41,700 bases of DNA from Gammaproteobacteria bacterium (GCA_030429865.1 JAUIFX010000014.1:1-41700), one strand, 5' to 3'. Shown: positions 1 through 41,700, counted from the stretch's first letter. A program made the numbers and translations. Notes: generated from the sequence alone by a model not told the origin.

Positions 1-1
1 C

Positions 2-262
2 TCCGACCTGCTCGAGACCCTCGAACTCGAGAACCTGCTCGGCTGCGCCATGGTCAGCATCGAGGCGGCGGCGAACCGCCAGGAGAGCCGCGGCGCGCAT
101 GCCCGCGAGGACTTCCCCGATCGCGACGACGAGCAGTGGATGAAGCACACGCTGACCTGGCTGGACGATGCCGGCAAGGTCGAGTTCGATTATCGGCCGG
201 TACACATGTACACGCTCTCGGACGATATCGAAGTCATCCCTCCCAAGAAGCGCGTTTACTAA
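2..262 (+). CDS. sdhA: Succinate dehydrogenase flavoprotein subunit, C-terminal 86 residues (5' end outside window)
   Basis: This is the C-terminal end of the FAD-bearing catalytic subunit of complex II, which oxidises succinate to fumarate on the cytoplasmic face of the inner membrane. The reading frame is open from base 2. It carries the family signature [21 protein letters not shown], the helical capping region that follows the FAD domain, and ends in PPKKRVY, the usual SdhA-type tail. The upstream part of the gene, and presumably sdhC/sdhD, lie outside the window. The stop is 17 bases before sdhB, so the two are co-transcribed. An in-frame ATG at position 50 is internal and not a real start. 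Confidence 0.95.
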
Positions 263-279
263 GCGGGGCGAAAAGTCAC

Positions 280-1062
280 ATGGCCAACTTCAAACTGCCC
301 AAGAACTCCCAGATCGGCACCGGCAAGTCCTACGACCACGCCCAGGGCGCGAAGCGTTCGCGCACCTTCTCGATCTATCGCTGGGACCCGGATTCCGGCG
401 AGAACCCGCGCGTCGACCACTACCGCATCGACCTCGACAAGTGCGGGCCGATGGTGCTCGACGCGATCATCTACATCAAGAACGAGATCGACCCCAGCCT
501 GACCTTCCGGCGTTCGTGCCGCGAAGGGATCTGCGGCTCGTGCGCGATGAACATCGACGGCACCAACACGCTGGCCTGCACCAAGGCCATCGAAGACGTC
601 GCCGACGACGTCAAGATCTACCCGCTGCCGCACATGAGCGTGGTCAAGGACCTGGTGCCCGACCTCAAGCACTTCTACGCCCAGTACGCCTCGATCAAGC
701 CCTGGCTGCAATCGCAGACACCGGCGCCACCGGACAAGGAACGCCTGCAATCGAAGGAAGAGCGCGAGCAGCTCGACGGTCTCTACGAGTGCATCCTGTG
801 CGCCTGCTGCTCGACGGCCTGTCCGAGCTACTGGTGGAACAGCGACCGTTACCTGGGGCCGGCGATCCTGCTGCAGTCCTATCGCTGGCTCGCGGACAGC
901 CGCGACGAGGCGACCGGCGAGCGTCTCGACGAACTCGACGATTCGTTCCGTCTCTACCGCTGCCACACGATCATGAACTGCGCCAAGACCTGTCCCAAGG
1001 GCCTCAACCCGGCCAAGGCGATCGCCGAGATCAAGAAAATGATCGCCGCACGGTCGCTCTGA
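280..1062 (+). CDS. sdhB: Succinate dehydrogenase iron-sulfur subunit
   Basis: This 260-residue protein passes electrons from the SdhA flavin to quinone through three iron-sulfur clusters. The cluster ligands are all present: C80, C85, C88 and C100 for the 2Fe-2S centre (motif [14 protein letters not shown]), C171/C174/C177 then C181-P for the first part of the ferredoxin-like domain, and C228, C234 and C238-P for the second part. The start is the ATG in [10 protein letters not shown]. An upstream in-frame ATG at 136 lies inside sdhA in another frame and is rejected. The length matches the family. It follows sdhA closely and precedes the complex II assembly factor sdhE. Confidence 0.97.
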
Positions 1063-1120
1063 GCGCGCGGCGGCTGGGATCGATTCGACCGCGCGGGACT
1101 CCGTCGGGCAGGCTGCCGTC

Positions 1121-1360
1121 ATGAGCGAAGCACAACGCAAGCGACTGCGCTGGCGCTGCCGCCGCGGGATGCGCGAGCTCGACGTGCTGCTCGAGCCCTG
1201 GTTCGATCGGCACGCCGCGGACATGGACGCCGCCGAGCTCGATGTCCTCGAGCGATTTCTCGATTCGAGCGACATGGATCTCTACGCCTGGATGACCGGG
1301 CGCGGCCGTCCCGACGAAGCCGCGTTCGCCGCGCTCGTCGATCGCATTCGCGCGCCGTGA
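1121..1360 (+). CDS. sdhE: FAD assembly factor SdhE (YgfY/SDHAF2 family)
   Basis: This is a small cytoplasmic flavinylation factor that promotes covalent attachment of FAD to SdhA. It is 79 residues, the usual size, and is helical and charged. The family signature RGMRELD, with the conserved R-G-x-x-E, lies at residues 15-21. Its position directly after sdhB and before ygfZ fits a complex II maturation role. The final TGA (1358-1360) overlaps the GTG start of ygfZ (1357-1359) as GTGA, which suggests translational coupling. Confidence 0.93.
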   Translation: MSEAQRKRLRWRCRRGMRELDVLLEPWFDRHAADMDAAELDVLERFLDSSDMDLYAWMTGRGRPDEAAFAALVDRIRAP

Positions 1361-2331
1361 ACGAGACGCGCGTGTTCCCCGCCCGCCTCGCCGACACCGC
1401 GGCGTCGTGCGAGGACGGGCGCATCCTGGCCTTCGGCGATGCCGTGCGCGAAGCCGCCGCGGCCGCATGCGCGCCGACCCGCGCGCCGCGTGGGGACCTT
1501 GCGGTCGTCGCGGTGAACGGCGCCGACGCGCGTGATTTTCTGCATGCCCAGGTCGCGGCGAACCTGAAAGCGCTCGAGCCGGGGCACGGCGTGCTCACCG
1601 CCTGGTGCTCGCCGAAAGGCCGCGTGCTGTTCCTGATCACCGTGATAGCGGATGGCGACGGCGGCTTTCGCCTGCTGGTCGCGCGCGAACAGGCGGAAGC
1701 GCTGGCCAGGCGGCTGCGCATGTTCGTGCTGCGCGCCGCGGTCACGGTCGACCAACTCGCCGACCACGGCGTGATTGCCCTCGATGACACCGGCATCCCG
1801 CCCAGCCTGCCAGAGGACGTGCTCGCCGCCGCCGACGCCGCCGGACGGACCTGGCTGACCGGCCCGGGGACGAGTCTCGCCGCTTGCTGGGACTCCCTGC
1901 CCGGGACGCCGGTCGGCGAATTCGCGGCGAGCCTGGCCGACATCCGCCGGCGCCGGCCGCGCCTGGCGCCGGAACTCGCCGAGCAGTTCCTGCCACAGGA
2001 GCTCGATCTCGACGCACACGCCGGTGTCAGCTTCGACAAGGGCTGCTACCCGGGTCAGGAAATCATTGCCCGCGTGCGCTTCCGCGGCAGCGTGAAACGA
2101 CGCCTCGCCCACCTGTTGTTCGAGGGCACGGTGCCGCCGCCGCCCGGCACCCGATTGCTCGCGGCCGGCGCCGATACCGCTCGCGGCACCGTGCTGCTGG
2201 CGGCGCAACGCGACGCGGCCCACGGCGAGCTGCTTTGCGTCCTCGACCTCGAAGCGGCCGACGTGAGGCTATCCGACCAGCCCGACGTGCCGCTCGAACG
2301 CGCCGCCGACGGAGATGAACCGGACGCCTGA
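1357..2331 (+). CDS. ygfZ: YgfZ folate-binding, iron-sulfur cluster maintenance protein
   Basis: This is a GcvT-like aminomethyltransferase-fold protein that binds folate and supports certain iron-sulfur enzymes. The diagnostic motif KGCYPGQE, with its conserved cysteine, is at about residues 228-235, followed by IIARVRFRG. Length 324. The GTG start overlaps the sdhE stop by four bases (GTGA). Its place after sdhE suits a shared role in maturing succinate dehydrogenase. The last 17 bases overlap the next gene, so this is a compact operon. Confidence 0.92.
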   Translation: MNETRVFPARLADTAASCEDGRILAFGDAVREAAAAACAPTRAPRGDLAVVAVNGADARDFLHAQVAANLKALEPGHGVLTAWCSPKGRVLFLITVIADGDGGFRLLVAREQAEALARRLRMFVLRAAVTVDQLADHGVIALDDTGIPPSLPEDVLAAADAAGRTWLTGPGTSLAACWDSLPGTPVGEFAASLADIRRRRPRLAPELAEQFLPQELDLDAHAGVSFDKGCYPGQEIIARVRFRGSVKRRLAHLLFEGTVPPPPGTRLLAAGADTARGTVLLAAQRDAAHGELLCVLDLEAADVRLSDQPDVPLERAADGDEPDA

Positions 2332-3340
2332 GCACGGCGCCGGCGCGGACGTGCACGGCCGCGTCGTGCAGCGTACCGACTTCGTCCCCGCTCGGTGGCT
2401 GCCCGGACCGCACCTGCCAACCATCTGGGCCAGCCTGTGCCGCCGCCCACCACCGCTCGCGCTCACGTTCGAACACCTCGATCTGCCCGACGGCGACTTT
2501 CTCGAGCTCGCCTGGGCGGGACCGGCCGACGCACCGGTCGTGATCATCCTGCACGGCCTCGAAGGCAGTCACGGCTCGAGCTACGCGCGCGCGCTGCTCG
2601 CCGGGCTGGACGCCGCCGGGCTGCGTGGCGTGGTGCTGCAGTTCCGTGGCTGCAGCGGGCGGCCGAACCGGCTCGATCGCAGCTATCACTCCGGCGATAC
2701 GGGCGACCTCGATTACCTCGTGAAGCTGATCGAGCGGCGCTCGGGACGCCCGCCCTGCGCGGTGGTCGGCTACTCGCTGGGCGGCAACGTGACGCTCAAG
2801 TGGCTGGGCGAGCGCGGCGCCGCCGCACCGGTGACGACGGCGGTGGCGGTCTCCGTGCCGTTCGATCTCGGCGCCTGCGCGGACTACCTCGACCAGGGCT
2901 TCTCGCGGCTCTACCAGCACCGCCTGGTCGGCAGCATGCGGCGCAAGTTCGCCACCAAGTTCGCCTCGCGCCCCGCCCCCATCGACCCCGGTGCGCTGCA
3001 CCGGCTGCGCAGCTTCCGCGCCTTCGACGACGCCGTCACCGCGCCGCTGCACGGCTTTCGCGACGCGGTCGATTACTACGAGCGCGCCAGCTGCCGGCCA
3101 TTCCTGCGCCACATCGCGGTGCCGACGCTGATCGTCCACGCCGACGACGATCCGTTCGTGCCGCCGAGCGCGATTCCGCAGGCGGCGGAACTCGCGCCGC
3201 CGGTCACGCTCGAACTCACGCGGGGCGGCGGCCACGTCGCCTTCCTCAGCGGCCGGGTACCGTGGCGTTCGCATTACTGGTGCGAGGCCCGCATCGTCTC
3301 GCACCTGATCGAGACCATCGCACCCCGGCCGGCAGCGTAG
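2315..3340 (+). CDS. YheT-type alpha/beta hydrolase
   Basis: This is a 341-residue alpha/beta-hydrolase of the YheT/ABHD1-3 family (COG0429). The catalytic triad is visible: nucleophile S154 in GYSLGGN, an acidic residue in HADDDP (D277-D279), and H307 in GGGHVAF. The oxyanion region LHGLEGS is present, as is the family-typical N-terminal block with WLPGPHLPTIW. The natural substrate of bacterial members is not settled; eukaryotic relatives act on lipids and esters. The start overlaps the end of ygfZ by 17 bases, so the gene is translated from the sdh-linked operon. Confidence 0.88.
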   Translation: MNRTPEHGAGADVHGRVVQRTDFVPARWLPGPHLPTIWASLCRRPPPLALTFEHLDLPDGDFLELAWAGPADAPVVIILHGLEGSHGSSYARALLAGLDAAGLRGVVLQFRGCSGRPNRLDRSYHSGDTGDLDYLVKLIERRSGRPPCAVVGYSLGGNVTLKWLGERGAAAPVTTAVAVSVPFDLGACADYLDQGFSRLYQHRLVGSMRRKFATKFASRPAPIDPGALHRLRSFRAFDDAVTAPLHGFRDAVDYYERASCRPFLRHIAVPTLIVHADDDPFVPPSAIPQAAELAPPVTLELTRGGGHVAFLSGRVPWRSHYWCEARIVSHLIETIAPRPAA

Positions 3341-3419
3341 AATAGCGCCGGCCGACCGCCGCCGTGCACGCGTTCGCGGCGGTCGCCGCTCTGCTACCAC
3401 ACCGCGAGGAGAGTCCGTT

Positions 3420-3917
3420 TTGTCGCTGAGCCCACGCTTGTTGTTCGCCGCCACCGCGCTCGCCTGCGCCGGCCTGCTCGCCTACGGTTACTACCTGCAA
3501 TACCACGACGGCCTCGAGCCCTGCCCGATGTGCATCTTCCAGCGCCTGTGCTTCATGGGCGTGCTGGTCATCTGCACAATCGGCGCGATCCACGGCCCGC
3601 GCGGCGCCGGTCGCCTGGTCTACGGTGGCCTGACCGTGCTGGCCGCGCTCGTCGGCGGCGGTATCGCCGCGCGCCAGGTCTGGCTGCAGCACCTGCCCGA
3701 AGACCGCGTGCCCGCCTGCGGCCCGGGTCTCGAGTACATGCTCGAGATGTATCCCCTGGCAGACGTCATCCGCAAGGCGCTGCGCGGCAGCGGTGACTGC
3801 GCCCTCGTCGACTGGACGTTTCTCGGCCTGTCGATTGCCGAATGGTCACTCGCCTGCTTCACGCTCATCGTCATCATCCACCTGCACCAGCTCGTGCGCG
3901 GCGCGCGTGCGCGCTGA
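3420..3917 (+). CDS. dsbB: Disulfide bond formation protein DsbB
   Basis: This inner-membrane protein re-oxidises periplasmic DsbA and passes the electrons to quinone. It is 165 residues with four hydrophobic segments. It has the two periplasmic cysteine pairs of the family: C35-P-M-C38 in the first loop, and C100 (VPACGPG) with C127 (GDCALV) in the second. The start is TTG at 3420, preceded by the strong Shine-Dalgarno GAGGAGAG at about 3406-3413, which fixes the choice. The 79 bases upstream, after the YheT stop, include TAGAAT near 3338, a possible -10 element without a convincing -35 box. Confidence 0.94.
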   Translation: MSLSPRLLFAATALACAGLLAYGYYLQYHDGLEPCPMCIFQRLCFMGVLVICTIGAIHGPRGAGRLVYGGLTVLAALVGGGIAARQVWLQHLPEDRVPACGPGLEYMLEMYPLADVIRKALRGSGDCALVDWTFLGLSIAEWSLACFTLIVIIHLHQLVRGARAR

Positions 3918-3929
3918 GGGAGGCGAATC

Positions 3930-4472
3930 ATGCCCGTTGCCCTGAACCGGTTCTGCACCGTCCCCTTCCTGCTCCTGATCCTGCTCGCCACCACCGCGCT
4001 TACGAGCCACGCCGCGGACGACGCCTTCGGCGCCAGCCCGTTGGCCGGTGTCGCGAGCGTGCAGGTCGCGATCAGCGGCGTACCCGACGAGTTCGCGCGC
4101 TACGGCCTGACCGCGAGCGAGATGCGCGAGCGCGTTACTGCCCAGCTCTCGCGTTACGGCCTGCCGGTAGTCGACGCGGCCCAGGCGGCGCGCGAACCCG
4201 ACGCCGCGCGGCTCGACGTACGCTTCGATGCCAACCGCAACCCTTACGCGTTCTACCACTACGGCATCTCGCTGCGCCTGCTGCGCAAGCTGCCGCTGGG
4301 CGAGGCCGCCGCCGGCTTCGTCGCCACCGAGGTATGGTCGGCCGGCCAGCACGGCATCATCGAGCCGGCCGACATGAAGCCCATCTACGGTTATCTCGAC
4401 GCGCTCGTCGAACGCTTCGTCGCGGCGCACGGACGCGACAACCCCGGCAACGCGACCGCGATGCTGCGCTGA
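3930..4472 (+). CDS. Secreted protein of unknown function
   Basis: This 180-residue protein begins with a clear Sec signal peptide: a hydrophobic stretch at about residues 11-23, then TSHAAD, suggesting cleavage after SHA near residue 28. I do not recognise the mature part. It looks like a mixed alpha/beta domain, with a basic segment around YGISLRLLRKLPLG and then a strand-like segment (FVATEVWSAGQHG), somewhat like small periplasmic domains that assemble with outer-membrane or lipid systems. That is only an impression. GGGAGGCG lies just upstream of the ATG. It follows dsbB by 12 bases and may be co-transcribed with it. It is convergent with maeB, with only two bases between the stops and no visible terminator. 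Confidence 0.75.
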   Translation: MPVALNRFCTVPFLLLILLATTALTSHAADDAFGASPLAGVASVQVAISGVPDEFARYGLTASEMRERVTAQLSRYGLPVVDAAQAAREPDAARLDVRFDANRNPYAFYHYGISLRLLRKLPLGEAAAGFVATEVWSAGQHGIIEPADMKPIYGYLDALVERFVAAHGRDNPGNATAMLR

Positions 4473-4474
4473 AC

Positions 4475-6763
4475 TCAGCCGTCCGCGGCGGCGAGCTGGG
4501 CATCGACCACCGCCAGTGCACTCATGTTGATGATGCGGCGTACCGTCGCCGACGTCGCGAGAATGTGCGCCGGGTAGCGGCAGCCGAGCAGGATCGGCCC
4601 GACGGCAACGCCCTCGCCGAGCACGGTGAGCAGGTTGAGCGCGATGTTGGCCGCATCCATGTTCGGCATCACGAGGAGGTTGGCCTGCCCCTTGAGATCG
4701 GAGTCGAGCAGCGCCTTGTCGCGGATCGCCTGGACCAGCGCGGCATCGGCCTGCAGTTCGCCGTCGATCTCCAGACCCGGCGCCATCTCGCGCACCAGGG
4801 CGAGCGCCGCGCGCATCTTGAGCGCGCCCGGGCTGTTGCTCGTGCCGAAGTTCGAATGCGACAACAGGGCCGCCTTCGGCACCACGCCGAAGCGCTGTAC
4901 CTGCTCGGCCGCGAGCACCGTCGTGTGCGCGACCTGCTCCGGACTCGGGTCGTCATGGACGTAGGCGTCACAGAGAAAATACGTCCCCTTGCGCAACACG
5001 AGCACGTTCAACGCGGCCATGTCGAGTACGGCATCGCGCGCGCCGAGCAGCTGGCGCACATGCACCAGGTGATCGTGGTACTCACCGACCATGCCGCACA
5101 GCATCGCGTCGGCGGCACCGCGGCGCACCAGCATCGCCGCGATGACGGTGGTGTTGGAGCGCATCACGTCGCGCGCGTCCTGCTGTGAAACGCCCTTGCG
5201 TTTCATGATCTCGTGGTAGGCCTCGGCGTACTCGCGGTAGCGGCGGTCCGACTCGGGATTGACGACCTCGAAATCGCTGCCCGGCTGCATGCGCAGGCCG
5301 AGTTCACGGATGCGCTTGGCAATCACGCGTGGCCGCCCGATCAGGATCGGCTGCGCGATGGCATCGTCGACGACCGACTGCACGGCGCGCAGCACGGTCG
5401 GGTCTTCACCGTCCGCGTAGGCGAGCCGCTTGCGCTCCTGCTTGGCGCGCTCGTAGAGCGGACGCATCAACAGCACCGATTGGAAGACGAAGCGCGAGAG
5501 CTGCTCGCGGTAGGCGCGCAGGCTCGCCAGGGGGCGGGTGGCGACGCCGCTCGTCATCGCCGCCTGCGCGACGGCAGGTGCGAGTTCGGTGATGAGGCGC
5601 GGATCGAAAGGTTTCGGAATCAGGTAGTCCGGCCCGAAGCGCAGTGCGTCACCGCCGTAGGCGGCGAGCACGACGTCGGACGCCTCCTGCTTGGTCAGGC
5701 GCGCGAGCGCGTGCACGCACGCCAGCTTCATCTCCTCGGTGATCGTCGTCGCGCCGACATCGAGCGCGCCGCGAAACAGGTAGGGGAAACACAGGACGTT
5801 GTTGACCTGGTTCGGGTAGTCCGAGCGCCCCGTCGCGACGACCGCGTCCGGCTTCGCGCGCCGCGCCGCTTCCGGCCAGATCTCGGGCGTCGGGTTGGCC
5901 AGCGCGAGGATCAGCGGGCGCTCGCTCATGCTCGCGACCATGTCCTCGCTGAGGACGCCGCCCGCGGACAGGCCGAGGAAGATGTCGGCGCCGACGATCG
6001 CCTCGGCCAGCGTGCGGTGCTCGGTCGCGCGGGCGAAGAAGGCCTTGTGCTCGTCCATCTCCTCGACACGCCCCTCGTAGATGACGCCCGCGCGATCGGT
6101 GACGAGGATGTTGTCGCGCGGCAGGCCGAGCTGGTCGAGCAGGCGCAGGCAGGCGATCGCGGCCGCACCGGCGCCGGAGGCGACCAGGCGCACGTCGGCG
6201 ATGTCGCGCTCGGCCAGGGTCAGCCAGTTGAGGATCGCCGCGGCGGCGATGATCGCCGTGCCGTGCTGGTCGTCGTGGAAGACCGGGATGCGCACGCGGT
6301 CCTTGAGTTTCTGTTCGACGAAGAAGCACTCCGGTGCCTTGATGTCTTCGAGGTTGATGCCGCCGAATGTCGGCTCCAGGCTTGCGATGACGTCGACCAG
6401 GCGATCGGGATCGTCTTCGTCGATCTCGATGTCGAAGACATCGATACCGGCGAACTTCTTGAACAGCACCGCCTTGCCTTCCATCACCGGCTTGGCGGCA
6501 AGCGGGCCGATGCTGCCGAGGCCGAGCACGGCGCTGCCGTTGGTGATCACCGCGACCAGGTTGCCGCGCGCGGTGTACAGCGGCGCGGTATTGGGATCGG
6601 CCGCGATGGCCTCGCAGGGCGCCGCGACGCCGGGCGAATAGGCCAGGGCAAGGTCGTTCTGGTTGGCGAGCGGCTTGGTCGGGGCGATCTCGATCTTGCC
6701 CGGCCGTGGCAGCTCGTGATATTCGAGCGCCCGCGCCTCGAAGTTGTCGTCCTTCGCGTTCAA
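4475..6763 (-). CDS. maeB: NADP-dependent malic enzyme (malic enzyme-phosphotransacetylase fusion)
   Basis: This is the large MaeB-type malic enzyme, which decarboxylates malate to pyruvate with NADP. It is 762 residues: an N-terminal malic enzyme part (about 1-430) with [11 protein letters not shown], the catalytic-region [14 protein letters not shown] and FHDDQHGTA, and a Rossmann region around [14 protein letters not shown], followed by a phosphotransacetylase-like C-terminal domain (about 440-762) that is usually regulatory and responds to acetyl-CoA. The best start is TTG at 6763, with GGAGGACGAG upstream. It is monocistronic, between the dsbB group and ffh. Confidence 0.95.
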
Positions 6764-6864
6764 CGGCTCGTCCTCCGATCGGAAACGGTAAAGCGGCGAC
6801 GCGGCGCGCGGCCCGTCGGGCTACGCCGCGGCGCGGACGGCAAGGCCCTCGGCCCGGGGCCGCG

Positions 6865-8229
6865 CTACTGCATCGGGAAACCGGGCGGCAACTGGCCGCG
6901 CATACCGCGCATCATGTTCTTCAGTCCGCCCTTCTTGCTCAGCTTCTTCATCATCTTCTGCATCTGGTCGAACTGCTTGAGCAACTTGTTGACGTCCTGC
7001 ACCTGGGTGCCGGAACCAGCCGCGATGCGCCGCTTGCGCGACGCCTTAATGACCGCCGGAAAGCGGCGCTCGTGCGGGGTCATCGAGTCGATGATCGCGG
7101 CAAGGCGCACGAATTCCTTGTCGTTGACCCGCTCACGTACGTTGTCCGGCAGGTTGTTCATGCCCGGCAGCTTGCCGAGCATCGCCGACATGCCGCCCAT
7201 GTTGTTCATCTGGTCGAGCTGGTCGCGGAAATCCTGCAGGTCGAAGCCCTTGCCCTTCTTGAGCTTCTCGGCGACCTTCATCGCCTTGTCCTGGTCGACC
7301 TTCTGCTCGACCTCCTCGATCAGCGACAGCACGTCGCCCATGCCGAGGATGCGCGAGGCCATGCGATCGGGATAGAAAGGCTCGAGGGCGTCGGTTTTCT
7401 CGCCCGTACCGAGGAACTTGATCGGCTTGCCGGTGACGCGGCGCACCGACAGCGCGGCGCCGCCGCGCGCGTCGCCGTCGCTCTTGGTCAGCACCACGCC
7501 CGTCAGCGGCAGCGCCTCGTTGAAGGCCCGCGCCGTCTGCACCGCGTCCTGGCCCATCATGCTGTCGATGACGAACAGCGTCTCGTGCGGCGCCACGGCG
7601 GCATGGATGCGCTGTATCTCGGCCATCATCTCGGCGTCGATGGCGAGACGGCCGGCGGTATCGACGATGAGCACGTCATCGAAGCCGCGACGCGCGGCGC
7701 CGAGCGCGGCGAGCGCGATGTCCTCGGGCTGCTGGCTGACGTCGCTCGGGTAGTAGTTGGCACCGATCTCCGCGGCCAGCACGCGCAGCTGCTCGATGGC
7801 GGCGGGGCGGTGCACGTCGCAGCTGACCAGGCCGACCTGCTTGCGCTCGTGCTGCATCAGGCGCCGCGCCAGCTTGGCCGTCGTGGTGGTCTTGCCGGAA
7901 CCCTGCAGGCCCGCCATCAACACCACTACCGGCGCCTGCGCGGCCAGGTCGAGCGCGCTGTTGGCCTCGCCCATGAGCGCGGTCAGCTCGTCGCGCACGA
8001 CACGAATGAACGCCTGGCCGGGCGTCAGCGTCCCGATCACCTCCTGGCCCAGGGCCCGCTCGCGCACCGCGGCAAGGAAGTCCTTGGTGACGTCGAGGCC
8101 GACGTCGGCCTCGAGCAGCGCGATGCGCACCTCGCGCAGGGTCTCGTCGATATTCTCCTCGGTCAGGCGCGCACGCCCGGAGAGATTCTTGACGACTGCG
8201 CTCAGACGATCCGTGAGATTCTGGAACAT
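6865..8229 (-). CDS. ffh: Signal recognition particle GTPase Ffh
   Basis: This is the protein part of SRP, which binds signal anchors on the ribosome and delivers them to FtsY. It is 454 residues with three domains: an N-domain (about 1-90), a G-domain with Walker A GLQGSGKTTTTAKLA (about 107-121), the DTAGR box and TKSDGDARGG, and a methionine-rich M-domain (from about 320) ending MRGQLPPGFPMQ. It is divergent from the ypjD-like gene. On the minus strand the shared 116-base gap contains TTACAATG near 8290, a possible -10 element without a good -35 partner. Confidence 0.97.
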   Translation of the reverse strand: MFQNLTDRLSAVVKNLSGRARLTEENIDETLREVRIALLEADVGLDVTKDFLAAVRERALGQEVIGTLTPGQAFIRVVRDELTALMGEANSALDLAAQAPVVVLMAGLQGSGKTTTTAKLARRLMQHERKQVGLVSCDVHRPAAIEQLRVLAAEIGANYYPSDVSQQPEDIALAALGAARRGFDDVLIVDTAGRLAIDAEMMAEIQRIHAAVAPHETLFVIDSMMGQDAVQTARAFNEALPLTGVVLTKSDGDARGGAALSVRRVTGKPIKFLGTGEKTDALEPFYPDRMASRILGMGDVLSLIEEVEQKVDQDKAMKVAEKLKKGKGFDLQDFRDQLDQMNNMGGMSAMLGKLPGMNNLPDNVRERVNDKEFVRLAAIIDSMTPHERRFPAVIKASRKRRIAAGSGTQVQDVNKLLKQFDQMQKMMKKLSKKGGLKNMMRGMRGQLPPGFPMQ

Positions 8230-8345
8230 ACTGTATTGGCTCGGGAATTTGCTTCGGACGGCGGCACGGGGCAGGCCGCCGCGCGCTTCATTGTAAGGGG
8301 CAATTATGCCATCATCCCCAACCCCATGACTGCCGCCGCGCTACC

Positions 8346-9146
8346 ATGAACATGGTCCTCTTCGGACTCGTCGCGATCGGGTTGTACATCACCGCCGCGA
8401 TACGCGCTTCGACGGGTCCGGCGGCCGCCCACGAGGGCTACACCCTGCGCTCGGCGACCGGCCTGCTCGCCCTGCTCGCCCTGCTCGCCCACGCCGCGAC
8501 ACTCTACCCGCTCACGGTCACCGGGCACGGCGTCAACCTCGGCGTTTTCGCCGCGGCGTCGCTCGTCGCCTGGCTGGTCGCCGGCGTCGCCGTGCTCGCC
8601 ACGGCGCGCCGCCCGCGCGGCAGCCTGTCGGTCGTGATCCTGCCCTTCGCCGCGATCGTCGTCGCCCTGTCGCTGATCTTCTCGCAGCCTCACCTGGTGG
8701 TGCACGCCTCGCCCGGCATCGCGCTGCACATCGCGCTGTCCCTGATCGCCTACGCCCTGTTCGCCATTGCCGCGCTGCAGGCGCTCTACTACGCCTTCGC
8801 CGAGCACCGCCTGAAAGCCCATCACCCGGTGATGGGCTTTCTGCCGCCGTTGACGGTGATGGAACGGACCATGTTCCAGCTCACCGGCATCGCCTTCGTG
8901 CTGCTCAGTGTCGGCCTCGCCGTCGGCGCGCTGTACATCGAGGACATTCGCGGCCAGCACCTCGCACACAAGATCGTCTTCTCGTTGCTCGCCTGGCTGA
9001 CCTTCGCCGTACTCCTCGCCGGCCGCCACTGGCGCCGCTGGCGCGGCCGCCAGGCGGTCAAGTACATCATCGTCGGCTTCGTCCTGCTCGCGCTCGGCTT
9101 CTTCGGCTCGAAGATCGCGCTCGAGCTGATCCTGCAGCGCGCCTGA
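8346..9146 (+). CDS. YpjD-like cytochrome c assembly family membrane protein
   Basis: This 266-residue protein has about eight predicted membrane segments of the CcsA/CcmC-like (PF01578) family. The family-typical core lies around HIALSLIAYALFAIAALQALYYAF. YpjD proteins sit next to ffh in many gammaproteobacteria, as here, and are commonly associated with CorB/CorC-type proteins, which also follow here. Its biochemical role is unclear; a heme-handling function is only inferred from the fold. The first ATG, at 8346, is taken. Ten bases separate the stop from the GTG of the next gene, so the two form an operon. Confidence 0.85.
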   Translation: MNMVLFGLVAIGLYITAAIRASTGPAAAHEGYTLRSATGLLALLALLAHAATLYPLTVTGHGVNLGVFAAASLVAWLVAGVAVLATARRPRGSLSVVILPFAAIVVALSLIFSQPHLVVHASPGIALHIALSLIAYALFAIAALQALYYAFAEHRLKAHHPVMGFLPPLTVMERTMFQLTGIAFVLLSVGLAVGALYIEDIRGQHLAHKIVFSLLAWLTFAVLLAGRHWRRWRGRQAVKYIIVGFVLLALGFFGSKIALELILQRA

Positions 9147-9155
9147 GCGCTAGCG

Positions 9156-10460
9156 GTGGACGACTTTCCCATCGTCTCCATGGTCATCGCGCTGATCGCG
9201 CTGATCGGCGCCTCGGCCTATTTCTCGAGCTCCGAGACGGCCATGATGGCGCTCAACCGCTACCGTCTGCGCCATCTCGCCGAGCGCGACCACCGCGGCG
9301 CGAAACGCGCGCAGAAGCTGCTCGATCGCCCCGATCGCCTGATCGGCCTCATCCTGCTCGGCAACAACTTCGTCAACATCCTTGCCGCGCAGATATTCGC
9401 GTTGCTGACGCTCGAGCTGGTCGGCGAGGGCGGGCTCATCGCCTCGACGCTGGTCCTGACCGCGGTGGTGCTGATCTTTGCCGAAGTCATGCCCAAGACG
9501 CTCGCCGCGCTGCATCCGGAGCGCGTCGCTTTCCCGTCTTCGTGGCTGCTCGGCGTGCTCATGGTGGTGCTCTACCCGCTGGTCTGGCTGCTCAACCAGA
9601 TCACCAACCGGCTGCTCGCGCTGTTCGGGGTCAGTTCGGTCGGCCGCGCGGAGGATCCGCTCAGCCGCGAGGAGCTGCGCACCGTGGTCAAGGAAGCCGG
9701 CGCGATGATTCCGCAGAAGCACCGCCAGATGCTGTTCGGCATTCTCGACCTCGAGAACGTCACGGTCGAGGACATCATGGTCCCGCGCGCGGAGATCTAC
9801 GGTATCAATCTCGAGGACGAGTGGGCCGACATCGCCGACCAGCTCGAGACCTGCCATCACACCCGCGTGCCCTGCTACAGCGGCAGCATCGACAACGTCG
9901 AGGGTGTGCTGCACATGCGCCGCGTGACGCGCCTGCTGCGAGCCGACGAGTTCGGCATCGACGACCTGCGCGGCATCCTGCACGATCCCTACTACGTGCC
10001 GCTGACGACCGACCTCTACGTGCAGCTGCTCAATTTCCAGAAAGCGCGCCAGCGCATCGCCTTCGTCGTCGACGAATACGGCGATATCGTCGGCCTGGTG
10101 ACGCTCGAGGACCTGCTCGAAGAAGTCATCGGCGAGTTCACGACCGATCCCCAGATCTACGTTCGCGACGTCTACCCGCAGGACGACGGCAGCTTCCTCG
10201 TCGACGGCAGCGCCAACATCCGCGAGATCAACCGCGCCTACGGTTTCGGTCTGCCGTCCGATGGCCCCAAGACCATCAACGGCCTGATCATCGAAACGCT
10301 CGAGGACATCCCGATCACGGGTACCACGTTCCGCGTCGGCGACATCACCGTCGAGATCGTGCAGACGCTGGAGAAATCGGTGAAGACGGCCCGCCTGACG
10401 ACCAGCGGCGAACGCGCGCCGGCGGCAGGTGACTGGCTCGACGAGAGCCCCAGCGGCTGA
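9156..10460 (+). CDS. CNNM/CBS-domain membrane protein (CorB/YfjD-type, HlyC/CorC family)
   Basis: This 434-residue inner-membrane protein has the order CNNM/DUF21 membrane domain (about 1-190, with the signature FSSSETAMMALNRYRL), two CBS motifs (about 205-330, beginning near VEDIMVPRAEIYG), and a C-terminal CorC_HlyC domain (about 345-425). The family is implicated in magnesium and cobalt efflux or resistance. The start is GTG at 9156, ten bases after the ypjD-like stop. Acidic residues in the CBS part (VVDEYGDIVGLVTLEDLLEE) match the nucleotide-binding family core. Whether it is a transporter or a regulator cannot be told from sequence. Confidence 0.9.
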   Translation: MDDFPIVSMVIALIALIGASAYFSSSETAMMALNRYRLRHLAERDHRGAKRAQKLLDRPDRLIGLILLGNNFVNILAAQIFALLTLELVGEGGLIASTLVLTAVVLIFAEVMPKTLAALHPERVAFPSSWLLGVLMVVLYPLVWLLNQITNRLLALFGVSSVGRAEDPLSREELRTVVKEAGAMIPQKHRQMLFGILDLENVTVEDIMVPRAEIYGINLEDEWADIADQLETCHHTRVPCYSGSIDNVEGVLHMRRVTRLLRADEFGIDDLRGILHDPYYVPLTTDLYVQLLNFQKARQRIAFVVDEYGDIVGLVTLEDLLEEVIGEFTTDPQIYVRDVYPQDDGSFLVDGSANIREINRAYGFGLPSDGPKTINGLIIETLEDIPITGTTFRVGDITVEIVQTLEKSVKTARLTTSGERAPAAGDWLDESPSG

Positions 10461-10822
10461 GCGGCGGCTGCGCGCGAGTGTGAACGATCGTCGCGGCCGG
10501 CCGGTCCGTGCGCCGGAACGCAGCCGGGCTGCCGGCGCGCGATCCATCGTGTGCCGTTTGCCATCGCGTCCGCCGATACGCATCATCGGCGTGCGGAAGC
10601 GGCTGGTGAATCCGCCGGCCGGCAGCGTCGCCGGGGCCAGCCGGCAGGCGCGCAGGTGGCCCGCGCACGCGCGCCGCCGATAAAGATACCCCGGGCTGCA
10701 TCGCACGCATGCGCGGCGAGGCCCCCGCCGGTGCGTTCCACGCCGGCCCGCGATGTCACAATGATGTTCGACAACCATGGACGGCTCCTAAAGTGCCCCG
10801 TAGAAAACCCGATATCCTCGCC
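10461..10822. other. Gene-free interval before the PrsT-like gene
   Basis: There are 362 bases between the corB-like stop and the chosen ATG of the TPR gene. The interval is GC-rich and I see no credible small gene. A -24/-12 search by eye found no sigma-54 site here, unlike the PEP-CTERM gene downstream. The best sigma-70-like candidate is TCGACA (10768-10773) with TAAAGT (10789-10794), but the spacer is only 15 bases, so it is weak. Confidence 0.5.
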
Positions 10823-13648
10823 ATGTCCGTGATGCCCGCTCATCGCACGGCACGACTGGCCCTGCTCGCGCTGTTGCTGCACCTGGCGCCCGCCGAGGCC
10901 GCGCTGTCGCCGGGGTCGGCCAGCGAGTTCCACGAAAAGGCCGTCCAGCTGGAGGCTGACGACGAGGCGCTCGCGGCGATCATCGAGATCAAGAACGCCC
11001 TGCAGCGCGATCCCGAGCACCTGCCCTCGCTGCTGCTCGCCGGCCGCATCTACCTCGACCAGTCCCTCGGTCTCGCCGCGGAGGACGTTCTGTACACCGC
11101 CCTCACTGCCGGGGCGGACCGCAACACCGTGCTGCCCCTGCTCGGCGAGGCGCTGCTGATGCAGCGCAAGGCCGCGCGCGCGCTGGTCGAGCTGCAGGCG
11201 GACGGCCTGAACCGATCGGCGGCGGCGCGCGTCCACGCGCTGCGCGCGCGCGCCCACCTGCTGCGGCGCGAGCTCGACGAGGCGCGCGCGGCGATCGCGG
11301 CTGCCCAGACGCTGGAACCCGAGCTGCTGGAAGCGCGCCTCGCGGACGCGTCGCGCCACGTGCTCGAGGGGGATCCGCGTACGGCCAGCGAGGTCGTCGC
11401 CCTGGCGGTCGAGGAACATCCGCACAGCAGCAAGGCCTGGAGCGTCTTTGGCGCCATCCGCCACGCACTGCGCGACCCGGACGGTGCGCTCGACGCCTAC
11501 GCGCGGGCGCTGGAGAGCGACCCGCGCGATCTCGACGTGCGCATTGCGCGCGTCGGGCTGCTCATCGATCTCGGCCGCGACGACGCCGCCGACCCCGACC
11601 TCGAGTACATCGCGGAGAACTTCGGCGACGAACCGCGCGCGGCCTACCTGCGCTCGGTCATCGCCGCGCGGCGCGGCGACGCCGAGGGCGCCCGCGACGC
11701 GCTGCAACAGGCGGTCGCCGCGCTGGCGCCGATGAGCCCGGAGGCCTTCGTCGACAATCCCGCGCTGCAGCTGATCCAGGGGCTTGCCTACTACGGGCTC
11801 AAGCAATACGAGGCGGCCGCACCGCCGCTGCGCAGCTATATCGCCAAGGAGCCGCAGGATCTCGGCGCACGCAAGGCCCTCGGCGACACCCTGCTGCGGC
11901 TCGGCGCCGCGCGCGACGCCATTCCGGTCCTCGAGCCGGTCACGACACTCGCGCCGCGCGACACGCGCGCCCAGTTGCTGCTCGCCACCGCCTACGCCAT
12001 CAGCGGTTACGCGAACAAGGCCACCGACCTGCTCGAGAAGGCGACCGGAGCATCGCACACGGCGGCGGTCGCGCGCGGCCGCCTCGCGATGCTGAACATC
12101 GGCGCCGGACGCGTCAGCGAAGGACTTTCCGACCTGGCGGCGGCTTTCGGTGAAGATCCTTCCGATCCGCAGGGCGGCGTCGCCCTGGTCATCACCTACC
12201 TGCGCACCGGCCAGAGCGGCGAAGCCGTCGCCGCGGCGCGTACCCTGCTCGGCACCGCACCGGACAACGTCGTGTTCCGCAACCTGCTCGGCATCGCCCT
12301 GTTCGTCGACGACCAGCTGCCGGCAGCACGGGCGGAGTTCGAGCGGGTCCTCGAGCAGGCGCCGGACTTCCGGCCCGCCGCCATCAATCTCGGCAAGCTC
12401 GAGGTCAGGGCCGGTGAGCTGGACGCCGCGCGCGCCCGTTTCGAACGGCTGCTCGCCGTCAAACCCGATGACCCCAAGCTGACGCTCGAGCTGTCGCGGG
12501 TGGCGCTCGCCGCCGGCGATCGTCGCGAAGGCATGCGCCTCGCCGAGGACGCTGCGCGCCCGCGCGAGGCCGGCATCGATGCGCTGTTCCATCTCTATGA
12601 CCTGTACCTGCAGGACGGTGAGCTGGAGCGTGCCTACGACCTCGCGCTGCGCGCCAAGGCACGTGCCGAGACCAACTTCGACGTGCTCGAGCGCCTTGCC
12701 GCCGTGCTCGTGCGCATGAACAAGTACGACGACGCCCGCGCGACGCTGAAAAACATGTCCCAGGTGGCGGGCTTCGATCCGGACAAGCAGCTGCGTACCG
12801 CCGCCATGCAGGCCCGCATCGGCCAGTTCGCCGACGCCGAGTACGCGCTGTTCAAAGCGCTGCAGGAGAACCCGGGCGATAATCGCATCCGCCTCGCGCA
12901 AATCGAGATTTCGCTCAGCAAGCGCGACTTCGAGCAGGCCATCGAGCGCGCGACGGCCGTGATCGCCGACCAACCGGCGCTTGCCACCGCCTACCTGTTC
13001 CGCGCCCAGGCCAACCTCGCGCTGCAACGCTACGCCGCCTCGCTCGCCGACTACGACCGCGTCAACGCGCTCTCGCCGAGCTCCGAAGCGGTCCTCGGCG
13101 GTTACCGGGCGCTCGCCGCGGGCGGACGCCGCGACGCCGCGCGCAGCCGGCTGGAAGAATGGCTCGATACCCACCCCAGGGATGCCTCGGTACGCTCGGC
13201 GCTCGGCGAAGACCTGATTCGTGCCAACGAACTCGAGCGCGCGCGCGAGGTATACGCCGAGCTCATCGCGCAGCGCCCGCAGGATGCCGGCCTGCTGAAC
13301 AACTTCGCCTTTCTGTGTCTGCAACTCGACGACCTGCCGGCGGCCGAGAAGCACGCCCGCGAAGCCCACGCGCTCGCCCCCGGCGATGCCATGGTCAACG
13401 ATACGCTCGGCTGGATACTGGCGCAGCGCGGCGCTCACCCCGAGGCACTGGAGTTCCTGCGCGAGGCACTGGCACGGCGCGGTGGCGACAGCGAAATCCG
13501 CTACCACCTGGCAGTCGTGCTGAACGCGCTCGGCCGCGCCGAGGAAGCGCGACGCCAACTCGAGCAGGCGCTCGAGGATAGCCGCGACTTCGCCAGCCGC
13601 AGCGCGGCGCAGGCGCTGCAACGCTCGCTCGCCGCGTCGACGCCCTGA
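10823..13648 (+). CDS. prsT: PrsT-like PEP-CTERM system TPR-repeat protein
   Basis: This is a 941-residue secreted or periplasmic solenoid made almost entirely of TPR-like helical pairs (for example NIGAGRVSEGLSDLAAAFGE, and NFAFLCLQLDDLPAAEKHAR near the C-terminus). Its size and repeat composition match the large TPR protein that accompanies exosortase/PEP-CTERM systems (PrsT), thought to help export or assemble exopolysaccharide. The PEP-CTERM gene 0.5 kb downstream supports this. The ATG at 10823 is preferred because it gives a signal peptide: hydrophobic LALLALLLHLAPAEA, with cleavage near AEA-A at about residue 30. Described PrsT proteins are usually lipoproteins, but no lipobox cysteine is visible here. 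An open frame extends upstream to 10709 but looks non-coding. Confidence 0.8.
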   Translation: MSVMPAHRTARLALLALLLHLAPAEAALSPGSASEFHEKAVQLEADDEALAAIIEIKNALQRDPEHLPSLLLAGRIYLDQSLGLAAEDVLYTALTAGADRNTVLPLLGEALLMQRKAARALVELQADGLNRSAAARVHALRARAHLLRRELDEARAAIAAAQTLEPELLEARLADASRHVLEGDPRTASEVVALAVEEHPHSSKAWSVFGAIRHALRDPDGALDAYARALESDPRDLDVRIARVGLLIDLGRDDAADPDLEYIAENFGDEPRAAYLRSVIAARRGDAEGARDALQQAVAALAPMSPEAFVDNPALQLIQGLAYYGLKQYEAAAPPLRSYIAKEPQDLGARKALGDTLLRLGAARDAIPVLEPVTTLAPRDTRAQLLLATAYAISGYANKATDLLEKATGASHTAAVARGRLAMLNIGAGRVSEGLSDLAAAFGEDPSDPQGGVALVITYLRTGQSGEAVAAARTLLGTAPDNVVFRNLLGIALFVDDQLPAARAEFERVLEQAPDFRPAAINLGKLEVRAGELDAARARFERLLAVKPDDPKLTLELSRVALAAGDRREGMRLAEDAARPREAGIDALFHLYDLYLQDGELERAYDLALRAKARAETNFDVLERLAAVLVRMNKYDDARATLKNMSQVAGFDPDKQLRTAAMQARIGQFADAEYALFKALQENPGDNRIRLAQIEISLSKRDFEQAIERATAVIADQPALATAYLFRAQANLALQRYAASLADYDRVNALSPSSEAVLGGYRALAAGGRRDAARSRLEEWLDTHPRDASVRSALGEDLIRANELERAREVYAELIAQRPQDAGLLNNFAFLCLQLDDLPAAEKHAREAHALAPGDAMVNDTLGWILAQRGAHPEALEFLREALARRGGDSEIRYHLAVVLNALGRAEEARRQLEQALEDSRDFASRSAAQALQRSLAASTP

Positions 13649-14078
13649 CCCGCTGTCAGTTTTCTTTACAGTTCGCGTCGCGCCGCGCGCCGCGTCCCCG
13701 CCGGCGCCGCGAGACGGCCCCGCCGCCCCACGGCAGTCCATGCGCGGGGCGCGAAACGGTACGCTACGCTGCGTCGAATATTTTCGTAACTATCTATTCT
13801 ATCGAGCATTTTTTCGATTTTCCCGACTCGTGCAGCGTCCCGGCTGGCGATCAGGCGTCACGGTGTGAAGCTTCGTTGCGTCCATGCTCGCGCGGTCATG
13901 CGTCACACTCGGGGATGGCAGCGGCGCCCCCTGCGGGCAACGCGGCCGATGCTGGCCGCCACCATCGTCCGCGCGCGGCGCCGACGGCGTCAACCGATTT
14001 TACGGATCCTGGGCGCCGGCACGGCGGATTCGAAGCAACTAACAGGCAACACAATGATAAATCGGATATTTTTTTTTG
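13649..14078. other. Intergenic region between prsT-like and PEP-CTERM genes
   Basis: No gene is supported in these 430 bases. The region includes an AT-rich patch at about 13775-13820, unusual for this GC-rich sequence, and a T-run (14069-14077) directly before a sigma-54 promoter. It also carries an inverted repeat at 13653-13671 and two copies of GCGTCAC (13855-13861 and 13900-13906). These could be activator-binding sites for the sigma-54 promoter, but that is inference. Confidence 0.5.
13653..13671. repeat. Imperfect inverted repeat, possible activator site
   Basis: The arms CTGTCA and TTACAG are imperfect inverted repeats (5 of 6 bases match) separated by seven bases. The element starts five bases after the TPR gene stop and 426 bases upstream of the sigma-54 -24 element of the PEP-CTERM gene. 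It resembles an enhancer-binding-protein operator in size and symmetry. No T-run follows, so it is not an intrinsic terminator. Confidence 0.35.
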
Positions 14079-14094
14079 TGGCCTGATGCTTGCT
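14079..14094 (+). promoter_or_regulatory. Sigma-54 (-24/-12) promoter of the PEP-CTERM gene
   Basis: The sequence TGGCCTGATGCTTGCT matches the RpoN consensus TGGCACGnnnnTTGCW in the -24 TGGC (14079-14082), position-7 G, and the full -12 TTGCT (14090-14094), with correct spacing. Transcription would start near 14105, giving a leader of about 80 bases to the ATG at 14187. A sigma-54 promoter agrees with the known PrsK/PrsR-RpoN control of PEP-CTERM genes in some bacteria. Confidence 0.75.
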
Positions 14095-14186
14095 TACTAC
14101 GACACCAAGACGCAAGAGCCGATTGTCCCACGGTCGCCAAGCCGCGGGATTCGACGGATCGAACCTGAACCTGGAAGGGATCTTTT

Positions 14187-15050
14187 ATGAACAACAAAGT
14201 ACTGATGGGCGCTCTGGGAGCCGCGTGCCTCGCCTTCACGGCGAATGCGAACGCCTGGTACTCGTGGAGTCATTGCGGCAGCGGCGGCTCGTCGAGCACC
14301 TGCGATACCTACGAGTGGAACTTCACCAGCACCTCGCCTGATTCGAACCCGCCCGGCATCGCGGTCGATGCGACCGGCTACCACCAGAACACCGACACCA
14401 GCAACTTCATCGAGCGGCCGCTGACGATCTATGGCGCCGATCACCTGTCGCTGAACTACGACAACTACTGGGGTTCGGGCGGCGAAGGGTCGCCCTACCA
14501 TGCCATCGACAACTCGGGCGGCTACGACCTGGTCGTCTTCGAGTTCGCCGCGCCGGTCACGGTCTCGCAGATCTCGATGGGCTGGTGGAGCGGCGACGCG
14601 GACTTCTCGCTGTTCGCCTTCGAGCCGGTGCCGCCGGGCGTCACCCCCGGCACGAACGCACCGCCCGGCAGCGGCAGCTTCGCCTACCAGGACATGATTA
14701 GCGACGGCTGGTCGCTGATCGGCAGCTTCGACTACGACGAGAACGACGCCAACGGCTACCTCGATCTCGAAGCCGTGACCAACGGCGACATCCTCGACTA
14801 TACCTCGAGCTACTGGGCCGTCGGTGCCGTGTTCGACGCGGTCGCGGGCAACGGCCCGACCTACGGCAACGGCCTCGTCGTCGACGGCAATGATCGCTTC
14901 AAGATCGCGTCGCTGGCCGGCTGCTATACCGACCTGCCGCCGCCGCCGCCGAACACCTCGGCACCGGAGCCGACCTCGCTCGCGCTGATGGCACTCGGAC
15001 TCGCAGGCGGTCTCGGCTACCGCAGGCGCAAGTCGGTCCGCCGCGCCTGA
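14187..15050 (+). CDS. PEP-CTERM sorting domain-containing secreted protein
   Basis: This is a 287-residue exosortase substrate. The N-terminus is a Sec signal peptide (MNNKVLMGALGAACLAF, cleavage probably after ANA near residue 23). The C-terminus is a textbook PEP-CTERM tail: P260-E261-P262, the hydrophobic stretch TSLALMALGLAGGLGY, then RRRKSVRRA. In this system the tail is recognised and cut by an exosortase (XrtA/EpsH), and the protein goes to the surface or the exopolysaccharide matrix. The mature part is rich in Gly, Ser, Asp, Tyr and Trp, has few lysines, and looks like a beta-sandwich. The Shine-Dalgarno GGAAGGGA precedes the ATG. A sigma-54 promoter lies upstream and a strong terminator follows. 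No exosortase gene is in the window. Confidence 0.93.
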   Translation: MNNKVLMGALGAACLAFTANANAWYSWSHCGSGGSSSTCDTYEWNFTSTSPDSNPPGIAVDATGYHQNTDTSNFIERPLTIYGADHLSLNYDNYWGSGGEGSPYHAIDNSGGYDLVVFEFAAPVTVSQISMGWWSGDADFSLFAFEPVPPGVTPGTNAPPGSGSFAYQDMISDGWSLIGSFDYDENDANGYLDLEAVTNGDILDYTSSYWAVGAVFDAVAGNGPTYGNGLVVDGNDRFKIASLAGCYTDLPPPPPNTSAPEPTSLALMALGLAGGLGYRRRKSVRRA

Positions 15051-15071
15051 CGCGGCCACCGCCTCGGCAAG

Positions 15072-15104
15072 AAAACCCCGCCGTGCCAGGCGGGGTTTTT
15101 TTTT
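15072..15104 (+). terminator. Rho-independent terminator after the PEP-CTERM gene
   Basis: An 11-bp perfect stem, AAAACCCCGCC (15072-15082) with GGCGGGGTTTT (15089-15099), has a six-base loop GTGCCA and runs into a T-tract to 15104. It lies 21 bases after the PEP-CTERM stop. The A-run on the other arm means it may also work for the convergent minus-strand EthD gene. Confidence 0.92.
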
Positions 15105-15144
15105 GCGCCGGGCACGCCACGGGACGCGGCCGCAGGCGTGCCGG

Positions 15145-15921
15145 TCAACGGCGATCGATGAACACGTGCTCCTTGCCGATCCACATCGCCGACCGCTTGA
15201 AATCGATGAACTTCGCTTCGTCTTCGATCGCGAGTTCCATCGCGCGGGTCGCTTCGGGCACGTTCGCCATCGTCATCAGGTCGGCGCGGTTGAACCAGGC
15301 TTCGGCATGCCCCGCGTAGGGCGCGACGCGCGTCCCGCGCGGCCCGGTCAGGCCGGCCTCCAGTGCATGCTCGCAGTAATGCACTTGCAGGTAGCGTTGC
15401 ATGCGAAAGCCGGTCGAGACGCCGCGGATGAGCGGTCCGTGGTTGGTGCGCCAGTACAACTGCGCTTCCTCCAGGGACTGCGAGGACGGCTGCCGCAGGC
15501 AGAAGAACAGCTTCACCAACGGGCTGTGCTCGGTGGCGACCATGTACTCGCTGGGGTTGACCTGGGGATACTCGTAGGCGAACCACAGCGGCGAGTTGGG
15601 CAGGTCGATGAACTGCTGCTCGTCCTCGAGCAGTTCCTGCGCCGCCGCCTTGCCGGCTTCGCTGGAGAAGGCCGCGAACGCGTCCGGGCTGGTCCACCAG
15701 AGTTCCGCCACGCCATCGTATTCCGGTTCCATGCCGCCCCGGGCCTCTGCCAGCGCATCGTTGATCGGGTCATCGAGCGTATGCAGCTGGATGTATCGGT
15801 GGATTGCGAGCGTGGTCGAATGGCGGGCGACCAACGGTCCGTGGCGATCCCGCCAGTACGCCTGGAACTCCGCACGCGACATGCCCGGCTTCCTGCGCAG
15901 GGCGAACTCTAATCGAATCAT
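15145..15921 (-). CDS. Tandem EthD-domain protein
   Basis: This 258-residue cytoplasmic protein is a duplication of the EthD/ABM-like ferredoxin fold. Each half has the signature YWRxxHGPL: in the first half YWRDRHGPLVARH (about residues 23-35), in the second YWRTNHGPLIRG (about 146). Each half ends with a DLPNSPLWF- or DFKRSAMWI-type block. EthD proteins occur in degradation and polyketide pathways, usually as small dimers; the substrate here is unknown. The start at 15921 is chosen because CAGGAGGAGG sits just upstream, so the in-frame start at 15984 is rejected. A possible -10 element, TATAGT, is at 15988-15983 on the minus strand. The gene follows the zinc-ribbon gene by 93 bases. Confidence 0.85.
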   Translation of the reverse strand: MIRLEFALRRKPGMSRAEFQAYWRDRHGPLVARHSTTLAIHRYIQLHTLDDPINDALAEARGGMEPEYDGVAELWWTSPDAFAAFSSEAGKAAAQELLEDEQQFIDLPNSPLWFAYEYPQVNPSEYMVATEHSPLVKLFFCLRQPSSQSLEEAQLYWRTNHGPLIRGVSTGFRMQRYLQVHYCEHALEAGLTGPRGTRVAPYAGHAEAWFNRADLMTMANVPEATRAMELAIEDEAKFIDFKRSAMWIGKEHVFIDRR

Positions 15922-16014
15922 CGAGACCTCCTCCTGTTGAAAATCGCAGGCGGGCGCGGCGCGCGCCCGCTCCGAGGACGCCACTATATATCGAGCGCGG
16001 CAGACATCGCGCTC

Positions 16015-16179
16015 TCACGATTTGCGCGCCGTGCGCACCTGGATGCCGCTCAGGTTCTGACGCAGGTCGCGGCTGCCGCATCCCGGGCACTGCGGCCGGT
16101 GGCGTTCGCTTTCGGCGACCGACTCCACGATGTCGAAACGATTGGCGCACTCCTGGCACACGAACTGGTAGCTGGGCAT
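16015..16179 (-). CDS. 54-residue FmdB-like zinc-ribbon protein
   Basis: This short gene was found by reading the minus strand directly. It encodes MPSYQFVCQECANRFDIVES, then a charged linker, QCPGCGSRDLR, and a basic tail ending in ARKS. Two CxxC pairs (C8/C11 and C31/C34) form a zinc ribbon of the FmdB/CxxC regulatory type (PF09723-like). The ribosome-binding site AGGAGG lies eight bases before the ATG, which makes the call firm despite the size. Members are often encoded next to enzymes and are of unclear role, perhaps regulators or metallochaperones. It lies upstream of the EthD gene on the same strand and is probably co-transcribed with it. Confidence 0.85.
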   Translation of the reverse strand: MPSYQFVCQECANRFDIVESVAESERHRPQCPGCGSRDLRQNLSGIQVRTARKS

Positions 16180-16529
16180 GGCTTATCCTCCTGGGTCGAA
16201 TGGGACGGACGCGGTGCGCGAGCGTCATCGCGGCGCGCTGCCCGCCCCCGGCGGGCTGCTCGACGAAGCCGGCATCGACACCGCGCGGTGACCGCGATCG
16301 CCGGCCGTCGCGCAGCCGGTACCCACGCCGTGCAAGGAGCGGACCACGAGCGGCGCGCCGCGGCGTACCGGTGACACCGTTCGGCCGCGCGCGACGCCGG
16401 ACAAGACGCCGCGCCGCCGGGGTCGAGCGCCTGCAAGATGTGCTCACTGCCGGCCCTTCTTACAAGCGGCGCGCCATGCAGGCGGATTGCGCGATGCACG
16501 GTGCCGGGCGCGATGTGACGCTACCCGGC
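16180..16529. other. Gene-free interval between the zinc-ribbon gene and the sigma-54 promoter
   Basis: These 350 GC-rich bases lie between divergent transcripts. Long open frames cross it on both strands, but they have arginine/alanine-rich, low-complexity translations and no ribosome-binding sites, so I regard them as shadows. TGTGACGC at 16514-16521 is the reverse complement of a motif found upstream of the other sigma-54 promoter (13900-13907). That is weak evidence only. Confidence 0.45.
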
Positions 16530-16545
16530 TGGCACGCGTCGTGCA
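16530..16545 (+). promoter_or_regulatory. Near-consensus sigma-54 promoter of the small lipoprotein gene
   Basis: TGGCACGCGTCGTGCA fits TGGCACGnnnnTTGCW at every fixed position except one (G in place of the first T of TTGC). The invariant GG (16531-16532) and GC (16543-16544) have correct spacing. The predicted start near 16556 leaves about 95 bases before the ATG at 16651. Confidence 0.7.
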
Positions 16546-16650
16546 CTCTGGCGGGACGGGCGCGAACGCCGGCCAGCGCGGTGCTCGATGCGAGGCCCCG
16601 GCGCCGCGACCCACGCACCACTTTGAGCAAACCGCGGAGTACCCGAACCC

Positions 16651-16800
16651 ATGCCCTACCTGATTCACGTACTACTCGTCGCCACGATGCTGCTCCTCGG
16701 CGCGTGCGAGAAAGAAGGACCGATGGAGCGCGCCGGCGAACGGGTCGACGAAGCCGTCGAAGAAACCGGCGACGCGCTCGAGCAGGCCACCGACCGGTAG
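16651..16800 (+). CDS. Small 49-residue lipoprotein, entericidin-like in outline
   Basis: This short gene begins MPYLIHVLLVATMLLLGAC: a hydrophobic signal with lipobox L-G-A-C, so the mature lipoprotein starts at C19. The mature part (CEKEGPMERAGERVDEAVEE and onward) is about 31 residues, strongly acidic, and predicted to be one amphipathic helix. The ERAGE(R/K) element recalls entericidin-type and other stress-induced small lipoproteins, but the match is too short to prove homology. The Shine-Dalgarno is weak (CGGAG). Location would be the inner or outer membrane. The sigma-54 promoter upstream supports the gene being real and conditionally expressed. Confidence 0.78.
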   Translation: MPYLIHVLLVATMLLLGACEKEGPMERAGERVDEAVEETGDALEQATDR

Positions 16801-16821
16801 GACCGGGGCCGGGACGGCAAC

Positions 16822-18186
16822 TCAGTCGCGGAGCACGTCGAGCGCCTCGTCGAGGCGCGACACGACGGTCACGTCGATGCCTTCCGGCATCGGTTTGGGC
16901 ACGTTGCCACGCGGCACGATGGCGCGCTTGAAGCCGTGCTTGGCCGCCTCGCGCAGGCGCTCGGGGCCACCGGGCACGGGCCGGATCTCGCCGGCCAGGC
17001 CAATCTCCCCGAAGGCGACGAGTTCGTGCGACAGGGGCCGATCGCGCAGGCTCGACAGCACTGCGAGCAGGATCGCGAGATCGGCACCGGTCTCGTGCAC
17101 GCGCACGCCGCCGACGATATTGGCGAACACGTCGCAGCCGGCAGTGGAGACCCCGCCGTGGCGGTTGAGCACGGCCAGCAACATCGACAGGCGGTTCGGG
17201 TCGAGACCGACGGTAACGCGGCGCGGATTGCCGAGCTGCGATTCGTCGACCAGGGCCTGCACTTCGACCAGCAACGGTCGCGTCCCTTCACGCGTGACCA
17301 TCACCACGCTCCCCGGCACCGGCTGTGCGTGCCGCGACAGCAGGATGGCGCTCGGGTTGGCGATTTCACGCAGGCCGCCGTCGGTCATGGCGAACACGCC
17401 GAGTTCGTTGACCGCTCCGAAACGGTTCTTGATCGCCCGGATCATGCGGTAACGGCCGTCCGGCTCACCTTCGAAATACAAGGTCGCGTCGACCATGTGC
17501 TCGAGCACGCGCGGGCCAGCGATTGCGCCATCCTTGGTGACGTGGCCGATCAGGTAGAGCGCGATCCCGGTGCTCTTGGCAAAGCTGACCAGGCGGCTCG
17601 CGCATTCGCGGACCTGCGAGACACTGCCCGGCGGTGACTGCAGGGCATCGGAGAAGACGGTCTGGATGGAATCGATGACGAGTACGGCGGGCCGCTCGCG
17701 CGCGGCCTCGGCGAGGATGCGCTCGACATCGGTCTCGGTGAGCAGCTTGAGATCGGCCACCGGCAGCGTGAGGCGCTCGGCGCGCAGCGCAATCTGCGCC
17801 GCCGATTCCTCGCCGCTGACGTAGAGCGCGTCGACGGCATTGAGCTGCCGGGTCGCCGCGAGGCTTTGCAACAGCAGCGTGGTCTTGCCGATGCCGGGGT
17901 CGCCACCGAGCAGCACGACCGACCCGGCGACGAGACCACCGCCGAGCACGCGGTTGAGCTCGCCCAGGCCCGTATCCAGCCGCGGCGATTGTTCCGTGCG
18001 CACTTCGCCCAGCTTCTGCACGTGCGGTGTATCGCCGCTGGCGGCGAAACGCTGGCGCTTGTCCTCGCCGCTGCGCGCGACCGTCTCGACGATGGCGTTC
18101 CAGGCGCCGCAATCGCCGCACTGACCCGACCACTTCGGCGCCACTGCGCCGCACTCCTGGCACTGGTACTGTCGGCGCGCCTTCAC
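16822..18186 (-). CDS. radA: DNA repair protein RadA/Sms
   Basis: This RecA-like branch-migration ATPase takes part in homologous recombination. It is 454 residues, in this order: a C4 zinc finger (C9, C12, C23, C26 in CQECG...CGDCG), a RecA core with Walker A GGDPGIGKTTLL (about 95), the RadA-specific KNRFG motif in AIKNRFGAVNELG (about 250), and a Lon-protease-like C-terminal domain (from about 275). The start is GTG at 18186, which overlaps the alr stop as GTGA and has GAGGAGGGA upstream. The in-frame extension to 18294 lies inside alr and is rejected. It is the last gene of the dnaB-alr-radA unit. Confidence 0.96.
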   Translation of the reverse strand: MKARRQYQCQECGAVAPKWSGQCGDCGAWNAIVETVARSGEDKRQRFAASGDTPHVQKLGEVRTEQSPRLDTGLGELNRVLGGGLVAGSVVLLGGDPGIGKTTLLLQSLAATRQLNAVDALYVSGEESAAQIALRAERLTLPVADLKLLTETDVERILAEAARERPAVLVIDSIQTVFSDALQSPPGSVSQVRECASRLVSFAKSTGIALYLIGHVTKDGAIAGPRVLEHMVDATLYFEGEPDGRYRMIRAIKNRFGAVNELGVFAMTDGGLREIANPSAILLSRHAQPVPGSVVMVTREGTRPLLVEVQALVDESQLGNPRRVTVGLDPNRLSMLLAVLNRHGGVSTAGCDVFANIVGGVRVHETGADLAILLAVLSSLRDRPLSHELVAFGEIGLAGEIRPVPGGPERLREAAKHGFKRAIVPRGNVPKPMPEGIDVTVVSRLDEALDVLRD

Positions 18187-19250
18187 GGCCGTCCCTCCTC
18201 GTAATGCGCGCGCATCCGCACTCGGCACAACAGCTCGTAGGGGATGGTTGCCGAGGCCCGCGCGACATCTTCGATCGGTAACCCGGCGCCCCACAGGGTG
18301 ACCGGGTCGCCGAAGCGGGCATCCGGCACCGGGCGCAGGTCGACGGTCATCATGTCCATCGAGCAGTTGCCAATGACCTGCGTGCGCACACCGCGCACCA
18401 GGATGGGTGTCCCGGTCCGTGCGTGGCGCGGGTAGCCGTCGGCATAGCCGTAGGCGACCACGCCGACCGGCATGTCTTCCGGACAGGTGAAAGCGCCGCC
18501 GTAACCGACGCTCTCCCCGGCGCGCAGGTGACGCACGCTGATCAGGCGCGAACGCAGCGTCATCACCGGCGCGAGGCCTAGGTCGGCGGCGGCTTCGTCG
18601 TCGAGCGGCGAGACGCCGTACAGCATCAGTCCCGGCCGCACCCAGTCGGCATGACTGTCGGGGCGGGCGACGATCGCCCCGGAGTTGGCCAGGCTGCGCT
18701 CACCCGGACGTTCACCGAGCAGGGCCGCGAAGCGCTCCTGCTGCGCGGCGACGCTCGCGTCGCCGCGCCGGTGCGCGTTGGCGAAGTGCGTCATGAAGCG
18801 CAACGGCCGCGCGAAATCGGCGACCGCGGCAACGACCTCGGCGCAGTCCGCCGGCGCGAACCCGAGGCGATGCATGCCGGTGTCGAACTTCAGCCATACC
18901 GGCAGGCTGCGGCCGCGCTCGCGGAACATCGCGATCTGCTCGGCGGTATGGATCACCGTCTCGAGACCGAGCGCGAGGATGGCATCGACCTCGCTCGCAT
19001 CGAAGGGCCCCTCGAGCAGGACCACGGGCTTGCTGACCCCGGCGTCCCTGAGGCGCACGGCCTCGTCCAGCGAAGCGACCGCGTAGGCATCGGCGTCGGC
19101 GAACAAGCGCGCCATGCGCAGCACGCCATGGCCATACGCATCGGCCTTGACCACCGCCAGCACGCGCGAGTCCGGTGCGAGCGCACGGACCCTGGCGAGA
19201 TTGTGGCGGGCCGCGTGCGGGTCGATGATCGCCCGCGCCGGTCGCGTCAT
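18183..19250 (-). CDS. alr: Alanine racemase
   Basis: This PLP enzyme makes D-alanine for peptidoglycan. It is 355 residues. The PLP lysine K35 lies in VVKADAYGHG, and the opposing catalytic tyrosine is Y250 in ESVGYGGAF. The CSMDMMTVDL block of the C-terminal beta domain is also present. The ATG overlaps the dnaB stop by four bases (ATGA) and the gene's own stop overlaps radA (GTGA), so the three genes are translationally coupled. The dnaB-alr order is conserved in gammaproteobacteria. Confidence 0.96.
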   Translation of the reverse strand: MTRPARAIIDPHAARHNLARVRALAPDSRVLAVVKADAYGHGVLRMARLFADADAYAVASLDEAVRLRDAGVSKPVVLLEGPFDASEVDAILALGLETVIHTAEQIAMFRERGRSLPVWLKFDTGMHRLGFAPADCAEVVAAVADFARPLRFMTHFANAHRRGDASVAAQQERFAALLGERPGERSLANSGAIVARPDSHADWVRPGLMLYGVSPLDDEAAADLGLAPVMTLRSRLISVRHLRAGESVGYGGAFTCPEDMPVGVVAYGYADGYPRHARTGTPILVRGVRTQVIGNCSMDMMTVDLRPVPDARFGDPVTLWGAGLPIEDVARASATIPYELLCRVRMRAHYEEGRP

Positions 19251-20641
19251 GCGTCGGCCCCACCGAAGCTGTCGTGGGACAGGTTCTCGAACGTCGTGTA
19301 TTCGCCGAAGAAACGCAGCTTGCAGGTGCCGATCGGGCCGTTACGCTGCTTGCCGATGATGATCTCGGCGATGCCCTTGTCCGGGCTTTCCTCGTTGTAG
19401 ACCTCGTCCCGGTAGATGAACATGATGACGTCGGCGTCCTGCTCGATGGCGCCCGATTCGCGCAGGTCCGACATCACCGGGCGCTTGTCGTTGCGCTGCT
19501 CGAGGCTGCGGTTGAGCTGCGAGAGCGCGATGACCGGGCAGTCGAGCTCCTTCGCCAGCGCCTTGAGCGAGCGCGAGATCTCCGAGATCTCGGTCGCCCG
19601 GTTCTCTTTCGAGCCGGGCACCTGCATGAGCTGCAGGTAGTCGATGACGATGAGGCCAAGCCCGTGTTCGCGCGCGAGGCGGCGGCACCGCGCACGCAGG
19701 TCTCCGGGCGTCAGTGCCGGGGTGTCGTCGATGAACAGGTTGACTTCGGAGAGGATCCCCACCGAGTGGGTGAGGCGCGGCCAGTCGTCGTCGGCCAGCT
19801 TGCCGGTGCGCACCTTGTGCTGGTCGATGCGGCCGAGCGAGGACAGCATGCGCATCGCGAGTTGTTCGCTCGGCATTTCCATGCTGAAGATGGCAACCGG
19901 CAGCTCGTCCTTGATCGCCGCGTGCTGCGCAATGTTGATGGCGAACGCGGTCTTACCCATCGACGGCCGCCCGGCGATGATCACCAGGTCCGAGCGTTGC
20001 AGGCCGGAAGTCTTGTTGTCGAGGTCGTAGTAGCCGGTCGCGACACCGGTGATCGGGTTGTCGCGCTGGAACAGGTGGTCGATGCGATCGAGCGCATCGA
20101 CCAGCAGCTCCTTGATCGGGCGGAAACCGCGCCGCCCGCGCGATTCGCGTTCGGCGATCTCGAACACCAGGCTCTCGGCCAGGTCGAGCAGTTCGTCCGG
20201 CGTGCGGCCCTCGGTACGAAACGCGCTCTCGGCAATGCGCGTTCCCGCGCTGACCAGCTCGCGCAGGATCGCGCGCTGGCGCACGATATCGGCATAGGCG
20301 GCGATGTTCGCCGCGCTCGGCGTGTTCTCGGTGAGCTGGGCGAGGTAGCCCATGCCACCGACGTCGTCGAGCTCGTCGTGGCTGGTCAGCCATTCGGCCA
20401 CCGTGACCACGTCGAACGGCTTGTTGTCACTCGCCAGGCGCTCGATGCAGCGATAGATCGCGCCGTGGTCGCGGCGATAGAAATCGTCGCCGCCGATGCG
20501 TTCCGAGACGTGAACCCAGGCCTCGTTGTCCAGCATCAGCCCGCCGAGCACGGACTGCTCCGCCTCGATCGAATGCGGCGGTACCTTGAGCGCGTCGGTC
20601 GCCGCGTCGGCGACCGGGCGCATCGCGGTGTCGACGGCCAT
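19247..20641 (-). CDS. dnaB: Replicative DNA helicase DnaB
   Basis: This hexameric helicase unwinds DNA at the replication fork. It is 464 residues: an N-terminal collar domain (about 20-120, beginning VPPHSIEAEQSVLGGLMLDN), a linker, and a RecA-type motor with Walker A AGRPSMGKTAF (about 223-233) and the later block GLIVIDYLQLMQ. The start at 20641 lacks a strong Shine-Dalgarno; the next in-frame ATG (MRPVAD, six codons on) is an alternative. No intein is present. It follows rplI after 95 bases. Confidence 0.96.
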   Translation of the reverse strand: MAVDTAMRPVADAATDALKVPPHSIEAEQSVLGGLMLDNEAWVHVSERIGGDDFYRRDHGAIYRCIERLASDNKPFDVVTVAEWLTSHDELDDVGGMGYLAQLTENTPSAANIAAYADIVRQRAILRELVSAGTRIAESAFRTEGRTPDELLDLAESLVFEIAERESRGRRGFRPIKELLVDALDRIDHLFQRDNPITGVATGYYDLDNKTSGLQRSDLVIIAGRPSMGKTAFAINIAQHAAIKDELPVAIFSMEMPSEQLAMRMLSSLGRIDQHKVRTGKLADDDWPRLTHSVGILSEVNLFIDDTPALTPGDLRARCRRLAREHGLGLIVIDYLQLMQVPGSKENRATEISEISRSLKALAKELDCPVIALSQLNRSLEQRNDKRPVMSDLRESGAIEQDADVIMFIYRDEVYNEESPDKGIAEIIIGKQRNGPIGTCKLRFFGEYTTFENLSHDSFGGADA

Positions 20642-20736
20642 CAGCGCTGCGCCGCCGCGCGCGACGGCCGCGCGGCACGAAGCGAACGGCAGGCGTGACG
20701 AAGGCTCACGGGCGGGGCACCGGCAGGCCGTCGCCC

Positions 20737-21201
20737 TCAGGCCGCGCCGACGGCGTCCTCGGGCGCGATTTCGACGATCACCTCGACGTCGACGTCGGCA
20801 TGCAGGTGGATTTCGACCTGGAACTCGCCAACTTCGCGCAGGGAGCCGTGCGGCAGGCGCACCTCGCGCTTCTCGACGGCCACGCCGGCCGCGCTCAGCG
20901 CCTCGGCGATGTCACCGGTACCGACCGAACCGAACAGCTTGCCCTCGCTGCCGGCCTTGGCCTTGATCGTAACGCGCGCGTCCTTCAGCGATTCGGCCCG
21001 CGCGGTGGCGGCCTCGAAGGCATCGGCCTGGGCGCGTTCGAGCTCGGCGCGCTGCGCTTCGAAACGGGCCACGTTGTCGGGCGTCGCCGGCACCGCCTTA
21101 CGCTGCGGGATGAGGTAGTTGCGGCCGTAGCCCGGGCGTACGTTGACACGGTCGCCAAGCGCGCCGAGGCGGTGAATCTTCTCTAGCAGGATAACTTCCA
21201 T
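20737..21201 (-). CDS. rplI: 50S ribosomal protein bL9
   Basis: This large-subunit protein has two globular domains joined by a long helix. It is 154 residues. The start [20 protein letters not shown] is the conserved N-terminus, so the ATG at 21201 is chosen over an in-frame start at 21255. GAGGACGAG precedes it. The N-domain (1-52) includes the family signature [12 protein letters not shown], and the C-domain includes [16 protein letters not shown] strongly structured leader lies directly upstream. Confidence 0.97.
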
Positions 21202-21218
21202 AACTCTCGTCCTCTGTC

Positions 21219-21293
21219 GCGGGAGCGAACGTCTGCCTGCCCTCGGGGCAGGCACCGGGTTCCGTCACGAGGCGCGCTCCCGCAGGGCCTCGT
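21219..21293 (-). promoter_or_regulatory. Structured rplI leader with pseudoknot potential
   Basis: On the minus strand, 5' to 3': ACGAGGC (21293-21287) can pair with GCCTCGT (21273-21267). The 13-base loop between them contains GCGGGAGCG (21283-21275), which is perfectly complementary over nine bases to CGCTCCCGC (21227-21219). Between these lies a further perfect nine-bp hairpin (21254-21234, loop three bases). The last arm ends about four bases before the rplI Shine-Dalgarno region. This could be a pseudoknot or alternative stems controlling rplI. Confidence 0.5.
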
Positions 21294-21315
21294 CTGGAGA
21301 TTCAATTCGTGTCTT

Positions 21316-22236
21316 CTAGCCCTGCCCGCCGCGCGAGCGCGGCGCGAGGCGCCGGAAATCCGCCACGCCGTCGGCGACGCCCGTGGCAGCGAGTATCGGC
21401 CCAACGACCTGCGGCGTCAGCACCAGCAGAACATAGAGGCCGGTGAGCCAGCCCCTGGCGAGCGAAATTGCGCGGGCCCGCGCGTGCAGCACGGCGAGTC
21501 CCTGGAACGCAAACAATACCACCACCACGATGAAAGCGTCACTCGCGATGGCAAGCGGCCCGGCCGTCGTGCTGCGATCGACGACGACCGCGAGAGCGGC
21601 CACGGCGGCGGCGGCCAGCATCGCCCGCGGTAGCCGTAGCTCGCGGAACTCGGTGCCGAAGCCGCCGGGATTGTACAACGCCGCCTGCCACCAGCGCGCG
21701 AGAAAAATGATCGATGACAACACGCAGAACATCGCGACCAGCGTCCAGGCGTGCATCTGGTCCGCCACGGCGGCGATCTGGCCGGTGCCGAGCTGCGGCC
21801 CGCCGTCGCGCGCGATCAGCGCGAACAGGCTCTCGAGCCGCTCTGCCCAGAAGGCACTGACGTCACCGACGGCGAGGCGCATCGCCAGCGCGTAAGCCGC
21901 CACCAGGGCCGCAACCAGCAACAAGGGCAACGCCTGGCGGCCGGTGCGCTTGAGATTGACCGCCATCAGCCAGGCGGGCAGCCAGACGACCAGGCCGAGG
22001 ACCAGGGTGGGCAGCCCGGGACCGCCGAGGAGCATGCGTACCGCAACCGCGAGCGGTGCCGCGACGACCATCACGCGCAGCCCCTGGCTGGCACCGTGCC
22101 GCAGGGTCGTCAGCGCCACCACCGCCCCGCTGAGGATGGTCAGCAGACCAATCGACAGCGAGCCCAGCAGCATCGCGGCGGCCATGGCCGCCGCGTGGAA
22201 CGGTCCGCGCATGGCATACCGCGCGAGAAACCGCAC
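21316..22236 (-). CDS. DUF2232-like inner-membrane protein
   Basis: This 306-residue polytopic protein has about eight hydrophobic segments of the YybS/DUF2232 type. A gene of this kind lies between rpsR and rplI in many gammaproteobacteria, which is the main support besides its membrane profile. Function is unknown. It has the small-residue-rich segments typical of S-component-like or permease folds, but no catalytic motif I can name. The start is GTG at 22236, with GGGAG a little upstream. The stop is 22 bases from the structured rplI leader. Confidence 0.78.
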   Translation of the reverse strand: MRFLARYAMRGPFHAAAMAAAMLLGSLSIGLLTILSGAVVALTTLRHGASQGLRVMVVAAPLAVAVRMLLGGPGLPTLVLGLVVWLPAWLMAVNLKRTGRQALPLLLVAALVAAYALAMRLAVGDVSAFWAERLESLFALIARDGGPQLGTGQIAAVADQMHAWTLVAMFCVLSSIIFLARWWQAALYNPGGFGTEFRELRLPRAMLAAAAVAALAVVVDRSTTAGPLAIASDAFIVVVVLFAFQGLAVLHARARAISLARGWLTGLYVLLVLTPQVVGPILAATGVADGVADFRRLAPRSRGGQG

Positions 22237-22289
22237 GGTCCGAGGCTCCCGTTCAGCCCGGGACGCCGGGCGTGCCCGGCGCGCCCGCG

Positions 22290-22514
22290 CTAGTGCGCGT
22301 CACAATACGGCAGCAGCGCGAGGTAGCGCGCGCGCTTGACCGCCGTGGCGAGCTGGCGCTGGTAGCGCACCTTGGTGCCCGAAATGCGGCTCGGCACGAT
22401 CTTGCCGTTCTCCGTGATGTAGGCCTTCAGCGTGGCGAGATCCTTGTAATCGATCTCCTTGACGCCTTCGGCGGTGAACTTGCAGTAGCGGCGGCGGCGG
22501 AAATACTTGGCCAT
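22290..22514 (-). CDS. rpsR: 30S ribosomal protein bS18
   Basis: This small-subunit protein is 74 residues, the usual length. The basic N-terminus FRRRRYCKF and the core [19 protein letters not shown] and [20 protein letters not shown] are family hallmarks. It binds 16S rRNA as a heterodimer with bS6. AGGAGA lies upstream of the ATG. It is 21 bases after rpsF. No priB gene lies between rpsF and rpsR, unlike in enterobacteria. Confidence 0.98.
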
Positions 22515-22535
22515 GTCTGTTTCTCCTGCCTAGCG

Positions 22536-22988
22536 TCAGGCGTCAGCGGTCTCGGACTTCTCGGTGTTGCCCTCGGAGCGGCTTTCACCGCGACCCTCGG
22601 AACGATCACCGCCCGAAGCCCGTTCGCGCTGGCGGCGATTGCGCTCCTCGTCCCGTTCGGACTGCTCGTCCTTGGCCTGCGCGATGGGCGACGGCTCGGT
22701 ATCGGCCTGGTCGCGCTTGATCACGAGGTTGCGTAGTACCGCGTCATTGAAACGGAAGGCACTGGTCAGCTCTTCGAGCGTGGCATCGTCACACTCGATG
22801 TTCATGAGCACGTAGTGGGCCTTGTGAATCTTGTTGATGGGATAGGCGAGCTGGCGCCTGCCCCAGTCCTCGAGGCGATGGATCTGACCATTGTTGGTCT
22901 CGATCATCGAGCGGTAACGCTCGATCATCGCGCCGACCTGCTCGCTCTGGTCCGGATGGACCAGAAACACGATTTCGTAGTGTCTCAT
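22536..22988 (-). CDS. rpsF: 30S ribosomal protein bS6
   Basis: This 150-residue small-subunit protein starts [18 protein letters not shown], the standard bS6 start. The ferredoxin-like core runs to about residue 100 ([29 protein letters not shown]). A long charged, disordered tail rich in Arg, Glu, Ser and Gly follows; such tails are variable in this family and are where RimK adds glutamates in some species. CAAGGAG precedes the ATG. The leader carries a probable autoregulatory structure. Confidence 0.97.
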
Positions 22989-22993
22989 CAGGA

Positions 22994-23038
22994 CTCCTTG
23001 TGGATTGAAGCTTCCCGGGTCCCCGGTGAAGCAAGGAG
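22994..23038 (-). promoter_or_regulatory. rpsF leader structure, probable S6:S18 autoregulatory site
   Basis: On the minus strand a hairpin with GCTTC/GAAGC arms (23032-23010) carries ACCGGGGACCCGG inside. Immediately 5' of it CTCCTTG (23038-23032) is complementary to the rpsF Shine-Dalgarno CAAGGAG (23000-22994). The fold would hide the ribosome-binding site. Known rpsF leaders bind the S6:S18 complex through a structure with an unpaired CCG, and a CCG is present here. The exact fit to that motif is not proven. Confidence 0.5.
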
Positions 23039-23067
23039 AGAGCCGCGCGGCGTTGCGCGGGGCGCGT

Positions 23068-23097
23068 ATTCTACGCGCACATACTGCTCGACGCCAA
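23068..23097 (-). promoter_or_regulatory. Sigma-70 promoter of the rpsF operon
   Basis: On the minus strand TTGGCG (23097-23092) and TAGAAT (23073-23068) are separated by 18 bases. Transcription would start near 23061, about 73 bases before the rpsF ATG. It separates the ribosomal protein unit from rlmB, whose stop is at 23120. Confidence 0.68.
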
Positions 23098-23119
23098 GGG
23101 TTTCGCGGGGCCGCGCGGC

Positions 23120-23866
23120 TCAGGCGCCGCGCTGGCGACGCGCCTCGTAGAGGCAGACCGCGGCGGCGGTCGCGACGTTGAGGCTGTCGACGACGCCATG
23201 CATCGGGATGCGCACCAGCGCATCGCAGCGCTCGCGGGTCAGGTGCCGCAGACCGCTGCCCTCGTTGCCGAGCACGAGCGCTGCGGGCGGGCGGAAATCC
23301 GCTGCGTACAGGTCGCCCGGCGCGTCGTGGGCGGTGCCGGTGATCCAGATGCCGGCCGCCGCCAGCTCGCGCATCGCGCGCGCCAGGTTCGGCACCGCCG
23401 CGAGCCCGACGCTGTCCACCGCACCGCTCGCCGCCTTGGCCATGACACTGCCGAGCGGTGCGCTCTTGTCGCGCGGGTAAATCACCGCGTCGGCCCCGGC
23501 ACCGTCGGCCGCGCGCAGGCAGGCGCCGAAGTTCCGCGGGTCCTGCACGCCGTCGAGGATCAGCAGCAGCGGCGGCGCGGGACGGCTGGCCAGGCGCTCG
23601 AGCAACGCGTGGACGGCGAGCGTGGCCGGCGCGCGGCGGCGCAGCACCACGCCCTGGTGGTGGCTGTCACCGTAGAGCTTGTCGAGCGTCTCGCCGCCGG
23701 CGCGCTGCACCGCGATGCCGAGCCCACGGGCGGTCTCCTCGAGGCCGTCCGCCGCGGCATGTTCGCGTTCGCGCCGCAGCCATAGCTCGAGCGCGTCGCC
23801 CGGTGCACGAGCGAGCGCGGTGCGCACGGCGTGCACGCCACCGATGACGAGTTCGCGGCTTGCCAT
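23120..23866 (-). CDS. rlmB: 23S rRNA (guanosine-2'-O)-methyltransferase RlmB
   Basis: This SpoU-family SAM-dependent enzyme methylates G2251 (E. coli numbering) in the peptidyl-transferase region of 23S rRNA. It is 248 residues: an N-terminal L30e-like RNA-binding domain (about 1-80, starting [18 protein letters not shown]) and a trefoil-knot catalytic domain with [17 protein letters not shown] (motif 1), [12 protein letters not shown] (motif 2) and [15 protein letters not shown] (motif 3). The start ATG overlaps the last base of the rnr stop (TGATG). A longer open frame continues upstream inside rnr and is not coding. Confidence 0.96.
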
Positions 23867-26067
23867 CAGCGGCGCCGGCGGCGTCCGCGCCGTGGCGCGT
23901 CGCCGGGCGCCGGCTCGGCGAGCACGAAATCGATCTTGCGCTCGTCGAGATCGACCCGCGCAACGCGCACTGCAATGGCCTGCCCGATGCGGAACTCGCG
24001 GCCGTGGGCGCGCCCGCGCAGGACGTGGCCGACGGCATCGTACTTGTAGTAATCGCCCGGCAGCTCGGAGACGTGGACCATGCCCTCGACGAAGATGTCG
24101 TCGAGTTCGACGAACACACCGAACTCGGCGACGCCGGCGACGATACCCGGAAAGACGTCGCCGACCTTGTCGAGCATGAACTCGCACTTGAGCCACGCGA
24201 CCGCGTCGCGGGTCGCCTCGTCGGCACGCCGTTCGCACATCGAGCAGTGTTCGGCCAGTTCGGGCATGCGCCCGGCGTCCAGCGCCTCGCCGCTGTCCAG
24301 GCGGGCCTTGAGCGCGCGATGCACGACGAGGTCCGGGTAGCGCCGGATGGGCGAGGTGAAGTGCGTGTAGGCATCGAGCGACAAGCCGAAGTGACCGGTG
24401 TTCTGTGCACTGTAGACGGCGAGCTTGAGGCTGCGCAGTACGACCGTTTCGATCAGCCGCCGGTCGGCGCGCTCGCGGGCCGCGGCCAGCACGGCGGCGA
24501 AATCCTTCGCGTCCAGCTCCTTGCCGTGCCGGAAGCGCAGGCCGAGTTCGCCCAGGAAGCGCCCGAGGTCTTCGACGCGGTCGTCGTCGGGCACGTCGTG
24601 CACGCGGTATAGCGCGGCACACTTGTGGCGGATGAGATGCCGCGCCGCGGCGACGTTGGCAGCGATCATGCACTCCTCGATGAGGCGGTGTGCATCGACC
24701 CGGCGCGTCGCTTCGACGCTCGCGATCTTGCCGAGCTCGTCGTAGTGGAAGCGCGGCTCGACGCTGTCGATATCGAGCGCGCCGCGTGCCTCGCGGGTTT
24801 CGCTCAGCAGCGCGTAGAGGTCGTAGAGGGCCGTGAGGCTGCGGGCGACCTTCGCATCGACGCCGCGCAGCGAGTCGATCTCGCCGTCGCGCCAGCGCTG
24901 CACATCGTTGTAGATGAGCCGCGCGTGCGAGCGAATCACCGCTTCGAAGAAGCGCGCGCGGCGCACTTCGCCGTCGAGCCCGATGTTCATCTCGCACACG
25001 AGCGCGAGACGCTCCGCATCGGGCACGAGCGAGCAGATGCCGTTCGACAGGGCCTCGGGCAGCATCGGGATCACGCGGTCGGGGAAGTACACCGACGTGC
25101 CGCGCCGGACCGCTTCGTCGTCGAGTGCCGAGCCCGGCTCGACGTAATGGGCGACATCGGCAATCGCCACGGTCAGGGTGAAACCCTTCGCAGTACGCCT
25201 GGCGAACACGGCGTCGTCGAAATCGCGCGCATCGGCGCCGTCGATCGTGACCAGCGGCAGGTCACGCAGGTCGCGCCGGCGCGCAATCTCTTCGGGCGAA
25301 GGCGCCTCGGGCACACGTTCCGCCGCGTCGAGCACCGCCTCGGGCCACTCGCTCGGCAGGTTGTAGGAACGCACCGCGATCTCGATCTCCATGCCCGGCG
25401 CCATGTGCTCGCCGAGGATCTCGGTCACGCGCCCGACCGGCTGCGAGTGGCGGTCGGGCTGCTGCTCGATCGCGGCGACGACGATCTGCCCGTCGCGCGC
25501 GTCGCCCGCGGCACCGGGCGGGATCAGCACGTCCTGGTTGAGATGCCGGTTGTCGGGCACGACGAACCCGAAATTGCGGTCGGTGAAGTAGCGTCCGACC
25601 ACGCGCTCGTTGGCGCGCTCGATGACCTCGACCAGGTTGCCGTACGGGCGCTCGCGACGGTCGTAGCCGGCAACGCGCACGAGTACCCGGTCGCCGTGCA
25701 GGGTGCGTCGCGCTTCGCGCGGCGCGAGGTAGATGTCGTCGCCACCGGCTTCGGGGCGCACGAACGCGTAACCGTCACGGTGCGCGAGCACGCGGCCGGG
25801 GATCAGCTCCATGCGCTCGGCGAGTCCGTAGAGACCGCTGCGGTTCTGGATGAGCTGCCCGTCGCGCACCATCGCGCGCACGCGCCGCTCGAGCGCTGCC
25901 TGCGGGTCGCCGCGGGCGACCTCGAGCTGCGCGGCAAGCGTTTTCAGGCTGCACGGTTCGCCGATCCCGGCCAGCGCTTCGGCAATCGCGGCACGCCCGG
26001 GAAGGTCGTCGATGTGCGGCAAGGGATCGCTGGCGTGGCGGCGATGGCGAGGGTTGTTGGAACGCAT
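23866..26067 (-). CDS. rnr: Ribonuclease R
   Basis: This processive 3'-5' exoribonuclease degrades structured RNA and acts in RNA quality control. It is 733 residues: an N-terminal helix-turn-helix-like region (about 1-80), cold-shock domains (about 80-240), the RNB catalytic domain with the metal-binding DGADARDFDDAVFA (about 280), an S1 domain (about 645-725), and a short basic tail (RRGRRRRR), shorter than the E. coli tail. Its ATG at 26067 overlaps the -35 box of the divergent tRNA promoter. rnr-rlmB is a conserved pair. Confidence 0.96.
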   Translation of the reverse strand: MRSNNPRHRRHASDPLPHIDDLPGRAAIAEALAGIGEPCSLKTLAAQLEVARGDPQAALERRVRAMVRDGQLIQNRSGLYGLAERMELIPGRVLAHRDGYAFVRPEAGGDDIYLAPREARRTLHGDRVLVRVAGYDRRERPYGNLVEVIERANERVVGRYFTDRNFGFVVPDNRHLNQDVLIPPGAAGDARDGQIVVAAIEQQPDRHSQPVGRVTEILGEHMAPGMEIEIAVRSYNLPSEWPEAVLDAAERVPEAPSPEEIARRRDLRDLPLVTIDGADARDFDDAVFARRTAKGFTLTVAIADVAHYVEPGSALDDEAVRRGTSVYFPDRVIPMLPEALSNGICSLVPDAERLALVCEMNIGLDGEVRRARFFEAVIRSHARLIYNDVQRWRDGEIDSLRGVDAKVARSLTALYDLYALLSETREARGALDIDSVEPRFHYDELGKIASVEATRRVDAHRLIEECMIAANVAAARHLIRHKCAALYRVHDVPDDDRVEDLGRFLGELGLRFRHGKELDAKDFAAVLAAARERADRRLIETVVLRSLKLAVYSAQNTGHFGLSLDAYTHFTSPIRRYPDLVVHRALKARLDSGEALDAGRMPELAEHCSMCERRADEATRDAVAWLKCEFMLDKVGDVFPGIVAGVAEFGVFVELDDIFVEGMVHVSELPGDYYKYDAVGHVLRGRAHGREFRIGQAIAVRVARVDLDERKIDFVLAEPAPGDAPRRGRRRRR

Positions 26068-26095
26068 TGACTAGCTCAGATGGAATGGGTAGATT
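26067..26095 (+). promoter_or_regulatory. Sigma-70 promoter of tRNA-Leu
   Basis: TTGACT (26067-26072) and TAGATT (26090-26095) are separated by an ideal 17-base spacer. Transcription would start near 26102, six bases before the mature tRNA. The -35 box overlaps the start codon of rnr on the other strand. Confidence 0.78.
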
Positions 26096-26107
26096 GCGCC
26101 CCTCGTT

Positions 26108-26194
<87 letters not shown>

Positions 26195-26358
26195 GCCTCC
26201 TGCGGACGGCCGGGTTCGGACGTTCTCACCGACACGCAGTACCGGCCGTCGCGCGCTGACGGTGGCACCCTGCCGCCGCGCCGGTAAGCGGCCCGTAGCA
26301 AGCACGCCGAGCAGTCGCCTGCCGACCAACCCCGGTCACCCATCGGCGCCGCCCCGCG

Positions 26359-27357
26359 CTAGATGACGATACGCTGCTGCTCGAGTCCGCTCTCGAGCGA
26401 AGCCAACGCGTAATGCGACTGGAACGCGTGGATGGTCCGGCGCGCCTCGTGCTCGGCGAACGCCATCGATTCGCGTGCCGAGAAGGCGTCGATGACCGCG
26501 TCATTGTAACGTGCCGTGCGCCACTCGGCACGCGGCGCGAGGCGGGCACGATAATCGCGCAAGGTCTCCAGCAGGGCGGCCTTGCCTCCCTCGCTACCCA
26601 GCGCCGCCTCGCGCGCGGGAAAGACGACGGGGAAATCGATGATGTTTCCGGCCACCGGCGCCGCCCCCGCCGCGACCGGGTAGAACATGACGAACGGGAT
26701 ACGCTTGCGGTAGACCCGCGTCGTCACGCGGTGCGCGCGGCCATGCAGGTCGATGCACTCGAGCGCGACCGGTTCGTCGAGGAACAGGTTGGGCCACGGC
26801 ACGCATTCCTGCAGGCGATGGCACAGGGGATACGCCGGTGTGTCCAGGCGCAGCACCAGCGCGTCCGCAGCGACGACTTTCGCGAACGGTGAACCTTCGC
26901 CCTGCGGCGAATCACAGCGTTCGTGGTTTGCTACGATGTCTCCCGCCGCAGCGCCGACGGCCACGACCGGGTGCGTCGGATGGCAGCTGCGCAAGGCGCC
27001 CGGCAGGAGCCGTGCGACCTCCGGTAGCAGACCGACACGGCTCGGTGTCGAGCGCGCGTCGAAAACCGGCCGGGTGGCGACGAAGTCCTCCATCGCGCCG
27101 CCGAACGGAAAGCTCGGCATGACGATCGTGCCGGCCGGCCCGACAATCCGCTGCAGCATGCGGAGGAAACGCCGGGGGCCGTCGGGGTAGTAACCCAGGC
27201 TGCCGAAGGCCGACTGGAGATACACGATGCGTCCGGCCGCGACCCCGACTTCTTCCAGGCAGGCCGCCAGGCGGCGTTCGTTGACGCGCCGCAGCAGGCG
27301 GTCGCGGTAGTAGCGCGACTGGTGGGGCAGGAACGCCTTGACGAGCCGCTTGATCAC
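26359..27357 (-). CDS. AAC(3)-fold N-acetyltransferase family protein
   Basis: This is a roughly 332-residue member of the aminoglycoside 3-N-acetyltransferase fold family. Family-type features are the N-terminal GRIVYLQSAFGSLGYYPDGP, then GPAGTIVMPSFPFGG, SRVGLLPEVARLLPGALRS and CHPTHPVVAVGA, where a conserved H-P-x-H-P region lies. Family members acetylate amino sugars, and some work in surface-polysaccharide or antibiotic pathways. The protein is longer than classical AAC(3) enzymes (about 260-280), with an extra C-terminal helical part, so a resistance role is not supported. The start is uncertain: GTG at 27357 is used, but the frame stays open to GTG at 27453 and neither has a Shine-Dalgarno. 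Confidence 0.75.
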   Translation of the reverse strand: MIKRLVKAFLPHQSRYYRDRLLRRVNERRLAACLEEVGVAAGRIVYLQSAFGSLGYYPDGPRRFLRMLQRIVGPAGTIVMPSFPFGGAMEDFVATRPVFDARSTPSRVGLLPEVARLLPGALRSCHPTHPVVAVGAAAGDIVANHERCDSPQGEGSPFAKVVAADALVLRLDTPAYPLCHRLQECVPWPNLFLDEPVALECIDLHGRAHRVTTRVYRKRIPFVMFYPVAAGAAPVAGNIIDFPVVFPAREAALGSEGGKAALLETLRDYRARLAPRAEWRTARYNDAVIDAFSARESMAFAEHEARRTIHAFQSHYALASLESGLEQQRIVI

Positions 27358-27507
27358 CGCGGTGTCCGTCGTGCCCAGGCCGGTCGTTCCGGGCGCACGG
27401 CGGCGCGCGCTCGAAGCGGGCGCCGCGTTCCCGCACCTCGTGCCGCGCCGCACGCGCCGGCACGTTGGGTACGACGACTCATCGCCGCGGCGCTGTAAGA
27501 GCCGCCG

Positions 27508-27954
27508 TCACGCAGCGCCGGTCTGTTGTGCCCACAGGTCCTGCGCCTGCTCCCAGCCGACGACGGCGATGGGCGAGCCATCGTCCTCGATGAACTGCAG
27601 GGGCCCCAGGAACGTCATGTAGAACTCGCTGTCGATCGGAAAATAGGTCTTGTCGTGGCGTGCGTTGCACGACTCGTAGCCGTAGCCGAGTGCGAGCGCC
27701 GTCGCGCCGCCCTCTTCGACACCGCCGCGCACTTCCATCTTACCCTTGGTCAGCAGGTACTCGCCCGGACCGACGTGGATGTGGCGGTTGAACGACGAGC
27801 CGGCCGGACAATCGAAGATCGCCGTCCAGCATCCGACCTCGGGCGAGACGTGCAGCAGCTTCCAGCGGATACCGCCTTCGGACAGGGCATCCGGGAACGG
27901 CTGCCATTCCAGGTCCTGGATCTGCACGTACTCCTGCGCAACTTTCGCTTTCAT
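27508..27954 (-). CDS. Cupin-domain protein (ChrR/Dke1-like)
   Basis: This 148-residue single-domain cupin has metal-ligand-like residues H58 and H60 in FNRHIHVGPGEYLLTKG, E65, and a later histidine in CNARHDKTYFP. This resembles the ChrR-like and acetylacetone-dioxygenase cupins, where histidines hold a divalent metal. The function here is unknown: dioxygenase, isomerase or sensor are all possible. The start is clear: GAGGGGAG precedes the ATG, and the upstream open frame to 28185 has no coding look. The minus strand has a good -10 (TATACT, 27990-27985) without a clear -35. It is divergent from the GNAT gene. Confidence 0.8.
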   Translation of the reverse strand: MKAKVAQEYVQIQDLEWQPFPDALSEGGIRWKLLHVSPEVGCWTAIFDCPAGSSFNRHIHVGPGEYLLTKGKMEVRGGVEEGGATALALGYGYESCNARHDKTYFPIDSEFYMTFLGPLQFIEDDGSPIAVVGWEQAQDLWAQQTGAA

Positions 27955-28103
27955 TTCGCTCCCCTCGAGCCATTGGGTCGACGCAGTATAAAGCACCGCC
28001 GGCCGGGCCGGGGTGCGCGCGGCGCCCGGTTCCCTCGTCGCATCGACTTGGCTAACATGCCGCCTCCGCGGCCGTCCCGGGCCGCACCGACTGACGGGTT
28101 CCG

Positions 28104-29255
28104 ATGCTCGATTCCCCTGCCGGCAAGCTGCATCTGCGCGCGACCGACGACCGCCGCACGCTGGACGATTTCCTGCGCCTGCCATGGCGGGTGTACGCCG
28201 ACGACCCGGCCTGGGTCCCGCCGCTGCTGTTCGAGCGCCGGGAGGCGCTGTCGCCCAAGCAGCCGGTCTTCGCGCACCTCGAATGGCAGGGCTGGGTCGC
28301 CTACCGCGACGGGCAGCCGGTCGGGCGTATCACCGCGCAGATCGACCAGCTCCACCTCGAGCGTTACCACGACGCCACGGGCTTCTTCGGCTTCATCGAC
28401 GCGATCGACGACGACGCCGTGTTCGCCGCGCTGTTCGCCGCTGCAGAGGGCTGGCTGGCCGAGCGCGGCATGCGCCGCGTGCGCGGTCCGTTCGGGTTCA
28501 ACATCAACCAGGAAGTGGGGCTCCTGGTCGACGGTTTCGACAGCCCTCCTTATTTCATGATGACGCACGCACGGCCCTACCATGCGCGCGCCATCGAGCA
28601 CTGCGGCTATGCCAAGGCAGCCGACCTCTTCGCTTACCTCATCAGCGCCGCATTCGAACCGCCGCCGGTCATGGCCACCTTGTACGCGCGCCTGCGCCGC
28701 CGCATCCGCATGCGTGCGCTCGATCCCGGGCACCGCGACGCGGACCTCGAGATCCTGCGCGACATCTTCAACGATGCCTGGTCGGGCAACTGGGGCTTCG
28801 TGCCGTTCACGTCGGAGGAGTTCCGCACCATCGGGCGCGAGATGCTGATGATCATTCCGCCGGATTTCATCCAGATTGCCGAACTCGACGGCGAACCGGT
28901 CGCGTTCATCGTGCTGCTGCCGAACGTCAACGAAGCGATCGCCGATCTCGATGGCCGCCTGCTGCCATTCGGCTGGCTCAAGCTCATCCGGCGACTCAAG
29001 TTCTCCTATCCGCGCACCGCACGCATCCCGCTGATGGGCGTGCGGCGGCGCTTCCATCACACGCGGCTGGGACCGGGCCTCGCCCTGTCGGTGGTCGAGG
29101 CACTGCGTGCGCCGGGCCTGCGCAAGGGCCTCGTCGAAGTCGAGATGTCGTGGATCCTGGAATCGAACGAGGCGATGAAGAACATCATCGCGACGCTCGG
29201 CGGACGCTGCTCCAAGCGTTACCGCGTGTATGAAAAGACGCTGGGCCAAACCTGA
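28104..29255 (+). CDS. GNAT-fold N-acyltransferase, candidate bacterial ceramide synthase
   Basis: This 383-residue protein is of the widespread large GNAT-like family with the central block GPFGFNINQEVGLLVDGFD then SPPYFMM (about residues 131-155) and the C-terminal EVEMSWILESNEAMKNI then GGRCSKRYRVYEK (about 349-378). It has a duplicated acyltransferase fold with no signal or membrane segment. In Caulobacter a GNAT-superfamily protein encoded near serine palmitoyltransferase acylates the sphingoid base (bCerS). The serine palmitoyltransferase, ACP and epimerase genes about 10.5 kb away make that role possible here. The family is broad, so another acyl-transfer role cannot be excluded. Confidence 0.72.
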   Translation: MLDSPAGKLHLRATDDRRTLDDFLRLPWRVYADDPAWVPPLLFERREALSPKQPVFAHLEWQGWVAYRDGQPVGRITAQIDQLHLERYHDATGFFGFIDAIDDDAVFAALFAAAEGWLAERGMRRVRGPFGFNINQEVGLLVDGFDSPPYFMMTHARPYHARAIEHCGYAKAADLFAYLISAAFEPPPVMATLYARLRRRIRMRALDPGHRDADLEILRDIFNDAWSGNWGFVPFTSEEFRTIGREMLMIIPPDFIQIAELDGEPVAFIVLLPNVNEAIADLDGRLLPFGWLKLIRRLKFSYPRTARIPLMGVRRRFHHTRLGPGLALSVVEALRAPGLRKGLVEVEMSWILESNEAMKNIIATLGGRCSKRYRVYEKTLGQT

Positions 29256-29273
29256 CGGCGAGGCATCGCCACG

Positions 29274-30086
29274 ATGAGCGCGCCAACGCCACCGTCGCTG
29301 CGCGCCATCGTGCTCGCGGGTGAGCGTCCCGGCGGCAACGCGTTGGCGCGCGCCCTCGGCCTCGAGGCCGGTGTGCTCGCCGAGGTTGCCGGGCGGAGTT
29401 GTCTCGAGCGCGTACTCGATGCCCTGCGCGCGAGCCGCGCCGTCAGCGGCGGCCTGCTGGTCGGCCCGCGGCGCGAAGTCCGTGACTCGAGCCCGGCCAT
29501 CGCCGGCCTGCTCGCTGCCGGCGACTACGCATGGCATGCGCCCGCCACGGGACCGGCGGCGAGCGCGGTCGCCGCCATGGCCGCCTGCGACAGCTTCCCG
29601 CTCCTGCTCACCACGGGAGACCATGCCTTGCTCACACCGTCGCTCGTCGACGATTTCTGCGCGCGCGCAGCGCGGGTACCCGCCGATGTCGTCGTCGGCC
29701 TCGTTGCCTGGGCACGCGTACACGCGGCCTGGCCCGAGTCCCGCCGCACCTTGTTGCGCTTTGCCGACGGCGCCTGCTGCGGCTCCAACCTGTTCCTGCT
29801 GCGTACCCCGCGCGCCGCCGCGGCGCTCGACTACTGGCGCGCGATCGAGAGCGAACGCAAGCGCCCCTGGCGCATCGCCCGCCATCTCGGCCTCGCGACC
29901 CTGGCCCGCTACCTCGCCGGCACGCTCACCCGTGACGCCGCGCTGACGCTGCTCTCGCGCCGCGCCGGGGCCACGGTCGGGCACGTCATGCTCGATGATC
30001 CGAGCGCCGCGGTGGACGTCGATACGCGCGAGGATCTCGCGCTCGCCGAGCGCATCCTCACCGCCCGCGGCAGCGCCCGCCAATGA
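29274..30086 (+). CDS. MobA-like nucleotidyltransferase family protein
   Basis: This 270-residue protein has a Rossmann-like GT-A fold. The N-terminal AIVLAGERPGGNALARALG is a variant of the NTP-binding LAGGxGxR loop, and LLLTTGDHALLTPSLVDDF (about 111-129) supplies the metal-binding Asp after the TG. The C-terminal half holds FADGACCGSNLFLLR and a basic helical part. The activated substrate is unknown; MobA, IspD or sugar-phosphate nucleotidyl transfer are family options. It starts 18 bases after the GNAT stop and is probably in the same operon. Confidence 0.78.
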   Translation: MSAPTPPSLRAIVLAGERPGGNALARALGLEAGVLAEVAGRSCLERVLDALRASRAVSGGLLVGPRREVRDSSPAIAGLLAAGDYAWHAPATGPAASAVAAMAACDSFPLLLTTGDHALLTPSLVDDFCARAARVPADVVVGLVAWARVHAAWPESRRTLLRFADGACCGSNLFLLRTPRAAAALDYWRAIESERKRPWRIARHLGLATLARYLAGTLTRDAALTLLSRRAGATVGHVMLDDPSAAVDVDTREDLALAERILTARGSARQ

Positions 30087-30229
30087 ACGGTGTCCCGCCG
30101 ACTGGCGCCACCGGGCTCCCTGCGCGCTTGATCTCAGTTCACCTGGATCAAGCCATCCACGCGAGGCATGCGCGATATTCCCGTGCCGCTTGCGCCGACC
30201 TTCTCGCTTTCTACGGATGACACCGAGCC

Positions 30230-30982
30230 ATGGCTGCTGACGCTTCCTCCTTCAAACGCTGGCGACGCGCCGCGGTGCATCGCGCGGGCAAGCGTTTCCT
30301 GCGCGCCATCGCCGACTTCCAGGCCCGTCACTCGCGGATCGCGACGACGCCGGTACTCGACAACGCGACATTCGACTGGGTGCCGCGCCTCGAAGCGGCC
30401 TGGCCCGGGATACGCGCCGAGTTCGATGCCGTCTGGACCCACCCGGACGACATTCCGGCATTCCACCAGATCTCGCCCGACCAGGCGCGCATCTCGCGCG
30501 GCGACAACTGGAAGACCTATGCGCTGGTCATCTTCGGCCAGGAGGTGGCCGAGAACTGCGCGGCCTGCCCGCGCACGGCGGCGGTCTTGCGCGGCCTTCC
30601 GGGCCTGCAGAACGCGTGGTTCTCGATCCTCGCGCCCGGCTACCACATCCCGCCTCACCGCGGCCCGACGCGCGCGCTGGTGCGCTGCCATCTCGGCCTG
30701 CGCGTACCAGCGGCCCGCGAGCAATGCTGGCTCCGTGTCGACGACCACATCTGTCGCTGGCGCGAAGGCGATTGCCTGCTGTTCGACGACACCTACGAGC
30801 ATGAAGTACGCAACGATACCGACGAGTACCGGGCAGTGCTGTTCATCGACGTCGATCGCCCCATGGACGCGGTGGGGACGCGCTTCAACCGCGGCATCCT
30901 GCGCCTGATGCAGGCCACGCACTACGTCAAGGATCCGCTGCGCAACCTGGCCGAGTGGAACCGCCGGCTCGGCAAGCGCTGA
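30230..30982 (+). CDS. LpxO/aspartyl-asparaginyl hydroxylase-like Fe(II)/2-oxoglutarate dioxygenase
   Basis: This 250-residue member of the Asp/Asn beta-hydroxylase family (PF05118) has the iron- and 2-oxoglutarate-binding pattern: H143 in IPPHRGPTRALVRCHLGLRV, H191 in TYEHEVRNDT and R201 in EYRAVLFIDVDRP. LpxO enzymes of this family 2-hydroxylate an acyl chain of lipid A. Given its neighbours, acyl hydroxylation of a ceramide-like lipid is an attractive possibility, but inferred only. The N-terminus is basic and amphipathic (FKRWRRAAVHRAGKRFLRAI), which might bind the membrane. The ATG is at 30230. Confidence 0.85.
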   Translation: MAADASSFKRWRRAAVHRAGKRFLRAIADFQARHSRIATTPVLDNATFDWVPRLEAAWPGIRAEFDAVWTHPDDIPAFHQISPDQARISRGDNWKTYALVIFGQEVAENCAACPRTAAVLRGLPGLQNAWFSILAPGYHIPPHRGPTRALVRCHLGLRVPAAREQCWLRVDDHICRWREGDCLLFDDTYEHEVRNDTDEYRAVLFIDVDRPMDAVGTRFNRGILRLMQATHYVKDPLRNLAEWNRRLGKR

Positions 30983-31012
30983 GCGCCGCGGCAATGCCCG
31001 CCGGCGGCCGCT

Positions 31013-31031
31013 GCCGCGGCTTAGCCGCGGC
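31013..31031 (+). repeat. GC-rich hairpin after the dioxygenase gene
   Basis: The self-complementary octamer GCCGCGGC occurs twice (31013-31020 and 31024-31031) around TTA, giving an eight-bp stem with a tight three-base loop. It lies 30 bases after the dioxygenase stop. No T-tract follows, so it is not a classical intrinsic terminator; it might slow polymerase or protect RNA ends. Confidence 0.35.
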
Positions 31032-31151
31032 TGCCAGCCCCGGGTGCCGGATCGTGGCCGGGCGCGCGGCATCCCTCGAAGCGTTCGTGACATTTGTGTT
31101 AAAGTCGCGCGCGCCGTCCCCATCGGCGTCCAGCCGCGGAAACCCCATGTC

Positions 31152-31910
31152 ATGAAAGCCATCATCCTGAGTGCCGGGCAGGGCCGGCGCCTGTTGCCCC
31201 TGACCCAGAGCACGCCCAAGGCCGCCCTCGCGGTTGCCGGGCGCAGCGTTCTCGAATGGCAGCTTCACGAGATCGCACGCTGCGCGGTGGACGAAGTCGT
31301 CGTTGTCACGGGCTTCGGAGCCGAACACATCGAGCGCATTGCCGAGGCGGAACGCGGTGTCCCCACGCGCACGCTCTACAACCCGTTCTTCGCCAACTGC
31401 GACAACCTCGGCACCTGCTGGGTGGCGCGCCACGAAATGCAGGGCGAGTTCGTGATCATCAACGGCGACACCCTGTTCGAAGCGGCCATCCTCGAACGGC
31501 TGCTCTCCGACTGCGGGCGTGCGCCTATCACCCTGGTGACCGACGCGAAGGCGAATTACGACGACGACGACATGAAAGTCGTCGTCGAAGACGGCGTGCT
31601 GAGACGCGTCGGCAAGCAGCTCGACCGCGCCACGGTCAACGGCGAGTCCATCGGCATGATGCACTTCGACGCGCGCGGCGGGGCGCGCTTCCGCGACCAG
31701 GTCGAATACATGATGCGCCACGGCTCGGGCTTAAAGCAGTGGTACCTGTCGGTCATCGATGCGCTGGCGGCCGAGGCTATCGTCACGACATGCGCGATCG
31801 ACGGTCTCAGCTGGGGCGAGATCGACGACCAGCTCGACCTGGAGCGCGCTGCACGCCTGGTCACGCGCTGGCCCATGGAAGCGCCTGCGGCAGCCTCTGC
31901 CGGCGTGTGA
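31152..31910 (+). CDS. LicC/IPCT-type NTP transferase (sugar- or alcohol-phosphate nucleotidyltransferase)
   Basis: This 252-residue cytoplasmic protein has the complete nucleotidyltransferase signature: the loop LSAGQGRRLLPLT (about 6-18) with R12/R13, the conserved lysine K23 in TPKAAL, and the metal-binding D106 in IINGDTLFE. The closest families are phosphocholine cytidylyltransferase (LicC) and inositol-1-phosphate cytidylyltransferase; the substrate cannot be read from sequence. A CDP-alcohol phosphatidyltransferase 4 kb downstream makes CDP-headgroup synthesis plausible. The ATG at 31152 is preferred; the upstream open extension is not coding. The preceding interval contains a possible -10 element TTAAAG near 31099. 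Confidence 0.85.
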   Translation: MKAIILSAGQGRRLLPLTQSTPKAALAVAGRSVLEWQLHEIARCAVDEVVVVTGFGAEHIERIAEAERGVPTRTLYNPFFANCDNLGTCWVARHEMQGEFVIINGDTLFEAAILERLLSDCGRAPITLVTDAKANYDDDDMKVVVEDGVLRRVGKQLDRATVNGESIGMMHFDARGGARFRDQVEYMMRHGSGLKQWYLSVIDALAAEAIVTTCAIDGLSWGEIDDQLDLERAARLVTRWPMEAPAAASAGV

Positions 31911-31922
31911 GGCCCCGGGCGC

Positions 31923-32363
31923 GTGAACGCGACGATCGAGAAGTTCGGTTATCCCACCACGCTTCTCAGTGAGTACGAACACTGGGTCGTGCTGCTGCGC
32001 CCCGCGCAGGCCACGCTCGGCGCACTGGTGCTCGCCGCACGCAGTGACGCCGAGGCCTTCGGCGACCTGCCGGTAGGCGCATCGACCGAACTCGCACGGG
32101 TCACGCGCGACATCGAGTTGACGCTCGCGCAGTTGTTCGGCTACGACAAGATCAATTACCTGATGCTGATGATGGTCGACCCGCACGTGCATTTCCACGT
32201 GCTGCCGCGCTACGCCGAAGCGCGGCACTACGGCGGCTGCGAGTTTCCCGACCCGGGCTGGCCCGGTCCGCCACGACTGGATCATCAGGCCTCACCGGAT
32301 GACGGGGTGTTCGACGCCCTGCGCCTGGAACTGCTCGAAGCCTGGCCCGAAGTCGGGCGCTGA
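31923..32363 (+). CDS. HIT-family nucleotide hydrolase
   Basis: This 146-residue protein carries the histidine-triad motif H88-V-H90-F-H92-VLPRY, which binds and cleaves nucleoside-phosphate esters. Start GTG at 31923, 12 bases after the NTP transferase, so the two are co-transcribed. HIT proteins of this kind (AMP-lysine or Ap4A-hydrolase-like, or GalT-like) could dispose of or exchange a nucleotidyl intermediate made by its neighbour. It is a little longer than minimal Hint proteins, with an extra C-terminal helix (DDGVFDALRLELLEAW). Confidence 0.85.
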   Translation: MNATIEKFGYPTTLLSEYEHWVVLLRPAQATLGALVLAARSDAEAFGDLPVGASTELARVTRDIELTLAQLFGYDKINYLMLMMVDPHVHFHVLPRYAEARHYGGCEFPDPGWPGPPRLDHQASPDDGVFDALRLELLEAWPEVGR

Positions 32364-32382
32364 GGCGCGTGCCGCGGCGCCG

Positions 32383-32940
32383 TCAGTCAGGCGTCGTGAC
32401 CACCCTCACCCGTCCCGAACGCCCGGCGCTGAACACGTCGCGATTGAGCAGGTACCGGATGCTCTCGCTCGAGACCGAGCGACCGCCGCGCACCACGCTC
32501 GCATCACCCTCGAGCACGACCTCCTCCGCGCGGGGCCGAAACCACAAACGGCTGCTTTGCCCCTCCAGCGGCCCGTCGGCCTCGCCGTCCTGGTAGATGA
32601 TGCGCGCGGGCGTGCCGGATACTTCGATGACCGCCGGGTCAGCGAGCGGACCCTCGATGACGGCCGTGTCGGAACGAATGGTCCAGGCGTCGCTGCGCAG
32701 CAAGAGATCGCCCGCGGCGTCGAAGCGATCCCCGGAGATCGACTGCGTGGCCGTGCGTGCGCGCACGAACACGACATCCTCGAGCGGTGCGAACGGCACG
32801 TTCTCGGCCGCGCGCGCAGCAGCTGCCGTGGCGAGGCAGACCAGCAGCCCGGCGAGGCGCGCTTGCAGCCATCGCGGGCGCTCTCCATGATAGCCGCTCT
32901 GCCGCCCTGCCTGCCGTCCTCTGCGTCCGAGCTGCTTCAT
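32383..32940 (-). CDS. OstA/LptA-like periplasmic protein
   Basis: This 185-residue protein has a hydrophobic signal segment (LQARLAGLLVCLATAAAARA, about 25-44) after a long basic N-terminus, then an OstA/LptA-type beta-jellyroll made of short repeated strand segments: ISGDRFDAAGDLLLRSD, DTAVIEGPLADPAVIEVSG, EVVLEGDASVVRGGRSV, ESIRYLLNRDVFSAG. LptA forms the periplasmic bridge for LPS between LptC and LptD. The separate position, next to a permease pair and away from any kdsC or lptB, suggests a second Lpt-like system. The only available start, ATG at 32940, has no Shine-Dalgarno and lies one base from the divergent permease start. It converges with the HIT gene. Confidence 0.8.
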   Translation of the reverse strand: MKQLGRRGRQAGRQSGYHGERPRWLQARLAGLLVCLATAAAARAAENVPFAPLEDVVFVRARTATQSISGDRFDAAGDLLLRSDAWTIRSDTAVIEGPLADPAVIEVSGTPARIIYQDGEADGPLEGQSSRLWFRPRAEEVVLEGDASVVRGGRSVSSESIRYLLNRDVFSAGRSGRVRVVTTPD

Positions 32941-32941
32941 C

Positions 32942-33994
32942 GTGTTGATTGACCGTTACCTGATTCGCGAAATCGGCGCGAGCTTTGCCGCTATCGCGAT
33001 CATACTGACCGTGGTCTTTCTCGCCTACAGCATGACGCGCTTTCTCACCGATGCCGCCGGTGGACTGCTGAGTGCGGGCGAGGTGGCGCAGCTGACGTTC
33101 TACAAGAGCGTCATCGCACTCGAGGTACTTCTGCCACTGGCCTTCTATTTCGGTCTCGTGGTCGGCCTGGGAAGACTCAACCAGCACAGCGAATTGACGG
33201 CGATGCGCGCCAGCGGCATACGCGATGCCCGCATCAATCGTCCCCTGCTGGCCTGTGCAGCGCTGCTCGCCGCGTGCGTCGCCGCGCTGTCGCTCGGCGT
33301 GCGGCCGTGGGCCTATGGCGAAATGTACGCGCTGAAAGAACGCGCGGAGGCGGCCTCGGAACTCGATCGCATCAAGCCACAGCGTTTCTACTTCTACGAG
33401 GGCAGCGAGCGGACGGTATACGCACAGGAGATTCGCGACGCTGGCCGCGAACTGCTCGGCGTGTTCATCCGTACCGGCGGCGAGGACAGCATCGAGATCA
33501 TCACCGCGCCGCGCGGCAGTCTCGAAGCCTTCGTGACGCCGCAGCGTCACCGGCTGCTGCTGACCGACGCAAGCATTCACAAGACCGGCCCGGACATGGC
33601 GGATTTCTACGGCCGCTTCGACAAGCTGACGCTGACCATGGCAGCGGGGAGCGCGGTCAAGGACGAATACCATCGCAAGGCGGCAACGAGCGCGGCACTG
33701 TTCGATGCGCATGCGCCTGACGAACGCGCCGAACTGCAATGGCGGCTGTCCACGCCGGTATCGAGCCTGTTGCTGGCATGCGCCGCCCTCGCCATGACCG
33801 ATCACCGGCCGCGGCGCGGCCGCTACGCGCGCGTGCCGCTGGCGGTCGCCATCTACGCCGTCTATTACAACCTGCTGGGCGTCGCACGCACCTGGGTCGA
33901 GCAGCAGGTCGTCGCCTCCCTTTGGTGGGCGCCGCTGGGCTTTGCCGCGGTGCTGGGCGCGCTGTTGCTCGTACGCCGGAGACGCTTCGCGTGA
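32942..33994 (+). CDS. LptF/LptG family permease (LptF-like)
   Basis: This 350-residue inner-membrane protein starts MLIDRYLIREIGASF, the typical YjgP/YjgQ start. It has about six membrane helices: three before residue 120 and three after about 270, with a periplasmic beta-jellyroll domain between (RFYFYEGSERTVYAQEI...FIRTGGEDS). The family motif region HSELTAMRASGIRD is at about residue 82. These proteins form the membrane part of the LptB2FG lipid extractor. GTG at 32942 is used (TTG at 32945 is possible). The stop overlaps the next permease start as GTGA. No lptB-type ATPase gene is seen here. Confidence 0.9.
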   Translation: MLIDRYLIREIGASFAAIAIILTVVFLAYSMTRFLTDAAGGLLSAGEVAQLTFYKSVIALEVLLPLAFYFGLVVGLGRLNQHSELTAMRASGIRDARINRPLLACAALLAACVAALSLGVRPWAYGEMYALKERAEAASELDRIKPQRFYFYEGSERTVYAQEIRDAGRELLGVFIRTGGEDSIEIITAPRGSLEAFVTPQRHRLLLTDASIHKTGPDMADFYGRFDKLTLTMAAGSAVKDEYHRKAATSAALFDAHAPDERAELQWRLSTPVSSLLLACAALAMTDHRPRRGRYARVPLAVAIYAVYYNLLGVARTWVEQQVVASLWWAPLGFAAVLGALLLVRRRRFA

Positions 33995-35055
33995 ACAGCA
34001 CGCTCGCCCGCTACGTCGCAATCCACTTCGGCAAGGCCGGCGCCGTAGTGCTGGGCTTGCTGCTCGTCCTGTTCAGCTTTCTCGCCCTGACCGAGGCGCT
34101 CGAAGATGTCGGCAAGGGCGCCTTCACCGTCGCGGACGCCATTTCCGTCGTCCTGCTCACGCTCCCGGCCCGCGTGCTCGACCTGCTGCCGGTCAGCGCC
34201 CTGCTCGCTTCCGTGCTCGGGCTCGGCATGCTCGCGAACCACAGCGAGCTGACCGCGATGCGCGCAGCCGGGATATCGAGCTGGGCGCTGATGCGCATGC
34301 AGGCAATCCTGGCCCTGGCCCTGATCGCGATGGTGATCGTACTGCAGTTCGTCGTCATGCCACCGGCTGAACGCAAGGCCCAGGAGTTCCGCACGCGCAC
34401 GCTCGAGCAGACCGCCATCGGCGGTGCGCGGTTCTGGAGTCGTCGCGACCGCCACCTGATCCGCGTCGGCAGCATCGACTTCGGCCGCGTCCCGCGCGAT
34501 ATCGAGATCTACGAGCTCGACGAGCACGAGCGAATCGCGCGCGAGATCCGCGCGGCGCGCGCGGACGTTGTCAGCGCCCACGAGTGGGTGCTGCACGGCG
34601 TCGAGGAGAAAGTGCTCGACAGCGAGACGATCCGCTTCCGCCGGCTCGCGCAAATGCGCTGGGAGAGCTTCCTCACGCCAGCGCAGATGGCGACGCTGAT
34701 CGCGCCGATCCACGCGCTGTCACCGGCGGATTTGTGGCGCTACCTGCGTGAGACGCGGGGTGCAGGCGTCGATACCCGCGAACAACAGGCACGTTTCTGG
34801 CGCCAGGTCAGCCTGCCGCTGACGTTGCTCGGCATGATGCTGCTCGGGGTGCCACTGGTGCTCGCTTCCGTGCGCACGCGTTCGACCGGCCTGCGCGCCA
34901 CCCTCGGCGGCGGTGTGGGCATCGTGTTCTACCTGTTCGAGCAGACCGTCAGCCAGCTCACGCTGATTCTCGATCTGAACCCGGTGGCGCCGGCCCTGCT
35001 GCCCGGCGCGGTGGTCCTCGCCTGTGCGCTAGTCGCGGTACATCGCCTGCCGTGA
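33991..35055 (+). CDS. LptF/LptG family permease (LptG-like)
   Basis: This 354-residue partner permease has six membrane helices and a periplasmic domain (about 125-270). The coupling-helix region is ANHSELTAMRAAGISSWALMR (about 80-100). The start is GTG at 33991, overlapping the first permease stop (GTGA), so the two are translated together. The pair is separated from the usual pepA neighbourhood of the housekeeping lptFG, which supports an accessory copy for another lipid. It ends 22 bases from the convergent phosphoesterase. Confidence 0.9.
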   Translation: MNSTLARYVAIHFGKAGAVVLGLLLVLFSFLALTEALEDVGKGAFTVADAISVVLLTLPARVLDLLPVSALLASVLGLGMLANHSELTAMRAAGISSWALMRMQAILALALIAMVIVLQFVVMPPAERKAQEFRTRTLEQTAIGGARFWSRRDRHLIRVGSIDFGRVPRDIEIYELDEHERIAREIRAARADVVSAHEWVLHGVEEKVLDSETIRFRRLAQMRWESFLTPAQMATLIAPIHALSPADLWRYLRETRGAGVDTREQQARFWRQVSLPLTLLGMMLLGVPLVLASVRTRSTGLRATLGGGVGIVFYLFEQTVSQLTLILDLNPVAPALLPGAVVLACALVAVHRLP

Positions 35056-35077
35056 CCGGGCCGCGATGCGGGCCGCT

Positions 35078-35947
35078 TCAACGGCGCGGGAACTCGCAGC
35101 GCAGATGATCGCGGCAGGAGACGCCGCCGTCGCCGTCGAGCGTCATCAGGCGTGCATCGAGCAACCACCGGTCCGGCCGCTCGGCAATGTCGAGCACCCG
35201 GTAGGAAGCGCGGCGCGAGGTGTCCGCGTTCGACGCCGAGGCCGTGGCGAGCACCCGGGTGTGCGCAGCATGACGGAGCGCGGCATTACGATGGATGTGC
35301 CCGTGCAGGACCAGTTCGACGCCGTGACGTTGGAGCAGCCCGGCCAGCTCGGCGGCGTCCCTCAGCGCCTTGCGCGGCGCACATTGGCCCGGCAGGGGTG
35401 GATGATGCACCAGCACGCAGCGCAGACGCCCCGAGCTCGCGGCGAGGATGTCGTCCAGCCGGGCGAGCTGGGCCGCGCCGAGCCGCCCCGCGGCCGACCA
35501 GAACGGCGCCGCGTACGCCGAGCACAGTCCGATCACGGTCAGCGGCCCCCAATCGAAACGGCTCGGGAACGCCTCGAGCGTCGCTTCGGGGAGGTGCAGG
35601 TAACGCGACCACGACGCCAGCACGCCATCCACGGCGTCGTCACGGTAGAGATCGTGGTTGCCCGGCACGAGCACGAGCGGCGCAGCGCCCAACCCGTCGA
35701 GCCAGGCGCGCGCCTGGGCGATTTCACCGGGCAGCCCCAGTTGCACCAGGTCACCGGTCACGGCGATGACATCGGCCTGCTCCAGTGCCACCCGCGAGCA
35801 CAGCTGTTCGAGCACGTCGCGACGGTGGTGATGACGCCGCCGCCGCATCCACGAGAGGTAGCCGAGGCGGCGCTTGCCACGCAGGCGCCACCCGGCGTAG
35901 CCATCCAGGTCGGACAGGTGGGGATCACTCAAGTGCACGAGGCGCAT
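35078..35947 (-). CDS. Calcineurin-like metallophosphoesterase
   Basis: This roughly 289-residue enzyme has all five metallophosphatase blocks: D8-x-H10 in LSDPHLS, TGDLV, VPGNHDLY, VHHPP and GHIH. It has no signal peptide or membrane span. The substrate is unknown; phosphodiesters or phosphomonoesters of lipids or nucleotides are typical. The ATG at 35947 is preferred because MRLVHLSDPH is the usual family start; a GTG eight codons upstream (35971) is possible. It may act on an intermediate of the surrounding lipid pathway, but that is only suggested by location. Confidence 0.87.
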   Translation of the reverse strand: MRLVHLSDPHLSDLDGYAGWRLRGKRRLGYLSWMRRRRHHHRRDVLEQLCSRVALEQADVIAVTGDLVQLGLPGEIAQARAWLDGLGAAPLVLVPGNHDLYRDDAVDGVLASWSRYLHLPEATLEAFPSRFDWGPLTVIGLCSAYAAPFWSAAGRLGAAQLARLDDILAASSGRLRCVLVHHPPLPGQCAPRKALRDAAELAGLLQRHGVELVLHGHIHRNAALRHAAHTRVLATASASNADTSRRASYRVLDIAERPDRWLLDARLMTLDGDGGVSCRDHLRCEFPRR

Positions 35948-36097
35948 CGGAACGGGCTCCGGCTCGATCACCGCCTCGCGGCGGCGCCGCGCATGGTCAT
36001 ACTTGCACTTGCGCGGCGCGGTAACGAGGCCGCTGCCGCAGCACGCGCGCAGCGCCCGGGCGGCGGTTCCAGCCCTCGCGCGCGACCCGGGCGGACT

Positions 36098-36125
36098 TTG
36101 CCGCTCACGAGTAACCCTCTACAAT
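36098..36125 (+). promoter_or_regulatory. Sigma-70 promoter of the CDP-alcohol phosphatidyltransferase operon
   Basis: TTGCCG (36098-36103) and TACAAT (36120-36125) are separated by 16 bases, with a start expected near 36132 and a leader of about 30 bases to the ATG at 36162. It lies in an AT-richer patch (36111-36162) of an otherwise GC-rich interval. Confidence 0.65.
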
Positions 36126-36161
36126 TGATGGGTTTTTTCCTATCGTTCAGCGAAGCATAGC

Positions 36162-37376
36162 ATGACCCTGGCAATGCCCCAGGCCACGCACGTGGCAGCC
36201 TGCATCCTCGGCCACGGCGAGACCCGCCTGTGGGGCCTCGACTCGCGCGAGCGCATCGCCCGCCAGCTCGCTGCCTGCGGCGTGACACGCCTCCTCGACG
36301 ACCCGCAGGACGCCGCCGAGGATGCGGACGCGGTGCTGCTCATCGACGCAGCCTACCTGTTCGAGGTACGCACGTTCGCCGCGTTACTCGAACGCGGCGC
36401 GACCCTGCTGGAATGCCCCGCCAGCGGCCGCATCGCCGCGGCGCTCGCGCCACGTGCCGAACTCGAAGCCCACCTCGGCTGCCTGCAGGACGCCGACGCA
36501 CCGCGCCCGGCCACGACGACGGTGCTGACCCCTGACGAACTGGGGGCTTACGACCGCCAACTGCGCAAGGCTGCCGCTCCGCTGCTCGAACCGCTCGCGG
36601 CGGCGCGCCGCGGAGCGCTGGAATCGAAACTCTACGGCAACGCCTACAAGGGCGTGACCGACCTCGTCACCAAGTGGTGGTGGCCCCGACCGGCGCGGCG
36701 CATCGTCGGCTGGTGCGCGAATGCCGGCATCACCCCCAACATGGTTACGCTGACCGGCCTGGCCCTCGTCGTACTCGCAACGCTGTTGTTCTACCAAGGG
36801 CACTACCTTGCCGGCCTCGCGTGCGGCTGGGTCATGACGTTGCTCGATACCGTCGACGGCAAGCTCGCCCGGGTGACCGTGATGAGCAGCCGGGTCGGCC
36901 ACTGGCTGGACCACGGCATGGACATCGTGCACCCGCCGATCTGGTACGTGTACTGGGGGCTGGGGCTGGGCGCCGACGCGATTGCGGGATTTCCGCTCTC
37001 GTGGGTGCACTGGGCAATCGTCGGGGGCTACATCGGCGGGCGCCTGGTCGAGGCCGCGTTTCACTCCCTCGGCCACTGCGGCCTGTTCGCATGGCGGCCG
37101 TTCGACGCCTACTTCCGCCTCGTCACCGCGCGGCGCAACCCGTGCCTGCTGATTCTGACGCCCGCGGCGCTGCTCGGACGGCCCGATCTGGGCTTGTTGG
37201 GCGTCGCCGCATGGACCGTGCTGACGACCGCGGTGCTCGCCGTGCGTCTCGCCCACGCAAGCCTGGTCAGGCTGGGCGGACCGCCCCTCGACTCCTGGCT
37301 CAAGGACCCGGACGCGGCGCTCCGCCATGCGCGCGCCTACCGCACGTTCGCGGGCACGCGCAGCGCTTATGAATAG
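36162..37376 (+). CDS. CDP-alcohol phosphatidyltransferase with degenerate N-terminal nucleotidyltransferase-like domain
   Basis: This 404-residue protein has two parts. The C-terminal half (about 190-385, about six membrane helices) has the complete CDP-alcohol phosphatidyltransferase motif: D229, D232-G233, A236-R237, G246, D250 and D254. The N-terminal 150 residues look like a decayed Rossmann/NTP-transferase domain: ILGHGETRLWGLDSRERIAR resembles the usual NTP loop, but without its lysine and metal-binding Asp region. The layout recalls the inositol-phosphate cytidylyltransferase/phosphatidyltransferase fusions of some archaea and bacteria. The enzyme would condense a CDP-activated moiety with an alcohol at the inner membrane. 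The first ATG, 36162, is used; 36174 is possible. Confidence 0.88.
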   Translation: MTLAMPQATHVAACILGHGETRLWGLDSRERIARQLAACGVTRLLDDPQDAAEDADAVLLIDAAYLFEVRTFAALLERGATLLECPASGRIAAALAPRAELEAHLGCLQDADAPRPATTTVLTPDELGAYDRQLRKAAAPLLEPLAAARRGALESKLYGNAYKGVTDLVTKWWWPRPARRIVGWCANAGITPNMVTLTGLALVVLATLLFYQGHYLAGLACGWVMTLLDTVDGKLARVTVMSSRVGHWLDHGMDIVHPPIWYVYWGLGLGADAIAGFPLSWVHWAIVGGYIGGRLVEAAFHSLGHCGLFAWRPFDAYFRLVTARRNPCLLILTPAALLGRPDLGLLGVAAWTVLTTAVLAVRLAHASLVRLGGPPLDSWLKDPDAALRHARAYRTFAGTRSAYE

Positions 37377-37426
37377 GCGCGTCGCCGGATACCGGGGACG
37401 AGCGCGACCCGTGCGCGCGGCCGCGC

Positions 37427-38374
37427 GTGCCGACGGGGTTGCCGGCCTTGACGCATGAAGGCGTGACCAATCCCGGTACGGACGCTTCCGCACCGCGCGC
37501 GCAGGACGATTGGCCGGCCCGCTTCGTACGCCACCTGCTCGAGCGCTACGCGAATCATGTCGAGGCCATCGTGCTCTACGGCTCGTGGCTGCGCGGCAAG
37601 CGCGATACCGTGCTCGACTTCTACGTGCTGCTCGACGACTACCGCGCACTCGGCGGATGGCTGCCAGCGGCGGCCAACCGGGTGTTGCCGCCGAACGTCT
37701 ATCACGTCGTGCTCGACGACGCCGGGGACAGCTGCGCGGCCAAGTATGCGACCGTCACGCTGAAGCAATTCGAACGCGCCATCGCCGACGACTTCCATTC
37801 CTATTTCTGGGCGCGTTTTGCCCAGCCTGCCAGGGTGCTCTACGCGCGCGACACGGCCATCGCGGCACGCCTCGAACACAGCTTCGAGGAGGCCGCGGCC
37901 CGCATGATCCGGGCAAGCTGCGCCGTGCTGCCGTCGCGCTTCACGACCGGTGAACTGTGGTCCCGCGCATTTACCCTGACCTACGGCTGTGAGCTGCGCA
38001 GCGAAGACGCGGAACGTGCAGGCGCGCTCGCCGACACCTATGCCGAGCACCTTGCGCAGCGTACCGAGGCGCTCGCCGGCGTCACCGGCCTGGAACGCGG
38101 CGGAGACGGCTACTGGTACGCCACGGTGCCGGCCGCGACGCGGGTCCACGCCGCACGCGAGTGGCGTCTGCGGCGCGTGGCGGGCAAGCTGCTCTCCGTC
38201 GCCCGGCTGTTCAAAGCCGCGTTCACCTTCAACGATCCGCTCGACTATATCGTTTGGAAGGTCGCGCGGCACAGCGGGGTGCACGTCGAGCCCACGCCTC
38301 TGCAACGCCGTCACCCGCTGTTGTTCGGCTGGCCGGTGCTGTGGCGGCTCTACCGTCGCGGCGGCTTCCGGTGA
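37427..38374 (+). CDS. Tam41-like CDP-diacylglycerol synthase (phosphatidate cytidylyltransferase) family protein
   Basis: This roughly 315-residue protein shows a nucleotidyltransferase-beta core: G52-S53 in IVLYGSWLRGK and LDFYVLLDD (D64, D70, D71). From memory of mitochondrial Tam41, its equivalent block is LDFVFTVDD. Downstream blocks also run parallel: KYATVTLKQFERAIADDF...ARFAQPARVLY, and AVLPSRFTTGELWSRAFTLTYG. Tam41 makes CDP-diacylglycerol from phosphatidate and CTP at a membrane surface. Here it sits between a CDP-alcohol phosphatidyltransferase and a flippase, so it may make a CDP-lipid, possibly from ceramide phosphate. The start is uncertain: GTG at 37427 is the first, with further possible starts up to 37463. 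Confidence 0.7.
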   Translation: MPTGLPALTHEGVTNPGTDASAPRAQDDWPARFVRHLLERYANHVEAIVLYGSWLRGKRDTVLDFYVLLDDYRALGGWLPAAANRVLPPNVYHVVLDDAGDSCAAKYATVTLKQFERAIADDFHSYFWARFAQPARVLYARDTAIAARLEHSFEEAAARMIRASCAVLPSRFTTGELWSRAFTLTYGCELRSEDAERAGALADTYAEHLAQRTEALAGVTGLERGGDGYWYATVPAATRVHAAREWRLRRVAGKLLSVARLFKAAFTFNDPLDYIVWKVARHSGVHVEPTPLQRRHPLLFGWPVLWRLYRRGGFR

Positions 38375-39687
38375 GCCGCGCCGGCGAAGGCAACGGGGCG
38401 CCGCGACGCGCGCTGCGCAACTTCGTCTCGCTGCTGAGCGGACGCGCGGTCGGCGGTGCGCTCGCGCTGGGCGCGACCCTGATCAGCGCACGCGTCCTGG
38501 GCCCGGGCGGTTTCGGACTGCTCGCGATGGTGCACGCCTACACGCTGATCATGCGCGGCCTGGTCAACGTCAAGCCGTTCGAAGCGATCATCCGTTACGG
38601 CGTGCCGCTGGTCGAACGCGACGAGTTCGGCGCGCTCGGCCGCCTGATGCGTGCGTGCCTCGTGATCGACTGCGCGAGCGCCCTGCTGGCGACCGCGATC
38701 GCGGAGCTGGGCGTGCCGTTGATGACGCGGGCCGGCCTGTGGCCGGCATCGTTCGAGCCCGTCGCAGCCGGCTACTGCCTGCTGCTGCTGTTCATGGGGC
38801 AGGCGACCGCGAGCGGCGCCCTGCGCCTGTTCGATCGTTTCGATGCCATCAGCATCGCGCTCGTGGTCGGCAACGGGCTGCGCCTCGCCGGCGTCGCCGT
38901 GGTCGGGTTCGTGCTCGAACCCAGTCTTACCGCTTTCGCTGCCGTTTGGGCAGTCTCCCAGGTCGTGCAGTACCTCGCCGTGCAGGTGCTCGGCTGGCGG
39001 GTCGCACGCGCACGCGTCGGGCGCGATCACCTGCGTGGACGTGTGCGGCTCCGCGACGTCGGCGGCGAACATCCCGGTATCTGGCGATTCATGCACGTCG
39101 TTTATTGGCAGAGTTCGCTCGACCTCGTCGCCAAGCCGCTCGGCACCCTGCTCGCCGGCGCATCGCTCGGCGCCGACGGCGCGGCCCTGTTCCGCATCGC
39201 GCGCGAGTTTGCCAACGTCGTATCCAAGCCGGCGCTGCTCGCGCGCCAGGCGATCTACCCGGACCTCGCGCGCCTGCGTCACCACGGCGATGCTGCTTTC
39301 ACGCGCCTCATCCTGGCCGCGGCCGCACTGCTCGGCGTGCCGGCCCTCGCCGCTACCGGCTTGTCCGTGTGGTTCGGCGCACCGCTCCTGGGCTTTGCCC
39401 TCGGCAGCGGCTACGAACAGGCCGCCGCGCTGTTGACCTGGCTCATCGGCGCCGCCGCACTCGAACTCGCCGGCGCCGCGTTACGGCCCGCGAGCTATAC
39501 GCTCGGGCGGGCACGCGAGAGCCTCGTCGTCCAGGCCCTCGGCGCGGTGGTCTACGTGCTCATGTTCTGGACACTGACGCCGTCGTGGGGCCTGCACGGG
39601 CCGGGCGCCGCAACCGCGACGCTGTACGCCATCGTGCTGGTCGGCAGCGGGCTGGTGGTGCGGCACGCGCTGCGCACGGCCGCCTGA
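38371..39687 (+). CDS. MOP-superfamily flippase (Wzx/oligosaccharide-exporter-like)
   Basis: This 438-residue protein has about 12 hydrophobic helices of the polysaccharide transporter/MurJ-Wzx (MOP) type: FVSLLSGRAVGGALALGATL at the start, the charged helix GPGGFGLLAMVHAYT, and a FRIAREFANVVSKP loop in the middle. It probably flips a lipid-linked or lipid substrate across the inner membrane. The start is GTG at 38371, overlapping the Tam41-like stop (GTGA); the open frame to 38161 is not coding. Its convergent neighbour is the palmitoyltransferase, 41 bases away. Confidence 0.87.
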   Translation: MSRAGEGNGAPRRALRNFVSLLSGRAVGGALALGATLISARVLGPGGFGLLAMVHAYTLIMRGLVNVKPFEAIIRYGVPLVERDEFGALGRLMRACLVIDCASALLATAIAELGVPLMTRAGLWPASFEPVAAGYCLLLLFMGQATASGALRLFDRFDAISIALVVGNGLRLAGVAVVGFVLEPSLTAFAAVWAVSQVVQYLAVQVLGWRVARARVGRDHLRGRVRLRDVGGEHPGIWRFMHVVYWQSSLDLVAKPLGTLLAGASLGADGAALFRIAREFANVVSKPALLARQAIYPDLARLRHHGDAAFTRLILAAAALLGVPALAATGLSVWFGAPLLGFALGSGYEQAAALLTWLIGAAALELAGAALRPASYTLGRARESLVVQALGAVVYVLMFWTLTPSWGLHGPGAATATLYAIVLVGSGLVVRHALRTAA

Positions 39688-39727
39688 CGCTGACCGGGCG
39701 GCACGAGCGCTTCGCAGCGGACCGTGG

Positions 39728-40927
39728 TCACGCCGCGCAGCCGGGCGCGTGGCGCGCGACGACGTCGCGGAACGCGGCCACGATGGTCTCGATCTGGTCG
39801 CTGCTGTGCGCGGCCGTGACGCTGACCCGGATCAGGCTTCCGCCCTCCGGAGCGGCAGGCGGCAGGATGAGGTTCGTATAGACACCGGCGTCGAGCAGCC
39901 CCTGCCAGCAACGCAGCGCGACGTCCCGCTCGCGGAACGCGACGCCGATCACCGGGCTCACGTCGGGCCCCAGCGAGAGGCCGAGGCCGGCCAGCGCGCC
40001 GTAGAGGTGGTGCGCGTTGCGCCATACCTGCTCGCGCAGGGCAGGCCGCGTCGCGATGTGCCGCAGGGCGGCACGCGTGGTCGCGATGACCGACGGACAT
40101 GGCGACGCGGTGAAGATGTAAGGCCGGCTCGCGTAGCGGAACAGGGTCAGCACATCGTGCGGGCTGACGCAGAAGCCGCCGATCGAGCCGAGACTCTTGC
40201 TGAACGTGCCGACCACGAAATCGACCTGGTCGAGCACACCCTCCGATTCGACCAGTCCGCGACCGCCCTCCCCGTAGACACCCAGGGAGTGCGCCTCGTC
40301 GACGAACAGGTAACCGCCGTATTCGGCCTTGACCGCGGCGAACTCCCGCAGGGGCGCGCAGTCACCGCGGATGGAGTAAAGGCCCTCGACGACGATGAGC
40401 GCGTCGCGTGCCCGCTCGCCGAGGCGCCGCATGCGCTTGGCCAGCCCGTCGGGGTCGTTGTGCTTGAAACGGAAGATGTCGGCACCGCTCATGCGGCAAC
40501 CGTCGAACAGGCTGGCATGCGCCTCGGAGTCGAGCAGCACCGCGTCGCCCGCTCCCAGCAGGGCGACGAGGCTGCCGAGGTTCGCCGAATACCCGGTCGA
40601 GAACACCATCGCGTAAGGCATGCCGTAGAACGCCGCGAGCTCCGCCTCCAGGTCCAGGTGGGCGCGATAGGTGCCGTTGGCCATGCGCGAGCCGGTCGTC
40701 CCGGTACCGGCCTCGGCGAGCGCGCGCTGGCCGGCCGCGATGCAATCGGCCTCGAAGGTCAGGCCCAGATAGTTGTTGGTGCCGGCCATGATGGTCGGCC
40801 GCCCGCCGACGATGGCCTCGCTCGCCGAGAGCACGCGCTCGATGACGACGTCGGTCGGGTTGACCGGTAGCGACCCGAGCAGGTCGCGGGTGCCGGCCGC
40901 GGCGGCAAACTTGTCGAACAATGCCAT
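39728..40927 (-). CDS. spt: Serine palmitoyltransferase-type alpha-oxoamine synthase
   Basis: This 399-residue PLP enzyme of the alpha-oxoamine synthase family condenses an amino acid with an acyl-CoA or acyl-ACP. Key residues are visible: the stacking His H137 (SEAHAS), D210 and H213 in VDEAHSLGVYG, and the PLP lysine K244 in GTFSKSLGSIGG. The features YLGL, GTGTTGSR and TFSKSLGSIGGFC fit soluble bacterial serine palmitoyltransferases, but relatives (AONS/BioF, Kbl) share them. The linked ACP and epimerase favour the sphingolipid role. GAGGGA precedes the ATG, and the ACP gene ends only six bases upstream. Confidence 0.87.
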   Translation of the reverse strand: MALFDKFAAAAGTRDLLGSLPVNPTDVVIERVLSASEAIVGGRPTIMAGTNNYLGLTFEADCIAAGQRALAEAGTGTTGSRMANGTYRAHLDLEAELAAFYGMPYAMVFSTGYSANLGSLVALLGAGDAVLLDSEAHASLFDGCRMSGADIFRFKHNDPDGLAKRMRRLGERARDALIVVEGLYSIRGDCAPLREFAAVKAEYGGYLFVDEAHSLGVYGEGGRGLVESEGVLDQVDFVVGTFSKSLGSIGGFCVSPHDVLTLFRYASRPYIFTASPCPSVIATTRAALRHIATRPALREQVWRNAHHLYGALAGLGLSLGPDVSPVIGVAFRERDVALRCWQGLLDAGVYTNLILPPAAPEGGSLIRVSVTAAHSSDQIETIVAAFRDVVARHAPGCAA

Positions 40928-40933
40928 GGAAGG

Positions 40934-41185
40934 TCAGTCCCTCAACAGCGCACGCACGACCTCTGCCAGGTCGCCGACGGTGCGCACATCGGCCAGCTTG
41001 TCCTCGTCGATGGCGAGGTCGAAACGATCTTCGACCTCGCACAGGTATTCGATGACCTGGATCGACTCGAGGCCGAGATCGGCGATCAGGGCGGTATCGG
41101 GGCCGATCTCGCGCGGCTGCTCGAGCGCCTTGTGCAGCAACTCGATCAGCGCCGCGACTATCGTGTGGTGATCGGGCTTGGCCAC
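40934..41185 (-). CDS. Acyl carrier protein
   Basis: This 83-residue acidic helical protein has the phosphopantetheine site S41 in DLGLESIQV. The DSL-type motif is altered to ES with a good context (ADLGLESIQVIEYLCEVEDRF), which occurs in dedicated ACPs. Start GTG at 41185. It lies between the palmitoyltransferase and the epimerase and is presumably the acyl donor for the palmitoyltransferase, as the ACP of the Caulobacter sphingolipid locus is thought to be. It is not the fatty-acid synthesis ACP, which is normally beside fabF. Confidence 0.92.
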   Translation of the reverse strand: MAKPDHHTIVAALIELLHKALEQPREIGPDTALIADLGLESIQVIEYLCEVEDRFDLAIDEDKLADVRTVGDLAEVVRALLRD

Positions 41186-41211
41186 GAATCGGGATCCTGT
41201 TCGGCGTCGGC

Positions 41212-41700
41212 TCAGGAGCGCGCGAACGTGTCGCGCGCGCCTTCACGCAGCTGGATGAGCGGCGCCCATCCGGTCGCCGCGGTGAGCGCGTGATTATTAC
41301 AAAGCCAGTAGGGCTCGCAAAGCTCGCGGACCTTGCCCGGGCTCAGCATCGGCGCATAGCCCAACCACGTCGAGCAATGCAGGTTGGCGCGTGCCAGGAG
41401 GGCGAGCAGCATGCGCGGTACGGGCAGGCGCAGGCAGCGTGACGTGCCGCGCGTGGCAGCGATGATCTCACCCCAGCCGTAGCCGTACGGATGCCCGTCG
41501 TCGAGTTCGAACACGCGCCCGGCGCAGGCGTCGAAGTGATCGACGACGGCAACCACGGCACGCGCCAGGTCGCTCGCATGAAGCAACGACAGGCGCTGCC
41601 CGCGCGGCCCGATGACCGGCGCCAGCCCACGGCGGATCGTTGCCAGCAGGGGCCGCATCTCGGTGTCGCCGGGGCCGTAGACCGCCGGGGGACGCAGCAC
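41212..41700 (-). CDS. NAD-dependent epimerase/dehydratase family protein, C-terminal part (N-terminus outside window)
   Basis: These 162 residues are the C-terminal end of an extended SDR-family enzyme; the frame runs off the right edge. The visible part begins LRPPAVYGPGDTEMRPLL, the substrate-side segment after the (missing) YxxxK catalytic pair, and includes HASDLARAVV and VFELDDGHPYGYGWGEII. The Caulobacter ceramide locus encodes such an epimerase family protein, CerR, which reduces a 3-keto intermediate. Its position upstream of the ACP (26 bases) fits that role. A 3-beta-hydroxysteroid-type or sugar epimerase cannot be excluded without the N-terminus. Confidence 0.82.
   Translation of the reverse strand: MLRPPAVYGPGDTEMRPLLATIRRGLAPVIGPRGQRLSLLHASDLARAVVAVVDHFDACAGRVFELDDGHPYGYGWGEIIAATRGTSRCLRLPVPRMLLALLARANLHCSTWLGYAPMLSPGKVRELCEPYWLCNNHALTAATGWAPLIQLREGARDTFARS

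Follow-up and report, generated by a model that had tools for sequence, protein, structure and literature searches.

The closest described relative of the locus considered here is the ceramide/CPG2 cluster CC_1152-CC_1168 of Caulobacter crescentus (PMC11324152). In Caulobacter, serine palmitoyltransferase (Spt) and ceramide synthase are cytoplasmic, whereas CerR acts in the periplasm; the authors of that work knew of neither a flippase nor a transporter (PMC11087976). The ceramide kinase is CpgB (CC_1160) (PMC10331486), and CDP-glycerate is the product of CpgD (PMC12275187). The first-pass annotation of our locus was right that sphingolipid export is little described (PMC11087976), but its idea of a linked Lpt-like set had already been published, as a sphingolipid-linked set was proposed for Caulobacter LptC2/F2/G2 by Olea-Ozuna et al. 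2024 (PMC11324152). According to the same study, CC_1168 and CC_1156 mutants have cofitness in common with biosynthesis mutants, and clusters homologous to that of Caulobacter are found in Azotobacter, Pseudomonas luteola and Nitrosomonas (PMC11324152).

The window, that is, the whole stretch of 41,700 bases analysed here, is one entire contig of a 4.62 Mb gammaproteobacterial draft genome that is 95.7% complete. Its last 13.6 kb (28104-41700) form a compact island of ceramide, headgroup and flippase genes together with lptA2, lptF2 and lptG2 (Table 1). GC content is flat along the window (0.67-0.70) and therefore does not signal a recent acquisition of the island. The remainder of the contig is ordinary chromosome, with dnaB, alr, radA, rpsF, rplI and rnr named from their translations. 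All genes named at first reading are real and lie where they had been placed, as domain or profile matches establish for Spt, the acyl carrier protein (ACP), CerR, the GNAT protein, the OstA/LptA-like protein, the LptF/LptG pair and the CDP-alcohol phosphatidyltransferase.

Table 1. Features of the island, with the number of Spt loci (out of 97) in which the same family was found
Gene or product	Coordinates	Strand	Evidence	Spt loci
cerS, GNAT-family N-acyltransferase (bacterial ceramide synthase; CC_1154 position)	28104..29255	+	PF00583	58/97
MobA/CofC-like nucleotidyltransferase (CC_1153-type)	29274..30086	+	PF12804	54/97
OlsC/LpxO-family Fe(II)/2-oxoglutarate acyl 2-hydroxylase	30230..30982	+	PF05118	17/97
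CpgD-like CTP:phosphoglycerate cytidylyltransferase	31044..31910	+	NTP_transferase; matches to IMPCT 4JD0 and LicC 1JYK	40/97
HIT-domain protein	31923..32363	+	PF01230, marginal	28/97
lptA2, LptA-type periplasmic bridge protein with signal peptide	32383..32940	-	PF03968, TIGR03002	
lptF2, second LptF permease	32942..33994	+	PF03739, 209 bits; TIGR04407 (NCBI LptF equivalog) above cut-off; Spt-linked LptF clade	
lptG2, second LptG permease	33991..35055	+	PF03739, 201 bits; Spt-linked LptG clade	
Calcineurin-like phosphoesterase (CC_1158-type)	35078..35971	-	PF00149	41/97
CDP-alcohol phosphatidyltransferase (CpgA/CC_1159-type)	36162..37376	+	PF01066	30/97
Tam41-fold nucleotidyltransferase (predicted structure)	37427..38374	+	AF2 pLDDT 89; five best Foldseek matches all Tam41	
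Polytopic flippase-like protein (CC_1166-type, Wzx/MVF-like)	38371..39687	+	PF01943 Polysacc_synt, sub-threshold (E 0.16)	24/97
spt, serine palmitoyltransferase	39728..40927	-	phmmer E 8e-114 to Sphingomonas Spt 2JG2 (PDB sequences)	
acpR, dedicated acyl carrier protein	40934..41185	-	PF00550	
cerR, NAD-dependent ceramide reductase, C-terminal part only	41212..41700	-	PF01370	

Spt of the window is of the proteobacterial type, and its gene, that of the dedicated ACP and cerR are adjacent, as in the Caulobacter-type cluster. cerR is truncated because the contig stops at 41700; in 79 of 97 related loci the acyl-ACP synthetase AasR is encoded next to CerR, within which the window contig stops.

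The tailoring genes allow a finer assignment. The hydroxylase, first read as LpxO-like, was placed in the right family, its match to the Asp/Arg hydroxylase family of OlsC and LpxO being nearly full-length, but it is nearer to OlsC, the ornithine-lipid acyl 2-hydroxylase (NCBIfam E 1e-65), than to LpxO (6e-34). It falls under both equivalog cut-offs (221 of 450 bits for OlsC, 118 of 500 bits for LpxO) and, in contrast to these enzymes, is located in ceramide clusters, making it a candidate ceramide N-acyl 2-hydroxylase. Counterparts of CpgD and CpgA are present in the window by homology; the cytidylyltransferase gene probably starts near 31152, at the conserved MKAIILSAGQG motif. The Tam41-like protein escapes the Pfam cut-off by sequence (E 0.018), yet the first-pass assignment is borne out by its predicted structure, whose best matches are Tam41 CDP-diacylglycerol synthases. 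The GS...D nucleotidyltransferase motif is common to both, whereas the TM-score is about 0.5-0.6; on this modelled fold the protein is a candidate lipid-nucleotide (CDP-ceramide) synthase. The presence of a CpgD-like gene, a CDP-alcohol transferase gene and a Tam41-fold gene, the nearest structures of the latter being CDP-DAG synthases, suggests that the lipid is activated via CDP in the window-type pathway. A phospho-ceramide product, as originally envisaged, is not supported. The CpgB ceramide kinase (DAGK_cat) has no match in the window genome at its 95.7% completeness, nor in G139, G237, G218 and G234, and across the clusters a ceramide kinase homologue occurs only beside a Tam41-like gene (14/14). 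In G139 and G237, moreover, LptF2G2 is found alongside ceramide genes with no phospho-headgroup gene nearby, so that the phospho-headgroup may be dispensable. The flippase reported earlier is present as a polytopic flippase-like protein, but its domain match is sub-threshold. MsbA-like ABC exporters adjoin lptFG in other clusters, and the flippase and the ABC exporter are nearly mutually exclusive (20/29/1; Fisher 4e-4, ignoring phylogeny), which we take as a lead.

In total, four LptF/LptG proteins are encoded in the window genome: those of the window pair, in which the GTG start of lptG2 at 33991 overlaps the lptF2 stop as read from the sequence, a canonical LptG gene on contig C27 and a canonical LptF gene on contig C77. 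The island pair is therefore not the only lptFG copy in the genome. We compared 276 evenly drawn Gammaproteobacteria genomes, each at least 90% complete, counting as Spt+ those with Spt at 50% identity or more. Seventeen are Spt+, the window genome included; Spt is missing from two other sampled genomes in its family. The co-occurrence of LptFG with Spt anticipated at first reading is borne out: 16 of the 17 Spt+ genomes have an LptF homologue 1.2-8.8 kb from Spt, and at least four LptFG (PF03739) genes are found in 11/17 Spt+ genomes versus 0/259 others (Fisher 9e-16) or, counted by family, in 9/12 versus 0/145 (2e-12), statistics that ignore horizontal transfer of whole clusters. Related genomes differ accordingly: two members of the family to which the window genome belongs lack Spt and carry two LptFG genes each, against four in the window genome, and families f70 and f136 display the same contrast. 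Furthermore, in a second collection of 80 named Spt loci, LptFG genes are present in 45, and in 25 of the 40 loci with full flanks; these loci come from Pseudomonadota, Nitrospirota and Myxococcota. A literature search gave no report of sphingolipids in Nitrospira. The association of Spt with LptFG is thus far beyond chance. The extra pair is not obligatory, since 15 of the 40 full-flank loci are without LptFG within about 10 kb and one Spt+ genome, G247, has the canonical pair only, away from the cluster. Nor is linkage alone proof of substrate, because a whole cluster may be transferred horizontally in one piece.

Phylogenetic analysis separates the two kinds of LptFG. In an IQ-TREE of 106 LptF/LptG proteins and a FastTree of 191, all Spt-linked LptF (59 in the FastTree) form a single clade apart from the canonical proteins (support 97 and 98, respectively), as do all Spt-linked LptG (58 in the FastTree; support 100 in both trees). 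Both clades take in Nitrospirota and Myxococcota, and the only proteins in them without Spt linkage are those of a third pair in G218, a genome that is also Spt+. These trees contradict the view that the additional LptA, LptF and LptG arose by ordinary recent duplication of their canonical LPS counterparts and are located here by chance: the genes belong to the same Pfam families as the canonical ones, but the canonical LptF and LptG of the window genome group with other canonical proteins, and the window pair falls inside the widespread Spt-linked clade, so that we regard such an origin as hardly credible. The clades are also marked by signature residues (E. coli numbering), namely, E/D at LptF position 61, R at 121 and K at 247, and K/R at LptG position 212 with nearly always P at 172. 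The positions of LptF E84 and LptG E88 in the coupling helix, which are needed for LptB coupling (PMC5082905), are occupied by Glu in 16/16 cases, and because these glutamates are invariant, LptB is predicted to be common to both pairs. The LPS-contact residues of E. coli LptG proved uninformative as a test of substrate; they differ among canonical copies as well, so that no single residue is proof of a new substrate.

LptC and LptD are present once. In the window genome a canonical locus kdsD-kdsC-lptC-lptA-lptB-rpoN lies on contig C249 (names other than lptC and lptA read from translations), no second LptC or LptD was found, and a canonical lptB is located on C249 and none within the window. 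Each of the 23 genomes tested has one full-length LptD; a second match in G011 is a weak fragment. The sphingolipid island had been credited with its own Lpt-like bridge. Part of this stands, as LptA, LptF and LptG are extra and the permeases belong to distinct clades, but a complete separate bridge is rejected because LptC and LptD are single and the window duplicates LptA, LptF and LptG only. What remains is a dedicated extractor with its LptA, which probably has LptB, and perhaps LptC and LptD, in common with the canonical machine.

The substrate of the pair has to be judged against genomes in which it stands alone. G110, G117, G133 and G232, from three families, have no LptFG besides the Spt-linked pair, but do have LpxC and one LptD; G232 is a single complete contig. 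That such genomes lack LPS was considered and rejected, since LpxC is present in 25/25 tested genomes. As the sole LptFG of four LpxC+ genomes, the Spt-linked pair may not be sphingolipid-exclusive, and in these genomes it probably handles LPS too. One could go further and assume that LptA2F2G2 exports LPS or an LPS variant, the linkage to ceramide genes reflecting a common part in remodelling the outer membrane or the joint transfer of an envelope island. LptF2 passes the LPS LptF model, and these four genomes indicate that the type is apparently able to serve LPS. However, canonical LptFG, and hence presumably LPS, is present in almost every one of the 276 genomes, yet the extra pair is found only with Spt, in a separate clade that is tied to Spt across phyla and marked by its own substitutions. 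We therefore consider a purely LPS-directed role unlikely. A dual-specific Spt-linked pair, carrying sphingolipid and LPS through common LptB/C/A/D and able to replace the canonical pair, is somewhat doubtful as a general account, and it overlaps with the explanation we prefer. It would suit the four genomes with this pair only, and it agrees with the single LptD among the genomes tested and the single LptC of the window genome. Against it, both LptFG types are kept in 12 Spt+ genomes, suggesting a division of labour there, and LptA2 suggests that the window type has a periplasmic handover of its own.

LptA2 is, as judged from its model, a true LptA-fold protein. TIGR03002 matches it under the cut-off, its family profile retrieves LptA chains of known structure (E 3e-17), and the protein can be aligned to the canonical LptA of the window genome. 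Its AlphaFold2 model (pLDDT 85) has E. coli LptA as the best Foldseek match, with a TM-score of 0.80-0.87 on the target. The N-termini of its members look, by eye, like cleavable signal peptides. In all 16 loci with LptA2 (15 named ones and the window, all fetched through Spt) its gene is adjacent to lptF2 and back-to-back with it; in the remaining gammaproteobacterial clusters of the sample, phmmer detected none.

Taken together, the island is likely to make a ceramide-based sphingolipid that is exported by its own inner-membrane extractor. The order of events would follow that of Caulobacter, where Spt and ceramide synthase are cytoplasmic and CerR periplasmic (PMC11087976), and the island fits such synthesis inside and reduction outside. 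Oxo-ceramide would be built in the cytoplasm by Spt, AcpR and CerS, carried over the inner membrane by the flippase (by an MsbA-like ABC exporter in other clusters) and then reduced outside by CerR. The cytidylyltransferase, the Tam41-like protein and the CDP-alcohol transferase could add a phospho-headgroup, and hydroxylation of the N-acyl chain may be the task of the OlsC-like enzyme. At the periplasmic face of the inner membrane, LptF2G2 would extract the lipid, powered by the only known LptB of the cell, and pass it to LptA2, from which the outer membrane might be reached via the common LptD or another acceptor. The substrate, the direction of transport, the sharing of LptB, LptC and LptD and the headgroup chemistry are inferred. 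A bolder reading, which we consider less likely than not, is that of a sphingolipid-dedicated LptA2F2G2 extractor working on common LptB and LptD, so that LptD would also insert sphingolipids; in some Gammaproteobacteria LptF2G2 would have replaced the canonical pair and would carry both sphingolipid and LPS.

Of the candidates for carrying bacterial sphingolipids to the outer membrane, the second Lpt set is the best. As far as our literature search shows, the genome-scale evidence from co-occurrence and phylogeny is new, as is the LptA2 variant. Co-occurrence, a clade that spans phyla and the partner LptA2 together sharpen what was a guess for Caulobacter LptC2F2G2 into a hypothesis that can be tested. 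Diversification of the Lpt family for non-LPS substrates is a further suggestion from these data, and the signature residues can be used for finding such exporters.

Compared with the canonical LptB2FGC-A-DE machine, the window set has the same LptF/LptG domains, invariant coupling glutamates, LptA fold and overlapping lptF-lptG genes, but it forms a separate clade linked to spt and not to canonical lpt loci, the island is without LptB or a second LptC or LptD, and its LptA gene pairs divergently with lptF. With the Caulobacter cluster (PMC11324152), the correspondence being drawn from domains and the published gene list, as the 80 named loci include no Caulobacter sequence, the window has in common Spt, ACP, CerR, the GNAT CerS, CofC-like and CpgD-like nucleotidyltransferases, the CDP-alcohol transferase, the phosphoesterase, the flippase and LptF2/LptG2. 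The window type differs in that no ceramide kinase homologue was found and in having an OlsC-like hydroxylase. Furthermore, the Caulobacter cluster is described with LptC2 (CC_1168) and not LptA2, whereas the window encodes a soluble LptA-fold LptA2 back-to-back with lptF2, which is thus a different accessory.

The only LptFG pair in four genomes of the Gammaproteobacteria sample, G110, G117, G133 and G232 (loci L096, L091, L098 and L097, respectively), is the one linked to Spt. All four nevertheless encode LpxC, together with one LptD, and in these genomes the canonical LptFG seems to have been replaced by the sphingolipid-type pair. Separately, G218 (locus L139) carries a third LptFG pair, of the Spt clade but without linkage to Spt, in the neighbourhood of a trpC-like gene. 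In the Salinisphaera-type clusters and that of G133 (L098, L106, L173, L218 and L226), Spt lies within a single open frame of ~810 codons; Spt may be fused there to the ACP/CerR region upstream of it, or the long frame may be an artefact.

At the island edge, the ChrR-type cupin is 78–79% identical between the window and two related clusters (L147 and L149) and is better conserved than cerS (~60%).

Features beside the island and the unlinked pair of G218
Feature	Location	Position	Context
ChrR-type cupin gene	window	27508-28185	adjoins cerS
Predicted Antibiotic_NAT (AAC(3)-family) protein	window	26359-27453	adjoins island
Third LptFG pair, Spt clade	G218, contig C2	1306315-1308422	

A separate cluster type (L179, L180, L184, L188, L198, L208, L221 and L224) has lptF-lptG and an MsbA/HepA-like ABC exporter gene flanked by ELM1-like glycosyltransferases and standing shortly ahead of acp-spt. 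Loci that carry the MsbA-like gene almost always lack the window-type flippase, and vice versa (29 versus 20, both in 1). Our literature search found no mention of Spt in Nitrospira. Eight Nitrospirota Spt clusters (L167, L169, L170, L178, L183, L191, L204 and L206), most of them with LptF2G2, run on into NeuB and CMP-sugar synthetase genes, a gene content suggesting that Nitrospirota may produce nonulosonate-bearing glycosphingolipids.
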